NCBI GenBank assembly: GCA_903916255.1
Contig: CAIWVW010000116.1
Location: 1 to 64,000, forward strand
Source of the DNA: an uncultured Bacteroidota bacterium
GTDB lineage: Bacteria > Bacteroidota > Bacteroidia > JABEUT01
DNA length: 64,000 bases
Reading direction: 5' to 3'
The notes under the pieces are model-generated. The model saw only the letters and a list, made by a program, of their open reading frames with translations, searched no databases and was not told the origin of the DNA. Positions 1 to 64,000 of this stretch are shown here, piece by piece (position 1 is the stretch's first letter; each line of letters opens with the position of its first letter). A program made the position numbers and the translations under genes.

Positions 1-1
1 G

Positions 2-154
2 ATGGAAAGCAGCGGTGAAGCGGGGAAAGTGAATATATCAGGAAGTACTTATGAACTGGTGAAAAATGATTTTAATTGTATTCATAGGGGAAAAATACCC
101 GCCAAAAACAAAGGCGAGATAGATATGTATTTTGTGGAAGGAAAAAGTGCCTAA
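2..154 (+). CDS. Class III nucleotide cyclase, C-terminal end only (partial)
   Basis: These are the last 50 codons of a gene that enters the window from the left. The readable tail contains GEAGKVNISGSTYELVK and then GKIPAKNKGEIDMYFVE, which is the pattern at the end of class III adenylate/guanylate cyclase catalytic domains (GxxVNVSxxTxxL, then the G-K-I-x-A-K-G-K-G-x-M-x-Y strand). Such domains make cAMP or cGMP from the nucleoside triphosphate. The metal-binding aspartates and any sensor region lie outside the window, so activity and substrate cannot be judged. The gene stops 11 bp before the next start and may be cotranscribed with it. Confidence 0.75.
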   Translation: MESSGEAGKVNISGSTYELVKNDFNCIHRGKIPAKNKGEIDMYFVEGKSA

Positions 155-165
155 TAACATAGCCT

Positions 166-903
166 ATGAAGGGTTTCTTTTTTTTTATGTTTGTATTCCT
201 GTTGGATTTTATTTGTAAAGCCCAGCAAAGCCCCTACTATCAGCCTATACCCGATTCATTGAATGTGTATGGGTTTACTGACAAATCGGAGGCCAAAAAT
301 GTGCTGAACGATACACTGAAAGAGGGTAAATGGATTGAAAAGATAGATGACTTTGGCAATGTAACAAAAGCAAAAAAAGCTACTTATTACAGGCTAACAA
401 TATATAAACATGGGTTGCCATTTGGTATATCTCATTACTATTTTACGAAGAATGATAAACTGGCTGTGGAGATGCCCTATAAAAATGGCAAGAAGGACGG
501 AATAGGCCGTTTGTATTATGAAAGCGGGAAGTTGCTGAAGAAAATATATTTTAAAAATGGCCAGGTTTATGGAACCGACAGTTTGTTTTATGAGAGTGGT
601 AAATTGGAAATAGCCATTCCGTATGTGGATGGTAAAAAGAATGGAATAGGCAGTTTGTATTATAAAAGCGGTAAACTTGAAACAGAAACTCCTTATACCA
701 ACAATCTTAAGGAAGGTGTGGTAAAAGTGTATTTTGAAAATGGCAATCTCAGTTCAGAGATTCCTTGCAGCGATGATAAACGAAACGGTGTGGAAAAGGA
801 TTATTACGAGGACGGTAAATTGAAAAAGGAAACTACTTATAAGGATGATAGTTTAGTTGGCAGGCCCAAAAACTATGATGAAAGCGGCATTGAATTGAAG
901 TAG
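166..903 (+). CDS. Secreted MORN-variant repeat protein (YwqK-like)
   Basis: A 245-aa protein with an N-terminal signal peptide (MKGFFFF, a hydrophobic run, cleavage likely after FICKA) and a body of six to seven repeats of about 23 residues, each with a core like YxxGKKxGxGxxYYxSGKLxxE. These are MORN_2-type repeats, as in proteins annotated 'toxin-antitoxin system YwqK family antitoxin'. No toxin is next to it, so the antitoxin label is not supported here. The repeats probably form an elongated beta structure outside the inner membrane. It starts 11 bp after the cyclase and is convergent with the next gene. Function unknown. Confidence 0.7.
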   Translation: MKGFFFFMFVFLLDFICKAQQSPYYQPIPDSLNVYGFTDKSEAKNVLNDTLKEGKWIEKIDDFGNVTKAKKATYYRLTIYKHGLPFGISHYYFTKNDKLAVEMPYKNGKKDGIGRLYYESGKLLKKIYFKNGQVYGTDSLFYESGKLEIAIPYVDGKKNGIGSLYYKSGKLETETPYTNNLKEGVVKVYFENGNLSSEIPCSDDKRNGVEKDYYEDGKLKKETTYKDDSLVGRPKNYDESGIELK

Positions 904-905
904 TG

Positions 906-1538
906 TTAGTCGTACTCCTGCTTTATTTTAAACTTGAACGATAACCCCAGGCCTGCATAGTAGCTGTTTCCATACCCAATTCTTGCATCAAGGCCAAGCC
1001 AATTATTTAAATAATAGGTGGCTCCTGCATATACATGATATGCAATATTAATAGTATTAACATTGGCTGCGCCAAAAGCAGGAATATCACCTGCTTGGCT
1101 GAAGTTTGTAAAATTATAGCCAATCATTCCACCTATATAAGGTGCAAAATGGGTGTTGCAGGTAAAATAGTATTTGGTTGAAACCCCTATTGTAAATATA
1201 GTTATATCGTAAGAATACGTATGCGATACAGATGCCGTATCAAGCCATTTGAAGGTTCCTGTTGTTCCTGTGGCATCCGAAAGATAGAGGGATACTAAGC
1301 CTTTTTTAGAATAGTTATATCCTATTTCAAGGTAAATTGGATTAAAACTCTCGCTGGCAGAGCCGGAGCCCTGCGACTCGTAATAGGTTTGATTTAAATT
1401 AGGTAAACCGTAACCGGCATTTATAGTAAAATTAAGCGGCGGAAGCGGTGGGGGCTTTTCCGTTTGGGCTTTCATGTTTTGTATACATCCCAGAAACAGT
1501 GCGCAGAAAAATAGAAGCCATTTGTTTTTTTCTTTCAT
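906..1538 (-). CDS. Outer membrane beta-barrel protein
   Basis: A protein of about 210 residues starting at the ATG at 1538. That start gives a clean signal peptide (MKEKNKWLLFFCALFLG...MKAQT), while the upstream extension to 1580 would put 14 polar residues in front of it. After a proline-rich linker (EKPPPLPPLN) come alternating aromatic/glycine strands (YGLPNLNQTYYESQGSGS, YLEIGYNYSKKG, YKYYFTC-like) and a terminal strand YAGLGLSFKFKIK, as in small PorT/OmpW-like barrels of Bacteroidota. It is probably an 8-stranded outer membrane protein of unknown role. It ends 2 bp from the end of the convergent YwqK-like gene. Confidence 0.6.
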   Translation of the reverse strand: MKEKNKWLLFFCALFLGCIQNMKAQTEKPPPLPPLNFTINAGYGLPNLNQTYYESQGSGSASESFNPIYLEIGYNYSKKGLVSLYLSDATGTTGTFKWLDTASVSHTYSYDITIFTIGVSTKYYFTCNTHFAPYIGGMIGYNFTNFSQAGDIPAFGAANVNTINIAYHVYAGATYYLNNWLGLDARIGYGNSYYAGLGLSFKFKIKQEYD

Positions 1539-1697
1539 TTTCGGGACGTGGTTGCCTGTTATGTTCTGATATGCAAACATAGAGATAAAATAGGAATGGC
1601 TCAGGGCAATTTTAGCAGGGTTCGTTCAGGGGCTCCTGCCGGATTGGAAAACTAAAATGAATGTCAAATCATTAATTAGTTATTTTCGGGGCTTGAA

Positions 1698-2381
1698 ATG
1701 AAACATAAACAGAAGAGAGTTGGTTTATTGGCAGGGTTGGTAATAGCTGCCCTTTTGATGTCCTGTAATTCGGGACATAAAGTTGTTTCTTCGTTCGGGA
1801 AAAGGAAATATACCAAAGGGTTTTATTTCAATTCTTCATCAACTCCTAAAGTTGCCGGAACCCCAACCAATGCAGTACCTCAACAAAGCCTGGATAAAGT
1901 TGCAAAGAACCCCTCAGTGGCTAATATGGCTGTAAGCGGACAGTTTGGCGAGACTGCAATTAAAGAAACGAACAATAATTCTCCGGAAAAAATGGCGGAA
2001 AAAAAAGTACCAGCCAAAACAATTCCTTCCGGTGGAATATTGCCAAGGTTGCTTGCCGTAAAGGATATATTTAGAAATAATTCGCCTCTTTCAAGGATGC
2101 CTGCCGATACCGGGCAGGGTGATGAAAAGCCAACCGATTACAGGAAATATAACCGTGAAGCAATTGGAGGATTTATATTGGGAATTGCCTGTCTTGCACT
2201 TTTATTTACCGGTTTTGGATTGTTGCTTTCCATTCCGGGGTTTTTATTAAGCCTTTGGGGCTTAGACAGCCAAAAATATCATACTCTTGCGTTAATTGGT
2301 ACAATATTTAATTTAATAGGTTTAGTTGCGCTAATCGTATTCCTGCTGGTGGAATTAATAGTAATAGTTAACGGGGGATAA
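1698..2381 (+). CDS. Lipoprotein with C-terminal DUF4190-like membrane domain
   Basis: A 227-aa protein. Residues about 10-24 carry a lipobox (ALLMSCNSG), so a lipid anchor on the cysteine is expected. The middle is low-complexity and polar. The end (about 155-225) has two hydrophobic segments, IGGFILGIACLALLFTGFG with LLLSIPGFLLSLWGLD, and LIGTIFNLIGLVALIVFLLV, in the layout of DUF4190 (A-I-x-G-x-x-L-G-I, GLxxSIxGL). This arrangement recurs in Bacteroidota proteins of unknown function. Convergent with nadE, with 7 bp between the ends. Confidence 0.6.
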   Translation: MKHKQKRVGLLAGLVIAALLMSCNSGHKVVSSFGKRKYTKGFYFNSSSTPKVAGTPTNAVPQQSLDKVAKNPSVANMAVSGQFGETAIKETNNNSPEKMAEKKVPAKTIPSGGILPRLLAVKDIFRNNSPLSRMPADTGQGDEKPTDYRKYNREAIGGFILGIACLALLFTGFGLLLSIPGFLLSLWGLDSQKYHTLALIGTIFNLIGLVALIVFLLVELIVIVNGG

Positions 2382-2388
2382 GTTTTTA

Positions 2389-4116
2389 TTAAAACTTGGC
2401 CACGATAGGCATCCTGCGGCCCACTCCAAATGATTTGGGCGATATGCGCAATATAGGCGCAAACTGGTGACGTTTAAACTCAGCTTTGTTAACTAACCCC
2501 ACTACCTTTTGCACCAGTTCTTTAGTGGCTCCTTTTGCCTTTATTTCTCCGACAGATTTATGCTGCTCGATATATTGAACCAGTATACTATCCAGAATTG
2601 CATATTCCGGCAGACTGTCTGAATCTTTTTGGTTGTGTTTTAATTCAGCTGTAGGCGGTTTTTCCAATATGTTTTCAGGAATCAGGCCGGGGGCAACTTC
2701 GTTTATATATTCGGCTATTCGGAAGACTTGTGTTTTATATAAATCTCCAATAACAGATAATGCACCGCCCATGTCTCCATAAAGGGTTCCATATCCTGTT
2801 GCCAGTTCACTTTTATTGGAAGTGTTAAGCATCAAAGCCCCGGTTTTATTGGCAACAGCCATAATCAGCAATCCCCGCATACGGGCCTGTATGTTTTCTT
2901 CGGTAACATCGGGTTTCAGACCTTTAAATGATTCCGATAAAGATTCATTGACTGATTTTACTCCCGGTTCTATCGAAATAATCTGATACGGGCTGCCGGT
3001 ATTTTTCAGGAGTTGCATGGCATCTTTCATGGTTTCATCGGAAGAAAATTTGGATGGCAGCACTACGCTCATCACATTTTCCTTTCCAAGCGCTTTTATG
3101 GCTAATACCAATACCAAAGCAGAATCTATGCCGCCGCTTAACCCGATAACCGCTTTTTTTATAGTGCTTTTATAAAAGAAATCTCGGATGCCCATTACTA
3201 GGGCATTATACACGGAATCTGTAATTCGCTTTTCGTTCAAGTCGTTAGAGCAATACCAAACAGATGCAGAACGAGTTCCAGGTTCTATAAGATTGTTTCG
3301 CTTTGCTCGCAATGAAGTATTATCGCTCTGTAATATGAGCATCTTCTTTTTCTTCAATTCAAAAACCTGAATATCCTCTTTAAAAGAAGCTAATTCGGCA
3401 ATTACTTCTCCTTTTTTATTTACCGCAAAAGAGTCTCCGTCAAAAGTTAAATCGGTATTGGTGCCCACGTTGTTAACATAAAGTAACGGGGTTTTATATT
3501 CGCCTGCCGTATCACAGGCAACTTTTCTGCGGTCTTCCCAATGCGTATATGAAAACGGTGATGCCGAAATATTAATAATGCAATCCGCTTTACCTGCTTT
3601 CATTTCTTTTAATGGGAATCGGGTGTGATTATAACGCCCATCGGCCGAAGGATTTTGATTCCAGATGTCTTCACATATCGTAATAGCCAGTTTCGTTCCC
3701 TTATAGGAAATAATCTTGTTCTCTTTAGCCGGTTCAAAGTAGCGGTACTCATCAAATACATCATAAAATGGCAGCAGCGTTTTATGAATAGTGGCTTTCA
3801 CCTTTCCATCTGCAAGAAAGAATGCAGTATTAAAAATAGCTTTCCCTTTTTTAGCCGGATTAATGGACGGTCCGCCTACAATAGCCGCAATTCCATTACA
3901 TTCCTTTGCTATAGCCTTTGCCGCATCTTCGCATTTTTGTATAAATCCATTCTGAAGCACTAAATCTTTAGGCGGATAGCCGCAAATAGCCAATTCTGCA
4001 AACACAGCTATGTCAGCACCCATTGCCTTGGCTTGTTTTATACCATTTTTTATTTTGGCAACATTTCCTTCGATATTGCCAACGTGGTAGTTTAGTTGTA
4101 CAAGCGCTATTTTCAT
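2389..4116 (-). CDS. nadE: Glutamine-dependent NAD+ synthetase
   Basis: A 575-aa enzyme that amidates nicotinic acid adenine dinucleotide to NAD+ using ammonia released from glutamine. Residues 1-250 are a nitrilase-type glutaminase with the E41 (FAELAICGYPP), K112 (HKTLLPFYDVF) and C148 (TICEDIWN) triad. The C-terminal half is the synthetase, with the SGGIDSAL P-loop and NKSELATGYGTLYGD. The ATG at 4116 is preferred to a TTG at 4134 because MKIALVQLNYHVGN is the usual family start. It leaves 1 bp to the upstream barrel gene's stop, so the two are probably cotranscribed. Residues about 268-297 (LRAKRNNLIEPGTR... to ...LNEKR) form a linker that does not look native and contains a repeat-derived segment. 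Confidence 0.95.
   Translation of the reverse strand: MKIALVQLNYHVGNIEGNVAKIKNGIKQAKAMGADIAVFAELAICGYPPKDLVLQNGFIQKCEDAAKAIAKECNGIAAIVGGPSINPAKKGKAIFNTAFFLADGKVKATIHKTLLPFYDVFDEYRYFEPAKENKIISYKGTKLAITICEDIWNQNPSADGRYNHTRFPLKEMKAGKADCIINISASPFSYTHWEDRRKVACDTAGEYKTPLLYVNNVGTNTDLTFDGDSFAVNKKGEVIAELASFKEDIQVFELKKKKMLILQSDNTSLRAKRNNLIEPGTRSASVWYCSNDLNEKRITDSVYNALVMGIRDFFYKSTIKKAVIGLSGGIDSALVLVLAIKALGKENVMSVVLPSKFSSDETMKDAMQLLKNTGSPYQIISIEPGVKSVNESLSESFKGLKPDVTEENIQARMRGLLIMAVANKTGALMLNTSNKSELATGYGTLYGDMGGALSVIGDLYKTQVFRIAEYINEVAPGLIPENILEKPPTAELKHNQKDSDSLPEYAILDSILVQYIEQHKSVGEIKAKGATKELVQKVVGLVNKAEFKRHQFAPILRISPKSFGVGRRMPIVAKF
3288..3315 (-). repeat. MITE-end-like segment read in frame inside nadE
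   Basis: On the minus strand this reads TCATTGCGAGCAAAGCGAAA then CAATCTTA. The arm of the intergenic repeat at 43425-43534 has the same skeleton (TCAYTGCGA, then GCGAARCA, then TCTTA). It is in frame and encodes LRAKRNNL in the linker between the two NadE domains. The resemblance was read by eye. The rest of the insert (to about 3228) has no match in the window. Confidence 0.5.
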
Positions 4117-4117
4117 C

Positions 4118-4861
4118 CTAAAAAAGAACCCCAAGCATTAGTTCAATTCCTTTTACTTTAAGTGAGTTGTCGCTGGTATTGTTCAGGTTTGTAAAGCAGT
4201 TATTGTAATTAATGGAGGCCTGCAAGGCAGTGCTTCCTGCAAGGGTATATTCCACGCCAAGGCCCATCACCAGCGAAACGCGGAACAGGTCGGTTTGCCC
4301 GGCTATGTCGGCATTATTTATGGTATATGAATCTAAAAAGGCAGGCAATGCATTTGTATTCTTCGTTACAGAATAATCGTCGGTTGCTTTCAGCCTGAAA
4401 CCAAAATCGAGCCCCACAACACCATAGTAACGTAACCTATGAAAGGGTGATGTTTTCAGTTTTAACTCGAATGGAATTTGAAGATATTGCACTGTTTCAT
4501 TGTGCTGTGTGATAGAATCTAAGTAATAGCCCTGTAATGGTGTATTGTTGATATATTTTGCGCCGATATCCGTAATTTCAAAACCGGTTAGTATGGCATA
4601 ATTGCGGGTGAAATAGAACTCCAGGTTTGCGCCATAACCATAGCCAAAAGAAGCTCCGTTTGAGGTGTTATTCGAACTGTTTGGAACTGTCCAATAGATT
4701 CCGGGTGTAAAATTTAATCCGAAGTGGAAATACCGTGCACCATAAACATCGGGCATATTCACCGGCAAGGTTACAGGAGGTGGTGGCGGAGGAGGAGCAA
4801 TATCCTGCGCAGATGCTGAAAGTGTAAATAGACTAAATACTGTTAAAAGGAATATTTTCAT
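4118..4861 (-). CDS. PorT-like outer membrane beta-barrel protein
   Basis: A 247-aa protein with signal peptide MKIFLLTVFSLFTLSASAQD followed by a proline run (APPPPPPPVTLP) and then beta strands with alternating hydrophobic and aromatic residues, such as YFHFGLNFTPGIYW, GYGYGANLEFYFTRNYA, YLQIPFELKLKT, RYYGVVGLDFGFRLKA and a final VKGIELMLGVLF ending in phenylalanine. This matches the PorT/outer membrane beta-barrel family. It lies directly upstream of nadE on the same strand with essentially no spacer. No specific role can be given. The proline-rich linker resembles that of the barrel at 906-1538. Confidence 0.65.
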   Translation of the reverse strand: MKIFLLTVFSLFTLSASAQDIAPPPPPPPVTLPVNMPDVYGARYFHFGLNFTPGIYWTVPNSSNNTSNGASFGYGYGANLEFYFTRNYAILTGFEITDIGAKYINNTPLQGYYLDSITQHNETVQYLQIPFELKLKTSPFHRLRYYGVVGLDFGFRLKATDDYSVTKNTNALPAFLDSYTINNADIAGQTDLFRVSLVMGLGVEYTLAGSTALQASINYNNCFTNLNNTSDNSLKVKGIELMLGVLF

Positions 4862-4919
4862 TGTGAAGAATGTCTAATTTTGCGGTCCTGTTAGTAATAG
4901 GAAGGTGCAAATTTAGCAA

Positions 4920-5321
4920 ATGGTTTATTCAATAGAGAAAATACGGCTTCTTACCCTTGCCTTGAAAGGGGATAAAAAGATATTTATACAGCTTCGGGCG
5001 GAAGCTCCTGCGTATGCTGCCTTGGGCTCCGCATTGGTGGGCAGCCCCGAGGCTATGGGCTGGCTATTGAAGAATGACAAAACGCTTGCCCTTTTTGTGG
5101 ACGCAGTGCATGGAAATAAAAGCGCCGTTCAAATACTGATGCAGGAAAAGCAATATGAACTGGCGGCAGTTTCAAATATGCTGAATGAAGACGGGAAAGC
5201 CGAATTATGGCTGGAACACCACGGACTAAAAGACTATCTGTATTTTGCCGCCGCCATACAAATTGCCATGGATATGGAAGAAAGGCTCAATTTAAGCGGA
5301 TATTTTACGCTTTACGGATAA
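4920..5321 (+). CDS. Conserved-looking hypothetical helical protein
   Basis: A 133-aa soluble, mostly helical protein (LRAEAPAYAALGSAL, AMGWLLKNDKTLALFVDAV, KDYLYFAAAIQIAMDMEERL) without signal peptide, membrane segment or recognisable catalytic motif. Base composition and codon use match the neighbours, and it fills the gap between two unquestioned genes, so it is likely real. It is divergent from the barrel gene with 58 bp between starts and convergent with the permease gene, with stops 2 bp apart. No function is recognised. Confidence 0.55.
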   Translation: MVYSIEKIRLLTLALKGDKKIFIQLRAEAPAYAALGSALVGSPEAMGWLLKNDKTLALFVDAVHGNKSAVQILMQEKQYELAAVSNMLNEDGKAELWLEHHGLKDYLYFAAAIQIAMDMEERLNLSGYFTLYG

Positions 5322-5323
5322 AA

Positions 5324-6547
5324 TTAAGCGGCAATTTTCTTTGCCGTAAATACCTTTACTGGATACCACGATGCCAGCAGGCCAATAACCAATACCCATG
5401 CTATGGTTATCAGGTAATCGTTCAGCTGAAAGGAAACAGGGTAGGCGTCCACTACAAAGTTCCCGCTCATGGGCACTAATTTGAATTTAATTTGAGCAAG
5501 GCAAATAAGGGTGCCAAGCACTAAGCCTAAAGCGGTTCCGACAAGGGTAATCAAAATGCCTTCATACATGAATATGTTTTGTACCGTTTTAATTTCCGCG
5601 CCCATATTTCGGAGAATAGCAATGTCCTTTTGCTTGTCTATAATGAGCATGGAAAGTGAACCCACAATATTGAACGTAGCGATAAGGAGTATAAAAGCAA
5701 GTATGATAAAAGTTCCCAGTTTTTCTGATTTCAGAGTTTTAAATAGTAGTTCATTCTGTTCCAGTCGGTCTTTCACCAAATAGCCTGAACCTAATAGTGC
5801 TTTCATTTGTTCCTTCACCTTTGAACTCAAGTTTGTATTATCCAATCCTATTTCAATGGAAGAAACAGAATTATCTGTGTAGTCAAACAATTTACGGGCA
5901 AACTCAACTGATGTTATAACATACCTGCCATCAAAATCATCATTAATGGAGAAAATGCCTGAACGATACAAATACTTTTGGGTGATAGCATCTTCCGGGT
6001 TTACAGAGCTATTGTCAATGCCCCTTTTCGGTGCATAACAAGTGACAGACGTATAGTTCTGCTCGGAAGAATTGATACCAAGCTGTTCGGCAACGCCGCG
6101 CCCAAATTCACCCTGAAAAACATCGCCGTTTTTCAAGGAGTATTTCCCTTCCCTGATTAAGGTATCGAAGTGTGTCATAGGAGCAAAGTCAGCGCCTACA
6201 CCTTTAATATATGCCAGGCATTGTTTGTCCTGATATTTCAGGAGAGCCCTGTCTTGCATGGTTTCATCAAAGTATTTTACACCCGCAAGGTGTTTAATAC
6301 TATCGAATTTAGGCCCTGTCGGAAGAAAGGTTTTGCCTTTAACTGCCGTAATCTCAATATCCGCTCCGGCAGAATTATAAAGCGTTTTAACTAAATCGGA
6401 AATGCCGTTGAAAACCGACAAAATAATAATGAGCGCCATAGTGCCGATGGCAATACCACCCAAGGCTATACCTGAAATAATGTTGATGGCATTATGCGAT
6501 TTCTTAGAAATAAGGTAGCGTTTGGCTATGAAAAGCGAGAGGTTCAT
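5324..6547 (-). CDS. LolC/E-type ABC transporter permease (FtsX-like)
   Basis: About 407 aa from the ATG at 6547 (MNLSLFIAKRYLISKK). One membrane segment near residues 20-45 (INIISGIALGGIAIGTMALIIILSVFNG) is followed by a periplasmic domain of about 220 residues and three C-terminal membrane segments (FIILAFILLIATFNIVGSL, GILITLVGTALGLVLGTLI, LITIAWVLVIGLLASWYPV). This is the MacB_PCD plus FtsX arrangement of LolC/LolE, the inner-membrane part of the machine that releases lipoproteins. The ATPase (LolD) is not in the window. An MacB-type exporter subunit is the alternative. Confidence 0.8.
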   Translation of the reverse strand: MNLSLFIAKRYLISKKSHNAINIISGIALGGIAIGTMALIIILSVFNGISDLVKTLYNSAGADIEITAVKGKTFLPTGPKFDSIKHLAGVKYFDETMQDRALLKYQDKQCLAYIKGVGADFAPMTHFDTLIREGKYSLKNGDVFQGEFGRGVAEQLGINSSEQNYTSVTCYAPKRGIDNSSVNPEDAITQKYLYRSGIFSINDDFDGRYVITSVEFARKLFDYTDNSVSSIEIGLDNTNLSSKVKEQMKALLGSGYLVKDRLEQNELLFKTLKSEKLGTFIILAFILLIATFNIVGSLSMLIIDKQKDIAILRNMGAEIKTVQNIFMYEGILITLVGTALGLVLGTLICLAQIKFKLVPMSGNFVVDAYPVSFQLNDYLITIAWVLVIGLLASWYPVKVFTAKKIAA

Positions 6548-6565
6548 TAACTGCAAAAATACAAT

Positions 6566-6586
6566 AGTTATAAGTTATGAGTTATA
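6566..6586. repeat. Period-7 degenerate tandem array
   Basis: Three heptamers in a row, AGTTATA AGTTATG AGTTATA, just upstream of the permease start. One of many short-period arrays of unrelated units at gene borders in this window. Confidence 0.6.
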
Positions 6587-6588
6587 TT

Positions 6589-6618
6589 TTTCGTTATGCA
6601 AATGGTTGCATAACGAAA
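6589..6618. promoter_or_regulatory. Perfect 13-bp inverted repeat upstream of the integrase
   Basis: Arms TTTCGTTATGCAA (6589-6601) and TTGCATAACGAAA (6606-6618), separated by ATGG. Part of the arm recurs as a direct half-site TTATGCAAA a few bases downstream. It lies between the divergent permease (start 6547) and integrase (start 6804). There is no T-run on either side suggesting a terminator, so a protein-binding site (regulator operator or recombinase arm site) is more likely. Confidence 0.5.
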
Positions 6619-6704
6619 TTATGCAAACCTTTTCAGAACACCTATCAATCCAGTATTTTAGCCCATTTAACTGATACATTACTTCTTTTTCTTTTACCGC
6701 AGTA

Positions 6705-6731
6705 TTGCGACTTTTTTCACCTTTTTGCGAC
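6705..6731. repeat. Paired TTGCGAC direct repeats
   Basis: TTGCGAC occurs at 6705-6711 and again at 6725-6731, 20 bp apart (two helical turns), in the leader of the integrase. Such spacing fits binding sites for one protein, but the biological role is inference only. Confidence 0.35.
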
Positions 6732-6803
6732 CAATTATTGAGACTTCCAATACAGTAGGATATTGCGCAAAGTTACTTTTTAACCGTGAAAAAACTAAAG
6801 AAA

Positions 6804-7937
6804 ATGAAAAACACCTTAATATATAAACATAAAACAGTTTTAGGAACTGTATTTTTAAAGAGCCGTAAAAACGGACTGAACCCCGAAAGCCTTTATTTAG
6901 AAGTTTATCTAAAATCCACTCAAAAACGAAATTTGGAGTTTTTAGGACTTCATTTTACGGGTAATTCCATTTTAGATGGGAAAATTAAACAGGATGCTAT
7001 TGGTAAGTGCATAAACTATGTATTTGCAGAAAAGAAAGCCGCAGATATAACATTTACTGACTTTTGTAAGGAACAGGCAGCAAAAATTGACAATCCTAAA
7101 AGCCGCAGAACGCCTTTAAATACCTTAAAGAAACTGCACGATTATGCTAAAACAGAAACTGTTTTCTTTCATCAAGTAAATGAAGGCTTTTTGATAGGAT
7201 TTAGGGAATGGCTATTAAATAAAGCCCAAAGCGACTGTAGTAAACTCCCAATATCAAAAGGAACGGCAGACCTTTATTTATCTATTATTATGCGTTATGC
7301 GAACAGGGCGCAAAAGAAAGGGCTAATACCATTAACGGCGTTTTCAGTTAATGATATTCCGGCTATTGGTCAGGTCGTAAAAGTACCTATTACCTTAACA
7401 GAAGAAGAAATGATAAAACTGCAAAGCACTTCTTACCCCAAACAAGAAATATGCAAAGCTCTGATGTTTCAGTTTGCATGTGGCCAGCGTTGGGGAGATG
7501 TTAGGGATATGACCTGGGAGCAAATAATAATGGAAGAAGGGCAATATATGATAGTATTGCAACAGGAAAAAACAGATAAAGTATTGCCTTCTTTTATCAG
7601 TAAGGATTTAATGGATTGGGTTGGACAAGGAAAAGAAAGGGAGGGTAGAATATTTCAAAACCTGCCTATAAGTGCAAATTCTATACTTTCACATATGGAT
7701 TCTTGGTGCAAATTAGCTGGAATAAAGAAAAAGGTTGGCACCCATACTATGCGTAGAACATGCGCCACTATTTTGTATAAAAAGGGCGTTGAATTACTGA
7801 CAATAAGTCAAATACTTGGACACAGCAGCAGCGACATTACAAGAAGGTATATAGGTATTGATGAAAAGGACATAAAAAAGGGATTGGATAGGCTAAAAGA
7901 AGTAACAAAGCGATTTAATTTCAACAATGCAGCCTAG
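6804..7937 (+). CDS. Tyrosine-type site-specific recombinase (integrase)
   Basis: About 377 aa from the ATG at 6804; an in-frame GTG at 6786 is possible. The N-terminal 200 residues look like the arm-binding and SAM-like core-binding domains of Bacteroidota integrases (VFLKSRKNGLNPESLYLEVYL at the start). The catalytic domain has all expected residues: Arg229 (CGQRWGD), His314 and Arg317 (THTMRRT), His340 (LGHSS) and nucleophile Tyr349 (RRYIGI). It should cut and rejoin DNA at specific sites to move or invert a DNA segment. It stands at the left edge of the accessory stretch that runs to about 23.8 kb and has its own terminator. Which element it mobilises is not shown. Confidence 0.9.
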   Translation: MKNTLIYKHKTVLGTVFLKSRKNGLNPESLYLEVYLKSTQKRNLEFLGLHFTGNSILDGKIKQDAIGKCINYVFAEKKAADITFTDFCKEQAAKIDNPKSRRTPLNTLKKLHDYAKTETVFFHQVNEGFLIGFREWLLNKAQSDCSKLPISKGTADLYLSIIMRYANRAQKKGLIPLTAFSVNDIPAIGQVVKVPITLTEEEMIKLQSTSYPKQEICKALMFQFACGQRWGDVRDMTWEQIIMEEGQYMIVLQQEKTDKVLPSFISKDLMDWVGQGKEREGRIFQNLPISANSILSHMDSWCKLAGIKKKVGTHTMRRTCATILYKKGVELLTISQILGHSSSDITRRYIGIDEKDIKKGLDRLKEVTKRFNFNNAA

Positions 7938-7960
7938 GCTTTTCCACTTTTAAGATTAAG

Positions 7961-7995
7961 AAAAGAGCCTAATATTTAAAATCTTAGGCTCTTTT
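7961..7995 (+). terminator. Rho-independent terminator after the integrase
   Basis: Stem AAAAGAGCCTAA / TTAGGCTCTTTT with an 11-base A/T-rich loop, starting 23 bp after the integrase stop and followed by ATTTT. Confidence 0.75.
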
Positions 7996-8073
7996 ATTTT
8001 CATTGTATTAAGATTATATTGTATCCGATTTTGGAATTTCCATATATTATTAAAAAATAAAGATTAAATCTTA

Positions 8074-8101
8074 GTTTGTTAATTAACTATTTTTATATTT
8101 G
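8074..8101 (+). promoter_or_regulatory. Bacteroidota-type promoter of the LytTR gene
   Basis: A TATATTTG box at 8094-8101 matches the -7 consensus TAnnTTTG of Bacteroidota, with TTTG about 20 bp upstream as a -33 element. It lies 45 bp before the start of the response regulator. Confidence 0.55.
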
Positions 8102-8146
8102 TGATTCGTTATAGCCTATTTAGTATATAATAAAATCAACCATTTT

Positions 8147-8863
8147 ATGCAAAGGAAGCTAAAGTGCGTATTAATTGATGACGACCCTTCAATTCATAAG
8201 ATTTTTAAAGAATATCTTGAAGGTAATGAATATGCAGAGTTAACAGATTATTACGAAGACCCTATAGTATTTATTAACTCTAATAAAAAGCCCGATCTTG
8301 TATTTGTAGATATTGAGTTGCCAAACATGGATGGATTTTCATTGGCTATTAATATTAAACCAACCCCAGTTATTTTATTTACAGCACATGCTGAGAAATT
8401 TAAGGACATCATGAATATGGTGGAGGCGATAGACGCATTCCCCAAACCTATTATGAAAGAACGGTTATTAAAATCAGTCCAAAAAGCTCATACATTGTTG
8501 AATTCAAACAAATATGCGGAGGGTTATTCCTTTTTTCATACCAATGAAGGTCATTTGAATATTCAACTTACAGATATTCTATTCGTTAGTACTGTAAAGA
8601 ATTCTCATAGAAATTTGGAATTATTTCTTAAGGGCGGAAAAGTCTTAATATTAAAGGGGTATTCGCTTGAATACCTGCATAGAATTGCAGGATTTTTATT
8701 GCAGCCCAACCGTTTTGAATTAGTTGCCCCAGGAGCAATAGATAAAATTGAACCCAATTTCATATTACGGTTGAAGATTGTAAAAACTGATGGAACAATT
8801 GTGCAAAGTGAATTACTCCGTAGTTTTCGTAAAGATTTTTTCATGCATTTTCAATCTATATAG
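8147..8863 (+). CDS. LytTR-family response regulator
   Basis: A 238-aa protein. Residues 1-120 are a receiver domain with the acidic pocket D11-D13, phospho-acceptor D55 (FVDIELPNMDG), T79 and K100 (FPKP). Residues about 130-238 resemble a LytTR DNA-binding domain (TDILFVSTVKNSHRNLELFL, then LEYLHRIAGFLLQPNRFELVA for the L-x-x-F-x-R-x-H-R segment). In LytTR the usual FxRxHRSxxVN is better conserved, so this copy is divergent. Normally paired with a LytS-type kinase, but none is nearby, so it is an orphan regulator here. It has a good promoter and is flanked by the integrase and a large secreted protein gene that it might control; that link is a guess. Confidence 0.8.
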   Translation: MQRKLKCVLIDDDPSIHKIFKEYLEGNEYAELTDYYEDPIVFINSNKKPDLVFVDIELPNMDGFSLAINIKPTPVILFTAHAEKFKDIMNMVEAIDAFPKPIMKERLLKSVQKAHTLLNSNKYAEGYSFFHTNEGHLNIQLTDILFVSTVKNSHRNLELFLKGGKVLILKGYSLEYLHRIAGFLLQPNRFELVAPGAIDKIEPNFILRLKIVKTDGTIVQSELLRSFRKDFFMHFQSI

Positions 8864-9033
8864 GAAATTAAGGATTCAAAACCTTACTATTTCAAATTCT
8901 AACATGTATTCCAGTGCACGATTTGTGCTGTTCAGTCCTGAAAAAGTGTAACTCAGTGCATAAGTGATTTTCATATAAGATATTTCGCAATTTTTGTGGT
9001 AGGAAAAAACTTTTAACCCTAAAATTTACTTCA

Positions 9034-12000
9034 ATGAATAACACTACCTCCCCTCAAGCATTTACTTTGAGACTTTTTTTCTCTTTAATGTTTGCTCTAT
9101 TCTTCATATTTAGTAACGCCCAAATCATAACCACAATTGCTGGTAATGGAACTGCTGCTAATACAGGAGATGGCGGGCCTGCCAGTGCTGCCGAACTCAA
9201 TGCACCTGTAGGAGTGGCTGAAGATGCTTCCGGCAACCTTTATATTGCTGCAGGAGCCCGTATTCGTAGAATAACACCATCTGGTACAATAAGCACTATT
9301 GCAGGCAATGGTTTAGTGGGCTTTTCAGGTAATGGGGGACAAGCTACTGCTGCCGAGCTCAGTGCTCCAGCGGATGTAACTGTAGATGCATTTGGTAATA
9401 TTTATATTGCAGATGCAGGTAACGAGCGTATCAGAAAAGTTAACACTTCAGGAATAATTAGCACTTATGCCGGAAATGGAGCTGGAGGATATTCTGGTGA
9501 TGGTGCTGCTGCTACTGCCGCTGAGTTGAATAACCCACTAGGGATTGCAGTAGATGGTTCTGGAAACATTTATGTTGCGGAGCAGGCGAATCATACCATT
9601 CGGATGATAAATACATCAGGAATTATTAGTACAATTGCAGGTGTTGGTACGCATCATGGCTACACTGGTGATGGAGGTACCGCTACTGCTGCGGAACTAT
9701 ATTCTCCATATGGAGTCACTGTTGATGTTTTTGGCAATGTTTATATTGCAGATGAAATGAATTACGTTATAAGGAAGGTTAACACATCTGGTAATATATC
9801 AACCTTTGCAGGTAATGGAATAGCAGGTTCATCAGGAAATACAGGGCAAGCTACAGCTGCTGAACTTAACGGGCCAACTGGAGTAAGGCAAGATGGTTTG
9901 GGTAACCTATATATTGCCGACGCAGGTAATGCAGAAATCAGAAAAGTAAATACGTCAGGTATCATCACTAGATTTGCTGGAAATTATGGTGGAGGATTCT
10001 CAGGTGATGGAGGACAAGCTACTGCGGCCGAAATTGCTAATCCTCGTAAAATTGCATTAGATAACTTGGGAAATCTTTTCATTGCGGATAAAAATAATGA
10101 ACGTATAAGAATAGTTTATGCCCTCCTAACTGTTTCAGCAAGTGTAACTACGAGTATAAGTTGCTATGGTGGAAATAATGGGATTGCAACCGCAAGCCCG
10201 AGAGGAGGTACAAGTCCTTATACATATTCTTGGTCAGGTGGAGGAACAAATTCAACGAAAACAGGATTATCTATTGGAACCTATACAATAACAGTAACTG
10301 ATGCATATAGTCAAACAGCAAGTGCTACTGTTACGGTAACGCAACCACCCTTATTGACTGTTTCAACAAGTCTAACCATGACTTCAAGTTTATACATTAA
10401 TGCAAATGCTAGTGGTGGAACATCTCCATATACGTATTCATGGTCACCTTCATCAGGTTTATCTTGTAGTACTTGTCAAAATGCTGTTGCTACACCCACC
10501 GCTACAACAACCTATTCTGTAACAATAACTGATAATAATGGATGTACAGCCACTGCTTCAGTAACTGCAAATGTTAATACAGGTTCAGCCCCTTCTTTGT
10601 TATCAACACCTCCAATTACCCAATGGACTTATGCAGCACCAGGACAGTATTCCAATGGAATTGGATTTATTGGACAAGATTGGATTTATCAAATAATTCA
10701 AAGCCAGGATGGTTCAAATAGTTATTATGCTGCTGGTTATACTACTACCGATGGTTGCAATACTGTTCCTGTTATACTTAAATTAGACCAATCTGGAAAT
10801 AAACTTTGGGAATATTATTATTTGCCTCCAGGTTGCACAACACCTTGGGGTACTAATGGCACATGTGGTGCTATTTTAGATCCCTATCAAACTCCTAACT
10901 TACTGGATCAATGCCAAAATGGTGTAGTTATGAGTGGTTTTTTTACAATTAAAGAAATAGCGGATCCAGCTTCTCCTACTAGTTATGGAATTATGGCAGT
11001 AGGTCATTATGCTGAAGACTATTGTTCGTCCTCATCTTATTATTCATATCCCGTGCCTAATAGCGCATATACTACTACATGTGTATGTACACCAAATAAT
11101 AATGTTTATCCCAATGGGGGTAATCCAGATAATAAATTTATTTATGCTGTGGAGGTTGATGGTAATGGTTCAGTGATTTCAGATGCGTCAAACAATCAGT
11201 TTTATCCTATAAATGGTGGAGTAAGAGAATTTTGGGGAAATATGTTGGTTGACCCATCTTTAAACTATGTTGGAACAAACTTGGGTATTGCTCAAGACCC
11301 TATAATCAATCAAGGTGGTGGAGGTTCTAATATTGATTATGTATATTTTTCACCTGAAACCTCAACAAACCTGAACGGGTTAATTATTGCATGTCACGCA
11401 TGGATGAATGTACCTTACACTTCCGCATTTGGACAACAACCAACTGAAGCCATGCTGGTAAAATTGGATAAACATTTTAATTTAGACAATAACTTTGGAA
11501 CTGGAAGTCCACAACAAGGTTATGGCTTATACCCTGATCCAACTTATACAACTACCCCAACCAACCCTACACTCTTTGGAGGTGTGGCAGTTATAAATAA
11601 TAATAGTTCTTCTCCCTATTATGTTGTTAGTGGCAACGTCGTAACTACTCTTACTGGGAATCCTACAAATGCTATATACCAGGGTATTAGTACCTATGGA
11701 AACACTCAACTTTGGCATCATAATGAAAGTAGTGCTGCTATAGCCAGCCTTGCAGGCGGATTTCCTTCACAAACAAGTTCATTAACTACTGCCCCTACAT
11801 TTACCCCTAATACTTTTGCGACAGAAGTAAAGTATGTTAACTCATCGGAAGTACTTATTCATACTTGGTGTAACTGGACACAAGGTGGTGGTCCCGATTT
11901 CTATCCTCTGGGAACTGATGAATGCAATAGTTACGGTACTGATCCTTCACCATATATGAATGTTCAAGATGCTGTATTAAAAATTAACCCTACTCCTTCA

Positions 12001-15000
12001 ATAACTTATAACGGAAGTCTAATTTCGGGTTCAACCGGTGCCCCCAATGGAGTTAAATATCTAAAGCAATTTGAAGGCATTGATTTTCTTCCTAAATTGG
12101 TAACTACTGCAGACGGTGGGTATGCAGTATGTGGTGATTTTTCTTTTAATTTACCAAGAACCCCAGATAATATGTCAACACTTGGCGTTCATTTAGGAGT
12201 ATATAATGATCTTGTTAAATTTAACTCAAATGACCAACTACAATGGGACCAGGTATACATGGCTAACAGTGAAGTTAATGGACTACTATGTAGCGGATCC
12301 GGTATATTAACAGGTGTAGGAACCAATTGTAGTTTTGGATTAGCCGCCACAAACGATAATGGATATATTATGGCTGGTAACACAGAATTAAATGGTGATG
12401 ACTACTATGCTATAAAAGTAGAACCCCCAACATGCACCGGTGCATTCACAACTGCGGTTTCACAACTTAATTCTCCGCCATCTGGATATACTGTAATAAC
12501 TAATGGAATTATAATTCCCTTCGGAACAACTTATTGGAGTGGCAATTATTTGGTTCAGGGGTATGTTGAAGTACAACCTGGGGGAGTTTTGCAAATAGAG
12601 CCCGGAACAAACGTATATTTTGCTAATCCTGCAGAAACAGGTGTTGAAACACAAATTGTTCTTGACCAAGGAGATGGTATGTCAACGTATGGAGGCATAC
12701 TTACCCTCAATGGAGTAGATACATTAACAGCAATACCTACCTGCATCACAGGAGCTGGTTTATGGGATGGTATTGAATTGAGAGGAAATTCTATACATCC
12801 ACAATCCTATTTATACGACGCTGCAATAGATGCCGGTGCCAATAGCTATATAAAATATATGAGTTCTTTGGGAATAAAAACCATTAAAACAAATGTTGAT
12901 TTGACACAAGGTGGGCATGAAGGAGGACAAATAACAGCAACCTCAGCAAATTTTATTGATAATGTTCAAGGCCCACAATTCTTTCCCTACTCATATACCG
13001 ACAATAGTAATTTCACTTTGTGTAACTTTACAACTGATGCAAATTATTTATCGGGTGCTTCACTTCCTACTTGTTTTGTTAATTTGAATGGAACCACCGG
13101 GGAAACTTTCTATGGTAACACATTTCAGAATACAAAGGCATGGCCTACAAGTGCCCCAATGTATGAATTGCATGGTAACGGACTTAATAGTACTGATGCA
13201 AATTATACTGTTAGCCCAGACCTTACAGGTACTCCAACACCCAATACATTTAGCGGACTTAATTATGGAGTTTACGCAACAAGTACCTCGGGGATTGCAC
13301 TTACTATAGCAGGTACATCAACTGCCACTGGAAAATCGAATGTATTTACAAATAATTACTATGACATTTATTTATTAGGAACAAACCATGCTGACGTTGA
13401 ATATAATATATTTTCTAAAGCAAATATTGGAAATTTCGGAACAGCTAACACGTATAATTTATTTTTTGATGGCAACGGAGGTATGTCATTCACCGATAAA
13501 TTTAATACTTATGGTTCTGCAACATCGTCCTTACATCCCTCAACTAATTATGGGGATGTTGTAAATAATTCCGGTGGTTCTTCTTATCCTAGCAATGTTG
13601 AAGCTAATACTTACATAGGCTCTAATAATATGAATTATGGCACCTACGCTGAAGGTTCTATATCTCCCCTAACTGCAAATCTAGGTTTGCAAATTTTATG
13701 CAATACTTTTAGTTATGATATTAATTTAACTACTTATAGTGCTGATATAGGAGTGGCTAATTCCGATGGAAGTGTTCCAGATCAAGGGACCAGTGGTACC
13801 CCAGCGGGTAATATATTTAATAATATTTGCACTACTAATACACCCTATGATTTTTATAATGGAGGCAATACCATTGCTAATTATTACTATTGTAGTACAT
13901 GCACGAATAATGACCCAACATGTGTATACAATATAACTAATGTAAATGGTCGTGTCGCTTCACCTGGTTGCCCAACTCCAAATACTCATGCCGCAATTCA
14001 TCATGGGCATAATTTAGCAAGTGAAGATATTTCCGTGTCAGGGGAATATGCAGAGCGCAGCTACGACCAGAATATAGCCGATTCCCTTGGTAATATTCTA
14101 AGCAATGGCAACAAACATTCCTTTTATACTGATTTGAATTCCTTAAGCCCTATTCAAATAGAAGATTCCCTTTTTGTTAGTGGGCCTTATTTATCGGACA
14201 GTATATTGAATGCGACAATTTTAGATAACCTGCCTGTAACAATTTTAGAGAACATATTGATACCAAACTCACCTTTAGACAATAATGTAATTACCACATT
14301 GAATACCATTTCGCTGCCCGATTCCATAGTAAATCAGCTTAATGCCTATCAGTCTGATTCCATTCTTTCGCCACGCACCATATTGCAAAATAATATTTCC
14401 TATTATTTGAGGCAGGTAAGTTTGGCAACTAATGCACTAGTTACCTATTATGTAAACGACACTATCGTGGGAAGGTTTGACAGTGCAATTGCTGCAATTC
14501 AAAGTCTACAGGGCCCTTTAAGCTATCCTTACCTGGCACAAGTCGCCCAGTTGCAAATTACAGCGGGTGAATACACTCCTGCAGTAACCACCCTCACAAA
14601 TTTGAAATCGGCAGATGCAAACTACTCCAATTTCTGCCAATTGATGAATATTCTTATTGCATTAAGGGGCGAACCTAATGGGTATTATGCTTTAAAAGGA
14701 GATTCAACCAATATAGCTACTGTAAATAGTATTGCTATAGATAGTACACACCCTGGTTATGCTAATGCAAGGGCGCTAATGCGGCTTGTTTTCAATAAAC
14801 AATATTTCGCTCCTATTTTTCCCATAACTCACAATAATGGCCCGCAAAAAACTCACAAAAAAATAATTGTAGGGTCAAATAGTTCTCTATCGTCAAACTC
14901 CAATTCTCAATTTAAGATTTATCCAAATCCTGCTAAATATGAAATTACCATTGCCTACAATTTAGCGGGTAGTGTTCAGAAGGCAAAATTTATTTTATAT

Positions 15001-15156
15001 AACGAGTTCGGAAATAGCGTTTCCTACTGGAATTTACCTCTTTCTAAAACCCAAATTAATGAAAATATTTCATCTTTATCAGGCGGATTATACCTATATT
15101 GCATAATGGTTGATGGCAAAGCCGTGCAAAGAGGCAAATTGGTATTAGAGAAATAA
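9034..15156 (+). CDS. Giant T9SS-secreted protein with NHL and SprB-like repeats
   Basis: A 2040-aa exported protein. A signal peptide (residues 1-30, ending ALFFIFSNAQ) is followed by six NHL-type repeats of about 56 residues (about 30-365), each with a phrase like TIAGNGxxGxSGDGGxATAAEL and a following GNxYIAD strand, which should fold as a beta-propeller. Residues about 370-510 carry two SprB-like modules (CYGGNNGIATASPRGGTSPY, YTYSW, TVTD). A long middle with few Cys follows, including NosD-like segments around 1130-1500. The last about 80 residues are a type IX sorting domain (FKIYPNPAKYEITIAY ... GGLYLYCIMVDGKAVQRGKL), so it is delivered across the outer membrane and likely anchored to the surface. 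Its stop overlaps the next start by one base. Adhesion or substrate binding is plausible. Confidence 0.85.
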   Translation: MNNTTSPQAFTLRLFFSLMFALFFIFSNAQIITTIAGNGTAANTGDGGPASAAELNAPVGVAEDASGNLYIAAGARIRRITPSGTISTIAGNGLVGFSGNGGQATAAELSAPADVTVDAFGNIYIADAGNERIRKVNTSGIISTYAGNGAGGYSGDGAAATAAELNNPLGIAVDGSGNIYVAEQANHTIRMINTSGIISTIAGVGTHHGYTGDGGTATAAELYSPYGVTVDVFGNVYIADEMNYVIRKVNTSGNISTFAGNGIAGSSGNTGQATAAELNGPTGVRQDGLGNLYIADAGNAEIRKVNTSGIITRFAGNYGGGFSGDGGQATAAEIANPRKIALDNLGNLFIADKNNERIRIVYALLTVSASVTTSISCYGGNNGIATASPRGGTSPYTYSWSGGGTNSTKTGLSIGTYTITVTDAYSQTASATVTVTQPPLLTVSTSLTMTSSLYINANASGGTSPYTYSWSPSSGLSCSTCQNAVATPTATTTYSVTITDNNGCTATASVTANVNTGSAPSLLSTPPITQWTYAAPGQYSNGIGFIGQDWIYQIIQSQDGSNSYYAAGYTTTDGCNTVPVILKLDQSGNKLWEYYYLPPGCTTPWGTNGTCGAILDPYQTPNLLDQCQNGVVMSGFFTIKEIADPASPTSYGIMAVGHYAEDYCSSSSYYSYPVPNSAYTTTCVCTPNNNVYPNGGNPDNKFIYAVEVDGNGSVISDASNNQFYPINGGVREFWGNMLVDPSLNYVGTNLGIAQDPIINQGGGGSNIDYVYFSPETSTNLNGLIIACHAWMNVPYTSAFGQQPTEAMLVKLDKHFNLDNNFGTGSPQQGYGLYPDPTYTTTPTNPTLFGGVAVINNNSSSPYYVVSGNVVTTLTGNPTNAIYQGISTYGNTQLWHHNESSAAIASLAGGFPSQTSSLTTAPTFTPNTFATEVKYVNSSEVLIHTWCNWTQGGGPDFYPLGTDECNSYGTDPSPYMNVQDAVLKINPTPSITYNGSLISGSTGAPNGVKYLKQFEGIDFLPKLVTTADGGYAVCGDFSFNLPRTPDNMSTLGVHLGVYNDLVKFNSNDQLQWDQVYMANSEVNGLLCSGSGILTGVGTNCSFGLAATNDNGYIMAGNTELNGDDYYAIKVEPPTCTGAFTTAVSQLNSPPSGYTVITNGIIIPFGTTYWSGNYLVQGYVEVQPGGVLQIEPGTNVYFANPAETGVETQIVLDQGDGMSTYGGILTLNGVDTLTAIPTCITGAGLWDGIELRGNSIHPQSYLYDAAIDAGANSYIKYMSSLGIKTIKTNVDLTQGGHEGGQITATSANFIDNVQGPQFFPYSYTDNSNFTLCNFTTDANYLSGASLPTCFVNLNGTTGETFYGNTFQNTKAWPTSAPMYELHGNGLNSTDANYTVSPDLTGTPTPNTFSGLNYGVYATSTSGIALTIAGTSTATGKSNVFTNNYYDIYLLGTNHADVEYNIFSKANIGNFGTANTYNLFFDGNGGMSFTDKFNTYGSATSSLHPSTNYGDVVNNSGGSSYPSNVEANTYIGSNNMNYGTYAEGSISPLTANLGLQILCNTFSYDINLTTYSADIGVANSDGSVPDQGTSGTPAGNIFNNICTTNTPYDFYNGGNTIANYYYCSTCTNNDPTCVYNITNVNGRVASPGCPTPNTHAAIHHGHNLASEDISVSGEYAERSYDQNIADSLGNILSNGNKHSFYTDLNSLSPIQIEDSLFVSGPYLSDSILNATILDNLPVTILENILIPNSPLDNNVITTLNTISLPDSIVNQLNAYQSDSILSPRTILQNNISYYLRQVSLATNALVTYYVNDTIVGRFDSAIAAIQSLQGPLSYPYLAQVAQLQITAGEYTPAVTTLTNLKSADANYSNFCQLMNILIALRGEPNGYYALKGDSTNIATVNSIAIDSTHPGYANARALMRLVFNKQYFAPIFPITHNNGPQKTHKKIIVGSNSSLSSNSNSQFKIYPNPAKYEITIAYNLAGSVQKAKFILYNEFGNSVSYWNLPLSKTQINENISSLSGGLYLYCIMVDGKAVQRGKLVLEK

Positions 15157-16688
15157 TGTTTAGAAAAGGTGCATTTTTATTGTTCTTTATCGGTATTTTG
15201 GGCAATTTTACAATTGCCCAAAATATTAGATTCAATGAAGCTTTTCCTATAATTCCAGGACTAGCTGCGTCGTCACTAAGTATCATGGTTGAACCTAATG
15301 GGTACATAATTTATGGTATTACCCTTGATTCTAAAGGTCACCAGGATATTGCTTTATCAAAAATAGATAGCACAGGAAATATACTATGGAAAAAATCCTA
15401 TCCTAAAGCGAGTTATAATTTTCTTCCCTATGCAGTGTGTAACGAATTAGGAATTAATATCCCATGGGGAGGTGAAATAGGAGAAATAGATTGGTATAAT
15501 GATACAGTGTCATCTCTAGTTTGTTGGGGATTATACCGGTTTGATGGAAATGGAGATACGGTATGGACAAGAAACTATGCAGATTCTACATTTACCCTGA
15601 CTGATGAAATAAAAATTACAAGGGATGAGAAATATTTAATATATGGTGCTTGGATAAATTACGCTGACCGTTACCAGGGATTTTGCACTCTTTTCTTAAG
15701 AAAAACAGACAGTTTGGGAAATTTAATTTGGACTAGAACCTATCATTATTCAGATAGCTTGACAAGAGAAGCTTCTGGTATTGATACCTGTAAAGATGGA
15801 GGATATATTTTATGTGCTTATGAGAAGGATACCAATACTAATTACTCTAAAATAAATTGTTGGGATGGGAAAATCATGATAATGAAAACAGATTCTGGAG
15901 GTAATATCAAATGGACAAAATATATTCCCAACCCAATTTGTGATGTGAGAGCATTTTCTATTAGGACACTAAAAAATGGAGGATATTTAGTTTCTGGCTT
16001 CTGGGATGATAGTCTCAATTGGAATGGAGATATAGCGTTCTCTCATATGTATATGGCTAAACTAAATGATACTGGAAGTATCGTATGGAGTAATACCTAT
16101 GGGCTAATTAATGAAGAGGGTCACAATGTTCTTAATGACGTCAGGGAATTGCCGAATGGAGACATCATAGCTTGTGGTTTTGGAGATTCTTTATTAAAGC
16201 CACAACCAGGTGCAATTTTAAGAACAGATTCCAATGGTAATCAAAAATGGTTGAGATATTATTATAAGGTTTATCCTACAGACGAAGATTATTTAACTGA
16301 TATACTATACACTCATAATGGCGGATTTATTGCTTCCGGTTATACTTATGATAATCCTGAGAACTTTTGGGTTGTAAAAACCGATAGCATGGGATGTGAT
16401 ACGATAGGGTGCAATTATACGGGATTAGAACAGTTCAAAGAAAGCGTTGGAGAAGTGAAAGTTTATCCTAATCCTAACAATGGTTCTTTTACAATTTCCT
16501 TTTTAAACATAAATGGAAAATGGACTGTTGAAATATATGATGTGCTTGGAGAAAGTATTTATACAGCAGTTCTAAATTCAGATAATACGGAGATTAGTCT
16601 TAAGAATCAGCCCCCAGGTATTTATTTCTACCGTATTTTAACCCATAACGAAGCCTTAATTGGCTCAGGGAAATTAATTATTGAGTAA
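15156..16688 (+). CDS. T9SS-secreted protein with repeated beta-propeller-like motifs
   Basis: A 510-aa exported protein whose ATG overlaps the stop of the giant protein (TAATG), so the pair is translationally coupled. A signal peptide (residues 1-22) precedes repeated blocks with phrases such as DSTGNILWKKSY, DGNGDTVWTRNYAD, DSLGNLIWTRTYH, DTGSIVWSNTYG and DSNGNQKWLRYY. These are typical of secreted propeller-like proteins of Bacteroidota ('delta-60' or PQQ-like repeats). The end (about 430-510) is a type IX sorting domain (VKVYPNPNNGSFTISF ... PPGIYFYRILT). The middle of the 2040-aa protein contains related phrases (DQSGNKLWEYYY), so the two genes may share ancestry. Function unknown. Confidence 0.8.
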   Translation: MFRKGAFLLFFIGILGNFTIAQNIRFNEAFPIIPGLAASSLSIMVEPNGYIIYGITLDSKGHQDIALSKIDSTGNILWKKSYPKASYNFLPYAVCNELGINIPWGGEIGEIDWYNDTVSSLVCWGLYRFDGNGDTVWTRNYADSTFTLTDEIKITRDEKYLIYGAWINYADRYQGFCTLFLRKTDSLGNLIWTRTYHYSDSLTREASGIDTCKDGGYILCAYEKDTNTNYSKINCWDGKIMIMKTDSGGNIKWTKYIPNPICDVRAFSIRTLKNGGYLVSGFWDDSLNWNGDIAFSHMYMAKLNDTGSIVWSNTYGLINEEGHNVLNDVRELPNGDIIACGFGDSLLKPQPGAILRTDSNGNQKWLRYYYKVYPTDEDYLTDILYTHNGGFIASGYTYDNPENFWVVKTDSMGCDTIGCNYTGLEQFKESVGEVKVYPNPNNGSFTISFLNINGKWTVEIYDVLGESIYTAVLNSDNTEISLKNQPPGIYFYRILTHNEALIGSGKLIIE

Positions 16689-16704
16689 TCACCAATACCC
16701 ATCC

Positions 16705-16720
16705 AAAAGTATCTGGTGGC
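16705..16720 (+). repeat. 16-bp direct repeat, left copy at the restriction island
   Basis: AAAAGTATCTGGTGGC, followed after T by GGTTTT. The same 16 bases occur at 21794-21809 and 21893-21908. This copy is 16 bp after the stop of the T9SS gene and 87 bp before the restriction-modification gene. Confidence 0.8.
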
Positions 16721-16806
16721 TGGTTTTGCGATAATATGTTATGTCCTTTATGTTGAATTGATAAATAATTCCCTACTTTTACTGCATACTAATTAAAGGA
16801 AAGCAA

Positions 16807-19560
16807 TTGGCATTAAGTTGGAATGAAATAAAAAGCAGGGCGGTACAATTCTCAAAGGAATGGGAGAATGAAGCCAGTGAAGATGCCGAGGCAAAATCAT
16901 TTTTGGATGGTTTTTTCAATGTTTTTGGAATAAGCCGCCGCAGGGTTGCCACTTTTGAAACCAAAGTACATAAGGCTGGCGACAGAGACGGCTATATTGA
17001 CCTGCTATGGAAAGGAGTATTGCTTATTGAACAAAAATCACGGGGCAAAGATTTAGATAAAGCCTATAAACAGGCAACGGATTATTTTTCGGGATTGAAA
17101 GAGAACGAGCTGCCAAAAAGTATTCTGGTCTGCGATTTCGACCGTTTCAGACTTTATGATTTAGAAGAAAATACCCAAGTAGAATTTCATTTAAAAGACC
17201 TCTATAAAAATGTAAAACATTTCGGGTTTATTGCAGGTTACCAAAAACAGGTTTACAAACCCGAAGACCCTGTAAACATTGAGGCAGCCGAACTGATGGG
17301 CAAGCTCCATGATATGTTAAAGGCAGTTGGTTACACAGGGCATCAGTTGGAAGTTTATTTAGTACGCCTGTTATTTTGTCTGTTTGCCGATGATACCACC
17401 ATTTTTGAAAAGGGCATATTTGAGGACTTAATACGCAATAACACTCGGGATGACGGCAGCGATCTTGCAGACCGGATTGCAGGGCTGTTTGAGGTATTAA
17501 ATACCGCCCCAAAAGACAGGCTGAAAAATATTGATGAAACCCTGAATGCCTTTCCCTATGTAAACGGCAAACTTTTTGAAGAAAGCCTGCATAGGGCAGC
17601 ATTTGACAGCAAAATGCGGAAAATACTTTTAGATTGTTGCGTTTTAAATTGGGGCAAAATTTCACCTGCTATTTTCGGCTCCATGTTCCAGAGTGTGATG
17701 AACCCCCAGGAAAGGCGCAGCCTTGGAGCGCATTATACATCAGAAAAGAACATTTTAAAACTGATTAAGCCCCTGTTTTTAGATGACCTGCACGAGGAAT
17801 TTGAAAAAGCAAAAGGCAGTAAAAACAAATTGGTAGAGTTTCATAAAAAACTATCTACCCTTAAATTTTTAGATCCTGCCTGCGGGTGCGGCAATTTCCT
17901 TGTAATTACATATAGGGAGCTACGTTTACTTGAAATTGAAATCTTGAGAGTACTCTACAAAACCGAAACCGAAACAGCCGCTATTTTGGTTGAAAATGCT
18001 TTGTGGATTGATGTTGACCAGTTTTTTGGCATAGAATATGAAGAGTGGCCAGCCCAGATAGCCCAAGTTGCCATGTGGCTGATGGACCACCAAATGAACA
18101 TGAAAATTAGTGAAGAGTTTGGCGAATATTATGTGCGCCTGCCTTTAAGAAAGAGTGCTACGATAATACCTAATAATGCTTTGCGATTGAATTGGGAAAG
18201 TATTGTAAGCAAGAATCAACTCTCGTACATTTTAGGTAATCCACCATTCAGAGGTACATCTTACCAGTCAAAAGAACAAAAAGAAGATATGGCAACTATA
18301 TTCAAAGGCGTATCATCTTTAGGCATGTTGGACTATGTATCGTGTTGGTATATTAAAGCAGCGCAATACATATCAGGGACTAAAATTAAAGCGGCATTCG
18401 TTTCAACTAATTCAATCAGTCAAGGGGAACAAGTTGGAATATTATGGAAGGAATTATATAATAAATACAAATTAAAAATTCACTTCGCTCACCAAACTTT
18501 TAAATGGAACAATGAATCTAAAGGAAAAGCCGCAGTACATGTTGTTATTATTGGATTTGCTGATTTTGATATTCCCAAAAAGTTATTATATGAATACGAC
18601 CATTCAGGTGGTGAACCACATGAATTAAAGGTAAAAAACATTAATCCATATTTAGTTGAAGGGAATGATATAACCTTACAGTCAATTACTAAACCTATTT
18701 GTAAAACACCGTTGATGCAGTCTGGTAGTGCCTTAAGGGATGGTGGGCATTTGATTTTAATGAATGAAGAGAAAGAACAACTCACTAGCAGGTATCCAAA
18801 TTCAAAAGAATTCATTTGTAAATTTTATAGTGCAGAAGAATTTATAAAAAATAAAATTAGGTGGTGTTTATGGCTTAAAGATATAGACCCAAAGAGATAT
18901 AACAACATCTCTGAAATTATGGAACGATTAAAATTGGTTAAAGAGTTTAGAGAAAACAGTCCCCGATTAGGAACTAAGAAAATGGCGGATTACCCGATGC
19001 TTTTTGCTGAGGAAAGACAACCATCCTCAGATTATTTGCTTATTCCTAAAGTAAGCTCTGAAAATAGAAAATATATTCCCATTGGATTCATTTCAAAAAA
19101 TGTAATAGTAACAGACAAAGTCTTTATTATACAACATGCCAGTTTATACCATTTTGGCATTATTACTTCAATTATGCACATGACATGGATGAAATATACA
19201 TGTGGCAGAATGAAAAGTGATTTCAGTTATTCTAATTCAGTTGTGTATAATAATTACCCCTGGCCTGAGAACCCTACCGATAAACAAAAGGAATCAGTTG
19301 AAAAAGCAGCGCAAGCGGTTTTAGATGCTCGTTTACAATTTCCTTATAGCTCACTTGCTGATTTATATGACCCGTTAAGTATGCCCCCTGCTTTGGTAAA
19401 AGCCCACCAAGAATTAGACAAGGCAGTTGATAAATGCTACCGCGCCGCTCCTTTTGAGAGCGAAACCAAACGGATAGAATACCTTTTTGAACTGTACGAA
19501 AAATACACCGCAGGGTTGTTTGCCGGGGAAGGCAAGAAAAAAAGAAGAAAAAAAGCATAA
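16807..19560 (+). CDS. MmeI-like (type IIL) restriction-modification enzyme
   Basis: A 917-aa single-chain enzyme. The TTG at 16807 is taken as start: AAAGGAAA lies just upstream and the next in-frame ATG would remove the nuclease domain. Residues about 60-85 have the D...ExK nuclease signature (DGYIDLLWKGVLLIEQKSRG). A helical linker follows. The methyltransferase core (about 350-490) has FLDPACGCGNFLVITYREL (SAM site) and GNPPFRGTSYQSKEQKEDM (NPPF, adenine-N6 type). Residues about 600-800 would be the target recognition domain. This order matches MmeI-family enzymes, which methylate one strand and cut about 20 bp away. The PIN-like gene begins 1 bp after its stop. Recognition sequence cannot be predicted. 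Confidence 0.88.
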   Translation: MALSWNEIKSRAVQFSKEWENEASEDAEAKSFLDGFFNVFGISRRRVATFETKVHKAGDRDGYIDLLWKGVLLIEQKSRGKDLDKAYKQATDYFSGLKENELPKSILVCDFDRFRLYDLEENTQVEFHLKDLYKNVKHFGFIAGYQKQVYKPEDPVNIEAAELMGKLHDMLKAVGYTGHQLEVYLVRLLFCLFADDTTIFEKGIFEDLIRNNTRDDGSDLADRIAGLFEVLNTAPKDRLKNIDETLNAFPYVNGKLFEESLHRAAFDSKMRKILLDCCVLNWGKISPAIFGSMFQSVMNPQERRSLGAHYTSEKNILKLIKPLFLDDLHEEFEKAKGSKNKLVEFHKKLSTLKFLDPACGCGNFLVITYRELRLLEIEILRVLYKTETETAAILVENALWIDVDQFFGIEYEEWPAQIAQVAMWLMDHQMNMKISEEFGEYYVRLPLRKSATIIPNNALRLNWESIVSKNQLSYILGNPPFRGTSYQSKEQKEDMATIFKGVSSLGMLDYVSCWYIKAAQYISGTKIKAAFVSTNSISQGEQVGILWKELYNKYKLKIHFAHQTFKWNNESKGKAAVHVVIIGFADFDIPKKLLYEYDHSGGEPHELKVKNINPYLVEGNDITLQSITKPICKTPLMQSGSALRDGGHLILMNEEKEQLTSRYPNSKEFICKFYSAEEFIKNKIRWCLWLKDIDPKRYNNISEIMERLKLVKEFRENSPRLGTKKMADYPMLFAEERQPSSDYLLIPKVSSENRKYIPIGFISKNVIVTDKVFIIQHASLYHFGIITSIMHMTWMKYTCGRMKSDFSYSNSVVYNNYPWPENPTDKQKESVEKAAQAVLDARLQFPYSSLADLYDPLSMPPALVKAHQELDKAVDKCYRAAPFESETKRIEYLFELYEKYTAGLFAGEGKKKRRKKA

Positions 19561-19561
19561 A

Positions 19562-20596
19562 ATGAGTACACCACCTATTTCAGTAGTTTTTGATACAAAC
19601 TCCTACAGGACACTTGTGGAAGATGCCAAAATGTACAAAGTCCCCACCATTGTTAAGGAATTGAAAGAACTTGAGAAACAAAAAAACATTAAAGCACTTG
19701 GCCCGTTAATTGTAGCTATGGAGATGTTAAGTCATCTAGCGGATATGCCAAAAGGAAGACATTATAAAGAATGTTTGCGTGGAATCCGTGCAATGGCATT
19801 GCATTGTTCAGAAGGTAATCTCGACTCTTTTTGGAAAAGGCTGGTCAGTTGCTATAAGGTAATTAGGAAATTACCTGACCCAACATTGGAACCAAGAATA
19901 ATTGCTCAACCAGTCCTTCAATATGCCCAGCTTTTTTTCAATGCAACAATACCGGACAAACAAAATGAAAACGAAAATATCGCAAGTGTTGTTAGGGATT
20001 TTGGTAGATGTTGGTGGTATGCTAGAAGATTTCATTCCAGAACATCAAATTTCACAAATATTAAAAATATGCTCACTGCCAAAGAGCTAGAATTTGCAAA
20101 TGATGTTGAAAATGGAATTAATGCGGCAAAAGCAGACATACGTAGTAAAAAACCTACAATTACCGATTCTCAATTAAGAACTGACCTAATTCTATCTTTA
20201 AATTCAGCTCCAACTAGAAATTTAACAGCTATTGGGATTATTGCAGCGGTTGGATATCATTTAAATTCACCATTACTTGCAATCCCTATAGAAATTCAAA
20301 AAAGAGGGCAAGCGTTAAATAGGGTTTTCCCTTTAGCAGCAGGATTTAGATGCTGGGTAAATAAAAAGGTAGTGGAAGATAGTATTGATATCAAGTCTAG
20401 AGCATCGCAAAGGAAAAGATGGAACTGGATTTGGGATGAGCAAGTTGCCATGCTGATTTCTCACAGTACACTTAACCAAGGGGAAGTAATACTTGTTACT
20501 GGTGATACTGATTTACAGGACTGCATAAAAGCCTTTGGATTTGCAACAAAGGTTATGAATTTAGTTGATTATTATTCTTTTTTAAAGTCACCCTAA
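19562..20596 (+). CDS. PIN-like domain protein coupled to the restriction enzyme
   Basis: A 344-aa protein starting at the ATG one base after the restriction gene stop. The N-terminus has the first acidic site of the PIN nuclease fold (SVVFDTNSYRTLV, D11 and N13) and E54 in VAMEMLSHL. The far C-terminus has ILVTGDTDLQDCIKA (D315, D317), like the last acidic strand of PIN domains. If so, about 250 helical residues are inserted in the fold. PIN proteins are Mg-dependent ribonucleases, often toxins or defence effectors. Its tight coupling to an MmeI-type enzyme suggests a joint anti-phage role or a regulatory one. The assignment rests on three acidic motifs only, and no antitoxin-like gene is adjacent. 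Confidence 0.55.
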   Translation: MSTPPISVVFDTNSYRTLVEDAKMYKVPTIVKELKELEKQKNIKALGPLIVAMEMLSHLADMPKGRHYKECLRGIRAMALHCSEGNLDSFWKRLVSCYKVIRKLPDPTLEPRIIAQPVLQYAQLFFNATIPDKQNENENIASVVRDFGRCWWYARRFHSRTSNFTNIKNMLTAKELEFANDVENGINAAKADIRSKKPTITDSQLRTDLILSLNSAPTRNLTAIGIIAAVGYHLNSPLLAIPIEIQKRGQALNRVFPLAAGFRCWVNKKVVEDSIDIKSRASQRKRWNWIWDEQVAMLISHSTLNQGEVILVTGDTDLQDCIKAFGFATKVMNLVDYYSFLKSP

Positions 20597-20600
20597 CCTT

Positions 20601-20729
20601 ATACTGGAAAAAGACCGGAAAGAATTTGAGAAAAGCAGAAAGGCGAGTGCAAATACCATCAACATTTATGCGAAAGGTAAGGTTGTTGGGAATCTTGGAA
20701 GATTAAAGAGTAAAAAGAAAGTTTTATAA
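20601..20729 (+). pseudogene. Unstarted coding fragment after the PIN-like gene
   Basis: An open frame of 42 codons without an upstream start (a stop lies at 20583-20585 in the same frame). It encodes a charged C-terminus-like piece (ILEKDRKEFEKSRKASANT then NIYAKGKVVGNLGRLKSKKK) and ends at 20727-20729. Composition looks coding, so it is probably the remnant 3' end of a lost gene. I do not recognise the family. Confidence 0.35.
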
Positions 20730-21317
20730 TTCATTTATCAGGGCGTTCCCCTGATACCATGAAGGGGGCGGGCTATACGCTGCAATTCCTCCCCTGCTAC
20801 TCGCTTCGCTTAGCTTCAGGGTTGCGGGATTTCCGCTGCTATCCCTAACGCTAAAACACCTAACCCCACATCTAACTATTACTCCGGTTCTCCACAAATT
20901 TAAAGGCAGGGCAAACAGCCGAACCTGTCAACCGTCTTTTGCGGCATAAATTTATTCCAATTCCTCTCTTGTTATTCCTTTGCTGAACCGGCACAGTCAG
21001 AGATTGCCTGCTTATTCAATGGTCAATCCCCGACTGAGCCGGATAAATACTTCAGCGCCGGAACGGTATAAAAATATACTGTTCATCCATTCGCTAATGC
21101 ATGCTCCGCCTATCATTAACTACATTCCCTCACAGAATATTTTGATACCGCCCAAATAAAGAGGGTAACAAGGGATTTTCTCGGCATAAATTTATTCCAC
21201 AGTCCGGTTCCCCGGATAACAGCCATGAAATCCGGTGACAGAACCGCCCTGCCTTTATGCTTTGCGGATAACCGCAGTACTGCAAACACGCAGCTAATGC
21301 ATAAATCAAAATACAAA
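20730..21317. other. Non-coding accessory stretch with repeats
   Basis: No convincing gene in about 590 bp. It is more GC-rich than its surroundings and starts with GGGCGTTCCCCTGATACC followed by GGGGGCGGGCTATACGCTGC, a type of sequence I associate from memory with the ends of Bacteroidota mobile elements (unverified). It holds two copies of CGGCATAAATTTATTCCA (20942-20959 and 21182-21199), each accompanied by a nearby TCCGGTTC, and an imperfect inverted repeat GAACGGTATA / TATACTGTTC around AAAA at 21061-21084. This may be the end of an element or a control region for the DUF6943 gene. Confidence 0.45.
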
Positions 21318-21740
21318 ATGAAACAGTTCACATTAAAGACCTACCGGACTTCCGCATCGGTAGAACTAAACAGCTTTTACATCCTGAACAAAGGAATGAA
21401 CAGCGGAAGGCCACATCCCAAACCATTTTGCAATAGCTTTACCTTTATTGCAGATAATCCCGAAGAAATGGAAATGTTCTACTGGATAACCTTTGCTGCC
21501 TGGCAGGCAAAACTATTCCATCCCTACATCAAAGGCTCTGTAATTCCATTTATCACCATAATGGACACGGTAGAAGTGATTAATGATGCAAGTAAAAGAT
21601 GCATTGCTAATCCTGAAAGAGTAGGCAATCTCCTTCAAACATTCCATACGCTTAACCAACTTGAAGGCAAATATGAACGCCTTGCCAAACTGACAACAGA
21701 GGCAAAACGAGCCGCCGCGCTCAAATTCATTAAATCTTAA
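21318..21740 (+). CDS. DUF6943 family protein
   Basis: A 140-aa protein from the ATG at 21318 (MKQFTLKTYRTSASVELNSF). The pattern NKGMNSGRPHPKPFCNSFTF, then a predicted helical WITFAAWQAKLFHPYIKGSV and IPFITIMD, is one I recognise as DUF6943, a family common in Bacteroidota mobile and accessory regions with unknown role. No catalytic motif or signal peptide. It is followed by a strong terminator and lies inside the segment bounded by the 16-bp direct repeats. Confidence 0.65.
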   Translation: MKQFTLKTYRTSASVELNSFYILNKGMNSGRPHPKPFCNSFTFIADNPEEMEMFYWITFAAWQAKLFHPYIKGSVIPFITIMDTVEVINDASKRCIANPERVGNLLQTFHTLNQLEGKYERLAKLTTEAKRAAALKFIKS

Positions 21741-21750
21741 TCCCATATAA

Positions 21751-21777
21751 GCCTTGCAGAAATGCAGGGCTTTTTTT
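21751..21777 (+). terminator. Rho-independent terminator after the DUF6943 gene
   Basis: Stem GCCTTGCA / TGCAGGGC (one G-T pair) with a GAAA loop, followed by seven T residues, 10 bp after the stop. Confidence 0.8.
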
Positions 21778-21793
21778 ATGGTCGTAAGGCTAG

Positions 21794-21809
21794 AAAAGTA
21801 TCTGGTGGC
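21794..21809 (+). repeat. 16-bp direct repeat, first right copy
   Basis: AAAAGTATCTGGTGGC followed by GGGTTTTAGG. Identical core to 16705-16720, 5089 bp away, and placed directly after the DUF6943 terminator. Confidence 0.8.
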
Positions 21810-21892
21810 GGGTTTTAGGTCCCCCTGACAAATTGGAAACTGACTAAAACCATAATTTCTTATCTGATTTTAATCGATAGCAACAGCCTTCA

Positions 21893-21908
21893 AAAAGTAT
21901 CTGGTGGC
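21893..21908 (+). repeat. 16-bp direct repeat, second right copy
   Basis: AAAAGTATCTGGTGGC followed by GGTTTTATGG, 99 bp after the first right copy. The 84 bases between copies contain no gene but include one TGACAAAT motif. Confidence 0.8.
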
Positions 21909-22047
21909 GGTTTTATGGGGAGTAATAGGGCAGTATTTCCTTGCTTTGAAATATTAAACTTAACAGCATTATTTAGGAGCATTTCCACATTGATATTCAG
22001 GATAAAATGAGGGAAATATTATTTTACCCTAATTTATCACTGTTAAA

Positions 22048-22254
22048 TTGAAGTATAGGTTCGTACTATTTTTTTCAATAAAATCCCATAATCAATGGGA
22101 AAAGGGCTGTATTGCTTTATTTTACTGCCCAAATTCACTCGATAAAAAAATATTTTTCGGGGTGTTTAAAGGGGATGCTTTTATTTCTCATAGAAAATCG
22201 GGTATTTATTCCACTTTTGAAGTAACAGAGTTTGCCAAGGATTTGTCAGCCTGA
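22048..22254 (+). CDS. Small hypothetical protein (possible)
   Basis: A 68-codon frame from a TTG, encoding KYRFVLFFSIKSHNQWEKG, then CIALFYCPNSLDKKIFFGVF and ending KSGIYSTFEVTEFAKDLSA. Amino-acid composition is protein-like, but no family is recognised and the start is weak. It is the only plausible gene in the 920-bp stretch 21741-22662 besides a 27-codon frame at its end, and it runs into the TGACA cluster. It may be a gene remnant. Confidence 0.3.
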   Translation: MKYRFVLFFSIKSHNQWEKGCIALFYCPNSLDKKIFFGVFKGDAFISHRKSGIYSTFEVTEFAKDLSA

Positions 22255-22436
22255 CAAATCTACCTGACATAATGACAATTGGCACAGTTACAGGCTTTGA
22301 CATACTGTTACAGATTTGTCATGACAGTTTGCCTGACATACTTTGACAGACATTGACACACATTGACACTTGTCCTCTGACAATTGCAATTATACGTTTG
22401 CAATCTAAACTCTTAAAAAATATTTAGACCTTGACA
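22244..22436. promoter_or_regulatory. Iteron-like cluster of TGACA motifs
   Basis: About eleven TGACA and two TGTCA (its complement) occur in under 200 bp: plus-strand TGACA at 22252, 22265, 22273, 22298, 22322, 22334, 22344, 22354, 22364, 22378 and 22432; TGTCA at 22244 and 22317. Positions 22344, 22354 and 22364 are exactly 10 bp apart, within near-identical CATTGACACA units. A GTCTGT/ACAGAC hairpin follows at 22471-22486. This looks like a multi-site binding region such as replication iterons or an operator array. It lies 230 bp upstream of the RNase H-fold gene. Confidence 0.6.
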
Positions 22437-22582
22437 ATTTTGTTTTATTCGGTTTTAGACTGTTTTAATTGTCTGTCAGCAACAGACAGGATAATTTTGA
22501 TTCACTTACTTTTTAACAACCCAAAAAATAATGATAACAACCCCAAAAATAAAATTTATACCCCATAAAATAAAATTAATCT

Positions 22583-22666
22583 ATGAAAAATTGTATAGAA
22601 TTTCCCTTCACTTTAGATAAAGCATGTTATTTCTTTGCCTTTCCACAAATTATTAAAATACTATGA
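22583..22666 (+). CDS. 27-codon leader frame overlapping the next gene (possible)
   Basis: A frame starting ATG AAA AAT TGT (MKNCIEFPFTLDKACYFF...) and ending with TGA in an ATGA overlap with the start of the 166-aa gene. The overlap suggests translational coupling, but such a short frame can arise by chance in this A/T-rich DNA. Confidence 0.25.
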   Translation: MKNCIEFPFTLDKACYFFAFPQIIKIL

Positions 22667-23163
22667 ATTTATACGTTGACAATGAATGGTACAGGAATCA
22701 AAAGATATTCCTCCATTCAACCGCCACAGATTACTCACGATGTTATCAATTATGGGGCTCGATGCTTACAAAGGAGAATATTATTAAATCCCTCCAGCCA
22801 GCTAAAAAAGGCTACATTTTCTTTTATGGCCCTGACATTGGTATGATTGAAAAACAATTCAAAATCAACATCCGTGATAATTATGTCTGTATTAATTTAC
22901 TTTCGGTATTCCGATACCAATTACCTAAAAGGAGTTGTTACAAACTTGAAAGCCTGGAGCAGGACTTTGGCCTGACACGAAAAATTGCTAAATATAAAAA
23001 GAGCATCTTCAATATCTATAGTGACTTTCATAATGTTGAAAGAAAAAAGGATGTACTCCTGTACAATCAAGATGATGTTATTAATCTCAGGCAACTGAAG
23101 CAAATTATCTTCAAGAAATATCCTATATCTGAAAAGGAACTTATTAAAAGAAGATTAAAGTAA
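22663..23163 (+). CDS. Probable RNase H-fold (DEDD/YprB-like) exonuclease
   Basis: A 166-aa protein with features of the DnaQ/YprB-type RNase H-like fold. Near the start YVDNEWYRN has D6 and E8 in place of the usual DxE. In the middle IFFYGPDIGMIEKQF gives the second aspartate (D58). Toward the end CYKLESLEQDFGLTRK is followed by LLYNQDDVINLRQLKQI, matching the L-x-x-LE-x-x-x-G-x-x-R and Y-N-x-x-D-V-x-x-L pattern of YprB-like proteins. It would degrade or trim nucleic acid 3' ends. It has strongly A/T-rich composition, unlike its flanks, and follows the TGACA cluster, so acquisition with a mobile element is likely. Family assignment is by motif only. Confidence 0.5.
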   Translation: MNLYVDNEWYRNQKIFLHSTATDYSRCYQLWGSMLTKENIIKSLQPAKKGYIFFYGPDIGMIEKQFKINIRDNYVCINLLSVFRYQLPKRSCYKLESLEQDFGLTRKIAKYKKSIFNIYSDFHNVERKKDVLLYNQDDVINLRQLKQIIFKKYPISEKELIKRRLK

Positions 23164-23171
23164 TTGACGCT

Positions 23172-23525
23172 ATGAGCATTCAGGTAATAACCATTGGCAC
23201 CCAGGAATTGCAAGGCATTATATCAGATGCCTACAAAGAAGGGTATATCAAAGCTCAACGGGAATGGGTTGCCGAGAATGCAGCCCGGAAGGAAGAACCT
23301 AAATTCGGAGAGATACTAAGAGGGGTTAAAGAACTCCGGCAATATCTCCTTTATAAAGAGCATTGGAAAGGTTCTATTTCCACTTTAAGTAAAGTTGCAC
23401 CCCAACTCTTAGAAGAAGGGGATAAACAAGGACATGGATTAATTTTCCGCAAGGGCTGTATAGACCACGCTTTTATCAATGGTTTTCACTTCAAACCATT
23501 AAGCAAAAAGCAAAATAATTGTTAG
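23172..23525 (+). CDS. Small hypothetical protein, possible helix-turn-helix (DUF3853-like)
   Basis: A 117-aa protein starting 8 bp after the exonuclease-like gene, probably in the same transcript. The first 50 residues are a helical, charged segment (ELQGIISDAYKEGYIKAQRE). The second half, GVKELRQYLLYKEHWKGSI then LIFRKGCIDHAFINGFHFKP, has the layout of small MerR/excisionase-like or DUF3853 proteins found beside Bacteroidota integrases (a compact helix-turn-helix, then a strand-turn with GxIDxAFxxG). The match is weak. If correct it would be a DNA-binding directionality or replication factor. Confidence 0.4.
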   Translation: MSIQVITIGTQELQGIISDAYKEGYIKAQREWVAENAARKEEPKFGEILRGVKELRQYLLYKEHWKGSISTLSKVAPQLLEEGDKQGHGLIFRKGCIDHAFINGFHFKPLSKKQNNC

Positions 23526-23780
23526 TAATTATTAACAAATTAACTTCATTAAAATAGCCCTTTGATAAGCATTTTCATGTATCTTTGAAGCATGAAAAAC
23601 ATCATAAAGAACGGGCTTTCCTTTGCTCACAGGTATTTCACAGCAACCTGCATCAAGCATTCTCTTTATGTTTTGAGGCCAAATTTTGAGACCAAGTCTT
23701 TCACTTCCCTGTATTTACAGAGGGTGCAGAGGCAGTATAGTATTTTGAGTTATAAGTTATTTCCGAATTAGCTTTGGGTC
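23526..23780. other. Intergenic stretch at the right edge of the accessory region
   Basis: No convincing gene. It contains a TAATTATTAACAAATTAAC A/T-rich piece and a 59-codon frame (23592-23771, starting MKNIIKNGLSFAHRYF) without recognisable similarity. AGTTATAAGTTAT at 23748-23760 also occurs at 6566-6578 next to the integrase, but it is a period-7 sequence of a type common in this window. Confidence 0.3.
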
Positions 23781-23808
23781 ATAACTCATAATTTATAACT
23801 CATAACTT
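23781..23808. repeat. Period-7 degenerate tandem array
   Basis: ATAACTC ATAATTT ATAACTC ATAACTT in a row, ending at the stop codon of the methyltransferase gene. Confidence 0.6.
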
Positions 23809-24614
23809 TACTTCCACGCCTTCACAATAAGCCCGGTGCCTGTTTTGTGGTTCCCATCCCTGTCCATTGCATTAAGGATAAGCGCAAATGGGAAAGTAAC
23901 CAAGTAATAAAACGGTAGAATAATAAGCAACGCCTTGCTGGCAGAGAGCATTTTCATAGGGTATTTCATAGATAGCACCCATGAAATATGTCCCGGTTTT
24001 CCGTAGGAATATTTAGCTTCAATCTTTGAGAAGCCAGCGGTTTTTAGTTTGTCTTGTATTTCGTTAATGTTGTAACCATTACGCACGTGTTCGCCAATAA
24101 ATGATTCGCCGCTGCCTTCTTCCACATCAGAACCTCCTTGGTCAGAAGGGGTAGAAATAAGCAGCATTCCGCCTTTATGTAAAGATGCGTATATGTTTTT
24201 AAAAACCTGCACATCTTCTAAAATATGCTCCATAACATCAACAGACAATGCAAAGTCGTATGTGTCAGGATGGCTGAAGGCTGTTAAGTCAGCGTATTCA
24301 AACTTGGCATTGGTTAATCCAATCTGAGAAAAGAATTTATTACAATCTGCAATTTGTTCATGCTTTACATCTACCCCGAATATGCTCCAGTTGGGGTGTT
24401 TGTTGGCCATCCAGTAGGAATATTGTCCAAACCCCATACCTGCATCCAATATTTTAGCGTTTTTCGGAGCGGTCTTCTCCCAGTTGTCTAATTGCTTGTG
24501 TATATGCCATGTGCGCAGCAATAACAGGTCGAGCAGGTTGTAAAAGGTCTTTCTTAAAAAAGGACTTTTGTTAAAAAAAACACCTAACTTATTTTTAATC
24601 GGGTCGTATTCCAT
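23808..24614 (-). CDS. Class I SAM-dependent methyltransferase
   Basis: A 268-aa methyltransferase. Motif I is KILDAGMGFGQYSYWMA (SAM glycine loop) and the acidic motif II is FGVDVKHEQ. Motif IV is FALSVDVMEHILED, with MEH typical of Ubi/COQ5-like enzymes. GGMLLISTPSDQGG follows as motif VI. The C-terminal third ends in a hydrophobic segment (ALLIILPFYYLVTFPFALIL), suggesting membrane attachment. The substrate could be a lipid, quinone or glycan and cannot be told from sequence. It is separated from the upstream DUF4276 gene by a short A/T array. Confidence 0.75.
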   Translation of the reverse strand: MEYDPIKNKLGVFFNKSPFLRKTFYNLLDLLLLRTWHIHKQLDNWEKTAPKNAKILDAGMGFGQYSYWMANKHPNWSIFGVDVKHEQIADCNKFFSQIGLTNAKFEYADLTAFSHPDTYDFALSVDVMEHILEDVQVFKNIYASLHKGGMLLISTPSDQGGSDVEEGSGESFIGEHVRNGYNINEIQDKLKTAGFSKIEAKYSYGKPGHISWVLSMKYPMKMLSASKALLIILPFYYLVTFPFALILNAMDRDGNHKTGTGLIVKAWK

Positions 24615-24625
24615 TTCAGTTTATA

Positions 24626-24655
24626 AAGGGCGTAAAGTTATAAAGTTTATAAAGG
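24626..24655. repeat. Period-9-like degenerate array
   Basis: Repeats of TATAAAGGG, CGTAAAGT, TATAAAGTT and TATAAAGGA between the methyltransferase start and the DUF4276 stop. Confidence 0.5.
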
Positions 24656-25222
24656 AGAGAGTTCCTTAATCTTTTTCAGGAAGTATTTAGCACTATTGCA
24701 ATTGGGGTGTTCGGCCGCTTTGAGGATGGAGAAGCCGTTTCGTAACATTCTTTTAACTAACCTTATTTCTCCGTGCCTCCCAATGCCTCTTCCTGTGGAA
24801 GTCTTGAGCAACCTAACTATTTCATCAAATGGCTCGGCAATTGCCTCGGGATTAGTACACGAATAATCAGGAGTATTAATACACTTGCGGATTGCTTCGG
24901 TATCAGATAAAAACCAAGATTCTACCTCATGGATACTTATAACAGCAATATGATTTGAGGCAGGGTTTATTCTCTTTTTTGTTTCAGTGATACACTTATC
25001 TCGATCTAGGTCAGTTAAAATAAAAATATCCGTAGCTCCTTTTGATGCCAAAGTTCCGGCATATTTTTCAATGTTATGTGGCAATAAATTACCATTCCCT
25101 TCAGCATTCTCAACGTCTTTAATAAAATCAATTTTCAGGGTGCTTAAATAGCTAAAAAAATCAGACTGTTCAAGTATGATTTTTTCTGTTGCTCCTTCCA
25201 CAATAAACCCCAACTTTACCAT
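24647..25222 (-). CDS. DUF4276-like TOPRIM-type protein paired with an ATPase
   Basis: A 191-aa protein. It opens with GFIVEGATEKIILEQ, has an acidic ILTDLDRDKC strand in the middle and VISIHEVESWFLSDTEAI after it. The E near the start, the DxD pair and the HEVESW motif are features of DUF4276/DUF4435-type TOPRIM proteins, which probably bind metal and cut nucleic acid. Its start overlaps the end of the ATPase gene by 7 bp, so the two are coupled. ATPase-TOPRIM pairs of this design include PARIS (AriA/AriB) and OLD-type systems that sense phage and then kill or arrest the cell. Being an antiphage effector is inferred from context. Confidence 0.7.
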   Translation of the reverse strand: MVKLGFIVEGATEKIILEQSDFFSYLSTLKIDFIKDVENAEGNGNLLPHNIEKYAGTLASKGATDIFILTDLDRDKCITETKKRINPASNHIAVISIHEVESWFLSDTEAIRKCINTPDYSCTNPEAIAEPFDEIVRLLKTSTGRGIGRHGEIRLVKRMLRNGFSILKAAEHPNCNSAKYFLKKIKELSPL

Positions 25223-26250
25223 GGATTGCCTCCGCCGATTGAATTAGTGTAAAGAGCATCATCCATTCGTAAACCATGTAGATTCATATCCTGTATTTGC
25301 TTAATTTCCGTAAGCCCGTTTTTCTTCTCTACGATAATAATTTCCTCTTTTGTTAATACTGAAACCAGGCTTTGGGAATGGGTATTGAGCCATACATAAT
25401 GCCCTTTCTCCTCACATATATCCCGAATAATATTCACCAGTTCTTTAACTACAAAAGGATTTAACCCATTTTCAGGCTCTTCTATACACAAAAACTGCGG
25501 GGTATCGCTTTGGTATAATGCTGCTATAATGGCAAGGATATTGTAGGTGCCATCTGAAATCAGTCCTCTATGTAAAGGTTTTTTTAAGTTGGTTTCATAA
25601 ATAATCATATCATCCCTGCCACTTAACTCCGAAGATAAAATCTCTACTCTTTCGAAGCCAGGAATTAGGAGTTGTAGGATTTCAAATATTTCTTCTCTTT
25701 TATTTTCGTCCTTTAGAATTCGTTTCAGGACTTTTTCAAGATTTGAGGCATCTATATTTAGTTTGGAATCATCTTGCAGATTCTGTTTAAGTAGCCTTGA
25801 GTTTCCAGCAAAAAGTCTAGTGAAATTGAAAAACTGATAATAACTTCCATTCGATCTAATGTAGGTGTTTGGAGGGTTTTTTTTCTCTATTATCCCCAGT
25901 AAATTAGTACTAATCCCTATTCCAATTTTACCCCTATCTATTTCATCAATATTGTTTGGGCTTGCATAAATATTAAGGTCAGTTATATAACCTTCTAGAT
26001 TTACTTCAAGTTTAATTTTCGAAGAATCATTGAAATTAACTCGGTTGATAATATCGGCATATTTACCAAATAAATTAATTGCTGAAGTGGGGGTTGTTGT
26101 GTCACACAATGTAAAAAACTCTATCGCCTCAAAAATATTCGACTTTCCCGAAGCATTAGGCCCTACAAAAACCGTAAAAGGATTTGGGTTGGAAATGGTT
26201 ATTTTTCCAATGGACTTATATCCTTCTATGGTTAGTGCTTTAAGATTCAT
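25216..26250 (-). CDS. AAA family ATPase (SMC/OLD-like), defence partner
   Basis: A 344-aa ATPase of the AAA_15/AAA_21 group. Residues 1-12 LKALTIEGYKSIGKI form the typical N-terminal strand, followed by Walker A FVGPNASGKSNIFEAI. The ABC-like signature is not obvious. Walker B is QFLCIEEPENGLNPFVV, and the distal His loop reads VWLNTHSQSLVSVL. Between them lies an about 180-residue coiled or helical insert (LKRILKDENKREEIFEIL). It should bind and hydrolyse ATP in a complex with the downstream DUF4276 protein. Promoter and regulation are not visible. The long palindrome 69 bp upstream may separate it from rbfA transcription. Confidence 0.75.
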   Translation of the reverse strand: MNLKALTIEGYKSIGKITISNPNPFTVFVGPNASGKSNIFEAIEFFTLCDTTTPTSAINLFGKYADIINRVNFNDSSKIKLEVNLEGYITDLNIYASPNNIDEIDRGKIGIGISTNLLGIIEKKNPPNTYIRSNGSYYQFFNFTRLFAGNSRLLKQNLQDDSKLNIDASNLEKVLKRILKDENKREEIFEILQLLIPGFERVEILSSELSGRDDMIIYETNLKKPLHRGLISDGTYNILAIIAALYQSDTPQFLCIEEPENGLNPFVVKELVNIIRDICEEKGHYVWLNTHSQSLVSVLTKEEIIIVEKKNGLTEIKQIQDMNLHGLRMDDALYTNSIGGGNPW

Positions 26251-26318
26251 GCTGCAAATTTAACAATCCTTTCTTTTACCTAACAAAAATGGTTAAAACC
26301 ATTCTGGTAAACCCGGTT

Positions 26319-26356
26319 TTGTTATAGCCCACGGTTTAAACCGTGGGCTATAACAA
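26319..26356. repeat. 38-bp perfect palindrome (REP-like)
   Basis: The two 19-base arms, TTGTTATAGCCCACGGTTT and AAACCGTGGGCTATAACAA, are complementary without mismatch or loop. The core TAGCCCAC...GTGGGCTA is shared by the element at 28951-28980. It lies between the ATPase start and the rbfA stop, where a hairpin RNA could end rbfA transcription, and a second IR of AAACCATTTTAATGGTTT lies at its right. Confidence 0.8.
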
Positions 26357-26398
26357 TGTAATAATTGTGTAAAACCATTTTAATGGTTTCAAATAAGC

Positions 26399-26737
26399 TT
26401 ATTTCTTCAACAATTCTTCAATTCGTGCGATGGATTCATAGGAATCATCAATATGAAACCTTAAATCGGGTACAATACGCATCTGGTTTTTTACCCGGGT
26501 AGAAAGCTCATGACGGATACTGGCTCGGTTTGCCATAAGTATTTCCATGGCTTCAGCAGGCTTTATTTTGCCCAATACGGTAAAAAAAATCTTTGCTATG
26601 GATAAGTCGGGGCTTACTTCCGCACCGGTAACTGTAAGGAATGTTCCGGGCAGCAAATCTTTCATTTCCCTTCCGAAAATCTCTCCCATTTCCTTCTGCA
26701 GGAGGCGGGCAACCTTGCTTTGTCTGATTGGCTTCAT
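26399..26737 (-). CDS. rbfA: Ribosome-binding factor A
   Basis: A 112-aa protein of normal family length. It starts MKPIRQSKVARLLQKEMGE, then KDLLPGTFLTVTGAEVSPDL and AKIFFTVLG, and ends LRFHIDDSYESIARIEELL. This is the KH-type fold of RbfA, which binds the 30S subunit and helps maturation of the 5' end of 16S rRNA. It is divergent from gltX, and the space between contains period-7 arrays in both orientations. Confidence 0.93.
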   Translation of the reverse strand: MKPIRQSKVARLLQKEMGEIFGREMKDLLPGTFLTVTGAEVSPDLSIAKIFFTVLGKIKPAEAMEILMANRASIRHELSTRVKNQMRIVPDLRFHIDDSYESIARIEELLKK

Positions 26738-26763
26738 TATGGTGCAAAATTACGAATTAAATG

Positions 26764-26858
26764 CAAGTGGTTAGTGGTTAGTGGCCTGTGATTAGCTTAA
26801 ATAGTGAATTATCTACAAATTAGACTAACCACTGTCCACTAACCACTAACCACTAATT
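26764..26858. repeat. Two opposed period-7 arrays (GGTTAGT / ACTAACC)
   Basis: GGTTAGT GGTTAGT begins at about 26768, and a second array CCACTGT CCACTAA CCACTAA CCACTAA runs to 26858 in the opposite sense. Together they fill much of the divergent rbfA-gltX spacer and could form an imperfect hairpin. Confidence 0.65.
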
Positions 26859-26861
26859 CCC

Positions 26862-26869
26862 TATCTTTG
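26862..26869 (+). promoter_or_regulatory. -7 box of the gltX promoter
   Basis: TATCTTTG, matching the Bacteroidota TAnnTTTG element, 20 bp before the gltX ATG. Confidence 0.6.
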
Positions 26870-26889
26870 CGACTCAAAAAACATACTAA

Positions 26890-28428
26890 ATGGCGGACAG
26901 AGCAGTAAGAGTAAGATTTGCACCAAGCCCTACGGGTCCCTTGCATATAGGCGGGGTACGGACGGCTTTGTACAATTATCTTTTTGCAAAAAAACATAAT
27001 GGAACATTCATTTTACGGATTGAAGATACAGACCAAAACCGCTTTGTGCCCGGTGCCGAGGAATATATTGCTAATGCACTTGAATGGCTTGGTATCAGTG
27101 CGACTGAAGGTGTTGTAACAGGTGGCCCTCATGCGCCTTATCGCCAATCGGAAAGGAAACTGATGTACCATGAGTTTGCCCAAAGGCTGGTAGATAGCGG
27201 TAATGCCTATTATGCTTTTGATACCACTGAAGAACTGGAAGCTATGCGGAAACGCATGGAAGCTGCCAAGGTTGCGGCTCCGCAATACAACGCTATTTCG
27301 AGAGGTTCGATGAAAAACTCTTTGACACTTTCGGAAGATGAAACCAAAAAGAAACTGGAAGCCGGAGAGCCTTATGTTATCCGTATTAAGATACCACGTA
27401 ACGAGGAAGTCCGTTTTCATGATATAATTAGGGGATGGGTAGTAGTCCATACCAGCTCATTAGATGATAAAGTGCTATTCAAATCAGATGGAATGCCGAC
27501 TTATCACTTAGCTAACGTAGTTGATGACTATTTGATGAACATTAGCCATGTGATAAGAGGGGAGGAGTGGTTGCCGTCTGCGCCTTTACATGTCCTTTTG
27601 TATAGATATTTAGGATGGGAAAATGTAATGCCTCAATTTGCGCATTTGCCATTGTTGCTGCGCCCTGATGGTAATGGTAAATTAAGTAAGCGCGATGGCG
27701 ACAGGCTTGGATTTCCTGTGTTTCCTTTAGATTGGCAAGACCCTGTAACAGGAGAAAAGTCCTCCGGATATAAAGAAAGAGGCTATTTCCCTGATGCGGT
27801 AGTAAACCTGCTTGCCTTATTGGGCTGGCATCCGGGCAATAACCAGGAGTTATTTACAAAAGAAGAATTAATTGAAGCTTTTTCATTAGAAAAAGTAAAT
27901 AAATCAGGTGCTAAATTCGACCCGGATAAAGCCAAGTGGTTCAACCAGCAATACCTTAGAAAGACCGATAATAAAGAGTTGGCAAAAATGTTTTCAATTA
28001 TTGTAAAAGAAAAATCCACAGGTCCTTTATCCTCTGATTTGAAATATATTGAAGGTGTTTGCCACTTAATAAAAGAAAAAGCCCACTTTGTAAATGAATT
28101 CTGGGATATAGGCTCATTCTTCTTTATTGCTCCCGATAAATATGATGAAACTGTTATTCAAAAACGCTGGAATCCTACTACCAAAGATTTTTTCGGGAAG
28201 TTAAGTATTGAACTTTCAGGCGATATTGAGTTTACACACCAGAATATTGAAGCCATCTTTAAAAAGACGGCCGAAGATAATGGAGTTGCTCCCGGTTCGG
28301 TGATGCAATTGTTCCGTGTGCTGATTACAGGCATGGCAGCAGGGCCTGCCTTATTTGAAACATTGGAATTGTTGGGGAAACAGGAAGTAGTAGCACGCAT
28401 AGCTACTGCCTTGGAAAAGCTGAAATAA
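26890..28428 (+). CDS. gltX: Glutamyl-tRNA synthetase
   Basis: A 512-aa class I synthetase that charges tRNA-Glu. It has the HIGH-type motif RFAPSPTGPLHIGGVRTALY near the N-terminus, the typical RIEDTDQNRF, and the KMSKS-type KLSKRDGDRLGF near residue 260. The C-terminal anticodon-binding region is present (KSGAKFDPDKAKWFNQQYL through the end). Length is normal for the single-domain bacterial form. No gene-specific oddity is seen. Confidence 0.96.
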   Translation: MADRAVRVRFAPSPTGPLHIGGVRTALYNYLFAKKHNGTFILRIEDTDQNRFVPGAEEYIANALEWLGISATEGVVTGGPHAPYRQSERKLMYHEFAQRLVDSGNAYYAFDTTEELEAMRKRMEAAKVAAPQYNAISRGSMKNSLTLSEDETKKKLEAGEPYVIRIKIPRNEEVRFHDIIRGWVVVHTSSLDDKVLFKSDGMPTYHLANVVDDYLMNISHVIRGEEWLPSAPLHVLLYRYLGWENVMPQFAHLPLLLRPDGNGKLSKRDGDRLGFPVFPLDWQDPVTGEKSSGYKERGYFPDAVVNLLALLGWHPGNNQELFTKEELIEAFSLEKVNKSGAKFDPDKAKWFNQQYLRKTDNKELAKMFSIIVKEKSTGPLSSDLKYIEGVCHLIKEKAHFVNEFWDIGSFFFIAPDKYDETVIQKRWNPTTKDFFGKLSIELSGDIEFTHQNIEAIFKKTAEDNGVAPGSVMQLFRVLITGMAAGPALFETLELLGKQEVVARIATALEKLK

Positions 28429-28452
28429 ACTTATAAAACAATTCTTTTTGCC

Positions 28453-28460
28453 TATTTTTG
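28453..28460 (+). promoter_or_regulatory. -7 box before the cyclophilin gene
   Basis: TATTTTTG fits TAnnTTTG, 33 bp before the cyclophilin start and 24 bp after gltX. Confidence 0.5.
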
Positions 28461-28493
28461 CAACCTTAATTAACAATAACAAACTAAGAAAAC

Positions 28494-28931
28494 ATGAGCA
28501 AAGGAGAAATTATAACAGAAAAAGGCACCATGAAGGTGGAATTTTATGATAAGGATGCACCGGGAACCGTTGCCAACTTTATTAAATTAGCCAAGTCAGG
28601 CTTTTACGACGGATTGAATTTTCACCGTGTAATACCTGATTTTGTAATACAAGGCGGTTGCCCTAACGGAACCGGCACCGGAGGCCCAGGCTATATGATT
28701 GCCTGCGAAACCGGAGGCGAAAACCAATACCACGACCGGGGCGTATTAAGCATGGCACATGCCGGAAGAAACACCGGCGGCTCCCAATTCTTTATTTGCC
28801 ATAGCCGCACTAACACCAAGCATTTGGACAGGCAACATACCTGCTTTGGCAAGGTGGTTGATGGTTTGGATGTAATTGATAAAATCAGACAAGGAGATAA
28901 GATTACTAAGATTACGATTACGGAAGGGTAA
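28494..28931 (+). CDS. Cyclophilin-type peptidyl-prolyl isomerase
   Basis: A 145-aa cytoplasmic-type cyclophilin without signal peptide. It has [39 protein letters not shown] and [20 protein letters not shown], i.e. the catalytic Arg in FHRV and the FF/W-pocket segment GGSQFFI. It speeds cis-trans isomerisation of proline bonds during folding. It lies in line with gltX but has its own promoter box, and is followed by a palindromic terminator. Confidence 0.92.
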
Positions 28932-28950
28932 GACTAAAAGCGTTTATTTT

Positions 28951-28980
28951 AATAGCCCACGATTTAAATCATGGGCTATT
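28951..28980 (+). terminator. Palindromic terminator after the cyclophilin gene (REP-like)
   Basis: AATAGCCCACGATTT and AAATCATGGGCTATT pair with a single mismatch and are followed by T-rich DNA. The core matches the palindrome at 26319-26356, so the same repeat family serves as terminator here. Confidence 0.65.
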
Positions 28981-28984
28981 TTAT

Positions 28985-29040
28985 TTACCTCTCCTCGTAA
29001 TACCCCTTATAGTATTTCTGGTATTCGCTGGCGGTCGGTA
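28985..29040 (-). pseudogene. Fragment of an rfbB 3' end
   Basis: Read on the minus strand, the DNA encodes TASEYQKYYKGYYEER followed by TAA. The complete rfbB just upstream in the transcribed direction ends SGEYQKYYKGQYEER and stop. The two pieces share most bases over about 40 nt. No coding continuation exists on the other side because the toxin gene begins there. It is a left-over C-terminus of a dTDP-glucose dehydratase gene, separated from the real rfbB by the toxin-antitoxin pair. Confidence 0.75.
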
Positions 29041-29041
29041 T

Positions 29042-29362
29042 TTAATTCAGTTTTAGGATTATTTTCAAATTTGTATTCAATTCAACCATTTCCATAACTG
29101 AAAGGCTTCCTAATCTACCGAGTACAATATCCTTATCAATAGTAGCAAATTTTGATAAACGAATCAATGATTCCTTTTTAAGCCCATTATCATTGGTTGG
29201 TTTTAATAAAATATCAGTGGACTCTTTCCATTGAATTTGAGTAGTAATAAATGCAACCGTTACATCCTTTTCTGTTTCTATAAGTATCAGTGATGGGCGA
29301 AATTTACTGCCTGATAAATCAGAAAAAGGAAACGGAACAAGAACAATATCCCCTTTTTTCAT
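29042..29362 (-). CDS. MazF/PemK-family toxin
   Basis: A 106-aa protein starting MKKGDIVLVPFPFSDLSGSK, then RPSLILIETEKDVTVAFIT. GDIVLVPFPF and the R-P-S/L strand are typical of MazF/PemK endoribonucleases, which cut mRNA at short sequences and arrest growth. It overlaps the 3' end of the upstream antitoxin by 4 bp (ATGA), as expected for a coupled pair. It ends next to the rfbB fragment. Confidence 0.8.
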   Translation of the reverse strand: MKKGDIVLVPFPFSDLSGSKFRPSLILIETEKDVTVAFITTQIQWKESTDILLKPTNDNGLKKESLIRLSKFATIDKDIVLGRLGSLSVMEMVELNTNLKIILKLN

Positions 29363-29586
29363 TTATACTGTTCCTTCAAATCATTAACAGTATAGATATT
29401 CTCTTCATTTTCCAAATAGGAGAATGTTTTCGATTCGCTCACCAATTTTTGGATGCCTTTTTGTAAAATTTCCTCCTCATATTTCTTGGAAATATAATCG
29501 GTAAAGTCCGCAATTTCATTTACCTTTTCTTGCGGTAATTTTGAAAGTGCAGTCAGCGTTTTATTTATTAAACTTTCCTTTGTCAT
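29359..29586 (-). CDS. Antitoxin of the MazF-like pair (DUF2281-like)
   Basis: A 75-aa helical protein (LINKTLTALSKLPQEKVNEI, then ADFTDYISKKYEEEILQKG) with a long amphipathic helix and a charged C-terminus. Short proteins of this kind are labelled DUF2281 or hypothetical antitoxins beside PemK/MazF toxins. Its stop overlaps the toxin ATG by 4 bp. It would bind and neutralise the toxin and probably repress the operon. It follows rfbB with 53 bp of spacer. Confidence 0.7.
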   Translation of the reverse strand: MTKESLINKTLTALSKLPQEKVNEIADFTDYISKKYEEEILQKGIQKLVSESKTFSYLENEENIYTVNDLKEQYK

Positions 29587-29639
29587 ACAGTTATTGTACT
29601 ATTCAAAGATAGTAATTTTATTTGAAATAACGCAAAGTC

Positions 29640-30701
29640 CTACCTCTCCTCGTACTGCCCCTTATAATACTTCTGATACTCTCCCGAAGTAACGTCATTC
29701 AGCCATTTTTCATTGCTTAAGTACCAGTCCACTGTTTTGGCAAGGCCACGTTCAAAAACGAGTGAAGGCTTCCAGCCTAATTCGGCCTGTATTTTAGAGG
29801 AGTCAATGGCATAGCGCAGGTCATGCCCGGCACGGTCTTTCACAAAGGTTATCAGCTTAGCTGAAGTTCCTGCCGCACGGCCAAGTTTCTTATCCATTAT
29901 GTCGCAAAGCAGGTGGATGAGTTCAATGTTTTTCCATTCATTGTTGCCACCTACATTGTATTTTTCACCAACTACACCATTATGAAAAGCCAGGTCTATG
30001 GCAGAAGCATGGTCCTCTACATAGAGCCAGTCGCGCACGTTTTCGCCTTTACCGTATACAGGCACGGGCTTCATTTCTTTTATGTTATGTATGGCAAGCG
30101 GAATCAGTTTTTCAGGGAAGTGGTTAGGGCCGTAGTTGTTCGAGCAGTTTGACATAACAACAGGCAATCCATACGTATGGAAATATGCAAACACAAAATG
30201 GTCGGAGCTGGCTTTGGATGCGGAATATGGGCTGCGCGGGTCATACGGGGTATATTCAGTAAATAAGCCTTCTTCGCCTAAAGAGCCATATACCTCATCA
30301 GTGGAAACATGGTAGAACAAACTGTTTTCGTAATTGCCCGCCCAATGCTTTTTTGCGGCATTCAGCAGGTTAATTGTGCCAATAACATTGGTCATTGCAA
30401 ACTCTGTCGGGTGGGTGATTGACCTGTCCACATGCGATTCAGCAGCTAAGTGGATAACTCCGTCAAATTTATGTTTTGCAAAAAGCTCATCAATAAAATT
30501 GCCATCTACAATATCCCCCTTCACGAATTTGTAATTGGGCTTATCCTCAATATCGGTAAGGTTTTCGAGGTTACCTGCATAGGTGAGTTTATCCAAATTC
30601 ACAATTTTAGAACCGGGGTAATTATTCACAAAACGGCGCACCACATGCGAGCCGATAAATCCCGCGCCCCCTGTTATCAATATGTTTTTTAAATCTCTCA
30701 T
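29640..30701 (-). CDS. rfbB: dTDP-glucose 4,6-dehydratase
   Basis: A 353-aa extended SDR enzyme that turns dTDP-glucose into dTDP-4-keto-6-deoxyglucose, an early step to rhamnose and other deoxysugars for surface glycans. It has the Rossmann GGAGFIGSHVVRRF, HLAAESHVDRSI, the catalytic VSTDEVYG and YSASKASSDHF (Tyr-x-x-x-Lys), and SNNYGPNHFPEKLIPL. Length is normal. Upstream in the same direction come the WbpA/B/D-like genes, so it is probably one operon. The last 19 codons are duplicated beyond the toxin gene. Confidence 0.92.
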   Translation of the reverse strand: MRDLKNILITGGAGFIGSHVVRRFVNNYPGSKIVNLDKLTYAGNLENLTDIEDKPNYKFVKGDIVDGNFIDELFAKHKFDGVIHLAAESHVDRSITHPTEFAMTNVIGTINLLNAAKKHWAGNYENSLFYHVSTDEVYGSLGEEGLFTEYTPYDPRSPYSASKASSDHFVFAYFHTYGLPVVMSNCSNNYGPNHFPEKLIPLAIHNIKEMKPVPVYGKGENVRDWLYVEDHASAIDLAFHNGVVGEKYNVGGNNEWKNIELIHLLCDIMDKKLGRAAGTSAKLITFVKDRAGHDLRYAIDSSKIQAELGWKPSLVFERGLAKTVDWYLSNEKWLNDVTSGEYQKYYKGQYEER

Positions 30702-30726
30702 TTTTTAATATTTTTATTGGATTTGT

Positions 30727-30765
30727 ACAATACTCATTACCCAATACTCAATTCTCTATTATAGT
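30727..30765. repeat. Period-7 degenerate tandem array
   Basis: ATACTCA TTACCCA ATACTCA ATTCTCT lies between rfbB and the nucleotide sugar dehydrogenase stop. Confidence 0.6.
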
Positions 30766-32048
30766 GACCAGTAGCCAAATTTCTTAATTTTTCCGCGATA
30801 AATGCCTTTTACATCAGTTACTATGCCTTGCGGGGTAAGTATAGATGCAAAGAAACCTTCGTCATAACTCATATATTGCTTATGGTTTACGGCAATAATA
30901 ACGGCATCGTAATCATTCCCCAGTTTATCGGTCAGTTCGAAGCCGTATTCCTCTTTCACTTCGTGCGATTCAGCCAGCGGGTCGGTTACATCCACCGTCA
31001 GTGAAAATGATTTCAGCTCCTTCACCACATCCGCTATGCGGGAGTTGCGGATGTCTTTCACATCCTCTTTAAAAGTCGCGCCCATAACCAAAACTTTCGC
31101 TTTGGAAATATCCTTTCCTGTAGCAATAATTTTCTTAACCGTGTTTTTCGCCACATAAAAACCCATCGAGTCATTCACATACCTTCCTGAATTAATTACA
31201 TGCGTATGGTAGCCCAATGCTTCCGCTTTGTGGATAAGATAATAGGGGTCAACGCCAATACAGTGGCCGCCTACAAGCCCCGGTGCGAATTTCAAAAAAT
31301 TCCATTTGGTGCCCGCAGCTTCCAGCACTTCGTAGGTATTAATTCCCATTCGGTTGAAGATGAGTGACAGCTCATTCATCAACGCAATGTTCACATCGCG
31401 TTGTGTGTTTTCAATAATTTTGGCAGCCTCGGCAACCTTGATAGATGAAGCTTTGTGAACACCCGGCTCCACAATGATGGAATAGGTTTTAGCAATATTA
31501 TCCAATGCTTCGGCATCGCAGCCAGATACTATTTTCAAAATTTTGGTGATGGTATGCACCTTATCGCCCGGATTAATGCGCTCCGGCGAATAACCCACTT
31601 TAAAATCCACACCCACTTTCAAACCTGAAAATTTTTCTAATACCGGAACACAATCATCTTCGGTGCAACCCGGATAAACCGTGGATTCATATACCACATA
31701 ATCGCCTTTCTTTAATACTTTGCCGATGCTTTCGCTGGCTTTAAGCACGGGGGTAAGGTCAGGCTGGTTGGCTTGGTCGACTGGGGTTGGCACAGCCACA
31801 ATATGGAAGGAGGCTTTCTTCAACACATCCAATGAATCGGTAAATTCAATATCGCAACCCTTAAATTCTTCCGGTTTTAATTCACCGCTTGGGTCGATAC
31901 CGTTTTTCATCATCTGGATACGCTCCTTGTTAATGTCGAATCCGATTACTGAGACTTTCCGGGCAAAGGCAAGCGCTATGGGTAAACCGACATATCCCAA
32001 TCCTATAAGGGAAACTTTTGCTTTTTTGTCGATAATATCCTGATACAT
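30759..32048 (-). CDS. Nucleotide sugar dehydrogenase (WbpA/TviB-like)
   Basis: About 429 aa from the ATG at 32048. It oxidises the C6 hydroxyl of a UDP-hexosamine to the uronic acid with NAD+. The N-terminal Rossmann KVSLIGLGYVGLPIALAF is followed by GYSPERINPGDKVH and the cysteine nucleophile in GGHCIGVDPYYL. The C-terminal domain continues ATFKEDVKDIRNSRI. The neighbours WbpB- and WbpD-like genes point to UDP-GlcNAc 6-dehydrogenase (WbpA) as the best guess; TviB and WecC relatives look very similar. It is part of the minus-strand polysaccharide operon. Confidence 0.85.
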   Translation of the reverse strand: MYQDIIDKKAKVSLIGLGYVGLPIALAFARKVSVIGFDINKERIQMMKNGIDPSGELKPEEFKGCDIEFTDSLDVLKKASFHIVAVPTPVDQANQPDLTPVLKASESIGKVLKKGDYVVYESTVYPGCTEDDCVPVLEKFSGLKVGVDFKVGYSPERINPGDKVHTITKILKIVSGCDAEALDNIAKTYSIIVEPGVHKASSIKVAEAAKIIENTQRDVNIALMNELSLIFNRMGINTYEVLEAAGTKWNFLKFAPGLVGGHCIGVDPYYLIHKAEALGYHTHVINSGRYVNDSMGFYVAKNTVKKIIATGKDISKAKVLVMGATFKEDVKDIRNSRIADVVKELKSFSLTVDVTDPLAESHEVKEEYGFELTDKLGNDYDAVIIAVNHKQYMSYDEGFFASILTPQGIVTDVKGIYRGKIKKFGYWSL

Positions 32049-32052
32049 GGAA

Positions 32053-32131
32053 TTCATAAAGTTATAAAGTTTGTGAAGTTCATAAGGTCTGGACCGTTTA
32101 TAAAGTTTGTAAAATTCATAAAGTTTTTAAT
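32053..32131. repeat. Period-9 degenerate array (TATAAAGTT-type)
   Basis: Units such as ATAAAGTTATAAAGTTT, GTGAAGTTCATAAGG, then TTATAAAGTTTGTAAAATTC and ATAAAGTTT. Similar to the array before kdpD (53386-53460) and the one at 24626. Confidence 0.6.
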
Positions 32132-32186
32132 ACGGCAAGGTTTCTGAAATTGTAATTTATGTTAATGTATTTTCTTTATAAACATT

Positions 32187-33200
32187 TTACTTCTTGGAAG
32201 CGTAAATCCGTTCTATTATTTCAACCACCTTCATGCCTTCCAACGCATTGGTAGATGCCGTGGAACCATTTTTAAGGGTGTTAATTACATTTTCTATTAC
32301 ATAATGATGATTGGCTGCCGAACCTTTGTAATGCCCGTAATCATTCGCAGGATTGGTGGAAGGAAGCATCGGCTTTTCCAAGCCTTTTACATGGCAATAC
32401 TCCACTTGGTCCATGTACTGGCCGCCTAACTTAACGGTGCCGTTTTCGGCAATAATGGTGATGTTGCTTTCAAAGTTATGGTCCCATACAGCGGTTGAGA
32501 AATTGAGGCTTCCAATGCCTTCTTTCAGAAACTTGAAACTAACAGTTCCGCTATCGTCAAACTGCGTATTTTTTGAATGGGTAAAATTACTGAACTGCCC
32601 TTTTATGTCATAAATATCGCCGAAAAGCCAATACATCATATCAATAAAGTGCGAGAATTGCGTAAACAAAACACCGCCATCCATATCTGATTTGCCTTTC
32701 CATGTATTTGTTTTATAATAGCGCTCATCGCGGTTCCAGTAACAATCGAGTTGCACCATGAAAATCTCTCCGAGTGCTTTCGATTCTACCAGGTTTTTCA
32801 GCCATTCCGCAGGCGGCGAATAGCGGTTTTGCATTACGCAAAAAACCTGTCTGTTTACTTGCAAGGCTTTAAATATGATGGCCTCGCAATCTGATTTTTT
32901 TAATGCCATTGGCTTTTCACACACTACATGCTTTTTGGCTTCCAAGGCTTTTAACGCATGTTCCGCATGAAGGCCGTTGGGTGTGCAAACGCTTACTACA
33001 TCTATTTCACAATCGGCAAGCATATCGTTTAACGAGGTAAAATAAGGGACTTCATATTTTCCCACATCTGTTTGCTCTTCAGGTAAAATATCGCACAAGG
33101 CAACGAGTTCGGTATCGCCGTTGCGGCTAATCATCTCCGCATGGCGTTTACCAATGTGCCCGCACCCAATAATTGCAAATTTTATTTTCCCTTCAGGCAT
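32187..33200 (-). CDS. Gfo/Idh/MocA oxidoreductase (WbpB-like)
   Basis: A 337-aa oxidoreductase. The N-terminal Rossmann KFAIIGCGHIGKRHAEMI is followed by the Gfo/Idh signature VVCEKPMALKKSDCEAI and, further on, a catalytic-type FSHFIDMMYWLFGDI. This is the shape of UDP-2-acetamido-2-deoxy-glucuronate 3-dehydrogenase (WbpB/WlbA). It oxidises C3 before transamination. Its place between WbpA- and WbpD-like genes supports this. The gap to the upstream acetyltransferase gene is 10 bp. Confidence 0.78.
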   Translation of the reverse strand: MPEGKIKFAIIGCGHIGKRHAEMISRNGDTELVALCDILPEEQTDVGKYEVPYFTSLNDMLADCEIDVVSVCTPNGLHAEHALKALEAKKHVVCEKPMALKKSDCEAIIFKALQVNRQVFCVMQNRYSPPAEWLKNLVESKALGEIFMVQLDCYWNRDERYYKTNTWKGKSDMDGGVLFTQFSHFIDMMYWLFGDIYDIKGQFSNFTHSKNTQFDDSGTVSFKFLKEGIGSLNFSTAVWDHNFESNITIIAENGTVKLGGQYMDQVEYCHVKGLEKPMLPSTNPANDYGHYKGSAANHHYVIENVINTLKNGSTASTNALEGMKVVEIIERIYASKK

Positions 33201-33202
33201 AT

Positions 33203-33240
33203 CTTAAATCTTATATCTCCTGTCTTATATCTAACTTATG
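33203..33240. repeat. Period-7 degenerate tandem array
   Basis: TCTTAAA TCTTATA TCTCCTG TCTTATA TCTAACT in a row between the WbpB-like start and the WbpD-like stop, overlapping the end of the latter. Confidence 0.65.
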
Positions 33241-33810
33241 AACCTGTCCGTTTTCCAACGTGTATTTTTCCTTGCTTTCCGAACATGTGGCAATTCCATT
33301 TGCATCGAAATTCAGCGGGTGGCCATATTCGCTCATCCAGCCTATTTGTTCGGCAGGATTGCCAACCATTAATGCATAAGGCTTTACCGTTTTTGTAACT
33401 ACAGCGCCCGCGCCAATAAAGGCATATTGGCCAATATCATGCCCGCAGACAATAGTTGCATTAGCCCCAATGGTTGCACCTTTATGTACGTTGGTTTTAA
33501 CATATTGCCCTTTGCGCACAATTGCGCTTCGCGGATTGGTGATGTTGGTAAATACCATAGACGGGCCCAGAAACACATCATCTTCGCAAATAACACCTTC
33601 ATATATAGATACATTGTTCTGCACTTTTACGTTATTTCCCAAAATAACTCCGCTGGCAACCATTACATTTTGGCCCAGATTGCATTTTTTGCCCAATGTA
33701 GAGCCTGTCATAACATGGCAGAAGTGCCATATTTTGCTGCCTTCGCCAATTATGCAACCTTCATCCACAATTGCAGAAGGGTGTATGTATATGTCAGTTC
33801 CTGAACTCAA
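33211..33810 (-). CDS. Hexapeptide N-acetyltransferase (WbpD-like)
   Basis: A 199-aa left-handed beta-helix transferase. The start used is TTG at 33810, because the encoded [18 protein letters not shown] is the usual WbpD N-terminus and no earlier ATG is present. Repeats such as [40 protein letters not shown] and [17 protein letters not shown] form the coil. It should acetylate the 3-amino group of the uridine-linked sugar made by WbpA, WbpB and a WbpE aminotransferase. The aminotransferase and the epimerase WbpI are not in the window. Confidence 0.75.
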
Positions 33811-33853
33811 GCGTCTTTAAATAAGGGCTGCAAAAGTAATGAAAAATGGGGTA

Positions 33854-35311
33854 CTATAGCCCTTTTGATAAGGAGACAAAAAACCTGCGATATATCAGAT
33901 GTATAAGATACGCCGAACACACTGTTATAAAAGGGAATGAAGGCAACAGAAAGCGGCTGTCGAAAAAGCGAAACATAACCGGGTGAACCAGGATGGTATA
34001 AAGCGGAATTAATGTGACAATGAGCAAACTGGCGTTTTGCCGGATTCCTTTTAGGGTTAACAGAATAATTCCCGCCAAGCCTAATAGTAAGATAGACAGA
34101 TACATAAAATAATTGAAAGCAACTATTGGCTTACCTAATACCGGAACAGACCGGCCCCTTTCAAGATAGTTACGCGCAACGGGGCCAAAAAGCATTACTG
34201 GAATCATTTTTAAGGGCGTTTTTACATAATATTGAAAGGGTTTTTCTCGTTTTTCGGATTCTTTGTAGGTAAATAGTTTTATCCGCAGTTTATATTGAAA
34301 AGAGGCAGAATCGGGCATGGGTTTCTTTAAGTCGGCAATCATTCCTTTCAGTTTCAGCAGGCTGTCTTTGTTAAATGCCGATGTATAAATATCATCCGGC
34401 AGTGAATCATATGAAAGATTGGCCGGCATACCGGGGTAATAATATTGAAACCAATTAATATCGGCGGGCTTATTGGTTAATGAACAGGCACCACCCCAAC
34501 TTTGGGTAAAATCAAACAAAGGTTTGAGGTAACTATTGGCTGCATTCGGGTAAAATGCGCCCGTTGCGGTAAATGGGATTAACTTTTTATGGGTTTCATA
34601 ATTTCGGTAAACCCATAACCCTTCCAATAGTAAAAAAGGAATCAAAAACAGAAAAAGAGGTTTTATCTTCGTGCGAAATCCTGTGCTTTTTTTTAGAAAA
34701 ATAAGCAGGCTGTACATAAGTAAAACACCGCCAAATACAGGCCTGATGAATAGTACCCATGTTAAAAGCAATCCGGCAATAAACAAGTATCTTTTTTTAT
34801 TCGACTGAAAGTATTGCGTAAAGAAATAGACACCGAAAATTAAAAGGGAAGCGCAAAGGCTTTCTGTTGCTATGTAGGCATCGAAAAAGTTGGAGTAGGG
34901 GCATAAAATAAAGAGGTAAAAAGTCAAATAAAAACAAGCATCACTTTTGAAGGTATTTTTCGCAATAAGCGCTAAATAATAAACACTTATAGATGCGAGT
35001 GCAACCTGCAATATAATCAAGGCATTGCATGCCATTTCAGGAGAAAATACAAACCGGAATAAAAGGTAAAATGCGCCATATCCCGGCATACGGAAATCGG
35101 GGTTGTATATCCCATGGCTGATAAGGTTATCCATAGGCGCCAGATAAGAAGAATCATCGGCCTGGGTTGCGCCCCAAATGCCTTTAATATCCTGGTAAGG
35201 ATGGTTAAGAAGCACAAAAAGAAAAGGGATGCCTTTGAAAATAAAGCCGAGAACCAACCAGAATAGTGGTTTGGTGGTGTTTTTAAGGAATATTTTTTGC
35301 AGGCTTGGCAT
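33854..35311 (-). CDS. Multi-spanning glycosyltransferase-like membrane protein
   Basis: About 485 aa with ten or more hydrophobic segments (ATG at 35311, MPSLQKIFLKN; a TTG at 35329 is possible). An early loop has ADDSSYLAPMDNLISHGIY then RMPGYGAFYLLFRFVF, which resembles the DD/DE and P-G-Y loop of GT-C (ArnT/PMT-like, GT39/GT83) transferases that use polyprenyl-phosphate sugars. It is first in the polysaccharide run on this strand, so it may glycosylate a lipid-linked glycan or protein. The donor cannot be identified. Confidence 0.6.
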   Translation of the reverse strand: MPSLQKIFLKNTTKPLFWLVLGFIFKGIPFLFVLLNHPYQDIKGIWGATQADDSSYLAPMDNLISHGIYNPDFRMPGYGAFYLLFRFVFSPEMACNALIILQVALASISVYYLALIAKNTFKSDACFYLTFYLFILCPYSNFFDAYIATESLCASLLIFGVYFFTQYFQSNKKRYLFIAGLLLTWVLFIRPVFGGVLLMYSLLIFLKKSTGFRTKIKPLFLFLIPFLLLEGLWVYRNYETHKKLIPFTATGAFYPNAANSYLKPLFDFTQSWGGACSLTNKPADINWFQYYYPGMPANLSYDSLPDDIYTSAFNKDSLLKLKGMIADLKKPMPDSASFQYKLRIKLFTYKESEKREKPFQYYVKTPLKMIPVMLFGPVARNYLERGRSVPVLGKPIVAFNYFMYLSILLLGLAGIILLTLKGIRQNASLLIVTLIPLYTILVHPVMFRFFDSRFLLPSFPFITVCSAYLIHLIYRRFFVSLSKGL

Positions 35312-35414
35312 TCTTCGTATAATATTCAAAAGTAATTTTTCTGAAGGTATTAAGGCTGGCTATTTCATATAACTAATGCCAAGTAAACGTAAGTTGCTTA
35401 ATTTGGTCGCACTA

Positions 35415-36527
35415 ATGGGCGAAAAATATTTACATATTGTCGATTTGGATGTACCCTTCCCTGCCAATTATGGCGCAGCTATCGATATGTATTTCCGCAT
35501 CAAAAACCTGAGCGCAATGGGGGTGCATATCATCCTTCATTGTTTCGAATATGGCCGCGGCAAGGCATCGAGGCTCAGTAATTATTGCAGCGAAGTGCAT
35601 TATTATCCGCGCAAAAGCATCCTTCAATTCCCGTTTCGGCAAGACCCTTATATTGTTTATAGCCGTAATAATTCGGAGTTAGCCAACCGTATTTTTGCCG
35701 ATGATTATCCGGTTTTGCTGGAAGGTGTGCATACCTGTTCGCTGCTTATGGACGTGCGGTATAAGAAGAAACCATTTTATGTGCGGATGCATAATGTGGA
35801 GCACGAGTATTACGAATATTTGGCAAAAGCAACCACGCATCCGCTTAAGAAATATTATTACCAAAAAGAATCGGAGCGGCTGAAGAAATTTGAAAAGAAC
35901 CTTGACCGGGCCCAATGCCTGTTTTCAGTATCCGAGCGCGACCATGCTACGCTTTCAGCGCAATTCCCGAGGGTGGAATATGTACCGCCTTTTATATATA
36001 ATGATACCATCGACTGCAAGCCCGGACGGGGCGGCTATGCATTGTATCATGGCAACCTTACCGTAGCGGAAAACATACAAGCGGCGGAGTTTTTAATTAA
36101 AGAAGTTTTTCCAGGATTAAAAGTGCGTTTGCTGATTGCCGGTACAGGCGCTTCAAAACTGGCAAAAACAACCAGCCTTCAGAATATCGAGTTTATAAGT
36201 TCGCCATCTACCCCCGATTTAAGGGAGTTGGTAAGCAATGCCCAGATTAATATTTTACCCACTTTTCAACCTACGGGCATTAAACATAAGTTGATTAATT
36301 CGCTTTTTATAGGCAGGCATTGCGTGGTAAACCCTATGATGGTGGAAGATAACGGCCTTGCGCAGTATTGCCATGTGGCCAGCGACGCAGCACAAATGCG
36401 CAACATGATTCTTGACTTATTTAAACAGGAATTTACCCAAGCCGAAATTGACCGCCGTAAACAAACCCTGCAACCTGTTTACTCCAATGTGCATAATGCG
36501 GAAAAAATTATGAAAGTCATTTTCTAA
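35415..36527 (+). CDS. Glycosyltransferase (GT4-like)
   Basis: About 370 aa. The ATG at 35415 (MGEKYLHIVDLDVPFPANYG) is preferred to one 39 bp upstream because relatives begin at about this point. N-terminal DVPFPANYGAAIDMYFRIKN and the C-terminal half with LYHGNLTVAENIQAAEFLI, RLLIAGTGASKLA and NAQINILPTFQPTGIKHKL define a GT-B fold retaining transferase. It transfers a sugar from a nucleotide donor during surface glycan assembly. It is divergent from the polysaccharide operon. Confidence 0.75.
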   Translation: MGEKYLHIVDLDVPFPANYGAAIDMYFRIKNLSAMGVHIILHCFEYGRGKASRLSNYCSEVHYYPRKSILQFPFRQDPYIVYSRNNSELANRIFADDYPVLLEGVHTCSLLMDVRYKKKPFYVRMHNVEHEYYEYLAKATTHPLKKYYYQKESERLKKFEKNLDRAQCLFSVSERDHATLSAQFPRVEYVPPFIYNDTIDCKPGRGGYALYHGNLTVAENIQAAEFLIKEVFPGLKVRLLIAGTGASKLAKTTSLQNIEFISSPSTPDLRELVSNAQINILPTFQPTGIKHKLINSLFIGRHCVVNPMMVEDNGLAQYCHVASDAAQMRNMILDLFKQEFTQAEIDRRKQTLQPVYSNVHNAEKIMKVIF

Positions 36528-36558
36528 TTATATTTGTGGCAGTTTAAATCAAAACGCC

Positions 36559-36711
36559 ATGGGAAACTTGCTTTATTTTATTGCTATTGTATTAGTGATT
36601 ATGTGGTTGCTGGGATTTTTTGTATTTCATTTGGGCACCCTTATACATTGGCTGCTTATTATTGCAGTAATAGCTGTATTAATGAAGATAATACGATGGG
36701 GAGCAAAATAG
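36559..36711 (+). CDS. Small lmo0937-family membrane protein
   Basis: A 50-aa protein (MGNLLYFIAIVLVIMWLLGF then FVFHLGTLIHWLLIIAVIAV, ending RWGAK) with two hydrophobic segments separated by a short HLGTLIHW loop. This is the layout of the lmo0937 family, tiny membrane proteins often seen near stress genes. It follows the glycosyltransferase with 31 bp of spacer. Function unknown. Confidence 0.7.
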   Translation: MGNLLYFIAIVLVIMWLLGFFVFHLGTLIHWLLIIAVIAVLMKIIRWGAK

Positions 36712-36729
36712 AATAGGGTAATTCCGATT

Positions 36730-37083
36730 CTATTCCCCGGCTTTTGGTTCCATGAATGCAGACGGGATAATGTACTTATTAAATTTCAGGAATTTTGCCA
36801 GGATGAAAATCAATGTACCGCCCGGCATTACAGCTATTCCAACCAGGCCCGTGGTCTTAAGCAAATCCTTTAGTTGGTTCTCAATTTCAATCTTCTCATC
36901 GTGTGTTAATTCTTTTCCTTCAAATGCGTGCGCATGAAGCAGTAAAAAAGCCTGCTTTGTTCCATGTTCTTCTGTCTCCAGTCCTTTCAGGAAATTTTTA
37001 AAATCCTCTTTATACTTTTCGTAGAGCTTTTCAGCCTCCCTTTCCAGTAGGTTTTCTTTATGTGCTTCGGTGCTAGTATTTTC
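36730..37083 (-). CDS. Hypothetical protein with LETM1-like tail
   Basis: 117 aa from the ATG at 37083 (MENTSTEAHKENLLEREAEK); the upstream extension to 37125 is less likely. The N-terminal half is a charged helix. The C-terminus, TGLVGIAVMPGGTLIFILAK then FLKFNKYIIPSAF, resembles the end of LETM1-type domains, which have a membrane segment and a P-S-A-F motif. Similar small proteins occur in Bacteroidota. Role unknown. Confidence 0.55.
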   Translation of the reverse strand, partial: ENTSTEAHKENLLEREAEKLYEKYKEDFKNFLKGLETEEHGTKQAFLLLHAHAFEGKELTHDEKIEIENQLKDLLKTTGLVGIAVMPGGTLIFILAKFLKFNKYIIPSAFMEPKAGE

Positions 37084-37186
37084 CATGATGGTTTTAAATT
37101 GAGGGAAATATCCTTTTGCAAGCAAAGTTAGGTATATAAATAGTAAGAAGTAATCGATAAATACAAATCAGCTTGCAAAACTGAAA

Positions 37187-37894
37187 TTACAACCCCAACT
37201 TATATTCCGTGTTAATTAAATCGATGAGGTTTTGCGCGGCAACACTCCTTTCATTTCCAATTTTTTCTCCCAAAATAAGTGCGCCGTATAAGTATTGTGC
37301 ACTGGTGATTAATTGATTTAATGCGATAGGGTCTTCAGTAAGCAACGCAGTTGCATCAGCAGCTATTTCTTTTTTTTCTTTTATTATTTTAAGTAGCAAT
37401 TCGCCATCAAACAGTTGACCCATTTCATTTCCATAATCTGTAGCCCACACCATAATAGATTCGTTATATTTTTTCAGTTCGTTTATGGAATAATAATAAG
37501 AAGAAATGCCGTTTGCCACCTGTTGGTTGCTTATAAGCCGCAAGGTTCCTGAACTTTTCATTTGTTCATAGGTGCGCTCCGTAAGGTATAGCTGCTTAAA
37601 TTCCGGTAATATCATCCTTGCCGTGTAGGCAAGTTTTGTGATATATTGTTTTCTTTCCGGGCTTTTAATCAGCTGTACAAGCGTCTCAATTAATTCAAAT
37701 ACAACTTTGTTGTTTTTTGCATGGTTACTTGCAAGGGCAATATCGGCCTGTAAATCCTCGAGCATATTTTGCATATAAACACGCTCTTGTTTTTTTTCCG
37801 CCAGGCGTTCCCGTATGTTATCCGCTAAAAACCCCAGGAACACGGCAAGGAACATCATAAAAAACTCAAAGAAATAATGCCCGAATGTTTCCAT
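37187..37894 (-). CDS. Membrane-anchored hypothetical protein (DUF6090-like)
   Basis: 235 aa. One hydrophobic segment at the start (YFFEFFMMFLAVFLGFLADN) is followed by a long helical region (RERLAEKKQERVYMQNMLED and IRLI/LRLISNQQVANGISSYY). This matches DUF6090-type proteins of Bacteroidota, in which a short N-terminal anchor precedes an internal helical domain; the match is from memory. It lies between a LETM1-like gene and the RibD-like gene on the same strand without a close coupling. Confidence 0.5.
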   Translation of the reverse strand: METFGHYFFEFFMMFLAVFLGFLADNIRERLAEKKQERVYMQNMLEDLQADIALASNHAKNNKVVFELIETLVQLIKSPERKQYITKLAYTARMILPEFKQLYLTERTYEQMKSSGTLRLISNQQVANGISSYYYSINELKKYNESIMVWATDYGNEMGQLFDGELLLKIIKEKKEIAADATALLTEDPIALNQLITSAQYLYGALILGEKIGNERSVAAQNLIDLINTEYKLGL

Positions 37895-37923
37895 TTGCGT
37901 GGTGCGGTTTGATTAATACAAAG

Positions 37924-38487
37924 CTAAGCGATTTTTATTTCCGCAGGTTCATAATAAAGGACTATTGCACCGGAGCCAAATGTTTTTGTTTTTAGCAGTG
38001 CAAGATTAACCTTATCCTGTATGTTTTTAAATAAGGGCAACCCGGTTCCTAAAATAACGGGGTGAACCACAAGTTGGTATTCATCAATTAAGCCAAGTTG
38101 TGTTAATGCTACAATTAAACTCGGGCTACCGGCTAAAATGTTTTTACCTGCTTGTTGCTTTAGTTTTAAAATATCCCCTTTAAGGATACCCTTTTTCAAT
38201 TCCGTATTTTTCCAATCAACATGTTGGAGGGTGCGCGAAAAAACAATCTTTGAAATGTTGTCTATCAGTACCGCAAATTCCTCCTCTGCTTTGACTCCGG
38301 TAGGGTTTTTTACAATATCAGGCCAATAACTTTCCATGAGTTGATATGTTGTCCTCCCGTATAATATTGTGTCGGCATTACGCAATACTTCGTTGAAATG
38401 TTGATGTAATTCAATATCTGCAATCATTGCGGTGTGATCGCAAAACCCATCAAGGGTCATATTGATTGCTCCAATTAGTTTCCTCAT
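37924..38487 (-). CDS. Dihydrofolate reductase-family protein (RibD C-terminal-like)
   Basis: 187 aa. RKLIGAINMTLDGFCDHTAM is the start of YyaP/RibD_C-type reductases, followed by ADTILYGRTTYQLMESYWPD and, at the end, LVVHPVILGTGLPLFKNIQD. The fold reduces pterin- or flavin-like substrates with NADPH, but most members of this group are uncharacterised and their substrate is unknown. Not fused to a deaminase. Convergent neighbours are not close. Confidence 0.8.
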   Translation of the reverse strand: MRKLIGAINMTLDGFCDHTAMIADIELHQHFNEVLRNADTILYGRTTYQLMESYWPDIVKNPTGVKAEEEFAVLIDNISKIVFSRTLQHVDWKNTELKKGILKGDILKLKQQAGKNILAGSPSLIVALTQLGLIDEYQLVVHPVILGTGLPLFKNIQDKVNLALLKTKTFGSGAIVLYYEPAEIKIA

Positions 38488-38643
38488 GCTAAGATGGTTT
38501 TGTGTTTTGTACTACCTTACAAAGATAAAAGATTTGGGGAAATGCAGAAACAAGTTCAGGGCAGGCACCGTATCGGCATCCCAAACAAACGGTATATGAG
38601 TAAAGCTTAACAGGATATCAATCCTTGAAGAGCAACTTCGTGG

Positions 38644-38952
38644 CTATGGGGTGGGGTCTCCGCGCATTCTGATTGCATAACCACTCAAACTAAGAAACAT
38701 TAAAACCAAACCGAAAATAATAAAAGCAGAACCAATAACGTACCGAAACAGAATTCCATAACTGCTAAGTCCTTTTGCTTTCGCCTCATTTCTGAAGCTA
38801 TACATAAGCCCGCAAATTGCTGAACCAATAAAAATAACCAATAGCCCGAATGAGAAGGTTCTGCTGTTTATCTCTTTTCTATCATAGTAGAGTATTGAAG
38901 CCAAAGCTAACCCGACAATAACAAATAATAATCCAATTTTTTTACGATTCAT
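38644..38952 (-). CDS. Small membrane protein, unknown
   Basis: About 102 aa from the ATG at 38952 (MNRKKIGLLFVIVGLALASI). Hydrophobic segments: GLLFVIVGLALASILYY, FSFGLLVIFIGSAICGLMYS, and FRYVIGSAFIIFGLVLMFLS. Three transmembrane helices with a Lys/Arg-rich start. No family recognised. Confidence 0.5.
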   Translation of the reverse strand: MNRKKIGLLFVIVGLALASILYYDRKEINSRTFSFGLLVIFIGSAICGLMYSFRNEAKAKGLSSYGILFRYVIGSAFIIFGLVLMFLSLSGYAIRMRGDPTP

Positions 38953-38986
38953 TAACAAGATTATATTTCGGTTTCTTCTTCAAAGC

Positions 38987-39279
38987 CTATAACCAGTTTG
39001 ATTCAGGATTCAAAGAAGTATGTAAAACAGCTACAATTAATACAATCTGTGCATTCTTGTCAATTGAATAGTGAATCATAAAAGGAAAGCGTTTTATAGG
39101 AATGGTATGAACCTGCTTATATCGTTTTACAAAGTAGGGGTTTGATTTCAAAACCGCCTTATATTCCTTTATCGAGGAAAGAAATTCTTTCCTAATCCTT
39201 TTTTCTGTTTTTCATACCACCTTGATGCAAGGCGTATATCATCCATTGCCTCTTCCGAAATTGTAACTTTAAAAGTCAT
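38987..39279 (-). pseudogene. RelE/ParE-type toxin gene with a frameshift
   Basis: The ATG at 39279 overlaps the antitoxin stop (ATGA). The first 34 codons read MTFKVTISEEAMDDIRLASR and WYEKQKKGLGK, then hit a stop. In another frame the DNA continues EFLSSIKEYKAVLKSNPYFV, KRYKQVHTIPIKRFPFMIHY and SIDKNAQIVLIVAVLH, an ordinary RelE/ParE C-terminus. The break is near 39185-39192 and fits loss of one A in an AAAA run (GGAAAAGAA to GGAAAGAA on the minus strand). It may be a real mutation or an assembly error. Confidence 0.75.
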
Positions 39280-39497
39280 AATTCCGATTCTATCTGCTCA
39301 AGGGCTTTATCAAAATCTATTGCTTTCCCGGTGGCGCTTTTTAAATCCTTTAAACGCTTTTGTAAAATAGCTATATGCCAATCAGGTAAAGATTCTTTGG
39401 TTTTGGGCTCTTTTACATCCACATAACTAAGGCTCTTCAAGAATTCAACCAATAATCCTGCTTTGTTTGTATCATCAACTTCCAAGGTAATTTTCAT
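39276..39497 (-). CDS. Antitoxin paired with the RelE/ParE gene
   Basis: A 73-aa protein (MKITLEVDDTNKAGLLVEFL, then LSYVDVKEPKTKES). The beta strand at the start and a helical charged C-terminus are usual for small antitoxins associated with RelE/ParE toxins in Bacteroidota. It ends in an ATGA overlap with the toxin start. With the toxin inactivated it may persist as a free antitoxin. Confidence 0.6.
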   Translation of the reverse strand: MKITLEVDDTNKAGLLVEFLKSLSYVDVKEPKTKESLPDWHIAILQKRLKDLKSATGKAIDFDKALEQIESEL

Positions 39498-39558
39498 AGT
39501 GCATCATTTGTAATACAAAGTTAGGATTTTTATGCATACATTCTGATATGTGACTTTT

Positions 39559-39647
39559 AACCTTAGTAGAAAAACACACCAAAACCCCATGCTTACCTTA
39601 TTAATAAGGTTAAATACTCGGGTGGGGTTTCATTTTCTACTAAGGTT
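39559..39647. repeat. Three-tier nested inverted repeat
   Basis: An outer pair AACCTTAGTAGAAAA (39559-39573) / TTTTCTACTAAGGTT (39633-39647) encloses AAACCCCA (39582-39589) / TGGGGTTT (39623-39630), which encloses a 16-bp perfect palindrome ACCTTATTAATAAGGT (39595-39610). All pairings are coaxial, so an 89-nt RNA or a cruciform could form. It has no coding content. Confidence 0.7.
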
Positions 39648-39674
39648 GGAAACAGCTTACCGATTATTTAGGCA

Positions 39675-39699
39675 CGGATTGCAAATCCGCGCGTACGCG
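39675..39699. repeat. Short hairpin and palindrome (REP-like)
   Basis: CGGATT-GCA-AATCCG (39675-39689) followed immediately by the palindrome CGCGTACGCG (39690-39699), at the 3' side of the downstream membrane gene. Probable bidirectional terminator or REP-like repeat. Confidence 0.5.
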
Positions 39700-39712
39700 G
39701 GGCTGTAATGAG

Positions 39713-40147
39713 TTAACAACACCAGAATCCGCCGATAATAATCACGCCAAAAATTGTTGGAAGGTCTAGTACAAATGAAAATATTATTAAGCCTAATATC
39801 CCCCATGTGAAATACCCAAACTTTATCTCTTTCTTATAAAATAATTTAATTACTAACCACCATTCGAAGTATCTTACTGGTATTAAAATTAAAAGCAGGA
39901 ATTTATTAACTAACACATCCGAATTAAAAACAGAAGAAACCATAAGATAATAGAGCGTTCCAATAATAACCCCTATTAAAGTTCTGATTAAGCCAACTAT
40001 TATTGTTGATTTTTGTTGATCGTACGTGTGGTTTAAATACGAGGCGGCAAAAGAATATCCAATAAGTTTAATGGCTAAATAAGTTATTGAACCAATTACG
40101 AAACTCTGGCGTCCTGCTGCAAGAAGAATAAAATTTAGAGTATGCAT
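39713..40147 (-). CDS. Multi-spanning membrane protein, unknown
   Basis: About 144 aa (start ATG 40147). Four or five hydrophobic segments (IGSITYLAIKLIGYSFAAS, TIIVGLIRTLIGVIIGTL, FLLLILIPVRYFEWWLVI, WGILGLIIFSFVLDLPTIFG). The end is IIIGGFWCC. No family recognised and no obvious partner genes. Confidence 0.5.
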   Translation of the reverse strand: MHTLNFILLAAGRQSFVIGSITYLAIKLIGYSFAASYLNHTYDQQKSTIIVGLIRTLIGVIIGTLYYLMVSSVFNSDVLVNKFLLLILIPVRYFEWWLVIKLFYKKEIKFGYFTWGILGLIIFSFVLDLPTIFGVIIIGGFWCC

Positions 40148-40309
40148 CAAAAATCTTTAAATTAATTTAATCTAAAAAATTACCCGGTTTTTTCTTTATG
40201 TGGCTTATCCTACTATAAGTTTGGCAGCTATAAACGAGAATGTATTTCGGTTTCTTATTGTTCACGGTGTTTTGGATTCACAAGATTTTAATGCTCTCTA
40301 GCATTTTAC

Positions 40310-40774
40310 TTATGGTATTTTCAATTCCAATTCAGTTTTTTCTGAACCTTCCATTTCTTTGTTTATTGTGAAAGAACATATCACCAAATCATTGCCAACT
40401 CCCAAATTCCAAAAATATATTATGTCATCATAATCATTACCCTTTGAATAGTTCTTATAAAAAACGCAATCAAAATCGCCGATTTTAAATAATACATATT
40501 CCGGATTTTCATTTCGCATTTTTCTGACATATTCAGCTGCAACATTTTTGCGGGCCGCTTTATTATTGTTGTCAGAGGTTATTTTTAGCGGGGTTATTCT
40601 AAAATTACCAGTCCACTCTTTTGTGTTAAAAAAGGCGTATGTTCCTTCATCTTTAGGTGTATCTTCATATTCATCCCAATCTTTAGGCATTTCAATGGAA
40701 AACCATTCATTCGGACTAATAAATTTTTTATAGTCCACATTCAAAGTTTGTTTTTTCTTGAAAAAATTCCTCAC
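40310..40774 (-). CDS. DUF3805-like hypothetical protein
   Basis: 154 aa from a GTG at 40774 (MRNFFKKKQTLNVDYKKFIS). The segment NEWFSIEMPKDWDEYEDTPK followed by EGTYAFFNTKEWTGNFRITP resembles DUF3805, a family of small bacterial proteins with unknown role. It lacks a signal peptide. It ends 162 bp upstream of a membrane gene and starts just after a period-7 array. Confidence 0.5.
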   Translation of the reverse strand: MRNFFKKKQTLNVDYKKFISPNEWFSIEMPKDWDEYEDTPKDEGTYAFFNTKEWTGNFRITPLKITSDNNNKAARKNVAAEYVRKMRNENPEYVLFKIGDFDCVFYKNYSKGNDYDDIIYFWNLGVGNDLVICSFTINKEMEGSEKTELELKIP

Positions 40775-40782
40775 CTCAAAAT

Positions 40783-40815
40783 TCTACATTCATTATTCGA
40801 TATTCTTTATTCATG
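40783..40815. repeat. Period-7 degenerate tandem array
   Basis: ATTCTAC ATTCATT ATTCGAT ATTCTTT ATTCATG: five heptamers starting with ATTC between the DUF3805-like start and the PaaZ stop. Confidence 0.65.
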
Positions 40816-42853
40816 CCTCCCTCCTCGCCACAATCGTCAATATAGTAGCCAGTGCAACGGTTTCACCTGTTTCATCATATACATCTACTTGCCATTTTAC
40901 AATACCTTGAGGGCGTTCGCCTTCTCTGTTTTCTTTAGCTGTTTTTTCCTTTACCGTGAGGCGCACACCGAGGGTGGCTCCCACATAAACGGGTTTCACA
41001 AAGCGGCATTCATCCAGCCCGTAGTTAGCAAGCACGGGGCCTTTGCGCGGGTCAACAAATAACCCAGCCGCCATAGAGAGCACAAAATAACCATGCGCTA
41101 CGCGGCTTGTAAACATAGTGCCTTCAAGGGAGGTAACATCCATGTGGGCATAAAAATTATCTCCGCTTATGTTGGCAAAATTCACAATGTCGGCTTCGGT
41201 AACGGTGCGTTTGTGGGTTACTTCCGTTTCGCCAATCTGCAACTCATCAAAGTATTTCCGGAAAGGGTGGGTGAGGGTGTGTATTTGTTCCGCCTTGGGC
41301 TGGTAAACATCTGTAATGGCTGTAATAGTTGTCGGGTGGCCCTGTATAGCCGTGCGTTGCATATAATGGAATATGCCACGCATACCGCCCATTTCTTCGC
41401 CGCCTCCGGCGCGTCCCGGCCCGCCATGCACCAGGTGGGGCAGGGGAGAACCATGCCCCGTGCTTTCTCCCGCCGATTTGGAATTAATTACTACCATGCG
41501 TCCGTGGTAAGCGGCAGTGCCCAATACTATTTCACGGGCGAAAGAATCATTTTCGGTAAATATGGAACCCACCAAACTGCCTTTGCCCATTTTGGCGAGG
41601 GTAGCGGCGTCGGCGGCATTTTTATAGGGCATTACGGTACTTATAGGCCCGAAAGCTTCCAGTTCATGCGGGGCATTATTATTGAGCGGGTCTTTGCTGT
41701 ATAGCAACATAGAGGGGAAGAATGCGCCTTTCTTTTTGTCGGCTGCCATTACTTCAAAGTCATCATAATTTCCAAAGACGGTTTCACAGGTTTTTTGCAG
41801 CATCTTCACTTTTTCCATAACCTCTTTCACTTGTTCTTTTCCGGCGAGCGAGCCCATGCGCACACCTTCTGCCTGTGGGTCGCCCATTGCAATGGTGGAG
41901 AGTCTTTTTTTAAGTGCATCAATAGCGGGTTCTGTCAAATTATCAGGGACAATGGTACGGCGGATGGCAGTACATTTTTGTCCCGCTTTGGTGGTCATTT
42001 CCCGTGCGACCTCCTTAATAAAGAGGTTAAATATTTCACTGCCGGGAACCGCATCCGGCCCGAGTATACAGCAGTTTAAGGAATCCGCTTCCATATTAAA
42101 ACGTACCGAATTTTCTAATATAGATGGATGCGATTTCAGTTTTCTGCCTGTGGATGCGCTGCCTGTAAAGGTCACCACATCTTGTCCTGTCATGTGGTCG
42201 AGCAAATCGCCTGTGCTGCCGCAGAGCAGTTGCAATGCACCTTGTGGCAAAATACCCGAGGCAATAATTTCCTGCACCATTATTTGGGTGAGGTATGATG
42301 TGATAGTCGCGGGTTTCACAATGGCAGGCATACCAGCCAATAAATTCACCGCAATCTTCTCTAACATTCCCCAACATGGGAAGTTGAACGCGTTAATATG
42401 CACTGCCACACCTTCCAGCGGCACACAAATATGGTGTCCTATAAATGTTCCGTTTTTAGATACCATTTCCGGTTTTCCATCCACAAAAAATGGTTCGTTA
42501 GGGAGTTCGCGCCTGCCTTTGCTGGCATATACAAACAAGTTACCAATGCCACCTTCAATATCCACCCACGAATCGGCTTTGGTAGCACCTGTAGCGTAGG
42601 ATAGCTTATAGAACATATCTTTTTTAGCGGTGAGGTGCAGAGCCAGTTTTTTCAGCATCAACGCCCTTTCATGGAAAGTCATTTTGCGCAATAAAGGGCT
42701 GCCAACCATCCGTGCATAATCAAGCATAGAGGCATAGTCAATCCCTTTGGTAGTGGCTTCGGCAATCAGTTCCCCGTTTATAGCATTAAAGAGTGGAACA
42801 CCTTCCCCGGCGCCTTCCACCCATTTTCCCTGTACATAGTTTGCGAGTTTCAT
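40811..42853 (-). CDS. paaZ: PaaZ-like aldehyde dehydrogenase / enoyl-CoA hydratase fusion
   Basis: About 680 aa from the ATG at 42853 ([20 protein letters not shown]); the 32-residue extension to 42949 is unlikely. Residues 1-520 are an aldehyde dehydrogenase with [12 protein letters not shown] (catalytic Cys), [15 protein letters not shown] and [17 protein letters not shown]. Residues about 540-680 are a MaoC-like hydratase/hydrolase domain ([34 protein letters not shown]). PaaZ opens the oxepin-CoA ring and oxidises the resulting aldehyde in aerobic phenylacetate breakdown. The rest of the paa genes are not in the window, so it may act on a related substrate. Confidence 0.85.
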
Positions 42854-42854
42854 A

Positions 42855-42890
42855 TAGTATAATAGTGATTTGTGGATAGTGAATAGTAAG
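42855..42890. repeat. Period-7 degenerate tandem array
   Basis: ATAGTAT AATAGTG ATTTGTG GATAGTG AATAGTA just upstream of the PaaZ start. Confidence 0.6.
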
Positions 42891-42927
42891 TCAAAATAGA
42901 GTTCAAAGGTAAAGGAATTTAGAATTC

Positions 42928-43002
42928 TGCCACAAAAGCACAAAAACACGAAACCCCTTAAAACATTTTAGTGGAATTTAGAAATTTTGTGTTTTGGTGG
43001 CA
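42928..43002. repeat. Imperfect 18-bp inverted repeat with period-8 array
   Basis: TGCCACAAAAGCACAAAA (42928-42945) and TTTTGTGTTTTGGTGGCA (42985-43002) pair with two mismatches. The left arm also contains an 8-mer array CACAAAAG CACAAAAA CACGAAAC. It lies between PaaZ and a small membrane protein gene. Confidence 0.55.
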
Positions 43003-43065
43003 AACTCTGAAAGAGATGTTTTGTACATTTACATTTTGAAATAACCCCCTTAAAACAAAATAACC

Positions 43066-43380
43066 ATGTACGACAAATTTTTACGCCTTACAAAAAACAT
43101 CCTAGGTATACTAAGTATAATTTACTTTTTTTTACCTGTGGTGGTAAGGTTTATGGTCATTAAAACCCATCATGCTTCCGGCGACCAATCGATAATCGAT
43201 AAAATACTTACCGCACCAATTTTTCAGCCTGTGTTGCAGCAATATGATATCGCATTGGCAAAGAACAGCCCTATATATTATCTCGCATTTTTGGTGTGCC
43301 TGCTATTGGCTTGCTGGCTTTGCTGGCTCATTGTTTTTTATGTTTTCAAGATGTTTTACCTGATGTTTAAAAAGAAGTAA
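43066..43380 (+). CDS. Small membrane protein, unknown
   Basis: 104 aa with three hydrophobic stretches (ILGILSIIYFFLPVVVRFMV, YYLAFLVCLLLACWLCWLIV, FYVFKMFYLMF). An internal polar loop of about 35 residues joins them. No family is recognised. It is flanked by the PaaZ hairpin and the MITE-like element. Confidence 0.45.
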   Translation: MYDKFLRLTKNILGILSIIYFFLPVVVRFMVIKTHHASGDQSIIDKILTAPIFQPVLQQYDIALAKNSPIYYLAFLVCLLLACWLCWLIVFYVFKMFYLMFKKK

Positions 43381-43424
43381 GCCTTCGGCCCCAAACCCCT
43401 AAAGGGGCTTTGAGAAGAGATACA

Positions 43425-43534
43425 CGTCACTGCGAGGCTTTGCGAAGCAGTCTTACTTATAAGTAGTTCCTCTATAAATTATTCGGATTGGGTAAGATTG
43501 CTTCATCCCCAAAAATGCGGGATTCGCAATGACG
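43425..43534. repeat. MITE-like element with imperfect terminal inverted repeats
   Basis: 110 bp with ends CGTCACTGCGAGG (left) and CGCAATGACG (right). The left arm reads GCGAAGCAGTCTTAC and the right arm, reversed, GAAGCAATCTTAC. Between them is an A/T-rich spacer (ATAAGTAGTTCCTCTATAAA). An outer pair of inverted repeats (CCCCAAACCCCTAAAG at 43390 and its partner near 43549-43562) encloses the element. No ORF is inside. This is the structure of a non-autonomous element or REP-like repeat. Its arm resembles a segment inside nadE. Confidence 0.7.
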
Positions 43535-43573
43535 AACAAAAACCTCTTCAGGGGTTTAGGGTAAATGTAAAAA

Positions 43574-46222
43574 TTAGTTATTCTTCTCCACCCAATCTTT
43601 TGCTTTTGCAATAGCCGCCGGAATTCCGCCAACATTAGTCCCGCCTGCGGTTGCATAAAAAGCCTGTCCGCCGCCGCCGCCTTGTATTTCCTTGCTGAAG
43701 TCACGGATAAGGGTAGATGCATTCCAGTTTTTTTCTTTCACTAAATTATCGGAAATAGCGAGGAACAAATTGGCTTTGCCATTCACTTCTGCGCCGAGGA
43801 TTAGGAATAAGTTTGGTATTTCACTTTTTAATTGGAAGCAAATATCCTTCGCCACATCGGCAGAGGTGATTTCCACCTTTTCGCCGATGAATGTAATGCT
43901 GCCCAACCCCTGTTTTTTATTTAGCAGCGCAGCTTTTACAGCCACTCCCTGTTCTTTGGATAGCTTTTCAACTTGCTTGCTTAAATCGCTTGCCTGTTGC
44001 TGCATATCTTGGATAGCTTTCACCAAATTCTTTGGGTTTTTAAGTGCAAATGCAGCTTGTTTTAATGTTTCCATTTGTTCATGGATATAATTTTCCGCGC
44101 CTAACGCAGTAACAGCTTCAATCCTTCGGATACCTGCTGACAGTGCACTTTCCGACAGTATTTTAAAATACCCGATTTGCCCCGTTGCCTTTACATGTGT
44201 ACCGCCGCAAAGCTCGATGGAGTAGTTTTTATCAATGGTTACAACCCTTACAGTATCTCCATATTTTTCGCCAAAAAGGGCCATAGCACCTAGTTTTTTA
44301 GCTTCATCAATAGGCAATACTTGTGTAGAGCATGGAATGTTTTCCCGTATTTTTTGGTTTACAAGGCTTTCAATTTCGTTTAATTCCTCGTCCGTCATTT
44401 TTGAGAAATGCGAAAAATCGAAACGCAGGTAATCGGGGCTGACCAATGAACCCCGTTGTTCCACATGCTTGCCAAGCACCTTGCGCAGCGCGGCATGGAG
44501 TAAGTGGGTAGCCGAATGGTTATCGGCGGTATGGGTTCTCCTTGTAGTATCTACTATAGCAGTAAATATATCATTCACATTTGCCGGAAGCTCATCAGAA
44601 AAATGAATTATCAGGTTGTTTTCTTTCTGTGTATTCGTAATGCGTATGCGTTTTCCATTTGACTCCAAAAAGCCTTGGTCGCCCACCTGACCGCCGCTTT
44701 CAGCATAAAAAGGGGTTTTATCCAATACAATCTGGTATTGGTCTTTTCCTTTAGTTGTGGTTTTACGATATTTTACAATTTTCGATTTTTCTTCCAGGCT
44801 TTCATAGCCTCTAAATATGGTTTCAGTCCTTGGATTTATAACCACCCAATCTCCGGTATCTGTGGCAGTGGCCTTGCGGGAGCGGGTTTTCTGTTCTTCA
44901 AGTGCTTTGTTAAAACCTGCTTCGTCGATTTCTAAGCCATAGCCTTTAGCAATAAGGGCTGTCAAGTCAGCAGGGAAACCGAAAGTATCATGAAGTTCAA
45001 ACACACGTTCCCCATCCAAAGTTGTTTTCCTTTGAAATGCTAATTCTTTGCAATAGAGTTCAATTCTTTTTAAGCCTTGCTCCAGGGTACGCATAAAAGC
45101 TATTTCTTCTTCCTGGATTACCTTTTTAATTAGTTTATGTTGCTTCACCAATTCAGGGAAAGCGTCTCTCATTTGATAAGTGAGAATATCCACTAATTCA
45201 TATAGGAAAGGCTCTTTAAAATTCAAAGATTGATAACCATACCGAACGGCACGGCGTAGAATCCGGCGTATTACATACCCTGCACCTGTATTAGATGGAA
45301 TTTGCCCATCTGCAATTGTGAATGATATTGCCCTGATGTGGTCGGCTATAACGCGCATTGCAATATTGACCTTTTCCTTTTCGCCAGAGTTTTTTCCGGG
45401 AGAATACTTTTTACCGGAGTTTTTCTCCAGTTCAACTATCATTGGCTGAAAAATATCGGTATCATAGGTTGATTGCTTTCCTTGCAAAACCATAGAAAGC
45501 CTTTCAAAACCCATTCCGGTATCCACATGTTGGGCGGGTAGTTTTTCTAATTTACCATCTGCCTTGCGGTTAAACTCCATAAACACCAAGTTCCATATTT
45601 CAATTACCTGCGGATTTCCGGTGTTTACCAATGTTTTGCCGTCATTCTTTTTGCGTTCATCATCGTGGCGCATATCCACATGCACTTCGGAGCAAGGCCC
45701 GCATGGGCCTGTTTCGCCCATTTCCCAAAAATTGTCCTTTTTATTACCATTTATAATGCGCTCTTCCGGCAGGTATTTCAGCCAGAAGTTTTTGGCGTCC
45801 TGGTCAAAGGCAAGGTTTTCAGATTTATCACCTTCAAAAACAGTAACATAGAGGCGGTCTTTGTCAATTTTATATACTTCGGTAAGCAGTTCCCAAGCCC
45901 ATTCAATGGCTTCCTTTTTAAAGTAATCGCCAAAAGACCAGTTGCCCAACATTTCAAACATGGTGTGGTGATAGGTGTCTACACCAACCTCCTCTAAATC
46001 ATTATGTTTTCCTGAAACACGCAGGCATTTTTGGGTGTCGGCTATGCGGGGGCTTTTAGCTGTTCCATGCCCGAGGAATATATCCTTAAACTGGTTCATT
46101 CCTGCATTGGTAAACATGAGGGTAGGGTCGTCCTTCAGAACGATAGGCGCAGAGGGCACTATAAGGTGCTTTTTCGATTCAAAGAATTGGAGGAAAAGAG
46201 AGCGTATTTCTGCCGATTTCAT
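43574..46222 (-). CDS. alaS: Alanyl-tRNA synthetase
   Basis: 882 aa, normal for the family. The class II core starts MKSAEIRSLFLQFFESKKH with FTNAGMNQFKDIFLGHGT. The editing domain contains HTADNHSATHLLHAALRKVL (HxxxH) and the CGGTHVKATG zinc motif (Cys, His). The C-terminal helical and C-Ala region follows, ending GGGGGQAFYATAGGTNVGG. It charges tRNA-Ala and hydrolyses mischarged Ser- and Gly-tRNA-Ala. Divergent from the M23 peptidase gene. Confidence 0.96.
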   Translation of the reverse strand: MKSAEIRSLFLQFFESKKHLIVPSAPIVLKDDPTLMFTNAGMNQFKDIFLGHGTAKSPRIADTQKCLRVSGKHNDLEEVGVDTYHHTMFEMLGNWSFGDYFKKEAIEWAWELLTEVYKIDKDRLYVTVFEGDKSENLAFDQDAKNFWLKYLPEERIINGNKKDNFWEMGETGPCGPCSEVHVDMRHDDERKKNDGKTLVNTGNPQVIEIWNLVFMEFNRKADGKLEKLPAQHVDTGMGFERLSMVLQGKQSTYDTDIFQPMIVELEKNSGKKYSPGKNSGEKEKVNIAMRVIADHIRAISFTIADGQIPSNTGAGYVIRRILRRAVRYGYQSLNFKEPFLYELVDILTYQMRDAFPELVKQHKLIKKVIQEEEIAFMRTLEQGLKRIELYCKELAFQRKTTLDGERVFELHDTFGFPADLTALIAKGYGLEIDEAGFNKALEEQKTRSRKATATDTGDWVVINPRTETIFRGYESLEEKSKIVKYRKTTTKGKDQYQIVLDKTPFYAESGGQVGDQGFLESNGKRIRITNTQKENNLIIHFSDELPANVNDIFTAIVDTTRRTHTADNHSATHLLHAALRKVLGKHVEQRGSLVSPDYLRFDFSHFSKMTDEELNEIESLVNQKIRENIPCSTQVLPIDEAKKLGAMALFGEKYGDTVRVVTIDKNYSIELCGGTHVKATGQIGYFKILSESALSAGIRRIEAVTALGAENYIHEQMETLKQAAFALKNPKNLVKAIQDMQQQASDLSKQVEKLSKEQGVAVKAALLNKKQGLGSITFIGEKVEITSADVAKDICFQLKSEIPNLFLILGAEVNGKANLFLAISDNLVKEKNWNASTLIRDFSKEIQGGGGGQAFYATAGGTNVGGIPAAIAKAKDWVEKNN

Positions 46223-46252
46223 AAAATATGTCTATTTCAGGATATGTTTTTT

Positions 46253-46260
46253 TATATTTG
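46253..46260 (+). promoter_or_regulatory. -7 box of the M23 peptidase gene promoter
   Basis: TATATTTG, matching TAnnTTTG, 50 bp before the ATG at 46311. The alaS promoter on the other strand would be in the same spacer. Confidence 0.6.
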
Positions 46261-46310
46261 CACTCCTTATAAAAAAGGGTTGCCCAAAAGTAAGGCAATT
46301 TTGCAGACAG

Positions 46311-47282
46311 ATGGCTAAAATAAAATACATATTCAATCACAAGACCCTCAGTTATGAGAAGGTGCACCATCGTTTTCGCGATAAGCTGCGCAAAGTGCTG
46401 TCGTATGTATTAACCAGCGTGTTCTTTTCGTTTATCGTATTGGTAATCGGCTTTTCGGTAATCGATTCGCCGAAGGAAAAGAAATTAAAACGTGAGATTG
46501 CCCAGCTGGACCTTCAGTATGAATTATTAAACAACCGCATGAGCGAGGTGAACCAGGTGATGCAGGATATGGCATCGCGGGATAATAATATTTACCGGGT
46601 AGTGCTTGATGCCGACCCTATTCCGGCTGATGTGCGCACTGCCGGGTATGGGGGAGCAGACAGGTATAAAGATTTACAGGGCTACTCCAGTTCGGACCTG
46701 ATGACGGAAACAAGCCGCAAAATGGACCAGTTGGTAAGACAAATATATGTACAGTCCCGGTCGTATGATGAAATAGAAAAACTGGCTAAAAATAAGGAAC
46801 AGATGCTGGCCTGTATGCCTGCCATTCAGCCTATCGACAACAAGCAATTAAAGGGGCTGCTTTCCGGTTTTGGTATGCGCATACATCCTATTTATAAAAC
46901 TTTAAAAATGCATACCGGTATCGATTTTGCCGCTGCATTGGGCACCCCCGTGTATGCCACCGGTGACGGGGTAATTGAAACTGCCGATGATTTGGACCGA
47001 GGCTATGGCAACCATGTGGTAATAAACCATGGATTTGGATACGAATCATTATATGGGCACCTGAGCAGAATGGCTGTAACGGTTGGACAAAAAGTAAAGC
47101 GCGGGCAGGTAATAGGATATGTTGGCTCGACAGGTGAATCAACCGGCGACCACTTACATTATGAAGTAATTAAAAATGGCGTTAAAGTTAATCCCATCAG
47201 CTACTTTTTCAATGACTTGAATCCGGAAGAGTTTAAACAAATCAGAAGCCTTGCGTCGCAGCCTACACAATCACTCGACTAA
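46311..47282 (+). CDS. M23 family metallopeptidase with membrane anchor
   Basis: 323 aa from the ATG at 46311 (MAKIKYIFNHKTLSYEKVHH); the in-frame extension into the alaS start region is rejected. One N-terminal membrane segment (VLTSVFFSFIVLVIGFSVID) is followed by a coiled-coil region (REIAQLDLQYELLNNRMSEV). The LytM domain (about 205-300) has GFGMRIHPIYKTLKMHTGID, ASVYATGDG-type strands and the zinc ligands H-x-G-x-D and HLHYEV. It probably cleaves peptidoglycan cross-links at the cell surface or activates a partner amidase. Confidence 0.85.
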   Translation: MAKIKYIFNHKTLSYEKVHHRFRDKLRKVLSYVLTSVFFSFIVLVIGFSVIDSPKEKKLKREIAQLDLQYELLNNRMSEVNQVMQDMASRDNNIYRVVLDADPIPADVRTAGYGGADRYKDLQGYSSSDLMTETSRKMDQLVRQIYVQSRSYDEIEKLAKNKEQMLACMPAIQPIDNKQLKGLLSGFGMRIHPIYKTLKMHTGIDFAAALGTPVYATGDGVIETADDLDRGYGNHVVINHGFGYESLYGHLSRMAVTVGQKVKRGQVIGYVGSTGESTGDHLHYEVIKNGVKVNPISYFFNDLNPEEFKQIRSLASQPTQSLD

Positions 47283-47449
47283 CCATAAGCCGGCTGGATG
47301 AATAACTATGAACGGAGAAATTTTATTGAGAACTTACGCCTAATCAAATTTTAAGAACAAAGAAATAATGCCTGTTTGCAAGGGTAAAAATAGATATATA
47401 ACAAGTACGCCCTACCGAGGTGGTAATATAAAAACATATCCCAAAACTG

Positions 47450-49858
47450 ATGGAAAATCGTAATTCGAGCGCCATTTTTGATACAAATGATTTAAAAGCC
47501 TTTTTTCGGGTGGCCCGGAAAAACTGGTGGATTTTTATTGGCCTTATTGCACTTTCGGCCGGTGTTGCATGGTATTATGGCAGTACCTTGCCTGACGTTT
47601 ATTCGGTTGTTACAGAAATTTTGCTTAAATCGGAAGACCAGGAGAATAGTACGCTCGACGCACTTTCAAGCGGGCAATCATCGGCCGCATCAAGCCTGTT
47701 GGGTACAGCGCAGGTTCAAAACTATAACGAAATACAGGTGCTCGAATCATTCGACTTGCTCCGCAAGGTGGTTGACAAGCTGGATATTGGTGTTTCCTAT
47801 TTTATAGAAGGGCGTTTGAACGATATGGAAGTGTTTTCCGGTGTTCCATTCAAGGTAAATGTGCTTTACATAAACCCTGCATTGAATGAAACCAAAATAA
47901 AAATAAAGTTTATCGATAAGTACCATTATAAAATAACATATACAAAAGATAAAAAAGCGATTTCTCAAGACGGCACGTTTGGCGATTACCTTGTTAATAC
48001 CGACATGAAACTACAAGTAGCTAATGTGCGCCCCAATGCGCAGGTGAAAGAGCTTTCGGGTGTAAATTATTATATCTATGTGCACGACCTGAACGGAATG
48101 GTGAACAATATTCAGAAGAATCTTTTGGATATTGAAGTTCCCGATAAAACCAACGTACTGCAAATAACACTGAAGGATTTTAATTCGCGTAGAGGCGTGG
48201 CCTTTCTGGATACCTTGATTAATATGTATGTACGGAATGTTGTCGACCATGAAATTAAAGTAAATGACAGAACCCTTGAAATTGTAGATAAGCTGCTTAA
48301 TAATGAATCGGAAGTGTTAGATACAATAAGTCTTTCGATGGAGAATTATGAAGTGAAAAAGAACATATTGGATTTAAGCAAAGAAGAAGATGAATACTTT
48401 GACCAATACGGTACGCTGGATGCTAACCGTACCACGCTCGAAGCTCAGATTAACTCGCTGAATGATTTGGAAAAATATATTATTGAAGATAAGGACCCTC
48501 AATTCCTTCCCCCTTCTGTATATATAAACAGCGACGATGACTTTTTGAAAACGGCAACAGACGAATTATACACCTCGCAGATAAGCCGAATCGATGAACA
48601 GGAAAAAGGAACAAAACAGAATGTTACCCTGGCCAGCATGGATAACAAGATTGATTCGTTGAAACAAAAAATTCTGGATTATATTTCCAAAGACAGAACG
48701 GCTACCAATAACCTGTTGAAGGATAACAATGCCCAGATGGACCAATATGTTACCCAAATTAAAACCTTACCCGACAAACAAAGAGGATTAACGAACATAA
48801 GCACTCAGCAGGATGTGAATGAACAGTTGTATTCCTTTATTCTACAGGAAAAAGCAACAACGTTAATTCAGCGGGCCACTATCATTCCTAAAACAGAAAT
48901 AATAGAACAGCCCCGTTCCATTGGCTCGCTGGAACCCAACCGTACCAAAATAATGCTGATGTTCATTGTTGCCGGTGCTTTGCTATCCATGCTGATTATA
49001 TTTATAAGGGTTTCATTTTATGAGCGTATTGAAAACATTGCCGAACTTAAACAAAAAACATCATTACCTGTGGTGGGCGAAATTTTAAGTGCCCCTACAC
49101 TGGCCAATTTGTCTATTGCTATTGAAAACAATCCTAAATCGCCGCTAACTGAATCATTCCGGGTGTTACGGACTAATTTGCAGTATATGGCAACAGAAGC
49201 CACATCAAAAGTGCTGCTTTTTACATCCAACGGGCCTGGCGAAGGAAAAACATTCTGTTCCATTAACCTGGGAGCCATATTGGCTAAGGCTGAAAAGAAG
49301 GTGCTTTTGCTGGAATTCGACTTGCATAAGCCGCGTATTCACAAAGCATTAAATATTAAGGCTGATATTGGCTTAAGTACTATTCTTATTGGTAAATCGC
49401 AGGTGGCAGAATGCATTTTACCTACCCCCATCAACGGGATGGATATTATTCTTTGCGGGCCAATCCCTCCTAATTCATCTGAATTGGTTCTTTCGCCCCG
49501 TGTAAAGGAAATACTTGATTACGGCAGGCAGCATTATGATTATGTAATTGTCGATACACCTCCTATTGGCTTGATTTCGGATGCTTTTATCTTGATGAAC
49601 CTGTCTGATATTAACCTCTTTGTGCTGAACACAAAATATGCATACCGAGAAGCTATCCATAATGTACAGGATACGGTATTAATGAATAAGATTAAGAATT
49701 TCGGTTTTGTATTAAACAATGTTAAGAGGAGGAAATCGAAATACTATTATAACCGTTACAGTTATGGATATTATGGTGGCTACGGCGGCTATGGTGGCTA
49801 TGGCGGAGGGTACGGCAGCTACGGTGGTTATGGTGGCTACGGAGGGTATGGCAGCTAA
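47450..49858 (+). CDS. Wzc-like polysaccharide co-polymerase and tyrosine autokinase
   Basis: 802 aa. Two membrane segments (RKNWWIFIGLIALSAGVAWYYG near 20-45 and IMLMFIVAGALLSMLIIFIR near 500-525) flank a periplasmic Wzz-type domain with coiled coil. The cytoplasmic kinase has Walker A FTSNGPGEGKTFCSINLG, Walker A' KVLLLEFDLHKPRIHK and Walker B YDYVIVDTPPIG. The last 45 residues are a striking Tyr/Gly tail (YYYNRYSYGYYGGYGGYGGY and beyond), the autophosphorylated region. It controls chain length and export of capsule or exopolysaccharide. The nearest other genes of that kind are about 11 kb upstream. Confidence 0.88.
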   Translation: MENRNSSAIFDTNDLKAFFRVARKNWWIFIGLIALSAGVAWYYGSTLPDVYSVVTEILLKSEDQENSTLDALSSGQSSAASSLLGTAQVQNYNEIQVLESFDLLRKVVDKLDIGVSYFIEGRLNDMEVFSGVPFKVNVLYINPALNETKIKIKFIDKYHYKITYTKDKKAISQDGTFGDYLVNTDMKLQVANVRPNAQVKELSGVNYYIYVHDLNGMVNNIQKNLLDIEVPDKTNVLQITLKDFNSRRGVAFLDTLINMYVRNVVDHEIKVNDRTLEIVDKLLNNESEVLDTISLSMENYEVKKNILDLSKEEDEYFDQYGTLDANRTTLEAQINSLNDLEKYIIEDKDPQFLPPSVYINSDDDFLKTATDELYTSQISRIDEQEKGTKQNVTLASMDNKIDSLKQKILDYISKDRTATNNLLKDNNAQMDQYVTQIKTLPDKQRGLTNISTQQDVNEQLYSFILQEKATTLIQRATIIPKTEIIEQPRSIGSLEPNRTKIMLMFIVAGALLSMLIIFIRVSFYERIENIAELKQKTSLPVVGEILSAPTLANLSIAIENNPKSPLTESFRVLRTNLQYMATEATSKVLLFTSNGPGEGKTFCSINLGAILAKAEKKVLLLEFDLHKPRIHKALNIKADIGLSTILIGKSQVAECILPTPINGMDIILCGPIPPNSSELVLSPRVKEILDYGRQHYDYVIVDTPPIGLISDAFILMNLSDINLFVLNTKYAYREAIHNVQDTVLMNKIKNFGFVLNNVKRRKSKYYYNRYSYGYYGGYGGYGGYGGGYGSYGGYGGYGGYGS

Positions 49859-49895
49859 GAAAATTTAATTTTTGCATTGCCGTTTAATTTTATTG

Positions 49896-49969
49896 CTACA
49901 TTTGCAAACCTTTTTTAGGGCTTAGCTCAGCTGGTTCAGAGCATCCCGATTTATTATCGGGAGGGTCAT
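49896..49969 (+). tRNA. Degenerate tRNA-Val-like 5' half with foreign anticodon arm
   Basis: The 50 bp 49896-49945 repeat 50038-50087 (142 bp downstream) with only three changes, which include the acceptor stem (TAGGGCT instead of GGGAGCT). The anticodon stem is then CCCGAT / ATCGGG around a TTATT core instead of the tRNA-Val stem, and the T arm is lost after GGGTCAT. Not a working tRNA. Confidence 0.65.
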
Positions 49970-50036
49970 ATAAATGAATCCTAGAACTGAATTAAGCGAT
50001 TTTTTTTATTGGAAATGTTGTGTGGTTTTAATAATT

Positions 50037-50045
50037 ACTACATTT
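50037..50045 (+). promoter_or_regulatory. tRNA-Val promoter -7 box
   Basis: ACTACATTTGC contains TACATTTG, the Bacteroidota -7 element, about 12 bp upstream of the tRNA-Val 5' end. The duplicated copy has the same box at about 49895-49903. Confidence 0.5.
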
Positions 50046-50057
50046 GCAAACCTTTTT

Positions 50058-50135
50058 GGGAGCTTAGCTCAGCTGGTTCAGAGCATCTGCCTTACAAGCA
50101 GAGGGTCATCGGTTCGAACCCGGTAGCTCCCACCA
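50058..50135 (+). tRNA. tRNA-Val (anticodon TAC)
   Basis: GGGAGCT (50058-50064) pairs with AGCTCCC (50125-50131). The D arm AGCTCAGCTGGTTCAGAGC and the anticodon arm TCTGC-CTTACAA-GCAGA (anticodon TAC) are followed by the T arm with GGTTCGAACCC. A discriminator A and a genome-encoded CCA complete it (A 50132, CCA 50133-50135). Confidence 0.95.
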
Positions 50136-50140
50136 CTTAA

Positions 50141-50172
50141 AAGCACTTATAAGTTCATTCTTATAAGTGCTT
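50141..50172 (+). terminator. Terminator after tRNA-Val
   Basis: AAGCACTTATAAG (50141-50153) pairs with CTTATAAGTGCTT (50160-50172), followed by a T-run, 5 bp after the CCA. Confidence 0.8.
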
Positions 50173-50184
50173 TTTTTGTTTTAG

Positions 50185-50491
<307 letters not shown>

Positions 50492-50556
50492 ATACTAGGG
50501 TTTAGCTGAAAAGTTGAACCCTATTCTTGTTTTTGTAAGCCCTTTTTGCGATTGTC

Positions 50557-52257
50557 TTACACCGGCAAAATAAAATAAAACCTGCTTCCTTTTCCAATAG
50601 TGCTTTCCAGCCCAATAACCCCGTTTTGAGATTCTATAAACTCTTTACTTATAGCAAGCCCTAATCCTGTTCCTGATTTGCCTGCATCAGCGTTCGGTAT
50701 CTTACTAAATTTATCGAAAACCCGGCCCTGGTATTTCGGGTCTATTCCTTTTCCAAAATCAGTGGCAGCAAAAACCACCCCGTTATTTGATTGCTCTGCT
50801 GTAATTAATATTTCTGAATTTTCGGGGCTATACCTAATAGCATTTGAAAGGAAGTTAACCATTACCCAGGCGGTTTTTTCAAGGTCGCAATTCACTTTCG
50901 GTAAATTATCGGGGCAGTTTATTTTTATGGTGATATGCTTTTGTTCGGCCTGTACTTTAAGGGCATTGTCAGCATAAGCGATAATAGCTTGCGGAGCCAC
51001 CATCTGCTTTTCTAATTTAATTTTTCCGGTTTCCACTTGGGCAAGGTCGAGTAATTCACCGGTTATGGAAAGTAATCGCTGGGAATCTTCTTTCACATTT
51101 ACTACAAGTTTTTTTTGTTCTTCGTTTAAGGAACCGATGCGTTCATCTTCCAATAGTTTGAGGCTCATCTTTATGGATGAAATAGGTGTCTTCAGCTCAT
51201 GCGAAATAGTTGCTATGAAATTTGTTTTTGCAAGGTCCAGTTCCTTAAACTGCGTAATATTTCTTAGCAAAATAACACTCCCGATTGCTCTATCCTCTGC
51301 GGTTATATTCAGAATTTCTTTAGAGAAATAACTCTCTTTATTATCTGCGTAAATCTTTAATGGCGTATTGTTTTCATTGCCGCCGATAAGGTTTCTTAGC
51401 AGGTCGTTTTTTAATGCTACATCAGGGGCGTATTTTCCGATTAAGTCGGTTTCATTAATCCCTAATATCTTAATGGCAGTGCTATTTACGAATAATATAT
51501 TATTGTTTTCATCCAGGCCGATTATAGGGTCCTTCATGCCATTGATAATGGTTTCTATTCTCCTTTTTTCGAAAATTATTTTTGCAAGGTTGCTGTTTTC
51601 ATAAATATCAAGTTGCCTTGCCATAGAGTTGAAAGCCTCTGCCAATTCTCCAAACTCATCGCTTTTGTCGATGGTTATCCGCTGCGAATAATTTTTATTT
51701 GCAATTTGTTTAATGCCTGCCGTAAGTTCCTTTATTGGGTTGGCAATATATCCCGGGAAGTTAAGCAGAAACGAAAATGAAAGAAGAAAGCTTAGGGTTC
51801 CCAGTATTGCCAGATACAGCTTGGCTTTGTCCGCTGTTTGCTGTGTTTCCTTGCTTTTCCGCACAATCGCATTCATGTTTAGTTCACTGATTTGATAAAT
51901 CTGTGAGCGTATCGATGGTATAAGGGTTGCCGAGGTGTCATGTTGCCGTAATTTTTCAAATAAATCCCGTAGTGATGAGGTTGCTTCCTGCTCACCTATC
52001 TCTGTAATATTTTTTTCCTGGGCTTCTAAATTTTTTTCAAAATCATTGATTGAATTAAAGTTCTTTACAGAAAACTGGTCAAGGTCACTCTGCATATTTT
52101 TTGCATAAACAATGCTTTCGTAATTCGCTTTAAGAATATTCTTTGATTCATTAGCCAGCCTATTAATTGCAAATAAACCCACTATTCCTGTCAGCACTAT
52201 TACTATGAACAGGAATAAGATACCTAGCGAAAGTTTTGATTTTATTCTAAGGTTCAT
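50557..52257 (-). CDS. Sensor histidine kinase of the Kdp block
   Basis: 566 aa. Membrane segments at about 8-30 and 150-172 flank a periplasmic domain. HAMP follows, then a PAS domain (IETIINGMKDPIIGLDENNN) and the kinase with H353 (FIATISHELKTPISS) and the ATP lid (VMVNFLSNAIRYSPEN, DFGKGIDPKYQGRVF, GTGLGLAISKEFI). It starts 1 nt inside the end of the KdpD N-terminal gene, so the two proteins are coupled. In classical KdpD these parts are one polypeptide. It likely phosphorylates the sigma-54 activator at 59708-61042, which would make up a KdpE-less system. Confidence 0.85.
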   Translation of the reverse strand: MNLRIKSKLSLGILFLFIVIVLTGIVGLFAINRLANESKNILKANYESIVYAKNMQSDLDQFSVKNFNSINDFEKNLEAQEKNITEIGEQEATSSLRDLFEKLRQHDTSATLIPSIRSQIYQISELNMNAIVRKSKETQQTADKAKLYLAILGTLSFLLSFSFLLNFPGYIANPIKELTAGIKQIANKNYSQRITIDKSDEFGELAEAFNSMARQLDIYENSNLAKIIFEKRRIETIINGMKDPIIGLDENNNILFVNSTAIKILGINETDLIGKYAPDVALKNDLLRNLIGGNENNTPLKIYADNKESYFSKEILNITAEDRAIGSVILLRNITQFKELDLAKTNFIATISHELKTPISSIKMSLKLLEDERIGSLNEEQKKLVVNVKEDSQRLLSITGELLDLAQVETGKIKLEKQMVAPQAIIAYADNALKVQAEQKHITIKINCPDNLPKVNCDLEKTAWVMVNFLSNAIRYSPENSEILITAEQSNNGVVFAATDFGKGIDPKYQGRVFDKFSKIPNADAGKSGTGLGLAISKEFIESQNGVIGLESTIGKGSRFYFILPV

Positions 52258-53378
52258 CAGGAAAGGATTACAATATCAATGTCTTTATCGGTTAATTTTA
52301 ACAGAAGCTGGTCGAATAAATTGTTACTTAAAATGGATTTTATCAGACTGAAGTGGGGTTTACCAATACAAATGGTGGTAATATGGTTTGCGTCAGCCGC
52401 AGCAACAATAGCTTTAGCAATATTTTCAGCGGGCAGTTTAATTACTTCCGCACCAAGCTCAGTGGCGGTTTTAAAGTTGTTTATAAGATGGCGTTGCGAA
52501 GCCAAATTAATATTATCCGCATTTTCACGCGTTGTTTGAACGTATAACACAAACCATTTGGAATGATAATAGGCAGCTAACCTTGCGGTCTTTCTGATTA
52601 TCATCTTCGCATCATCCGCATTCGAACTGATGCAGGCAAGGAACCGCTCCGGGCGCAGTGTAATATTTTTAGGGATTTCATTTTCAATTTTTCGCTCTAC
52701 CTGCGAAGTTACTTCTCTTAATGTCAATTCACGCAGTTGCAATATTTTTTCCGATTTAAAAAAGTTGGCAAGGGCGGTCTCCACTTTTGCCATATCGTAT
52801 ATTTTTCCTTCTTTTAGGCGAGCAATGAGTTCATCTACAGTCAGGTCTATATTCACTACCTCATCGGCCATTTGAAGCACCTTGTCGGGGATGCGTTCAC
52901 TGACCTGTATGCCTGTGATTTTTTCTATTTCTTCATTCAGGCTTTCAATATGCTGGATATTTAATGCGCTTATTACATTAATTCCATGGTCGAGGATATC
53001 TATCACATCTTGCCACCTTTTTTCATTTTTACTTCCTTCCACATTAGTATGCGCCAATTCGTCCACCACCACTATTTCAGGGTGCAGGTTAATAATGGCC
53101 TGAACATCCATTTCCTCCAATTCTTTCCCTTTATAAAAGATTTTCCGGCGTGGAATTACAGGCAGATTCTCCAATAATTCCTGAGTTTCTTTGCGGTTAT
53201 GTGTTTCAACATACCCAATTTGTATATCCACTCCTGTTTTTAAAAGAGTTCCTGTTTCCTGCAACATCCGGTATGTTTTGCCCACACCGGCGCTCATGCC
53301 CATATAAATCTTGAACTTACCACGCTTTGAACGGCGGATAAGTTCAAGAAAATGTTCCGGGCTTTGCTCAGGTTCCAT
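52257..53378 (-). CDS. kdpD: KdpD N-terminal sensor (KdpD + universal stress domain)
   Basis: 373 aa. The N-terminal domain carries KIYMGMSAGVGKTYRML (P-loop) and PEIVVVDELAHTNVEGS (Walker-B like), as in the N-terminal half of KdpD. The second half is a UspA-like domain (RFLACISSNADDAKMIIRKT, SKWFVLYVQTTREN). There is no kinase domain, which is instead the following gene. KdpD senses low potassium and turgor. Its stop and the kinase ATG overlap (TGATG). Expression is probably from the kdp promoter at the far upstream end. Confidence 0.88.
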   Translation of the reverse strand: MEPEQSPEHFLELIRRSKRGKFKIYMGMSAGVGKTYRMLQETGTLLKTGVDIQIGYVETHNRKETQELLENLPVIPRRKIFYKGKELEEMDVQAIINLHPEIVVVDELAHTNVEGSKNEKRWQDVIDILDHGINVISALNIQHIESLNEEIEKITGIQVSERIPDKVLQMADEVVNIDLTVDELIARLKEGKIYDMAKVETALANFFKSEKILQLRELTLREVTSQVERKIENEIPKNITLRPERFLACISSNADDAKMIIRKTARLAAYYHSKWFVLYVQTTRENADNINLASQRHLINNFKTATELGAEVIKLPAENIAKAIVAAADANHITTICIGKPHFSLIKSILSNNLFDQLLLKLTDKDIDIVILS

Positions 53379-53385
53379 ATTAGTT

Positions 53386-53460
53386 GAAAGTATATAAAGT
53401 TTGTAAAGTTCATAAAGTTTTATTAGAGTGTTTATACACTTTATACTTTAGGAACTTTAC
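53386..53460. repeat. Period-9 arrays, two orientations
   Basis: TATAAAGTT TGTAAAGTT CATAAAGTT on the left, then CACTTTATACTTTAGGAAC and TTTACAAACTT on the right (the same type in the opposite orientation), between the kdpD start and the porin stop. Confidence 0.6.
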
Positions 53461-53468
53461 AAACTTAT

Positions 53469-54872
53469 TTATATCCTAAACAATATAGCAACAATAACGC
53501 GGTTTTCACTTCTTACAAGGTCAGGAGTCCATCCGGGAGGAATAGGAGTGGTGGTATATCCCGTTGGGGAAGTAACACCGCCCGGGCCTGCAAAATAAGG
53601 CACGTTTGCCTGACGATGCACTAATTCCAATTTAAACTCAATACTTTGATTCGGTAACCACGCAATATTAGTGGAACAGTCCCATGCGCCAAACTGGTCG
53701 CCGGGGTTTTGGGTAAAAGGGAATGCGCCTGCTGTTTGCGTTGGGTTATATGGATTTGGCAAATCACTTGCCTGTCCCGATGGTTCAAGAACCAAATAAC
53801 GGCCCGGATTGGCCATTACACCGCCGCCAATTAACCATGCCCATTTGCCATGTGCAAACCAAATGCGGTTATAAAACATGGCGCTGGCAAAATATTGGGC
53901 ATAGCCCGAAGAATCATTGCCTGTTTTAAAACCATTAAAACCATTCACTCCATCGCCTTGTTCAAAACCAATATCTCCGGTTAATGAAAATGCCATTTGG
54001 GTTATTCCCTTAGATGATTTTGCCCTGTGAAAATAGCGCACCAAAAGACTGTTGTCGGAGTGGAACCTATGCCTGCCAAGCAAGCCTGCATCATCCTGGC
54101 CATAATAATCATTCGTTAAAAGTTTAACATTTTCATTGGGTATCCAGGTAATATTTCCACCTACGCCGGGGTTCGAATTAAAAGTGGCGTAACTCTGCCA
54201 GCCATTTATCAGCCACAATTCAATCTTTAAAAAATTGGAAGGGAAAAGTTGCACCCGAATCCCATTAAAAAACCAAGGGGTATTATCGGATGTATAGGAT
54301 GCCTGATAATCCCAGTTTTCAGGCTGGTAATAGGAATTTAGCCCGATATAGGACATGAATAATCCGCCATCCACATTAATACCGTGCATTTTGTTGAAGT
54401 GATACCCTCCATACGCTTCACTGATATAGCGGTAGGCATCGGCAAGGTCGTATTGACCGCGATAGGGGCTGTAATCATTACGGGGTACTACTACTTCATC
54501 GCGCGTTCCGAATTGTGTCATAAATCTTCCGCGTGCGCAATCGTAGTTAAAATCGCCGCCAAAGCCTAATTGCGAAATCTCCATCTCGTTGTCACGGGCA
54601 AGGGCGGTCGAACCCACTACTGTATGGTCTATCGGGTTATTGCCTGAATACGTTACATTGGCATCTACAAATATTTCTGGGCTGAAATAGGGAATATGAA
54701 ATACCGAAGAATCACGCCTGTCGTTACCGTTCACCCAGGTCTGGTCCATATTATCGAAAGGCGTTTGGTCTTTAACAGAATCTTTTTTGGGTTGAGGGCT
54801 TGTTTGCGAATTCGCACGTTGCGTAAACGCTAAAACTGCCAAAGCGAGGAATGTTATTGTTGTTTTTTTCAT
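53469..54872 (-). CDS. BBP2/OmpL-like outer membrane porin of the kdp operon
   Basis: 467 aa. A signal peptide (residues 1-22, ending NSQTS) precedes many beta-strand phrases with alternate aromatic residues, such as YFNSNPGVGGNITWIP-type, LRYFHRAKSSKGITQMAFSL, and YNRIWFAHGKWAWLIGGGVM, ending with VRSENRVIVAILFRI. This matches the putative beta-barrel porin-2 (BBP2, OmpL-like) family. In Bacteroidota such porins are found beside kdp genes. It may let potassium or substrates across the outer membrane at low supply. Confidence 0.7.
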   Translation of the reverse strand: MKKTTITFLALAVLAFTQRANSQTSPQPKKDSVKDQTPFDNMDQTWVNGNDRRDSSVFHIPYFSPEIFVDANVTYSGNNPIDHTVVGSTALARDNEMEISQLGFGGDFNYDCARGRFMTQFGTRDEVVVPRNDYSPYRGQYDLADAYRYISEAYGGYHFNKMHGINVDGGLFMSYIGLNSYYQPENWDYQASYTSDNTPWFFNGIRVQLFPSNFLKIELWLINGWQSYATFNSNPGVGGNITWIPNENVKLLTNDYYGQDDAGLLGRHRFHSDNSLLVRYFHRAKSSKGITQMAFSLTGDIGFEQGDGVNGFNGFKTGNDSSGYAQYFASAMFYNRIWFAHGKWAWLIGGGVMANPGRYLVLEPSGQASDLPNPYNPTQTAGAFPFTQNPGDQFGAWDCSTNIAWLPNQSIEFKLELVHRQANVPYFAGPGGVTSPTGYTTTPIPPGWTPDLVRSENRVIVAILFRI

Positions 54873-54907
54873 GTTGGGTTTTGTTGGTTGGTTTTAATTT
54901 TAGTTTC

Positions 54908-55471
54908 TTATTTTAGTTCATCAAGTGCAACATTCAGTTTAAGAACATTCACTTTTGCCGGGCCGAATAAACCGAGCAATGGTTTTTCGGTATGTTCATC
55001 CACTAATTTTATTACATTGTTTTCAGGAATATTACGCAGCCTTGCAATACGCTTTACCTGTATTTTGGCTCCTTCAGGGCTTAAGTCAGGGTCTAAACCA
55101 CTACCGGATGCTGTTACAATTTCAGCCGGAATATCTGATTTGTTAATTCCGGGGTTATGCACCATGAATGTATCTATTGCAGCATTTACCTTTTTCAAAT
55201 AATCAGGGTTTGTCGGGCCTGCATTACTTGCACCTGAGCCTGCCGCATTATATCCAACAGCCGAAGGCCGTGGTTGGAAATATTTATCGCTTTTAAAAGC
55301 CTGAGCAATGTTTTCATACCCTATAACTTTACCGTTGCGATACACTTTTACTCCGTCACCACTGCCGGGAGCAACCTTGCCGACAAGCATGATGAATAAG
55401 GGATAGATTACACACAGTAGCACAAGCAGTACAAGTGTAAGTCTTAAAGATGGAAACAAATACTTTTTCAT
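54908..55471 (-). CDS. kdpC: Potassium-transporting ATPase subunit C
   Basis: 187 aa with one N-terminal membrane segment (LRLTLVLLVLLCVIYPLFIM). The extracytoplasmic part has AQAFKSDKYFQPRPSAVGYN, SNAGPTNPDYLKKV, VTASGSGLDPDLSPEGAKIQ and the end EHTEKPLLGLFGPAKVNVL. It stabilises the KdpA-KdpB complex and increases K+ affinity. Between it and kdpB lies a short stretch with CACAGATTACACAGATTA repeats. Confidence 0.93.
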   Translation of the reverse strand: MKKYLFPSLRLTLVLLVLLCVIYPLFIMLVGKVAPGSGDGVKVYRNGKVIGYENIAQAFKSDKYFQPRPSAVGYNAAGSGASNAGPTNPDYLKKVNAAIDTFMVHNPGINKSDIPAEIVTASGSGLDPDLSPEGAKIQVKRIARLRNIPENNVIKLVDEHTEKPLLGLFGPAKVNVLKLNVALDELK

Positions 55472-55487
55472 TTCAATTTAATTTTTG

Positions 55488-55510
55488 CCACAGATTACAC
55501 AGATTAAAAA
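55488..55510. repeat. Short period-9 repeat in the kdpC-kdpB spacer
   Basis: GCCACAGATTACACAGATTA, a repeat of (A)CAGATTAC. It is partly complementary to the TAATCTGTAG near 55545-55555, so a hairpin can form between kdpB and kdpC. Confidence 0.45.
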
Positions 55511-55560
55511 CGAATATTTTGTTTCTATATGTTTAATGCACCTAATCTGTAGCATTGTTT

Positions 55561-57627
55561 TTATTTCATAAATAATGCCAGAAGCATATCGATTAATTTT
55601 ATACCTATAAATGGGATAATTATGCCGCCTAGCCCATATACAAGCAGGTTTCTTCGCAGTAATGCACTGGCTCCAATCGGGCGGTATTTTACTCCCTTCA
55701 ATGCAAGCGGGATAAGCAGCGGAATAATGATTGCATTAAATATTACGGCTGATAGAATTGCGCTTTCTCCACTTTTCAGGTGCATGATGTTCAATACACT
55801 TAATGATGGAATAGTGAGTATGAATAGTGCAGGAACAATAGCGAAATATTTCGCCACATCGTTTGCAATGCTAAAGGTGGTAAGTGTTCCTCGGGTCATT
55901 AGTAATTGTTTGCCTATTTCCACAATTTCAATTAGCTTAGTTGGGTCGTTATCTAAATCAACCATGTTTCCGGCTTCTTTAGCGGCCTGAGTGCCACTGT
56001 TCATAGCTACACCCACATCAGCCTGTGCAAGCGCAGGTGCGTCATTCGTGCCATCACCCATCATAGCAACCAATTTTCCTTCGGCCTGCTCTTTTTTGAT
56101 GTAGTTCATTTTGTCCTCCGGTTTGGCTTCAGCAATAAAGTCATCTACGCCTGCTTTTTCAGCAATAAATTTCGCCGTAAGAGGATTGTCGCCTGTTACC
56201 ATAACCGTTTTCACGCCCATTTTACGTAAGCGTTCAAAACGTTCATGGATGCCGGGTTTAATGATATCCTGCAATTCGATGACGCCCAATATTTTTTTGT
56301 CTTCAGCCACAACAAGCGGCGTGCCGCCATTGGATGAAATCTGTTTTACTTTTTCTTCCGTATCACTCGGGAAGCTGTTGCCTGCTTCCATAGCTATTTT
56401 CTTAATCGCATCAAATGCACCCTTGCGAATTTGTTTTCCGCCCGGAAGATTAACGCCGCTGCTGCGTGTTTCCGCCGTGAATTTTATCAGCGTAGCTTTA
56501 TGTAAATCGAAATTATCGGGAGGGGCGGCTCCTTTTTCCCTTGCCAGTTCTATAATGGATTTGCCTTCCGGTGTTTCATCTGCCAGTGATGAAACCAAAC
56601 AATTTTGTATGAAAATAAAATCATCGACACCTTTAGTTGGATAGAAGTTTGTTGCCTTCCTGTTCCCAATTGTAATTGTTCCTGTTTTATCCAGCAGCAA
56701 TACATCAATATCGCCCGCAGTTTCAACAGCCTTACCTGATTTGGTAATTACATTGGCCCGTAAAGCTCTATCCATTCCTGCAATACCGATAGCCGAAAGC
56801 AACCCGCCGATAGTGGTCGGTATCAAACAAACAAACAAGGAAACAAAAGCCGCAATGGTAATGGGGGTTAATGAGTAATCACCGAATGGTTTGAGTGTAA
56901 CACATACAATAATAAATACAAGTGTAAAGCCTGCCAATAATATGGTAAGCGCAATTTCATTCGGTGTTTTCTGCCGAGAAGCACCTTCAACCAAGGCAAT
57001 CATTTTATCTAAAAAGCTTTCACCGGGTTCGGCTGTGATTTTTACTTTTATTTTATCAGACAGCACTTTAGTTCCACCCGTTACTGAAGATTTATCCCCG
57101 CCTGATTCCCTGATTACAGGAGCGCTTTCGCCCGTTATGGCGCTTTCATCTATAGTGGCAAGCCCTTCAATTATTTCTCCGTCCATTGGAATCGTATCAC
57201 CCGCTTCGCAAAGGAATACATCCCCTTTTTTTAGTTCCGATGAATTTACAATTTGTACTTCATCCACATACATTTCACCAACGGGTACAATCTTTTTGGC
57301 TGGTGTTTCTTCCCTTGTTTTACGCAGGGAGTTGGCTTGCGCCTTGCCTCTCGCTTCTGCAAGCGCTTCCGCAAAATTTGCGAATAAAACAGTTGCAAAA
57401 AGAATAAGGGTTACAGCCAGATTATAAGCTAATGAGCCTTGTGAGGTATCATGCTTGAAAATAATCGCCCAGCATACCGCTGCCATTACAATTGTTCCAA
57501 TCTCAACGGTAAACATTACCGGGTTACGGATAAGCAAGCGGGGATTGAGTTTTACGAAGGAGTATTTCAACGCTTCGCTTACCAGGTCTCCCTGGAATAG
57601 TGAATTTTTTCTTTGTCTTTTAGCCAT
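55561..57627 (-). CDS. kdpB: Potassium-transporting P-type ATPase subunit B
   Basis: 688 aa from the ATG at 57627 ([20 protein letters not shown]). The longer frame back to 57888 would only add sequence antisense to the kdpA end and is rejected. It has the phosphorylation site [32 protein letters not shown] in the A domain, and [40 protein letters not shown] in the P domain. It hydrolyses ATP and drives K+ uptake in the KdpFABC complex. Length fits the family. Confidence 0.96.
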
Positions 57628-57647
57628 ATCGATTCGTAGTGTAAGAG

Positions 57648-59363
57648 TTACTTCATACTGAAATATTCTGCAAAGGGGCCCATAGCAAGTGCGGGGAAAA
57701 AGGCCAGTGCAGCTATAATTATTATTACGGCAAGCGTCATTACTCCAAAAGTTCCGGTATCGGTTCTTAATGTTCCCGGTGATTCGGGTATAAATTTCTT
57801 TTGTGCCATTATTCCTGCAATTGCTACGGGACCTATTATTGGGATGAATCTTGAAAACAGTAGGACTATACCTTGGGTTACGTTCCAAAAAATATTATTA
57901 GCGGTTAATCCGCCCATTGCCGAACCATTATTGGCTGCGCAGGATGTGTATTGGTACAGCATTTCAGAGAATCCATGATATCCGGGGTTTCCTAACCAAT
58001 TTTTAGGTTGGAAAACCCATTTGATATCTGGGAAATTGACTAACACAAAACACGATAATGCAGTAAATGAAAGTATCAGGAAAGGATGGAGCAGGGCGGC
58101 AATGGAGGCTATTTTCATTTCCCGCGCCTCCACTTTATGTCCCATAAATTCAGGAGTTCTTCCAACCATTAAACCTGAAATGAATACTGCAATAATTATA
58201 AATATGTAATAATTCATAAATCCCACTCCGCAACCGCCATAAAAGCAGTTTACCATCATCGCCATTAGTTCCATTCCGGTTGTCATGGGCATATAACTGT
58301 CGTGTGCACCGCAGGCAGAACCGGTTGAGGTGACTGTAGTTTGCGTACTCCAATAAGCTGTGGCCGGTATGCCAAACCTAACTTCTTTACCTTCCATGGC
58401 TGTATTTGCGGAATTTATTCCCATAGCTGCAATAGCAGTGTTGCCATGCGTTTCCGCCTGAATAGTGGGGATGAGCAGCATAAGCATTCCAATTGTCATT
58501 ACGCCAATTATTATGTATGCGAACCGCATCTTTTTTAAATAAAAACCAAGGGAAAAAATCAACGCAATAGGAATGACCAACTGGGCAATCATTTCCACCA
58601 TATAAGTAAGATAATTAGGGCATTCCAGCGGGTTGGCAGAGTTTGTGCCAAACCAGCCGCCTCCGTTAGTTCCAAGGTGTTTGATAGCCACCATAGCAGC
58701 AACAGGGCCACGGGAAATTTGGGCCGTATCACGCTGCATGGTTATTACGGTATCCTTTCCTGCAAAACTGGTTGGTGTACCATTAAATGCTAAAATAATT
58801 GCAACCAAAATTGCTCCCGGCAGAAGAAATCGGGTGATGCTTTTTACAAAAAAGTTCCAAAAATTTCCGAGTGTTGTAACACTCCGTTGCTTTAATCCTT
58901 TATAAATAATCATCATAGCTGCTATGCCCGTTGCGGCACTCATAAAGTGCAGAAACATCAAAACAAACAGTTGAGTAAAATAAGTTACGCCCGCTTCACC
59001 ACTATAATCCTGTACGTTACAATTCACTAAAAAACTGATAGCGGTGTTAAATGCCAAATCCGGCGTTTGGCCGGGATTGTGGTCGGGATTAAGGGGCAGT
59101 TTGTCCTGAAATATAAGGGCGAAAAAGGCATATAGTAGCCAAAGGGAATTTATAGTGAGCATTGCTTTCAGTTGCTCTTTCCAGTTCATTTCTTTAGTGG
59201 CATTAATTCCAGAAAGTTTGAAAATTAACCGCTCGAACGGATTTAAAAAATCTGTCCATGTTTTTTCGCCTGAAAATACTTTTGCAATATATTTTCCCAA
59301 CGGGATGGCTAATAATATTGTTAAGCCATAAGTGACTATTATTCCAATGTATTCTGTGTTCAT
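57648..59363 (-). CDS. kdpA: Potassium-transporting ATPase subunit A
   Basis: 571 aa with about ten membrane segments. The K+ channel-like pore loops are visible ([79 protein letters not shown]), with the selectivity-filter glycines. It binds and conducts K+ before ATP-driven release. It overlaps nothing but starts 3 bp after the kdpF stop. Confidence 0.95.
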
Positions 59364-59366
59364 TGT

Positions 59367-59444
59367 CTAAAATTTTTCCGGTTTAATAAGTACATAAACC
59401 AAGTAGCAGAAAACCGCTACACATAAAATGAATAGTGCTGTCAT
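59367..59444 (-). CDS. kdpF: KdpF small subunit
   Basis: 25 aa (MTALFILCVAVFCYLVYVLI then KPEKF), one membrane segment ending in KPEKF. This is the typical KdpF pattern (x-L-Y-x-L-x-x-P-E-x-F). It stabilises the complex. It starts 2 bp after another 27-aa membrane peptide and ends 3 bp before kdpA, so it is embedded in the operon. Confidence 0.85.
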   Translation of the reverse strand: MTALFILCVAVFCYLVYVLIKPEKF

Positions 59445-59446
59445 AG

Positions 59447-59530
59447 TTATATTTTTTCAAAAAAGTCGATTGATTTAAATAGGAGCCACATTCCTAAAAT
59501 GCAACTGATTATTAAAATGAGAGTTAGCAT
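59447..59530 (-). CDS. 27-aa membrane peptide at the head of the kdp operon
   Basis: A 27-codon frame (MLTLILIISCILGMWLLFKS, IDFFEKI) with one hydrophobic helix and a charged end. It is the first gene after the sigma-54 promoter, with kdpF only 2 bp downstream. The gene spacing and lipophilic composition suggest a real membrane peptide, possibly a second small Kdp subunit or regulatory leader. No family recognised. Confidence 0.6.
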   Translation of the reverse strand: MLTLILIISCILGMWLLFKSIDFFEKI

Positions 59531-59552
59531 GATTATTTTTTAGCAACTACAT

Positions 59553-59568
59553 TGCAAGTTGTGTGCCA
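59553..59568 (-). promoter_or_regulatory. Sigma-54 (-24/-12) promoter of the kdp operon
   Basis: On the minus strand TGGCACACAACTTGCA agrees with TGGCAC-N5-TTGCW at all positions. It lies 22 bp upstream of the first kdp micro-ORF, and a NtrC-type activator gene is next door. Transcription start is expected about 12 bp downstream, near 59541. Confidence 0.85.
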
Positions 59569-59595
59569 AATGAATTTCTTTTCTAATAAGTTACT

Positions 59596-59619
59596 GAAAA
59601 TCATTTGCCTATGATTTTC
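59596..59619. promoter_or_regulatory. Inverted repeat, likely activator binding site
   Basis: GAAAATCAT (59596-59604) and ATGATTTTC (59611-59619), perfect, with TTGCCT between. It sits about 28 bp upstream of the -24 element, in the range expected of an upstream activating sequence for the sigma-54 regulator. Confidence 0.65.
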
Positions 59620-59707
59620 CTGGGAATATGTTGAAGCGAAAAAGAATTCAATACCCTACCATTTTGGAAGGGTGTTTTTCATTTTGGAGCGGTAAAAGTG
59701 GGAGTGT

Positions 59708-61042
59708 TTATTGAATCTTGTATTCTTCCAACTTACGATATAGCGTAGTAAGCCCGATATTTAACAGCTTTGCTGCTTCTGTTTTGTTTCCTTTTGTGTG
59801 GTCTAAAACCTTTTGAATGTGCTGTTTTTCGACATCGGCAAGGTTAAATGATTCCGTGCTGGAGTATGAAGAACTTCTTAATTCATAAGGAAGGTCATCA
59901 GAAGTCAGAACAGGGCTATCGGAAAGAATTACCATTCGTTCCATGATATTTTTCAACTCACGAATATTTCCTTTCCACGTATAAGCCATTAACTTCTCTA
60001 AAAAATCCTGACTCATTTCAGGGGTGGGCTTATTTACTTTAGCCGCAAAAAAGGTGAGAAAGTGTTCTGCCAATGGTTCAATATCTTTTTGCCGTTCCCG
60101 AAGCGCCGGAAGCAAAATTTGAAACACCGCCAACCGGTAATATAAGTCCAGCCTGAAATGTCCATTATCAGCTTCTTTTTGCAAGTTGCGGTTAGTGGCT
60201 GCAATTACGCGCACATCCACATGTGTTGGTTTACTGTCACCAACTTTCAAAAATTCATTTGTTTCAAGAACACGCAGCAATTTAGCTTGCAGGTCAGGGT
60301 TCATTTCGCCTATTTCATCTAAAAAAATAGTGCCACTGTCTGCTTCTTCAAAAAGTCCCTTAGTGTCTTTGTTGGCTCCTGTGTAAGCCCCTGCCTTGTG
60401 CCCGAATAATTCACTCTCCAATATATCTTTTCCAAGGGCTGAACAGTTTACGGCTACAAAATTCTTATCGCTGCGGTTACTTGCATAGTGAATTGCCTGG
60501 GCGAAAACTTCTTTCCCCGTGCCGGTTTCACCCAGCAATAAAACGGTTGCATCTGTTGCCGCCACTTTTTTGGCAAGTGTTATAGCTTCCAGTATTTGTT
60601 TGGAAGCGCCAATAATACTGTCAAAGCCATATTTTTTATTTACTTTCTTTTCAAGATTATATAATCGTTGCTGCAATAAGGATTTATCAATTGCCCTATA
60701 GACAAGGGGTAAAATTTTTTCATTATCATCTCCTTTTGTAATATAATCGAAAGCACCATTTTTTATAGCTTTTACCCCATCGGCTATAGTGCCATAGGCG
60801 GTAAGTAGTATAATTTCAAGAGCAGGAAAAAGTTCTTTTATTTTTTTCGCTAAATCTACTCCGTTGGCATCGGGTAGTTTAACGTCGCAAATTACAACAT
60901 TAAACTCATCTTGTTCCAGCTTTTTAAACCCTGCTTTGGCATTGGCTGCTTCAATAACCGTAAATCCTTCCAATGAAATTATTTTGGCGAGCAGCCCCCG
61001 CAATTTATCTTCATCATCAATGATGAGTATGTTGCCTTTCAT
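59708..61042 (-). CDS. Sigma-54-dependent response regulator (NtrC family) for kdp
   Basis: 444 aa. Receiver domain with D53 (VVICDVKLPDANGVD). AAA+ domain with LGETGTGKEVFAQAI (Walker A), GAYTGANKDTKGLFEEA (GAFTGA variant) and GTIFLDEIGEM (Walker B). Fis-type helix-turn-helix at the end (EKQHIQKVLDHTKGNKTEAA, LLNIGLTTLYRKLEEYK). It opens sigma-54 promoters when phosphorylated. It is upstream of the kdp operon in the same direction with a 177-bp gap that holds the promoter and the inverted repeat, so it very probably activates kdp in place of KdpE. Confidence 0.9.
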   Translation of the reverse strand: MKGNILIIDDEDKLRGLLAKIISLEGFTVIEAANAKAGFKKLEQDEFNVVICDVKLPDANGVDLAKKIKELFPALEIILLTAYGTIADGVKAIKNGAFDYITKGDDNEKILPLVYRAIDKSLLQQRLYNLEKKVNKKYGFDSIIGASKQILEAITLAKKVAATDATVLLLGETGTGKEVFAQAIHYASNRSDKNFVAVNCSALGKDILESELFGHKAGAYTGANKDTKGLFEEADSGTIFLDEIGEMNPDLQAKLLRVLETNEFLKVGDSKPTHVDVRVIAATNRNLQKEADNGHFRLDLYYRLAVFQILLPALRERQKDIEPLAEHFLTFFAAKVNKPTPEMSQDFLEKLMAYTWKGNIRELKNIMERMVILSDSPVLTSDDLPYELRSSSYSSTESFNLADVEKQHIQKVLDHTKGNKTEAAKLLNIGLTTLYRKLEEYKIQ

Positions 61043-61188
61043 TGGTTTACGCTAATTAAGAAGGGCAAAGATATTGAACGGATGCAAGAAAGTGGCCGAA
61101 TAGGTGAAATAAATTCAGTTACTAACCCCGATAGGTGTTTGTTTTAAGAAATCCAAGCCATTCGATTCTACGTATGTCATTTATACGT

Positions 61189-61548
61189 ATGAAAAAAATT
61201 ACCGCCTGCATACTTTTATTTATCTACGCGAATGGTTTATTTGCGCAGGTTTCCCCTATTATGGCGGATGTGCTTGCCCATACGTTCTGGAGGGCGCAAC
61301 ATATGGCTACGGTTCATTGTGAAAACGGAAAATACCATGTTCATTACGAATTATATAAAGCCGCCGATAAAAGCGGTGATAAAAAAGCGACATCCAATAA
61401 ATCGGATGAAACGGTATCTATACATATTCAGCCGGTAGGAAAACCTCTCCAATTTTCTTTTCAAAAAGAACCTGTCCATACCCGGATTGGTTTTTGGTTG
61501 CAAAATCCTTTTATAAAAATAAGCGGGCCGCCTCCCCGGCTTACTTAA
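61189..61548 (+). CDS. Small exported protein upstream of the TonB receptor
   Basis: 119 aa from the ATG at 61189 (MKKITACILLFIYANGLFAQ). The signal peptide gives a mature protein of about 100 aa with HTFWRAQHMATVHCENGKYH and a lysine-rich middle, then PFIKISGPPPRLT. Such proteins occur before TonB-dependent receptors for metal or siderophore uptake, with His- and Cys-rich parts; here two Cys at most and several His. A metal-linked role is possible. The receptor starts 120 bp downstream. Confidence 0.55.
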   Translation: MKKITACILLFIYANGLFAQVSPIMADVLAHTFWRAQHMATVHCENGKYHVHYELYKAADKSGDKKATSNKSDETVSIHIQPVGKPLQFSFQKEPVHTRIGFWLQNPFIKISGPPPRLT

Positions 61549-61667
61549 TCAGATTTGTTTGCTCGATTGTTCATTTACTTGATTAGATGGATTGAAACCA
61601 TTTATCAAATTGAATACACTTGAACGCGATATACTGAATTAAGTATTTACTCCCTTATTTTTTACCC

Positions 61668-64000
61668 ATGAAAATTATTTTTACTCACGGAAAGAGGCAC
61701 TATATTCTTTTCCTATTGCTTATTGCTTTTATTTCAGCAAATGCTCAGAATGCTTTGCTGAAAGGCACCGTAAAGGATTCAGTTAACCATGAAGCAATTC
61801 CATTTGTGATTGTCGGCTTGGAAGATTCCGCAGCGAAACAATACAGTGCTGTTGGCGACCAGTTAGGCAATTTTGAATTTAAAAACCTGCACAGCGGTTC
61901 ATACCTGCTTGCCATATCCATATTGGGATATAAACCCATTTCCTTTCCTGTAAAAGTGGATGAAAACAAACCTGCTCCGGCTCTTTTTATTTTGTTGCCC
62001 AGAACCGCGTTAAGCTTATCACAGGTAACAGTAACAGGTTCTACCAAAAATATTGGGCAGAATTTGAATGTAATTAACCAGTTGGACATGCTGTTGCGCC
62101 CAATCAATTCGGCACAAGATTTAATGCGCCTGGTGCCGGGTTTATTCCTTGCGCAGCATCAGGGTGGGGGCAAAGCAGAGCAGATTTTCCTGCGCGGTTT
62201 CGATGCTGACCATGGTACAGACTTTGCGGTTTTTTGGGATGGTATTCCTGTCAATATGCCGTCTCATGCACACGGACAGGGCTATGCGGATTCGCATTTT
62301 ATGATTCCCGAAACCATAGACCAGGTAAATGTTTATAAAGGAGATTATGCCACACCTATCGGCGATTTTGCAACCGCAGGGGCTGCCGCATTTTTTACCA
62401 AAAATTATGTGGATAATATGGTGAAAGTGGAATATGGTAATTATGGATACAACCGCATTATGGGTACGCTTAATCTATTGGGTAAGGATAAACACCTTAT
62501 TTCAAAGTATCGTGAGTCGGCCTATATATCGGCGGAGAACGCTTATAATTCCGCATCCTATTTTGTGCATCCGCAAGACTATAAACGCTTCAGTGTATTC
62601 GGCAAATATTATGGGGAATTATCTCCAAAAACATCCTTGACTGTTGAAGGCTCTTACTTTAATGCCTCGTGGTATGGTTCTGGGCAAATACCTGTCCGTG
62701 CTATTTCAGAAGGCTTGATAACCCGCTTTGGCGCTATTGACCCCAGCGAAGGAGGCCAAACAGACCGCACTAATTTTAATGCCATTCTTAAAACTACCTA
62801 TGACGATGGTTCTATATTGAAGAATCAGGTTTATTACTCATACTATCAACTTAATTTATTTACGGATTTTACTTTTTTTCTGGTCGATACGGTACACGGT
62901 GATGGCATTAACCAGCGTGATAAAGGAAGAAATATTTTCGGATATAACGGAACTTATGAAATGAACACAGATATAAGAGGAAGAATTCTGAAAACAGTTT
63001 TAGGAGTTTCCACCAAGGTGGATATGGGGCAAATTGCTTTAAGGCAGCAGCAAGACAGGAATATTTTAGATACCGTTAGTATGGGTAATTTGTACGAACA
63101 GAATGTGAGCGCTTATATAGATGAAACCTACCACTTCACCGATAAATTTTTTGTGAATGCAGGGGTGAGGGCCGATTACTTTTATATTCAATATGAAAAG
63201 ACATTTCCCGCGCCGGTGGAACCTGGCTTGTTTTTTAACCCCGATAGTTCAGGGGAAGTTTCAAAAGTAAAGTTCAGCCCTAAGTTGAATTTCTATTACA
63301 ATGTAAGCCCGAATGTTCAATTGTTTGTAAAGGCAGGCTATGGCTTCCATTCAAATGATGCCCGGGCCATTATTTCTAATCCGAATGTGAACACTTTGCC
63401 GACTGCTATTGGCTATGAAATAGGAAGCACCTTCAAGCCTATGCATGATATGCTTATTAATATAGAATTATGGGGATTGAACCTCCAAAATGAACTGACC
63501 TATGACCAGGATGTGGCTCAAGATGTGATTAATGGGCCAACGCAGCGATTGGGAATAGATTTCTCGGTACGCTACCAAATTCTCAAAAGGCTTTTCTTTG
63601 ATATGGATGTGGAGTTTTCGCATGGAAGGTTTACCGATTCAGCCGCGGGGCATAATTATATTCCATTGGCTCCAACGGTTACCAGCATTGCAGGTATTAC
63701 CTATAAAAATCCGAAAGGATTAAGTGCAAGTCTGCGATACAGGTATATCGATAATCGTCCTGCAGACAGCGAAGATGAGATTACGGCATATGGATATTTT
63801 CTGTTGGATGCAGTAGTTAAATATCGCATTAAAAAATATGAAGTGGGAATGACAATCGAAAACCTACTTAATGTGAACTGGAACGAAGCCCAGTTTGAAA
63901 CCTTAACCCGTTTGCCCGGCGAACCATTAGCCGGAATTAACCAACTTTGTTTTACGCCCGGTGCGCCAAGATTGATAAAGGGAAGTATTACCTATTACTT
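61668..64000 (+). CDS. TonB-dependent receptor (3' end outside window)
   Basis: At least 777 aa, open at the right border but almost complete, since the last residues read RLIKGSITYY, a usual barrel end. It has a signal peptide (ending ANAQ) and a carboxypeptidase-regulatory-like domain (LLKGTVKDSVNHEAIPFVI, GNFEFKNLHSGSYLLAIS). The plug domain follows (PGLFLAQHQGGGKAEQIFLR, GFDADHGTDFAVFWDGIPVN, MPSHAHGQGYADSHF), then the barrel. The HGT/H-rich plug loop (PVNMPSHAHGQGYAD) is like that of metal- or siderophore-type receptors of Bacteroidota. Substrate unknown. Confidence 0.9.
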   Translation, partial: MKIIFTHGKRHYILFLLLIAFISANAQNALLKGTVKDSVNHEAIPFVIVGLEDSAAKQYSAVGDQLGNFEFKNLHSGSYLLAISILGYKPISFPVKVDENKPAPALFILLPRTALSLSQVTVTGSTKNIGQNLNVINQLDMLLRPINSAQDLMRLVPGLFLAQHQGGGKAEQIFLRGFDADHGTDFAVFWDGIPVNMPSHAHGQGYADSHFMIPETIDQVNVYKGDYATPIGDFATAGAAAFFTKNYVDNMVKVEYGNYGYNRIMGTLNLLGKDKHLISKYRESAYISAENAYNSASYFVHPQDYKRFSVFGKYYGELSPKTSLTVEGSYFNASWYGSGQIPVRAISEGLITRFGAIDPSEGGQTDRTNFNAILKTTYDDGSILKNQVYYSYYQLNLFTDFTFFLVDTVHGDGINQRDKGRNIFGYNGTYEMNTDIRGRILKTVLGVSTKVDMGQIALRQQQDRNILDTVSMGNLYEQNVSAYIDETYHFTDKFFVNAGVRADYFYIQYEKTFPAPVEPGLFFNPDSSGEVSKVKFSPKLNFYYNVSPNVQLFVKAGYGFHSNDARAIISNPNVNTLPTAIGYEIGSTFKPMHDMLINIELWGLNLQNELTYDQDVAQDVINGPTQRLGIDFSVRYQILKRLFFDMDVEFSHGRFTDSAAGHNYIPLAPTVTSIAGITYKNPKGLSASLRYRYIDNRPADSEDEITAYGYFLLDAVVKYRIKKYEVGMTIENLLNVNWNEAQFETLTRLPGEPLAGINQLCFTPGAPRLIKGSITYY

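Follow-up and report, generated by a model that had tools for sequence, protein, structure and literature searches.

Three copies of a 16-bp direct repeat that had been taken for the borders of a restriction module lie inside a considerably larger integrative element, and they are not the sites of its excision or insertion. The DNA analysed is a 64,000-nucleotide stretch of an uncultured Bacteroidota genome (the window), in which comparison with related genomes identifies positions 6578-23754 (17.2 kb) as one integrative element, inserted by its own tyrosine recombinase. What had looked like a 5-kb cassette flanked by repeats thereby becomes a 17-kb element whose ends are defined, which opens its attachment sites, sister elements and cargo to comparison. 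Cargo (T9SS proteins, a Type IIG enzyme and a PIN-like protein) is told apart from backbone (integrase, a structured segment, a DUF6943 protein and a right-end protein), and the element family is seen to carry defence genes in a little-studied genus of Bacteroidota. Of all the parts, the structured-RNA candidate has the best claim to novelty. The explanation favoured here, which is considered probable as a whole, is that the 16-mers are internal to the 17.2-kb element, with the right-hand pair as native repeats of a control region and the left copy as an additional one where two cargo blocks meet.

Limits and composition of the element

In the closest relative compared (G002) a LolC-like gene lies directly beside a methyltransferase gene, and the 17 kb that separate the two in the window (5324-6556 and 23808-24614, respectively) are absent; other congeners likewise are without the entire block. 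A 9-bp sequence, TGAGTTATA, occurs once in the empty site (L051) and at both ends of the element in the window, and since the flanks join at this sequence, single there and double here, the insert is a single 17.2-kb unit. The insertion site is a palindromic intergenic repeat, common in the genus, between the LolC-like and methyltransferase genes, and the first gene of the element, at its left end, encodes the tyrosine recombinase (Table 1). Three features of a tyrosine-recombinase integrative element are thus present: an integrase with its catalytic domain lies inside, direct core repeats flank the insert, and a relative has the site unoccupied. A core-and-arm layout such as that seen here has been described for the att sites of tyrosine recombinases and ICEs (PMC11963761). 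Another sequence, TTTTGCGACYAAC, was rejected as the element boundary because similarity to the sister elements runs ~100 bp past it and the end given by the empty site lies further out.

Three sister elements were found in other species (L125 = G001:C17, L126 = G005:C25 and L059 = G008:C3), each with a recombinase at one end that is 59-61% identical to that of the window and with a homolog of the 117-aa right-end protein. An arm-type repeat, TTTTGCGACYAACTnTTG, stands just upstream of the integrase in all four elements; its right-end copy is clear in L126 and L059 (17/18), less so in L125 and in the window (16/20). Throughout the four elements the core lies outside the left arm by 146-148 bp and outside the right arm by 60-62 bp (74 bp in the window), with the sister cores (7-8 bp) having been located by similarity, so that their exact limits are less certain than those of the window core, which the empty site defines. 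Each species is represented in these comparisons by a single genome, in many cases an incomplete metagenome bin.

The first-pass annotation was right that the locus is mobile and that the recombinase near 6804 was part of what moved. Its suggestion that this recombinase could act on the 16-mers, as attachment sites of an MmeI/PIN/DUF6943 module, finds no support: the enzyme has att sites of its own at 6578 and 23746, fixed by the empty site and by the same architecture in the three sisters, and these core and arm sites at the true ends are different sequences, which the 16-mer does not resemble.

Table 1. Positions of the parts of the element in the window
Feature	Position	Strand	Basis or remark
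Left core repeat (attL), TGAGTTATA	6578..6586	+	Empty-site comparison with L051
Left arm-type site, TTTTGCGACCAATTATTGAG	6723..6742	+	Conserved in sister elements
Tyrosine recombinase (integrase)	6786..7937	+	PF00589, E 1.1e-21
Response regulator receiver protein, cargo	8147..8863	+	PF00072
Two T9SS-sorted proteins (NHL/SprB-repeat, 2040 aa; 510 aa), cargo	9034..16688	+	
16-mer copy 1	16705..16720	+	Of the three copies, shares most with the G006 unit
MmeI-like Type IIG restriction-modification enzyme, cargo	16807..19560	+	Five MmeI Pfam domains; PADLOC REase_MTase_IIG, 1221 bits; NPPF motif
PIN-like protein (weak), cargo	19562..20596	+	PIN_12, E 0.019, below cut-off
Structured RNA candidate, ~440 nt	20878..21315	-	Conserved in L059 and L060; diverged in L125 and L126
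DUF6943 protein, backbone	21225..21740	+	PF22105, E 1.3e-36
16-mer copy 2	21794..21809	+	
16-mer copy 3	21893..21908	+	
TGACA/TGTCA cluster, 14 words	22244..22478	.	78 in the whole window
RNase_H_2 (DnaQ-like) protein	22663..23163	+	PF13482; 62% identical in G006:C87
Right-end protein conserved in sister elements	23172..23525	+	~60% identical in L059, L125 and L126
Right arm-type site, TTTTGAGGCCAAATTTTGAG	23671..23690	+	16/20 to left arm
Right core repeat (attR), TGAGTTATA	23746..23754	+	Empty-site comparison

The division into cargo and backbone follows from the gene contents of more distant elements. L155 (Lacibacter cauensis) and L152 (another Chitinophagaceae) have RNase_H_2, DUF6943 and a recombinase without an MmeI gene, and in L153, also a Chitinophagaceae element, an MmeI gene whose product is 61% identical adjoins DUF6943; DUF6943 and RNase_H_2 are accordingly assigned to the backbone and MmeI to the cargo. 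The MmeI-like enzyme of the window has the N-terminal nuclease, helical, methyltransferase, target-recognition and C-terminal domains, and shares with the MmeI-family Type IIG enzymes all five of these as well as the NPPF (residue 478) and EQK motifs; it differs in being followed by a PIN-like protein. AlphaFold models of the PIN-like protein (pLDDT 44) and the right-end protein (pLDDT 41) were uninformative.

In its general features the element resembles non-conjugative integrative elements and genomic islands of the tyrosine-recombinase type: an integrase at one end, direct core repeats, arm-type sites and variable cargo that includes restriction-modification. However, unlike typical islands of this type, it is inserted not in a tRNA gene but in an intergenic repeat, and no relaxase or conjugation gene was found among its main reading frames scanned with Pfam. 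A literature search found no paper on this combination of features.

The repeat family and its place in the element

The 16-mer, AAAAGTATCTGGTGGC, is exact and on the plus strand in all three copies, and a search of the whole 3.74-Mb assembly with up to one mismatch finds these places only; the chance expectation is 0.64 matches even at ≤3 mismatches. The original description is thus borne out as to the three positions, as to GGTTTT following each copy (after 0-1 bases) and as to the location of all three outside the genes of the MmeI/PIN-like/DUF6943 interval. Copy 1, 17 bp past the stop codon of the T9SS gene at 15156-16688, does precede the MmeI gene, not directly as had been stated but with 86 bp between its end and the start codon, in an intergenic region that is leaderless. 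Copy 2 is indeed behind the terminator-like hairpin of DUF6943, 54 bp past the stop codon; the role of module boundary that the repeats had been given is what lacks support. Copies 2 and 3 are spaced 99 bp apart, and the flanks differ among the copies. Further exact direct repeats occur close by, e.g. an 18-mer, CGGCATAAATTTATTCCA, at 20942 and 21182.

The 16-mers are internal members of a family of short direct repeats, roughly AAAAGTATCYDGNGGCNGGTTTYGCTAAAAT. Among 11 congeneric genomes the degenerate form AAARTATCYDGNNGCNGGTTT (0-1 mismatch) is found in this element and on contig G006:C87 only. The latter carries a related element, inserted at tRNA-Asn, in which four copies with a 53-bp period lie between a J-domain gene and an RNase_H_2 gene; there is no MmeI gene, and the array brackets nothing. 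The array occupies the equivalent place: like copies 2 and 3, it follows a backbone gene and precedes RNase_H_2, and this comparison of gene order shows the pair at 21794/21893 to be in its native place. The RNase_H_2 protein is present in both elements that carry the repeat. L059, L125 and L126, the sister elements that lack the RNase_H_2 gene, are also without the repeat, which thus accompanies the RNase_H_2 segment rather than MmeI or DUF6943. The TGACA/TGTCA cluster between the pair and the RNase_H_2 gene is possibly an origin or a protein-binding region.

Other matches are attributable to chance. Among 395 genomes of the class the degenerate pattern has four other exact matches, one in each of four genomes and all inside reading frames of >430 codons; the exact 16-mer in G063 lies within an isocitrate dehydrogenase gene; and one-mismatch matches of the 16-mer in other genomes are no more numerous than those of a reversed-pattern control. 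Direct repeats ahead of RNase_H_2 are not a general rule in Bacteroidota, being absent in most of 27 loci. Viral contigs gave no match to the repeat pattern, and RNase_H_2 was not found in phages, plasmids or viral contigs.

Proposed function of the pair and possible origin of the left copy

On the explanation preferred here, the pair and the array on G006:C87 would be putative binding sites of a DNA-binding protein acting in replication, maintenance or regulation of the element. Copy 1 would be an extra copy where T9SS cargo meets MmeI-PIN cargo, and may either stem from related elements swapping modules or have been retained as an operator. The repeats are like iteron arrays and the regulator- or RDF-binding repeats of plasmids and ICEs in being short, noncoding, direct and near a DNA-metabolism gene, with a regular period in G006; unlike iteron arrays, two copies are joined by one 5 kb away, and no Rep protein was identified. 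Neither a DNA-binding protein for the repeat nor a replication initiator was identified among the element's proteins. Counting against the preferred explanation are the distance between copies 2 and 3 (99 bp, unlike the 53-bp G006 period) and the number of repeat-bearing elements known, which is two. A binding-site role alone, moreover, leaves copy 1 at the cargo boundary unexplained.

That the left copy is a scar of module exchange, with two related repeat-carrying elements having recombined homologously or illegitimately and no dedicated system involved, is rather unlikely. Copy 1 does stand exactly between two cargo blocks, and its right flank is nearer the G006-type unit than the flanks of the other two (GGTTTTGCGATAAT versus GGTTTCGCTAAAAT), so that it retains more of that unit, as if it came from another array. 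However, the 11 congeneric and 395 class genomes yielded no donor element with the order that this predicts.

Alternatively, copy 1 could act as an operator through which the element's regulator controls MmeI expression, with the pair regulating the element's own genes. The position of copy 1 in the leaderless region ahead of the MmeI start codon would suit such a function, but homologs of MmeI at 61-71% identity have no upstream motif and 750 bp separate the pair from the next gene, which makes this alternative an unlikely one.

The original proposal, which takes the repeats for attachment sites or recombination scars and has an MmeI-PIN-DUF6943 module move as a unit by means of the recombinase at 6786 or another in trans, has come to look distinctly improbable. 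It draws on the exactness of the 16-bp direct repeats, their uniqueness in the genome and their position at both boundaries of the segment with the restriction gene, as well as on the flanks, which differ as those of att sites do. Against these stand the different sites of the recombinase and the G006 array with nothing bracketed. In addition, the interval between copies 1 and 2 holds backbone (DUF6943 and the structured segment also found in four relatives) together with cargo (MmeI and the PIN-like gene); it is therefore no clean cassette, and its loss would remove the structured segment and DUF6943 that the sisters keep. MmeI beside DUF6943 also occurs in L153 with no repeat, the very gene order that had been named beforehand as refuting, and neither the MmeI gene of L058 (71% identical) nor the DUF6943 gene of L059 has the repeat nearby. 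A search for a site with a single copy and the segment missing yielded congeners (one genome per species) with either no element at all or the array.

The 16-mer also is without inverted arms. A dyad search gave best arms of 5/9 to 6/8, matched by 21-80% of shuffles, although true att cores also score low and the test is weak alone. Xer/dif (pdif) modules and integron cassettes are similar to the present arrangement in having a gene segment between short direct repeats, but here there are no inverted recombinase-binding arms, no attC and no dedicated recombinase; the model score for an IntI-type integron integrase was 36 bits against a cut-off of 265. Repeats of 16-18 bp are, in addition, short for RecA-dependent recombination, a further point against a mobile module. 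The least credible alternative, that the repeats are chance or decayed low-complexity sequences without meaning, could appeal to other short repeats in the region, but is hardly compatible with exact, genome-unique copies and a cognate array in the same place of a second element.

A structured RNA candidate beside the DUF6943 gene

Between DUF6943 and a short ORF that ends at 20730, which had been listed as a remnant, the gap is mostly a structured noncoding segment and not a decayed gene. This 438-nt stretch folds far better than shuffled sequences (z -9.0). The segment is 82% identical in L059 and 70% identical in L060, where it lies ahead of different genes. The minus-strand consensus of these three copies has 124 pairs, with 94.9% standard pairing and 21 double-sided changes against 7.6 in shuffles; pairing falls to 36-44% when the partners are slid by 1-3 columns. 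The diverged copies in L125 and L126 keep the shape, with 119 pairs, zero non-standard cells and 9 double changes, support thus coming from five copies in all, in alignments of three and two, with the structure derived from the same sequences. Read as minus strand, the three-copy consensus includes 40 G-U and 5 A-C cells, and as plus strand 11 and 10, a bias that points to a minus-strand RNA rather than a DNA hairpin.

In its size of several hundred nucleotides, long-range pairing, covariation and association with a mobile element the candidate resembles the large structured bacterial ncRNAs. It differs from those known in that 20878-21315 has no Rfam 15 family match at gathering score and its conserved motif has been found so far, among 385 genomes, in this genus only. 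It looks like an undescribed and highly structured RNA. A tentative extension is that elements of this family encode an undescribed class of structured RNA, ~370-440 nt long and oriented head to head with a gene of the backbone (that of DUF6943, or those for 73-aa and J-domain proteins); RNA and 16-mer array together would then form a module for the maintenance or control of integrative elements in Bacteroidota. The DUF6943 reading frame as annotated overlaps the segment; its true start is probably ~21319, judging from the L059 homolog, which begins at MKQFTLKTY.

A candidate structured RNA and its copies

The minus strand of the segment between a short reading frame and the DUF6943 gene, together with four copies at other loci, including those in three sister elements of other species (L125, L126 and L059), is, with long-range pairing and covariation, a candidate structured RNA of ~370-440 nt across the five. 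The G-U enrichment of the segment is on the minus strand, and a backbone gene lies head to head with the candidate RNA. An Rfam search with the segment gave no match. A Flavo-1 RNA-like hairpin (RF01705) adjoins it at 20762-20856, minus strand, scoring 34.9 bits, below the gathering score of 42. The congeneric genome G006 carries a shortened form (L061:8593-8749, G006:C5), with the middle missing but both base blocks kept at 92-94% identity, and the start of a p73-like gene follows.

Coordinates of the RNA candidate, the iterated words and the insertion-locus features
Feature	Location	Strand	Description
Structured RNA candidate	window 20878-21315	minus	long-range pairing, covariation
Structured RNA candidate, copy	L059:9691-10118		
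Structured RNA candidate, copy	L060:4127-4538		
Structured RNA candidate, copy	L125 about 10735-11340		
Structured RNA candidate, copy	L126 about 3600-3985		
TGACA/TGTCA words	window 22244-22478		dense cluster upstream of RNase_H_2 gene
Palindromic AGTTATAAGTTATGAGTTATAAG repeat	window 6565-6590 and 23743-23808		
HEC-01-like defence pair	window 24647-26250	minus	AAA ATPase + DUF4276 protein

Iterated words and the insertion locus

Ahead of the RNase_H_2 gene, where this stretch has its TGACA/TGTCA cluster, other loci have different iterated words (GTTACA in L129, GGTTAACC-like in L060), a pattern like that of origin or initiator sites.

The insertion point of the 17.2-kb element is one palindromic AGTTATAAGTTATGAGTTATAAG repeat, of which many copies occur across the genus. 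The HEC-01-like pair (PADLOC, E 8e-59 and 4.5e-83) is missing between the methyltransferase and rbfA-like genes of G002, the closest relative, which makes it a second insertion into the same locus.

Sister and related elements

The sister element L125 (G001:C17, 2543-13700), bordered by a sigma-factor gene on one side and a STAS-purA pair on the other, has different cargo, with kinase-like, metallopeptidase-like and unknown genes, which looks like defence cargo. Chitinophagaceae elements (L153, L155, L152) have RNase_H_2, DUF6943 and recombinase at a conserved border, and in L153 two acquired genes, for MmeI and a RelE-like protein, stand between RNase_H_2 and DUF6943. At L129/L143 (G275:C13, CAIMUP010000013.1) a 972-aa primase/helicase-like protein adjoins an RNase_H_2 homologue; the block that contains them may be a prophage.
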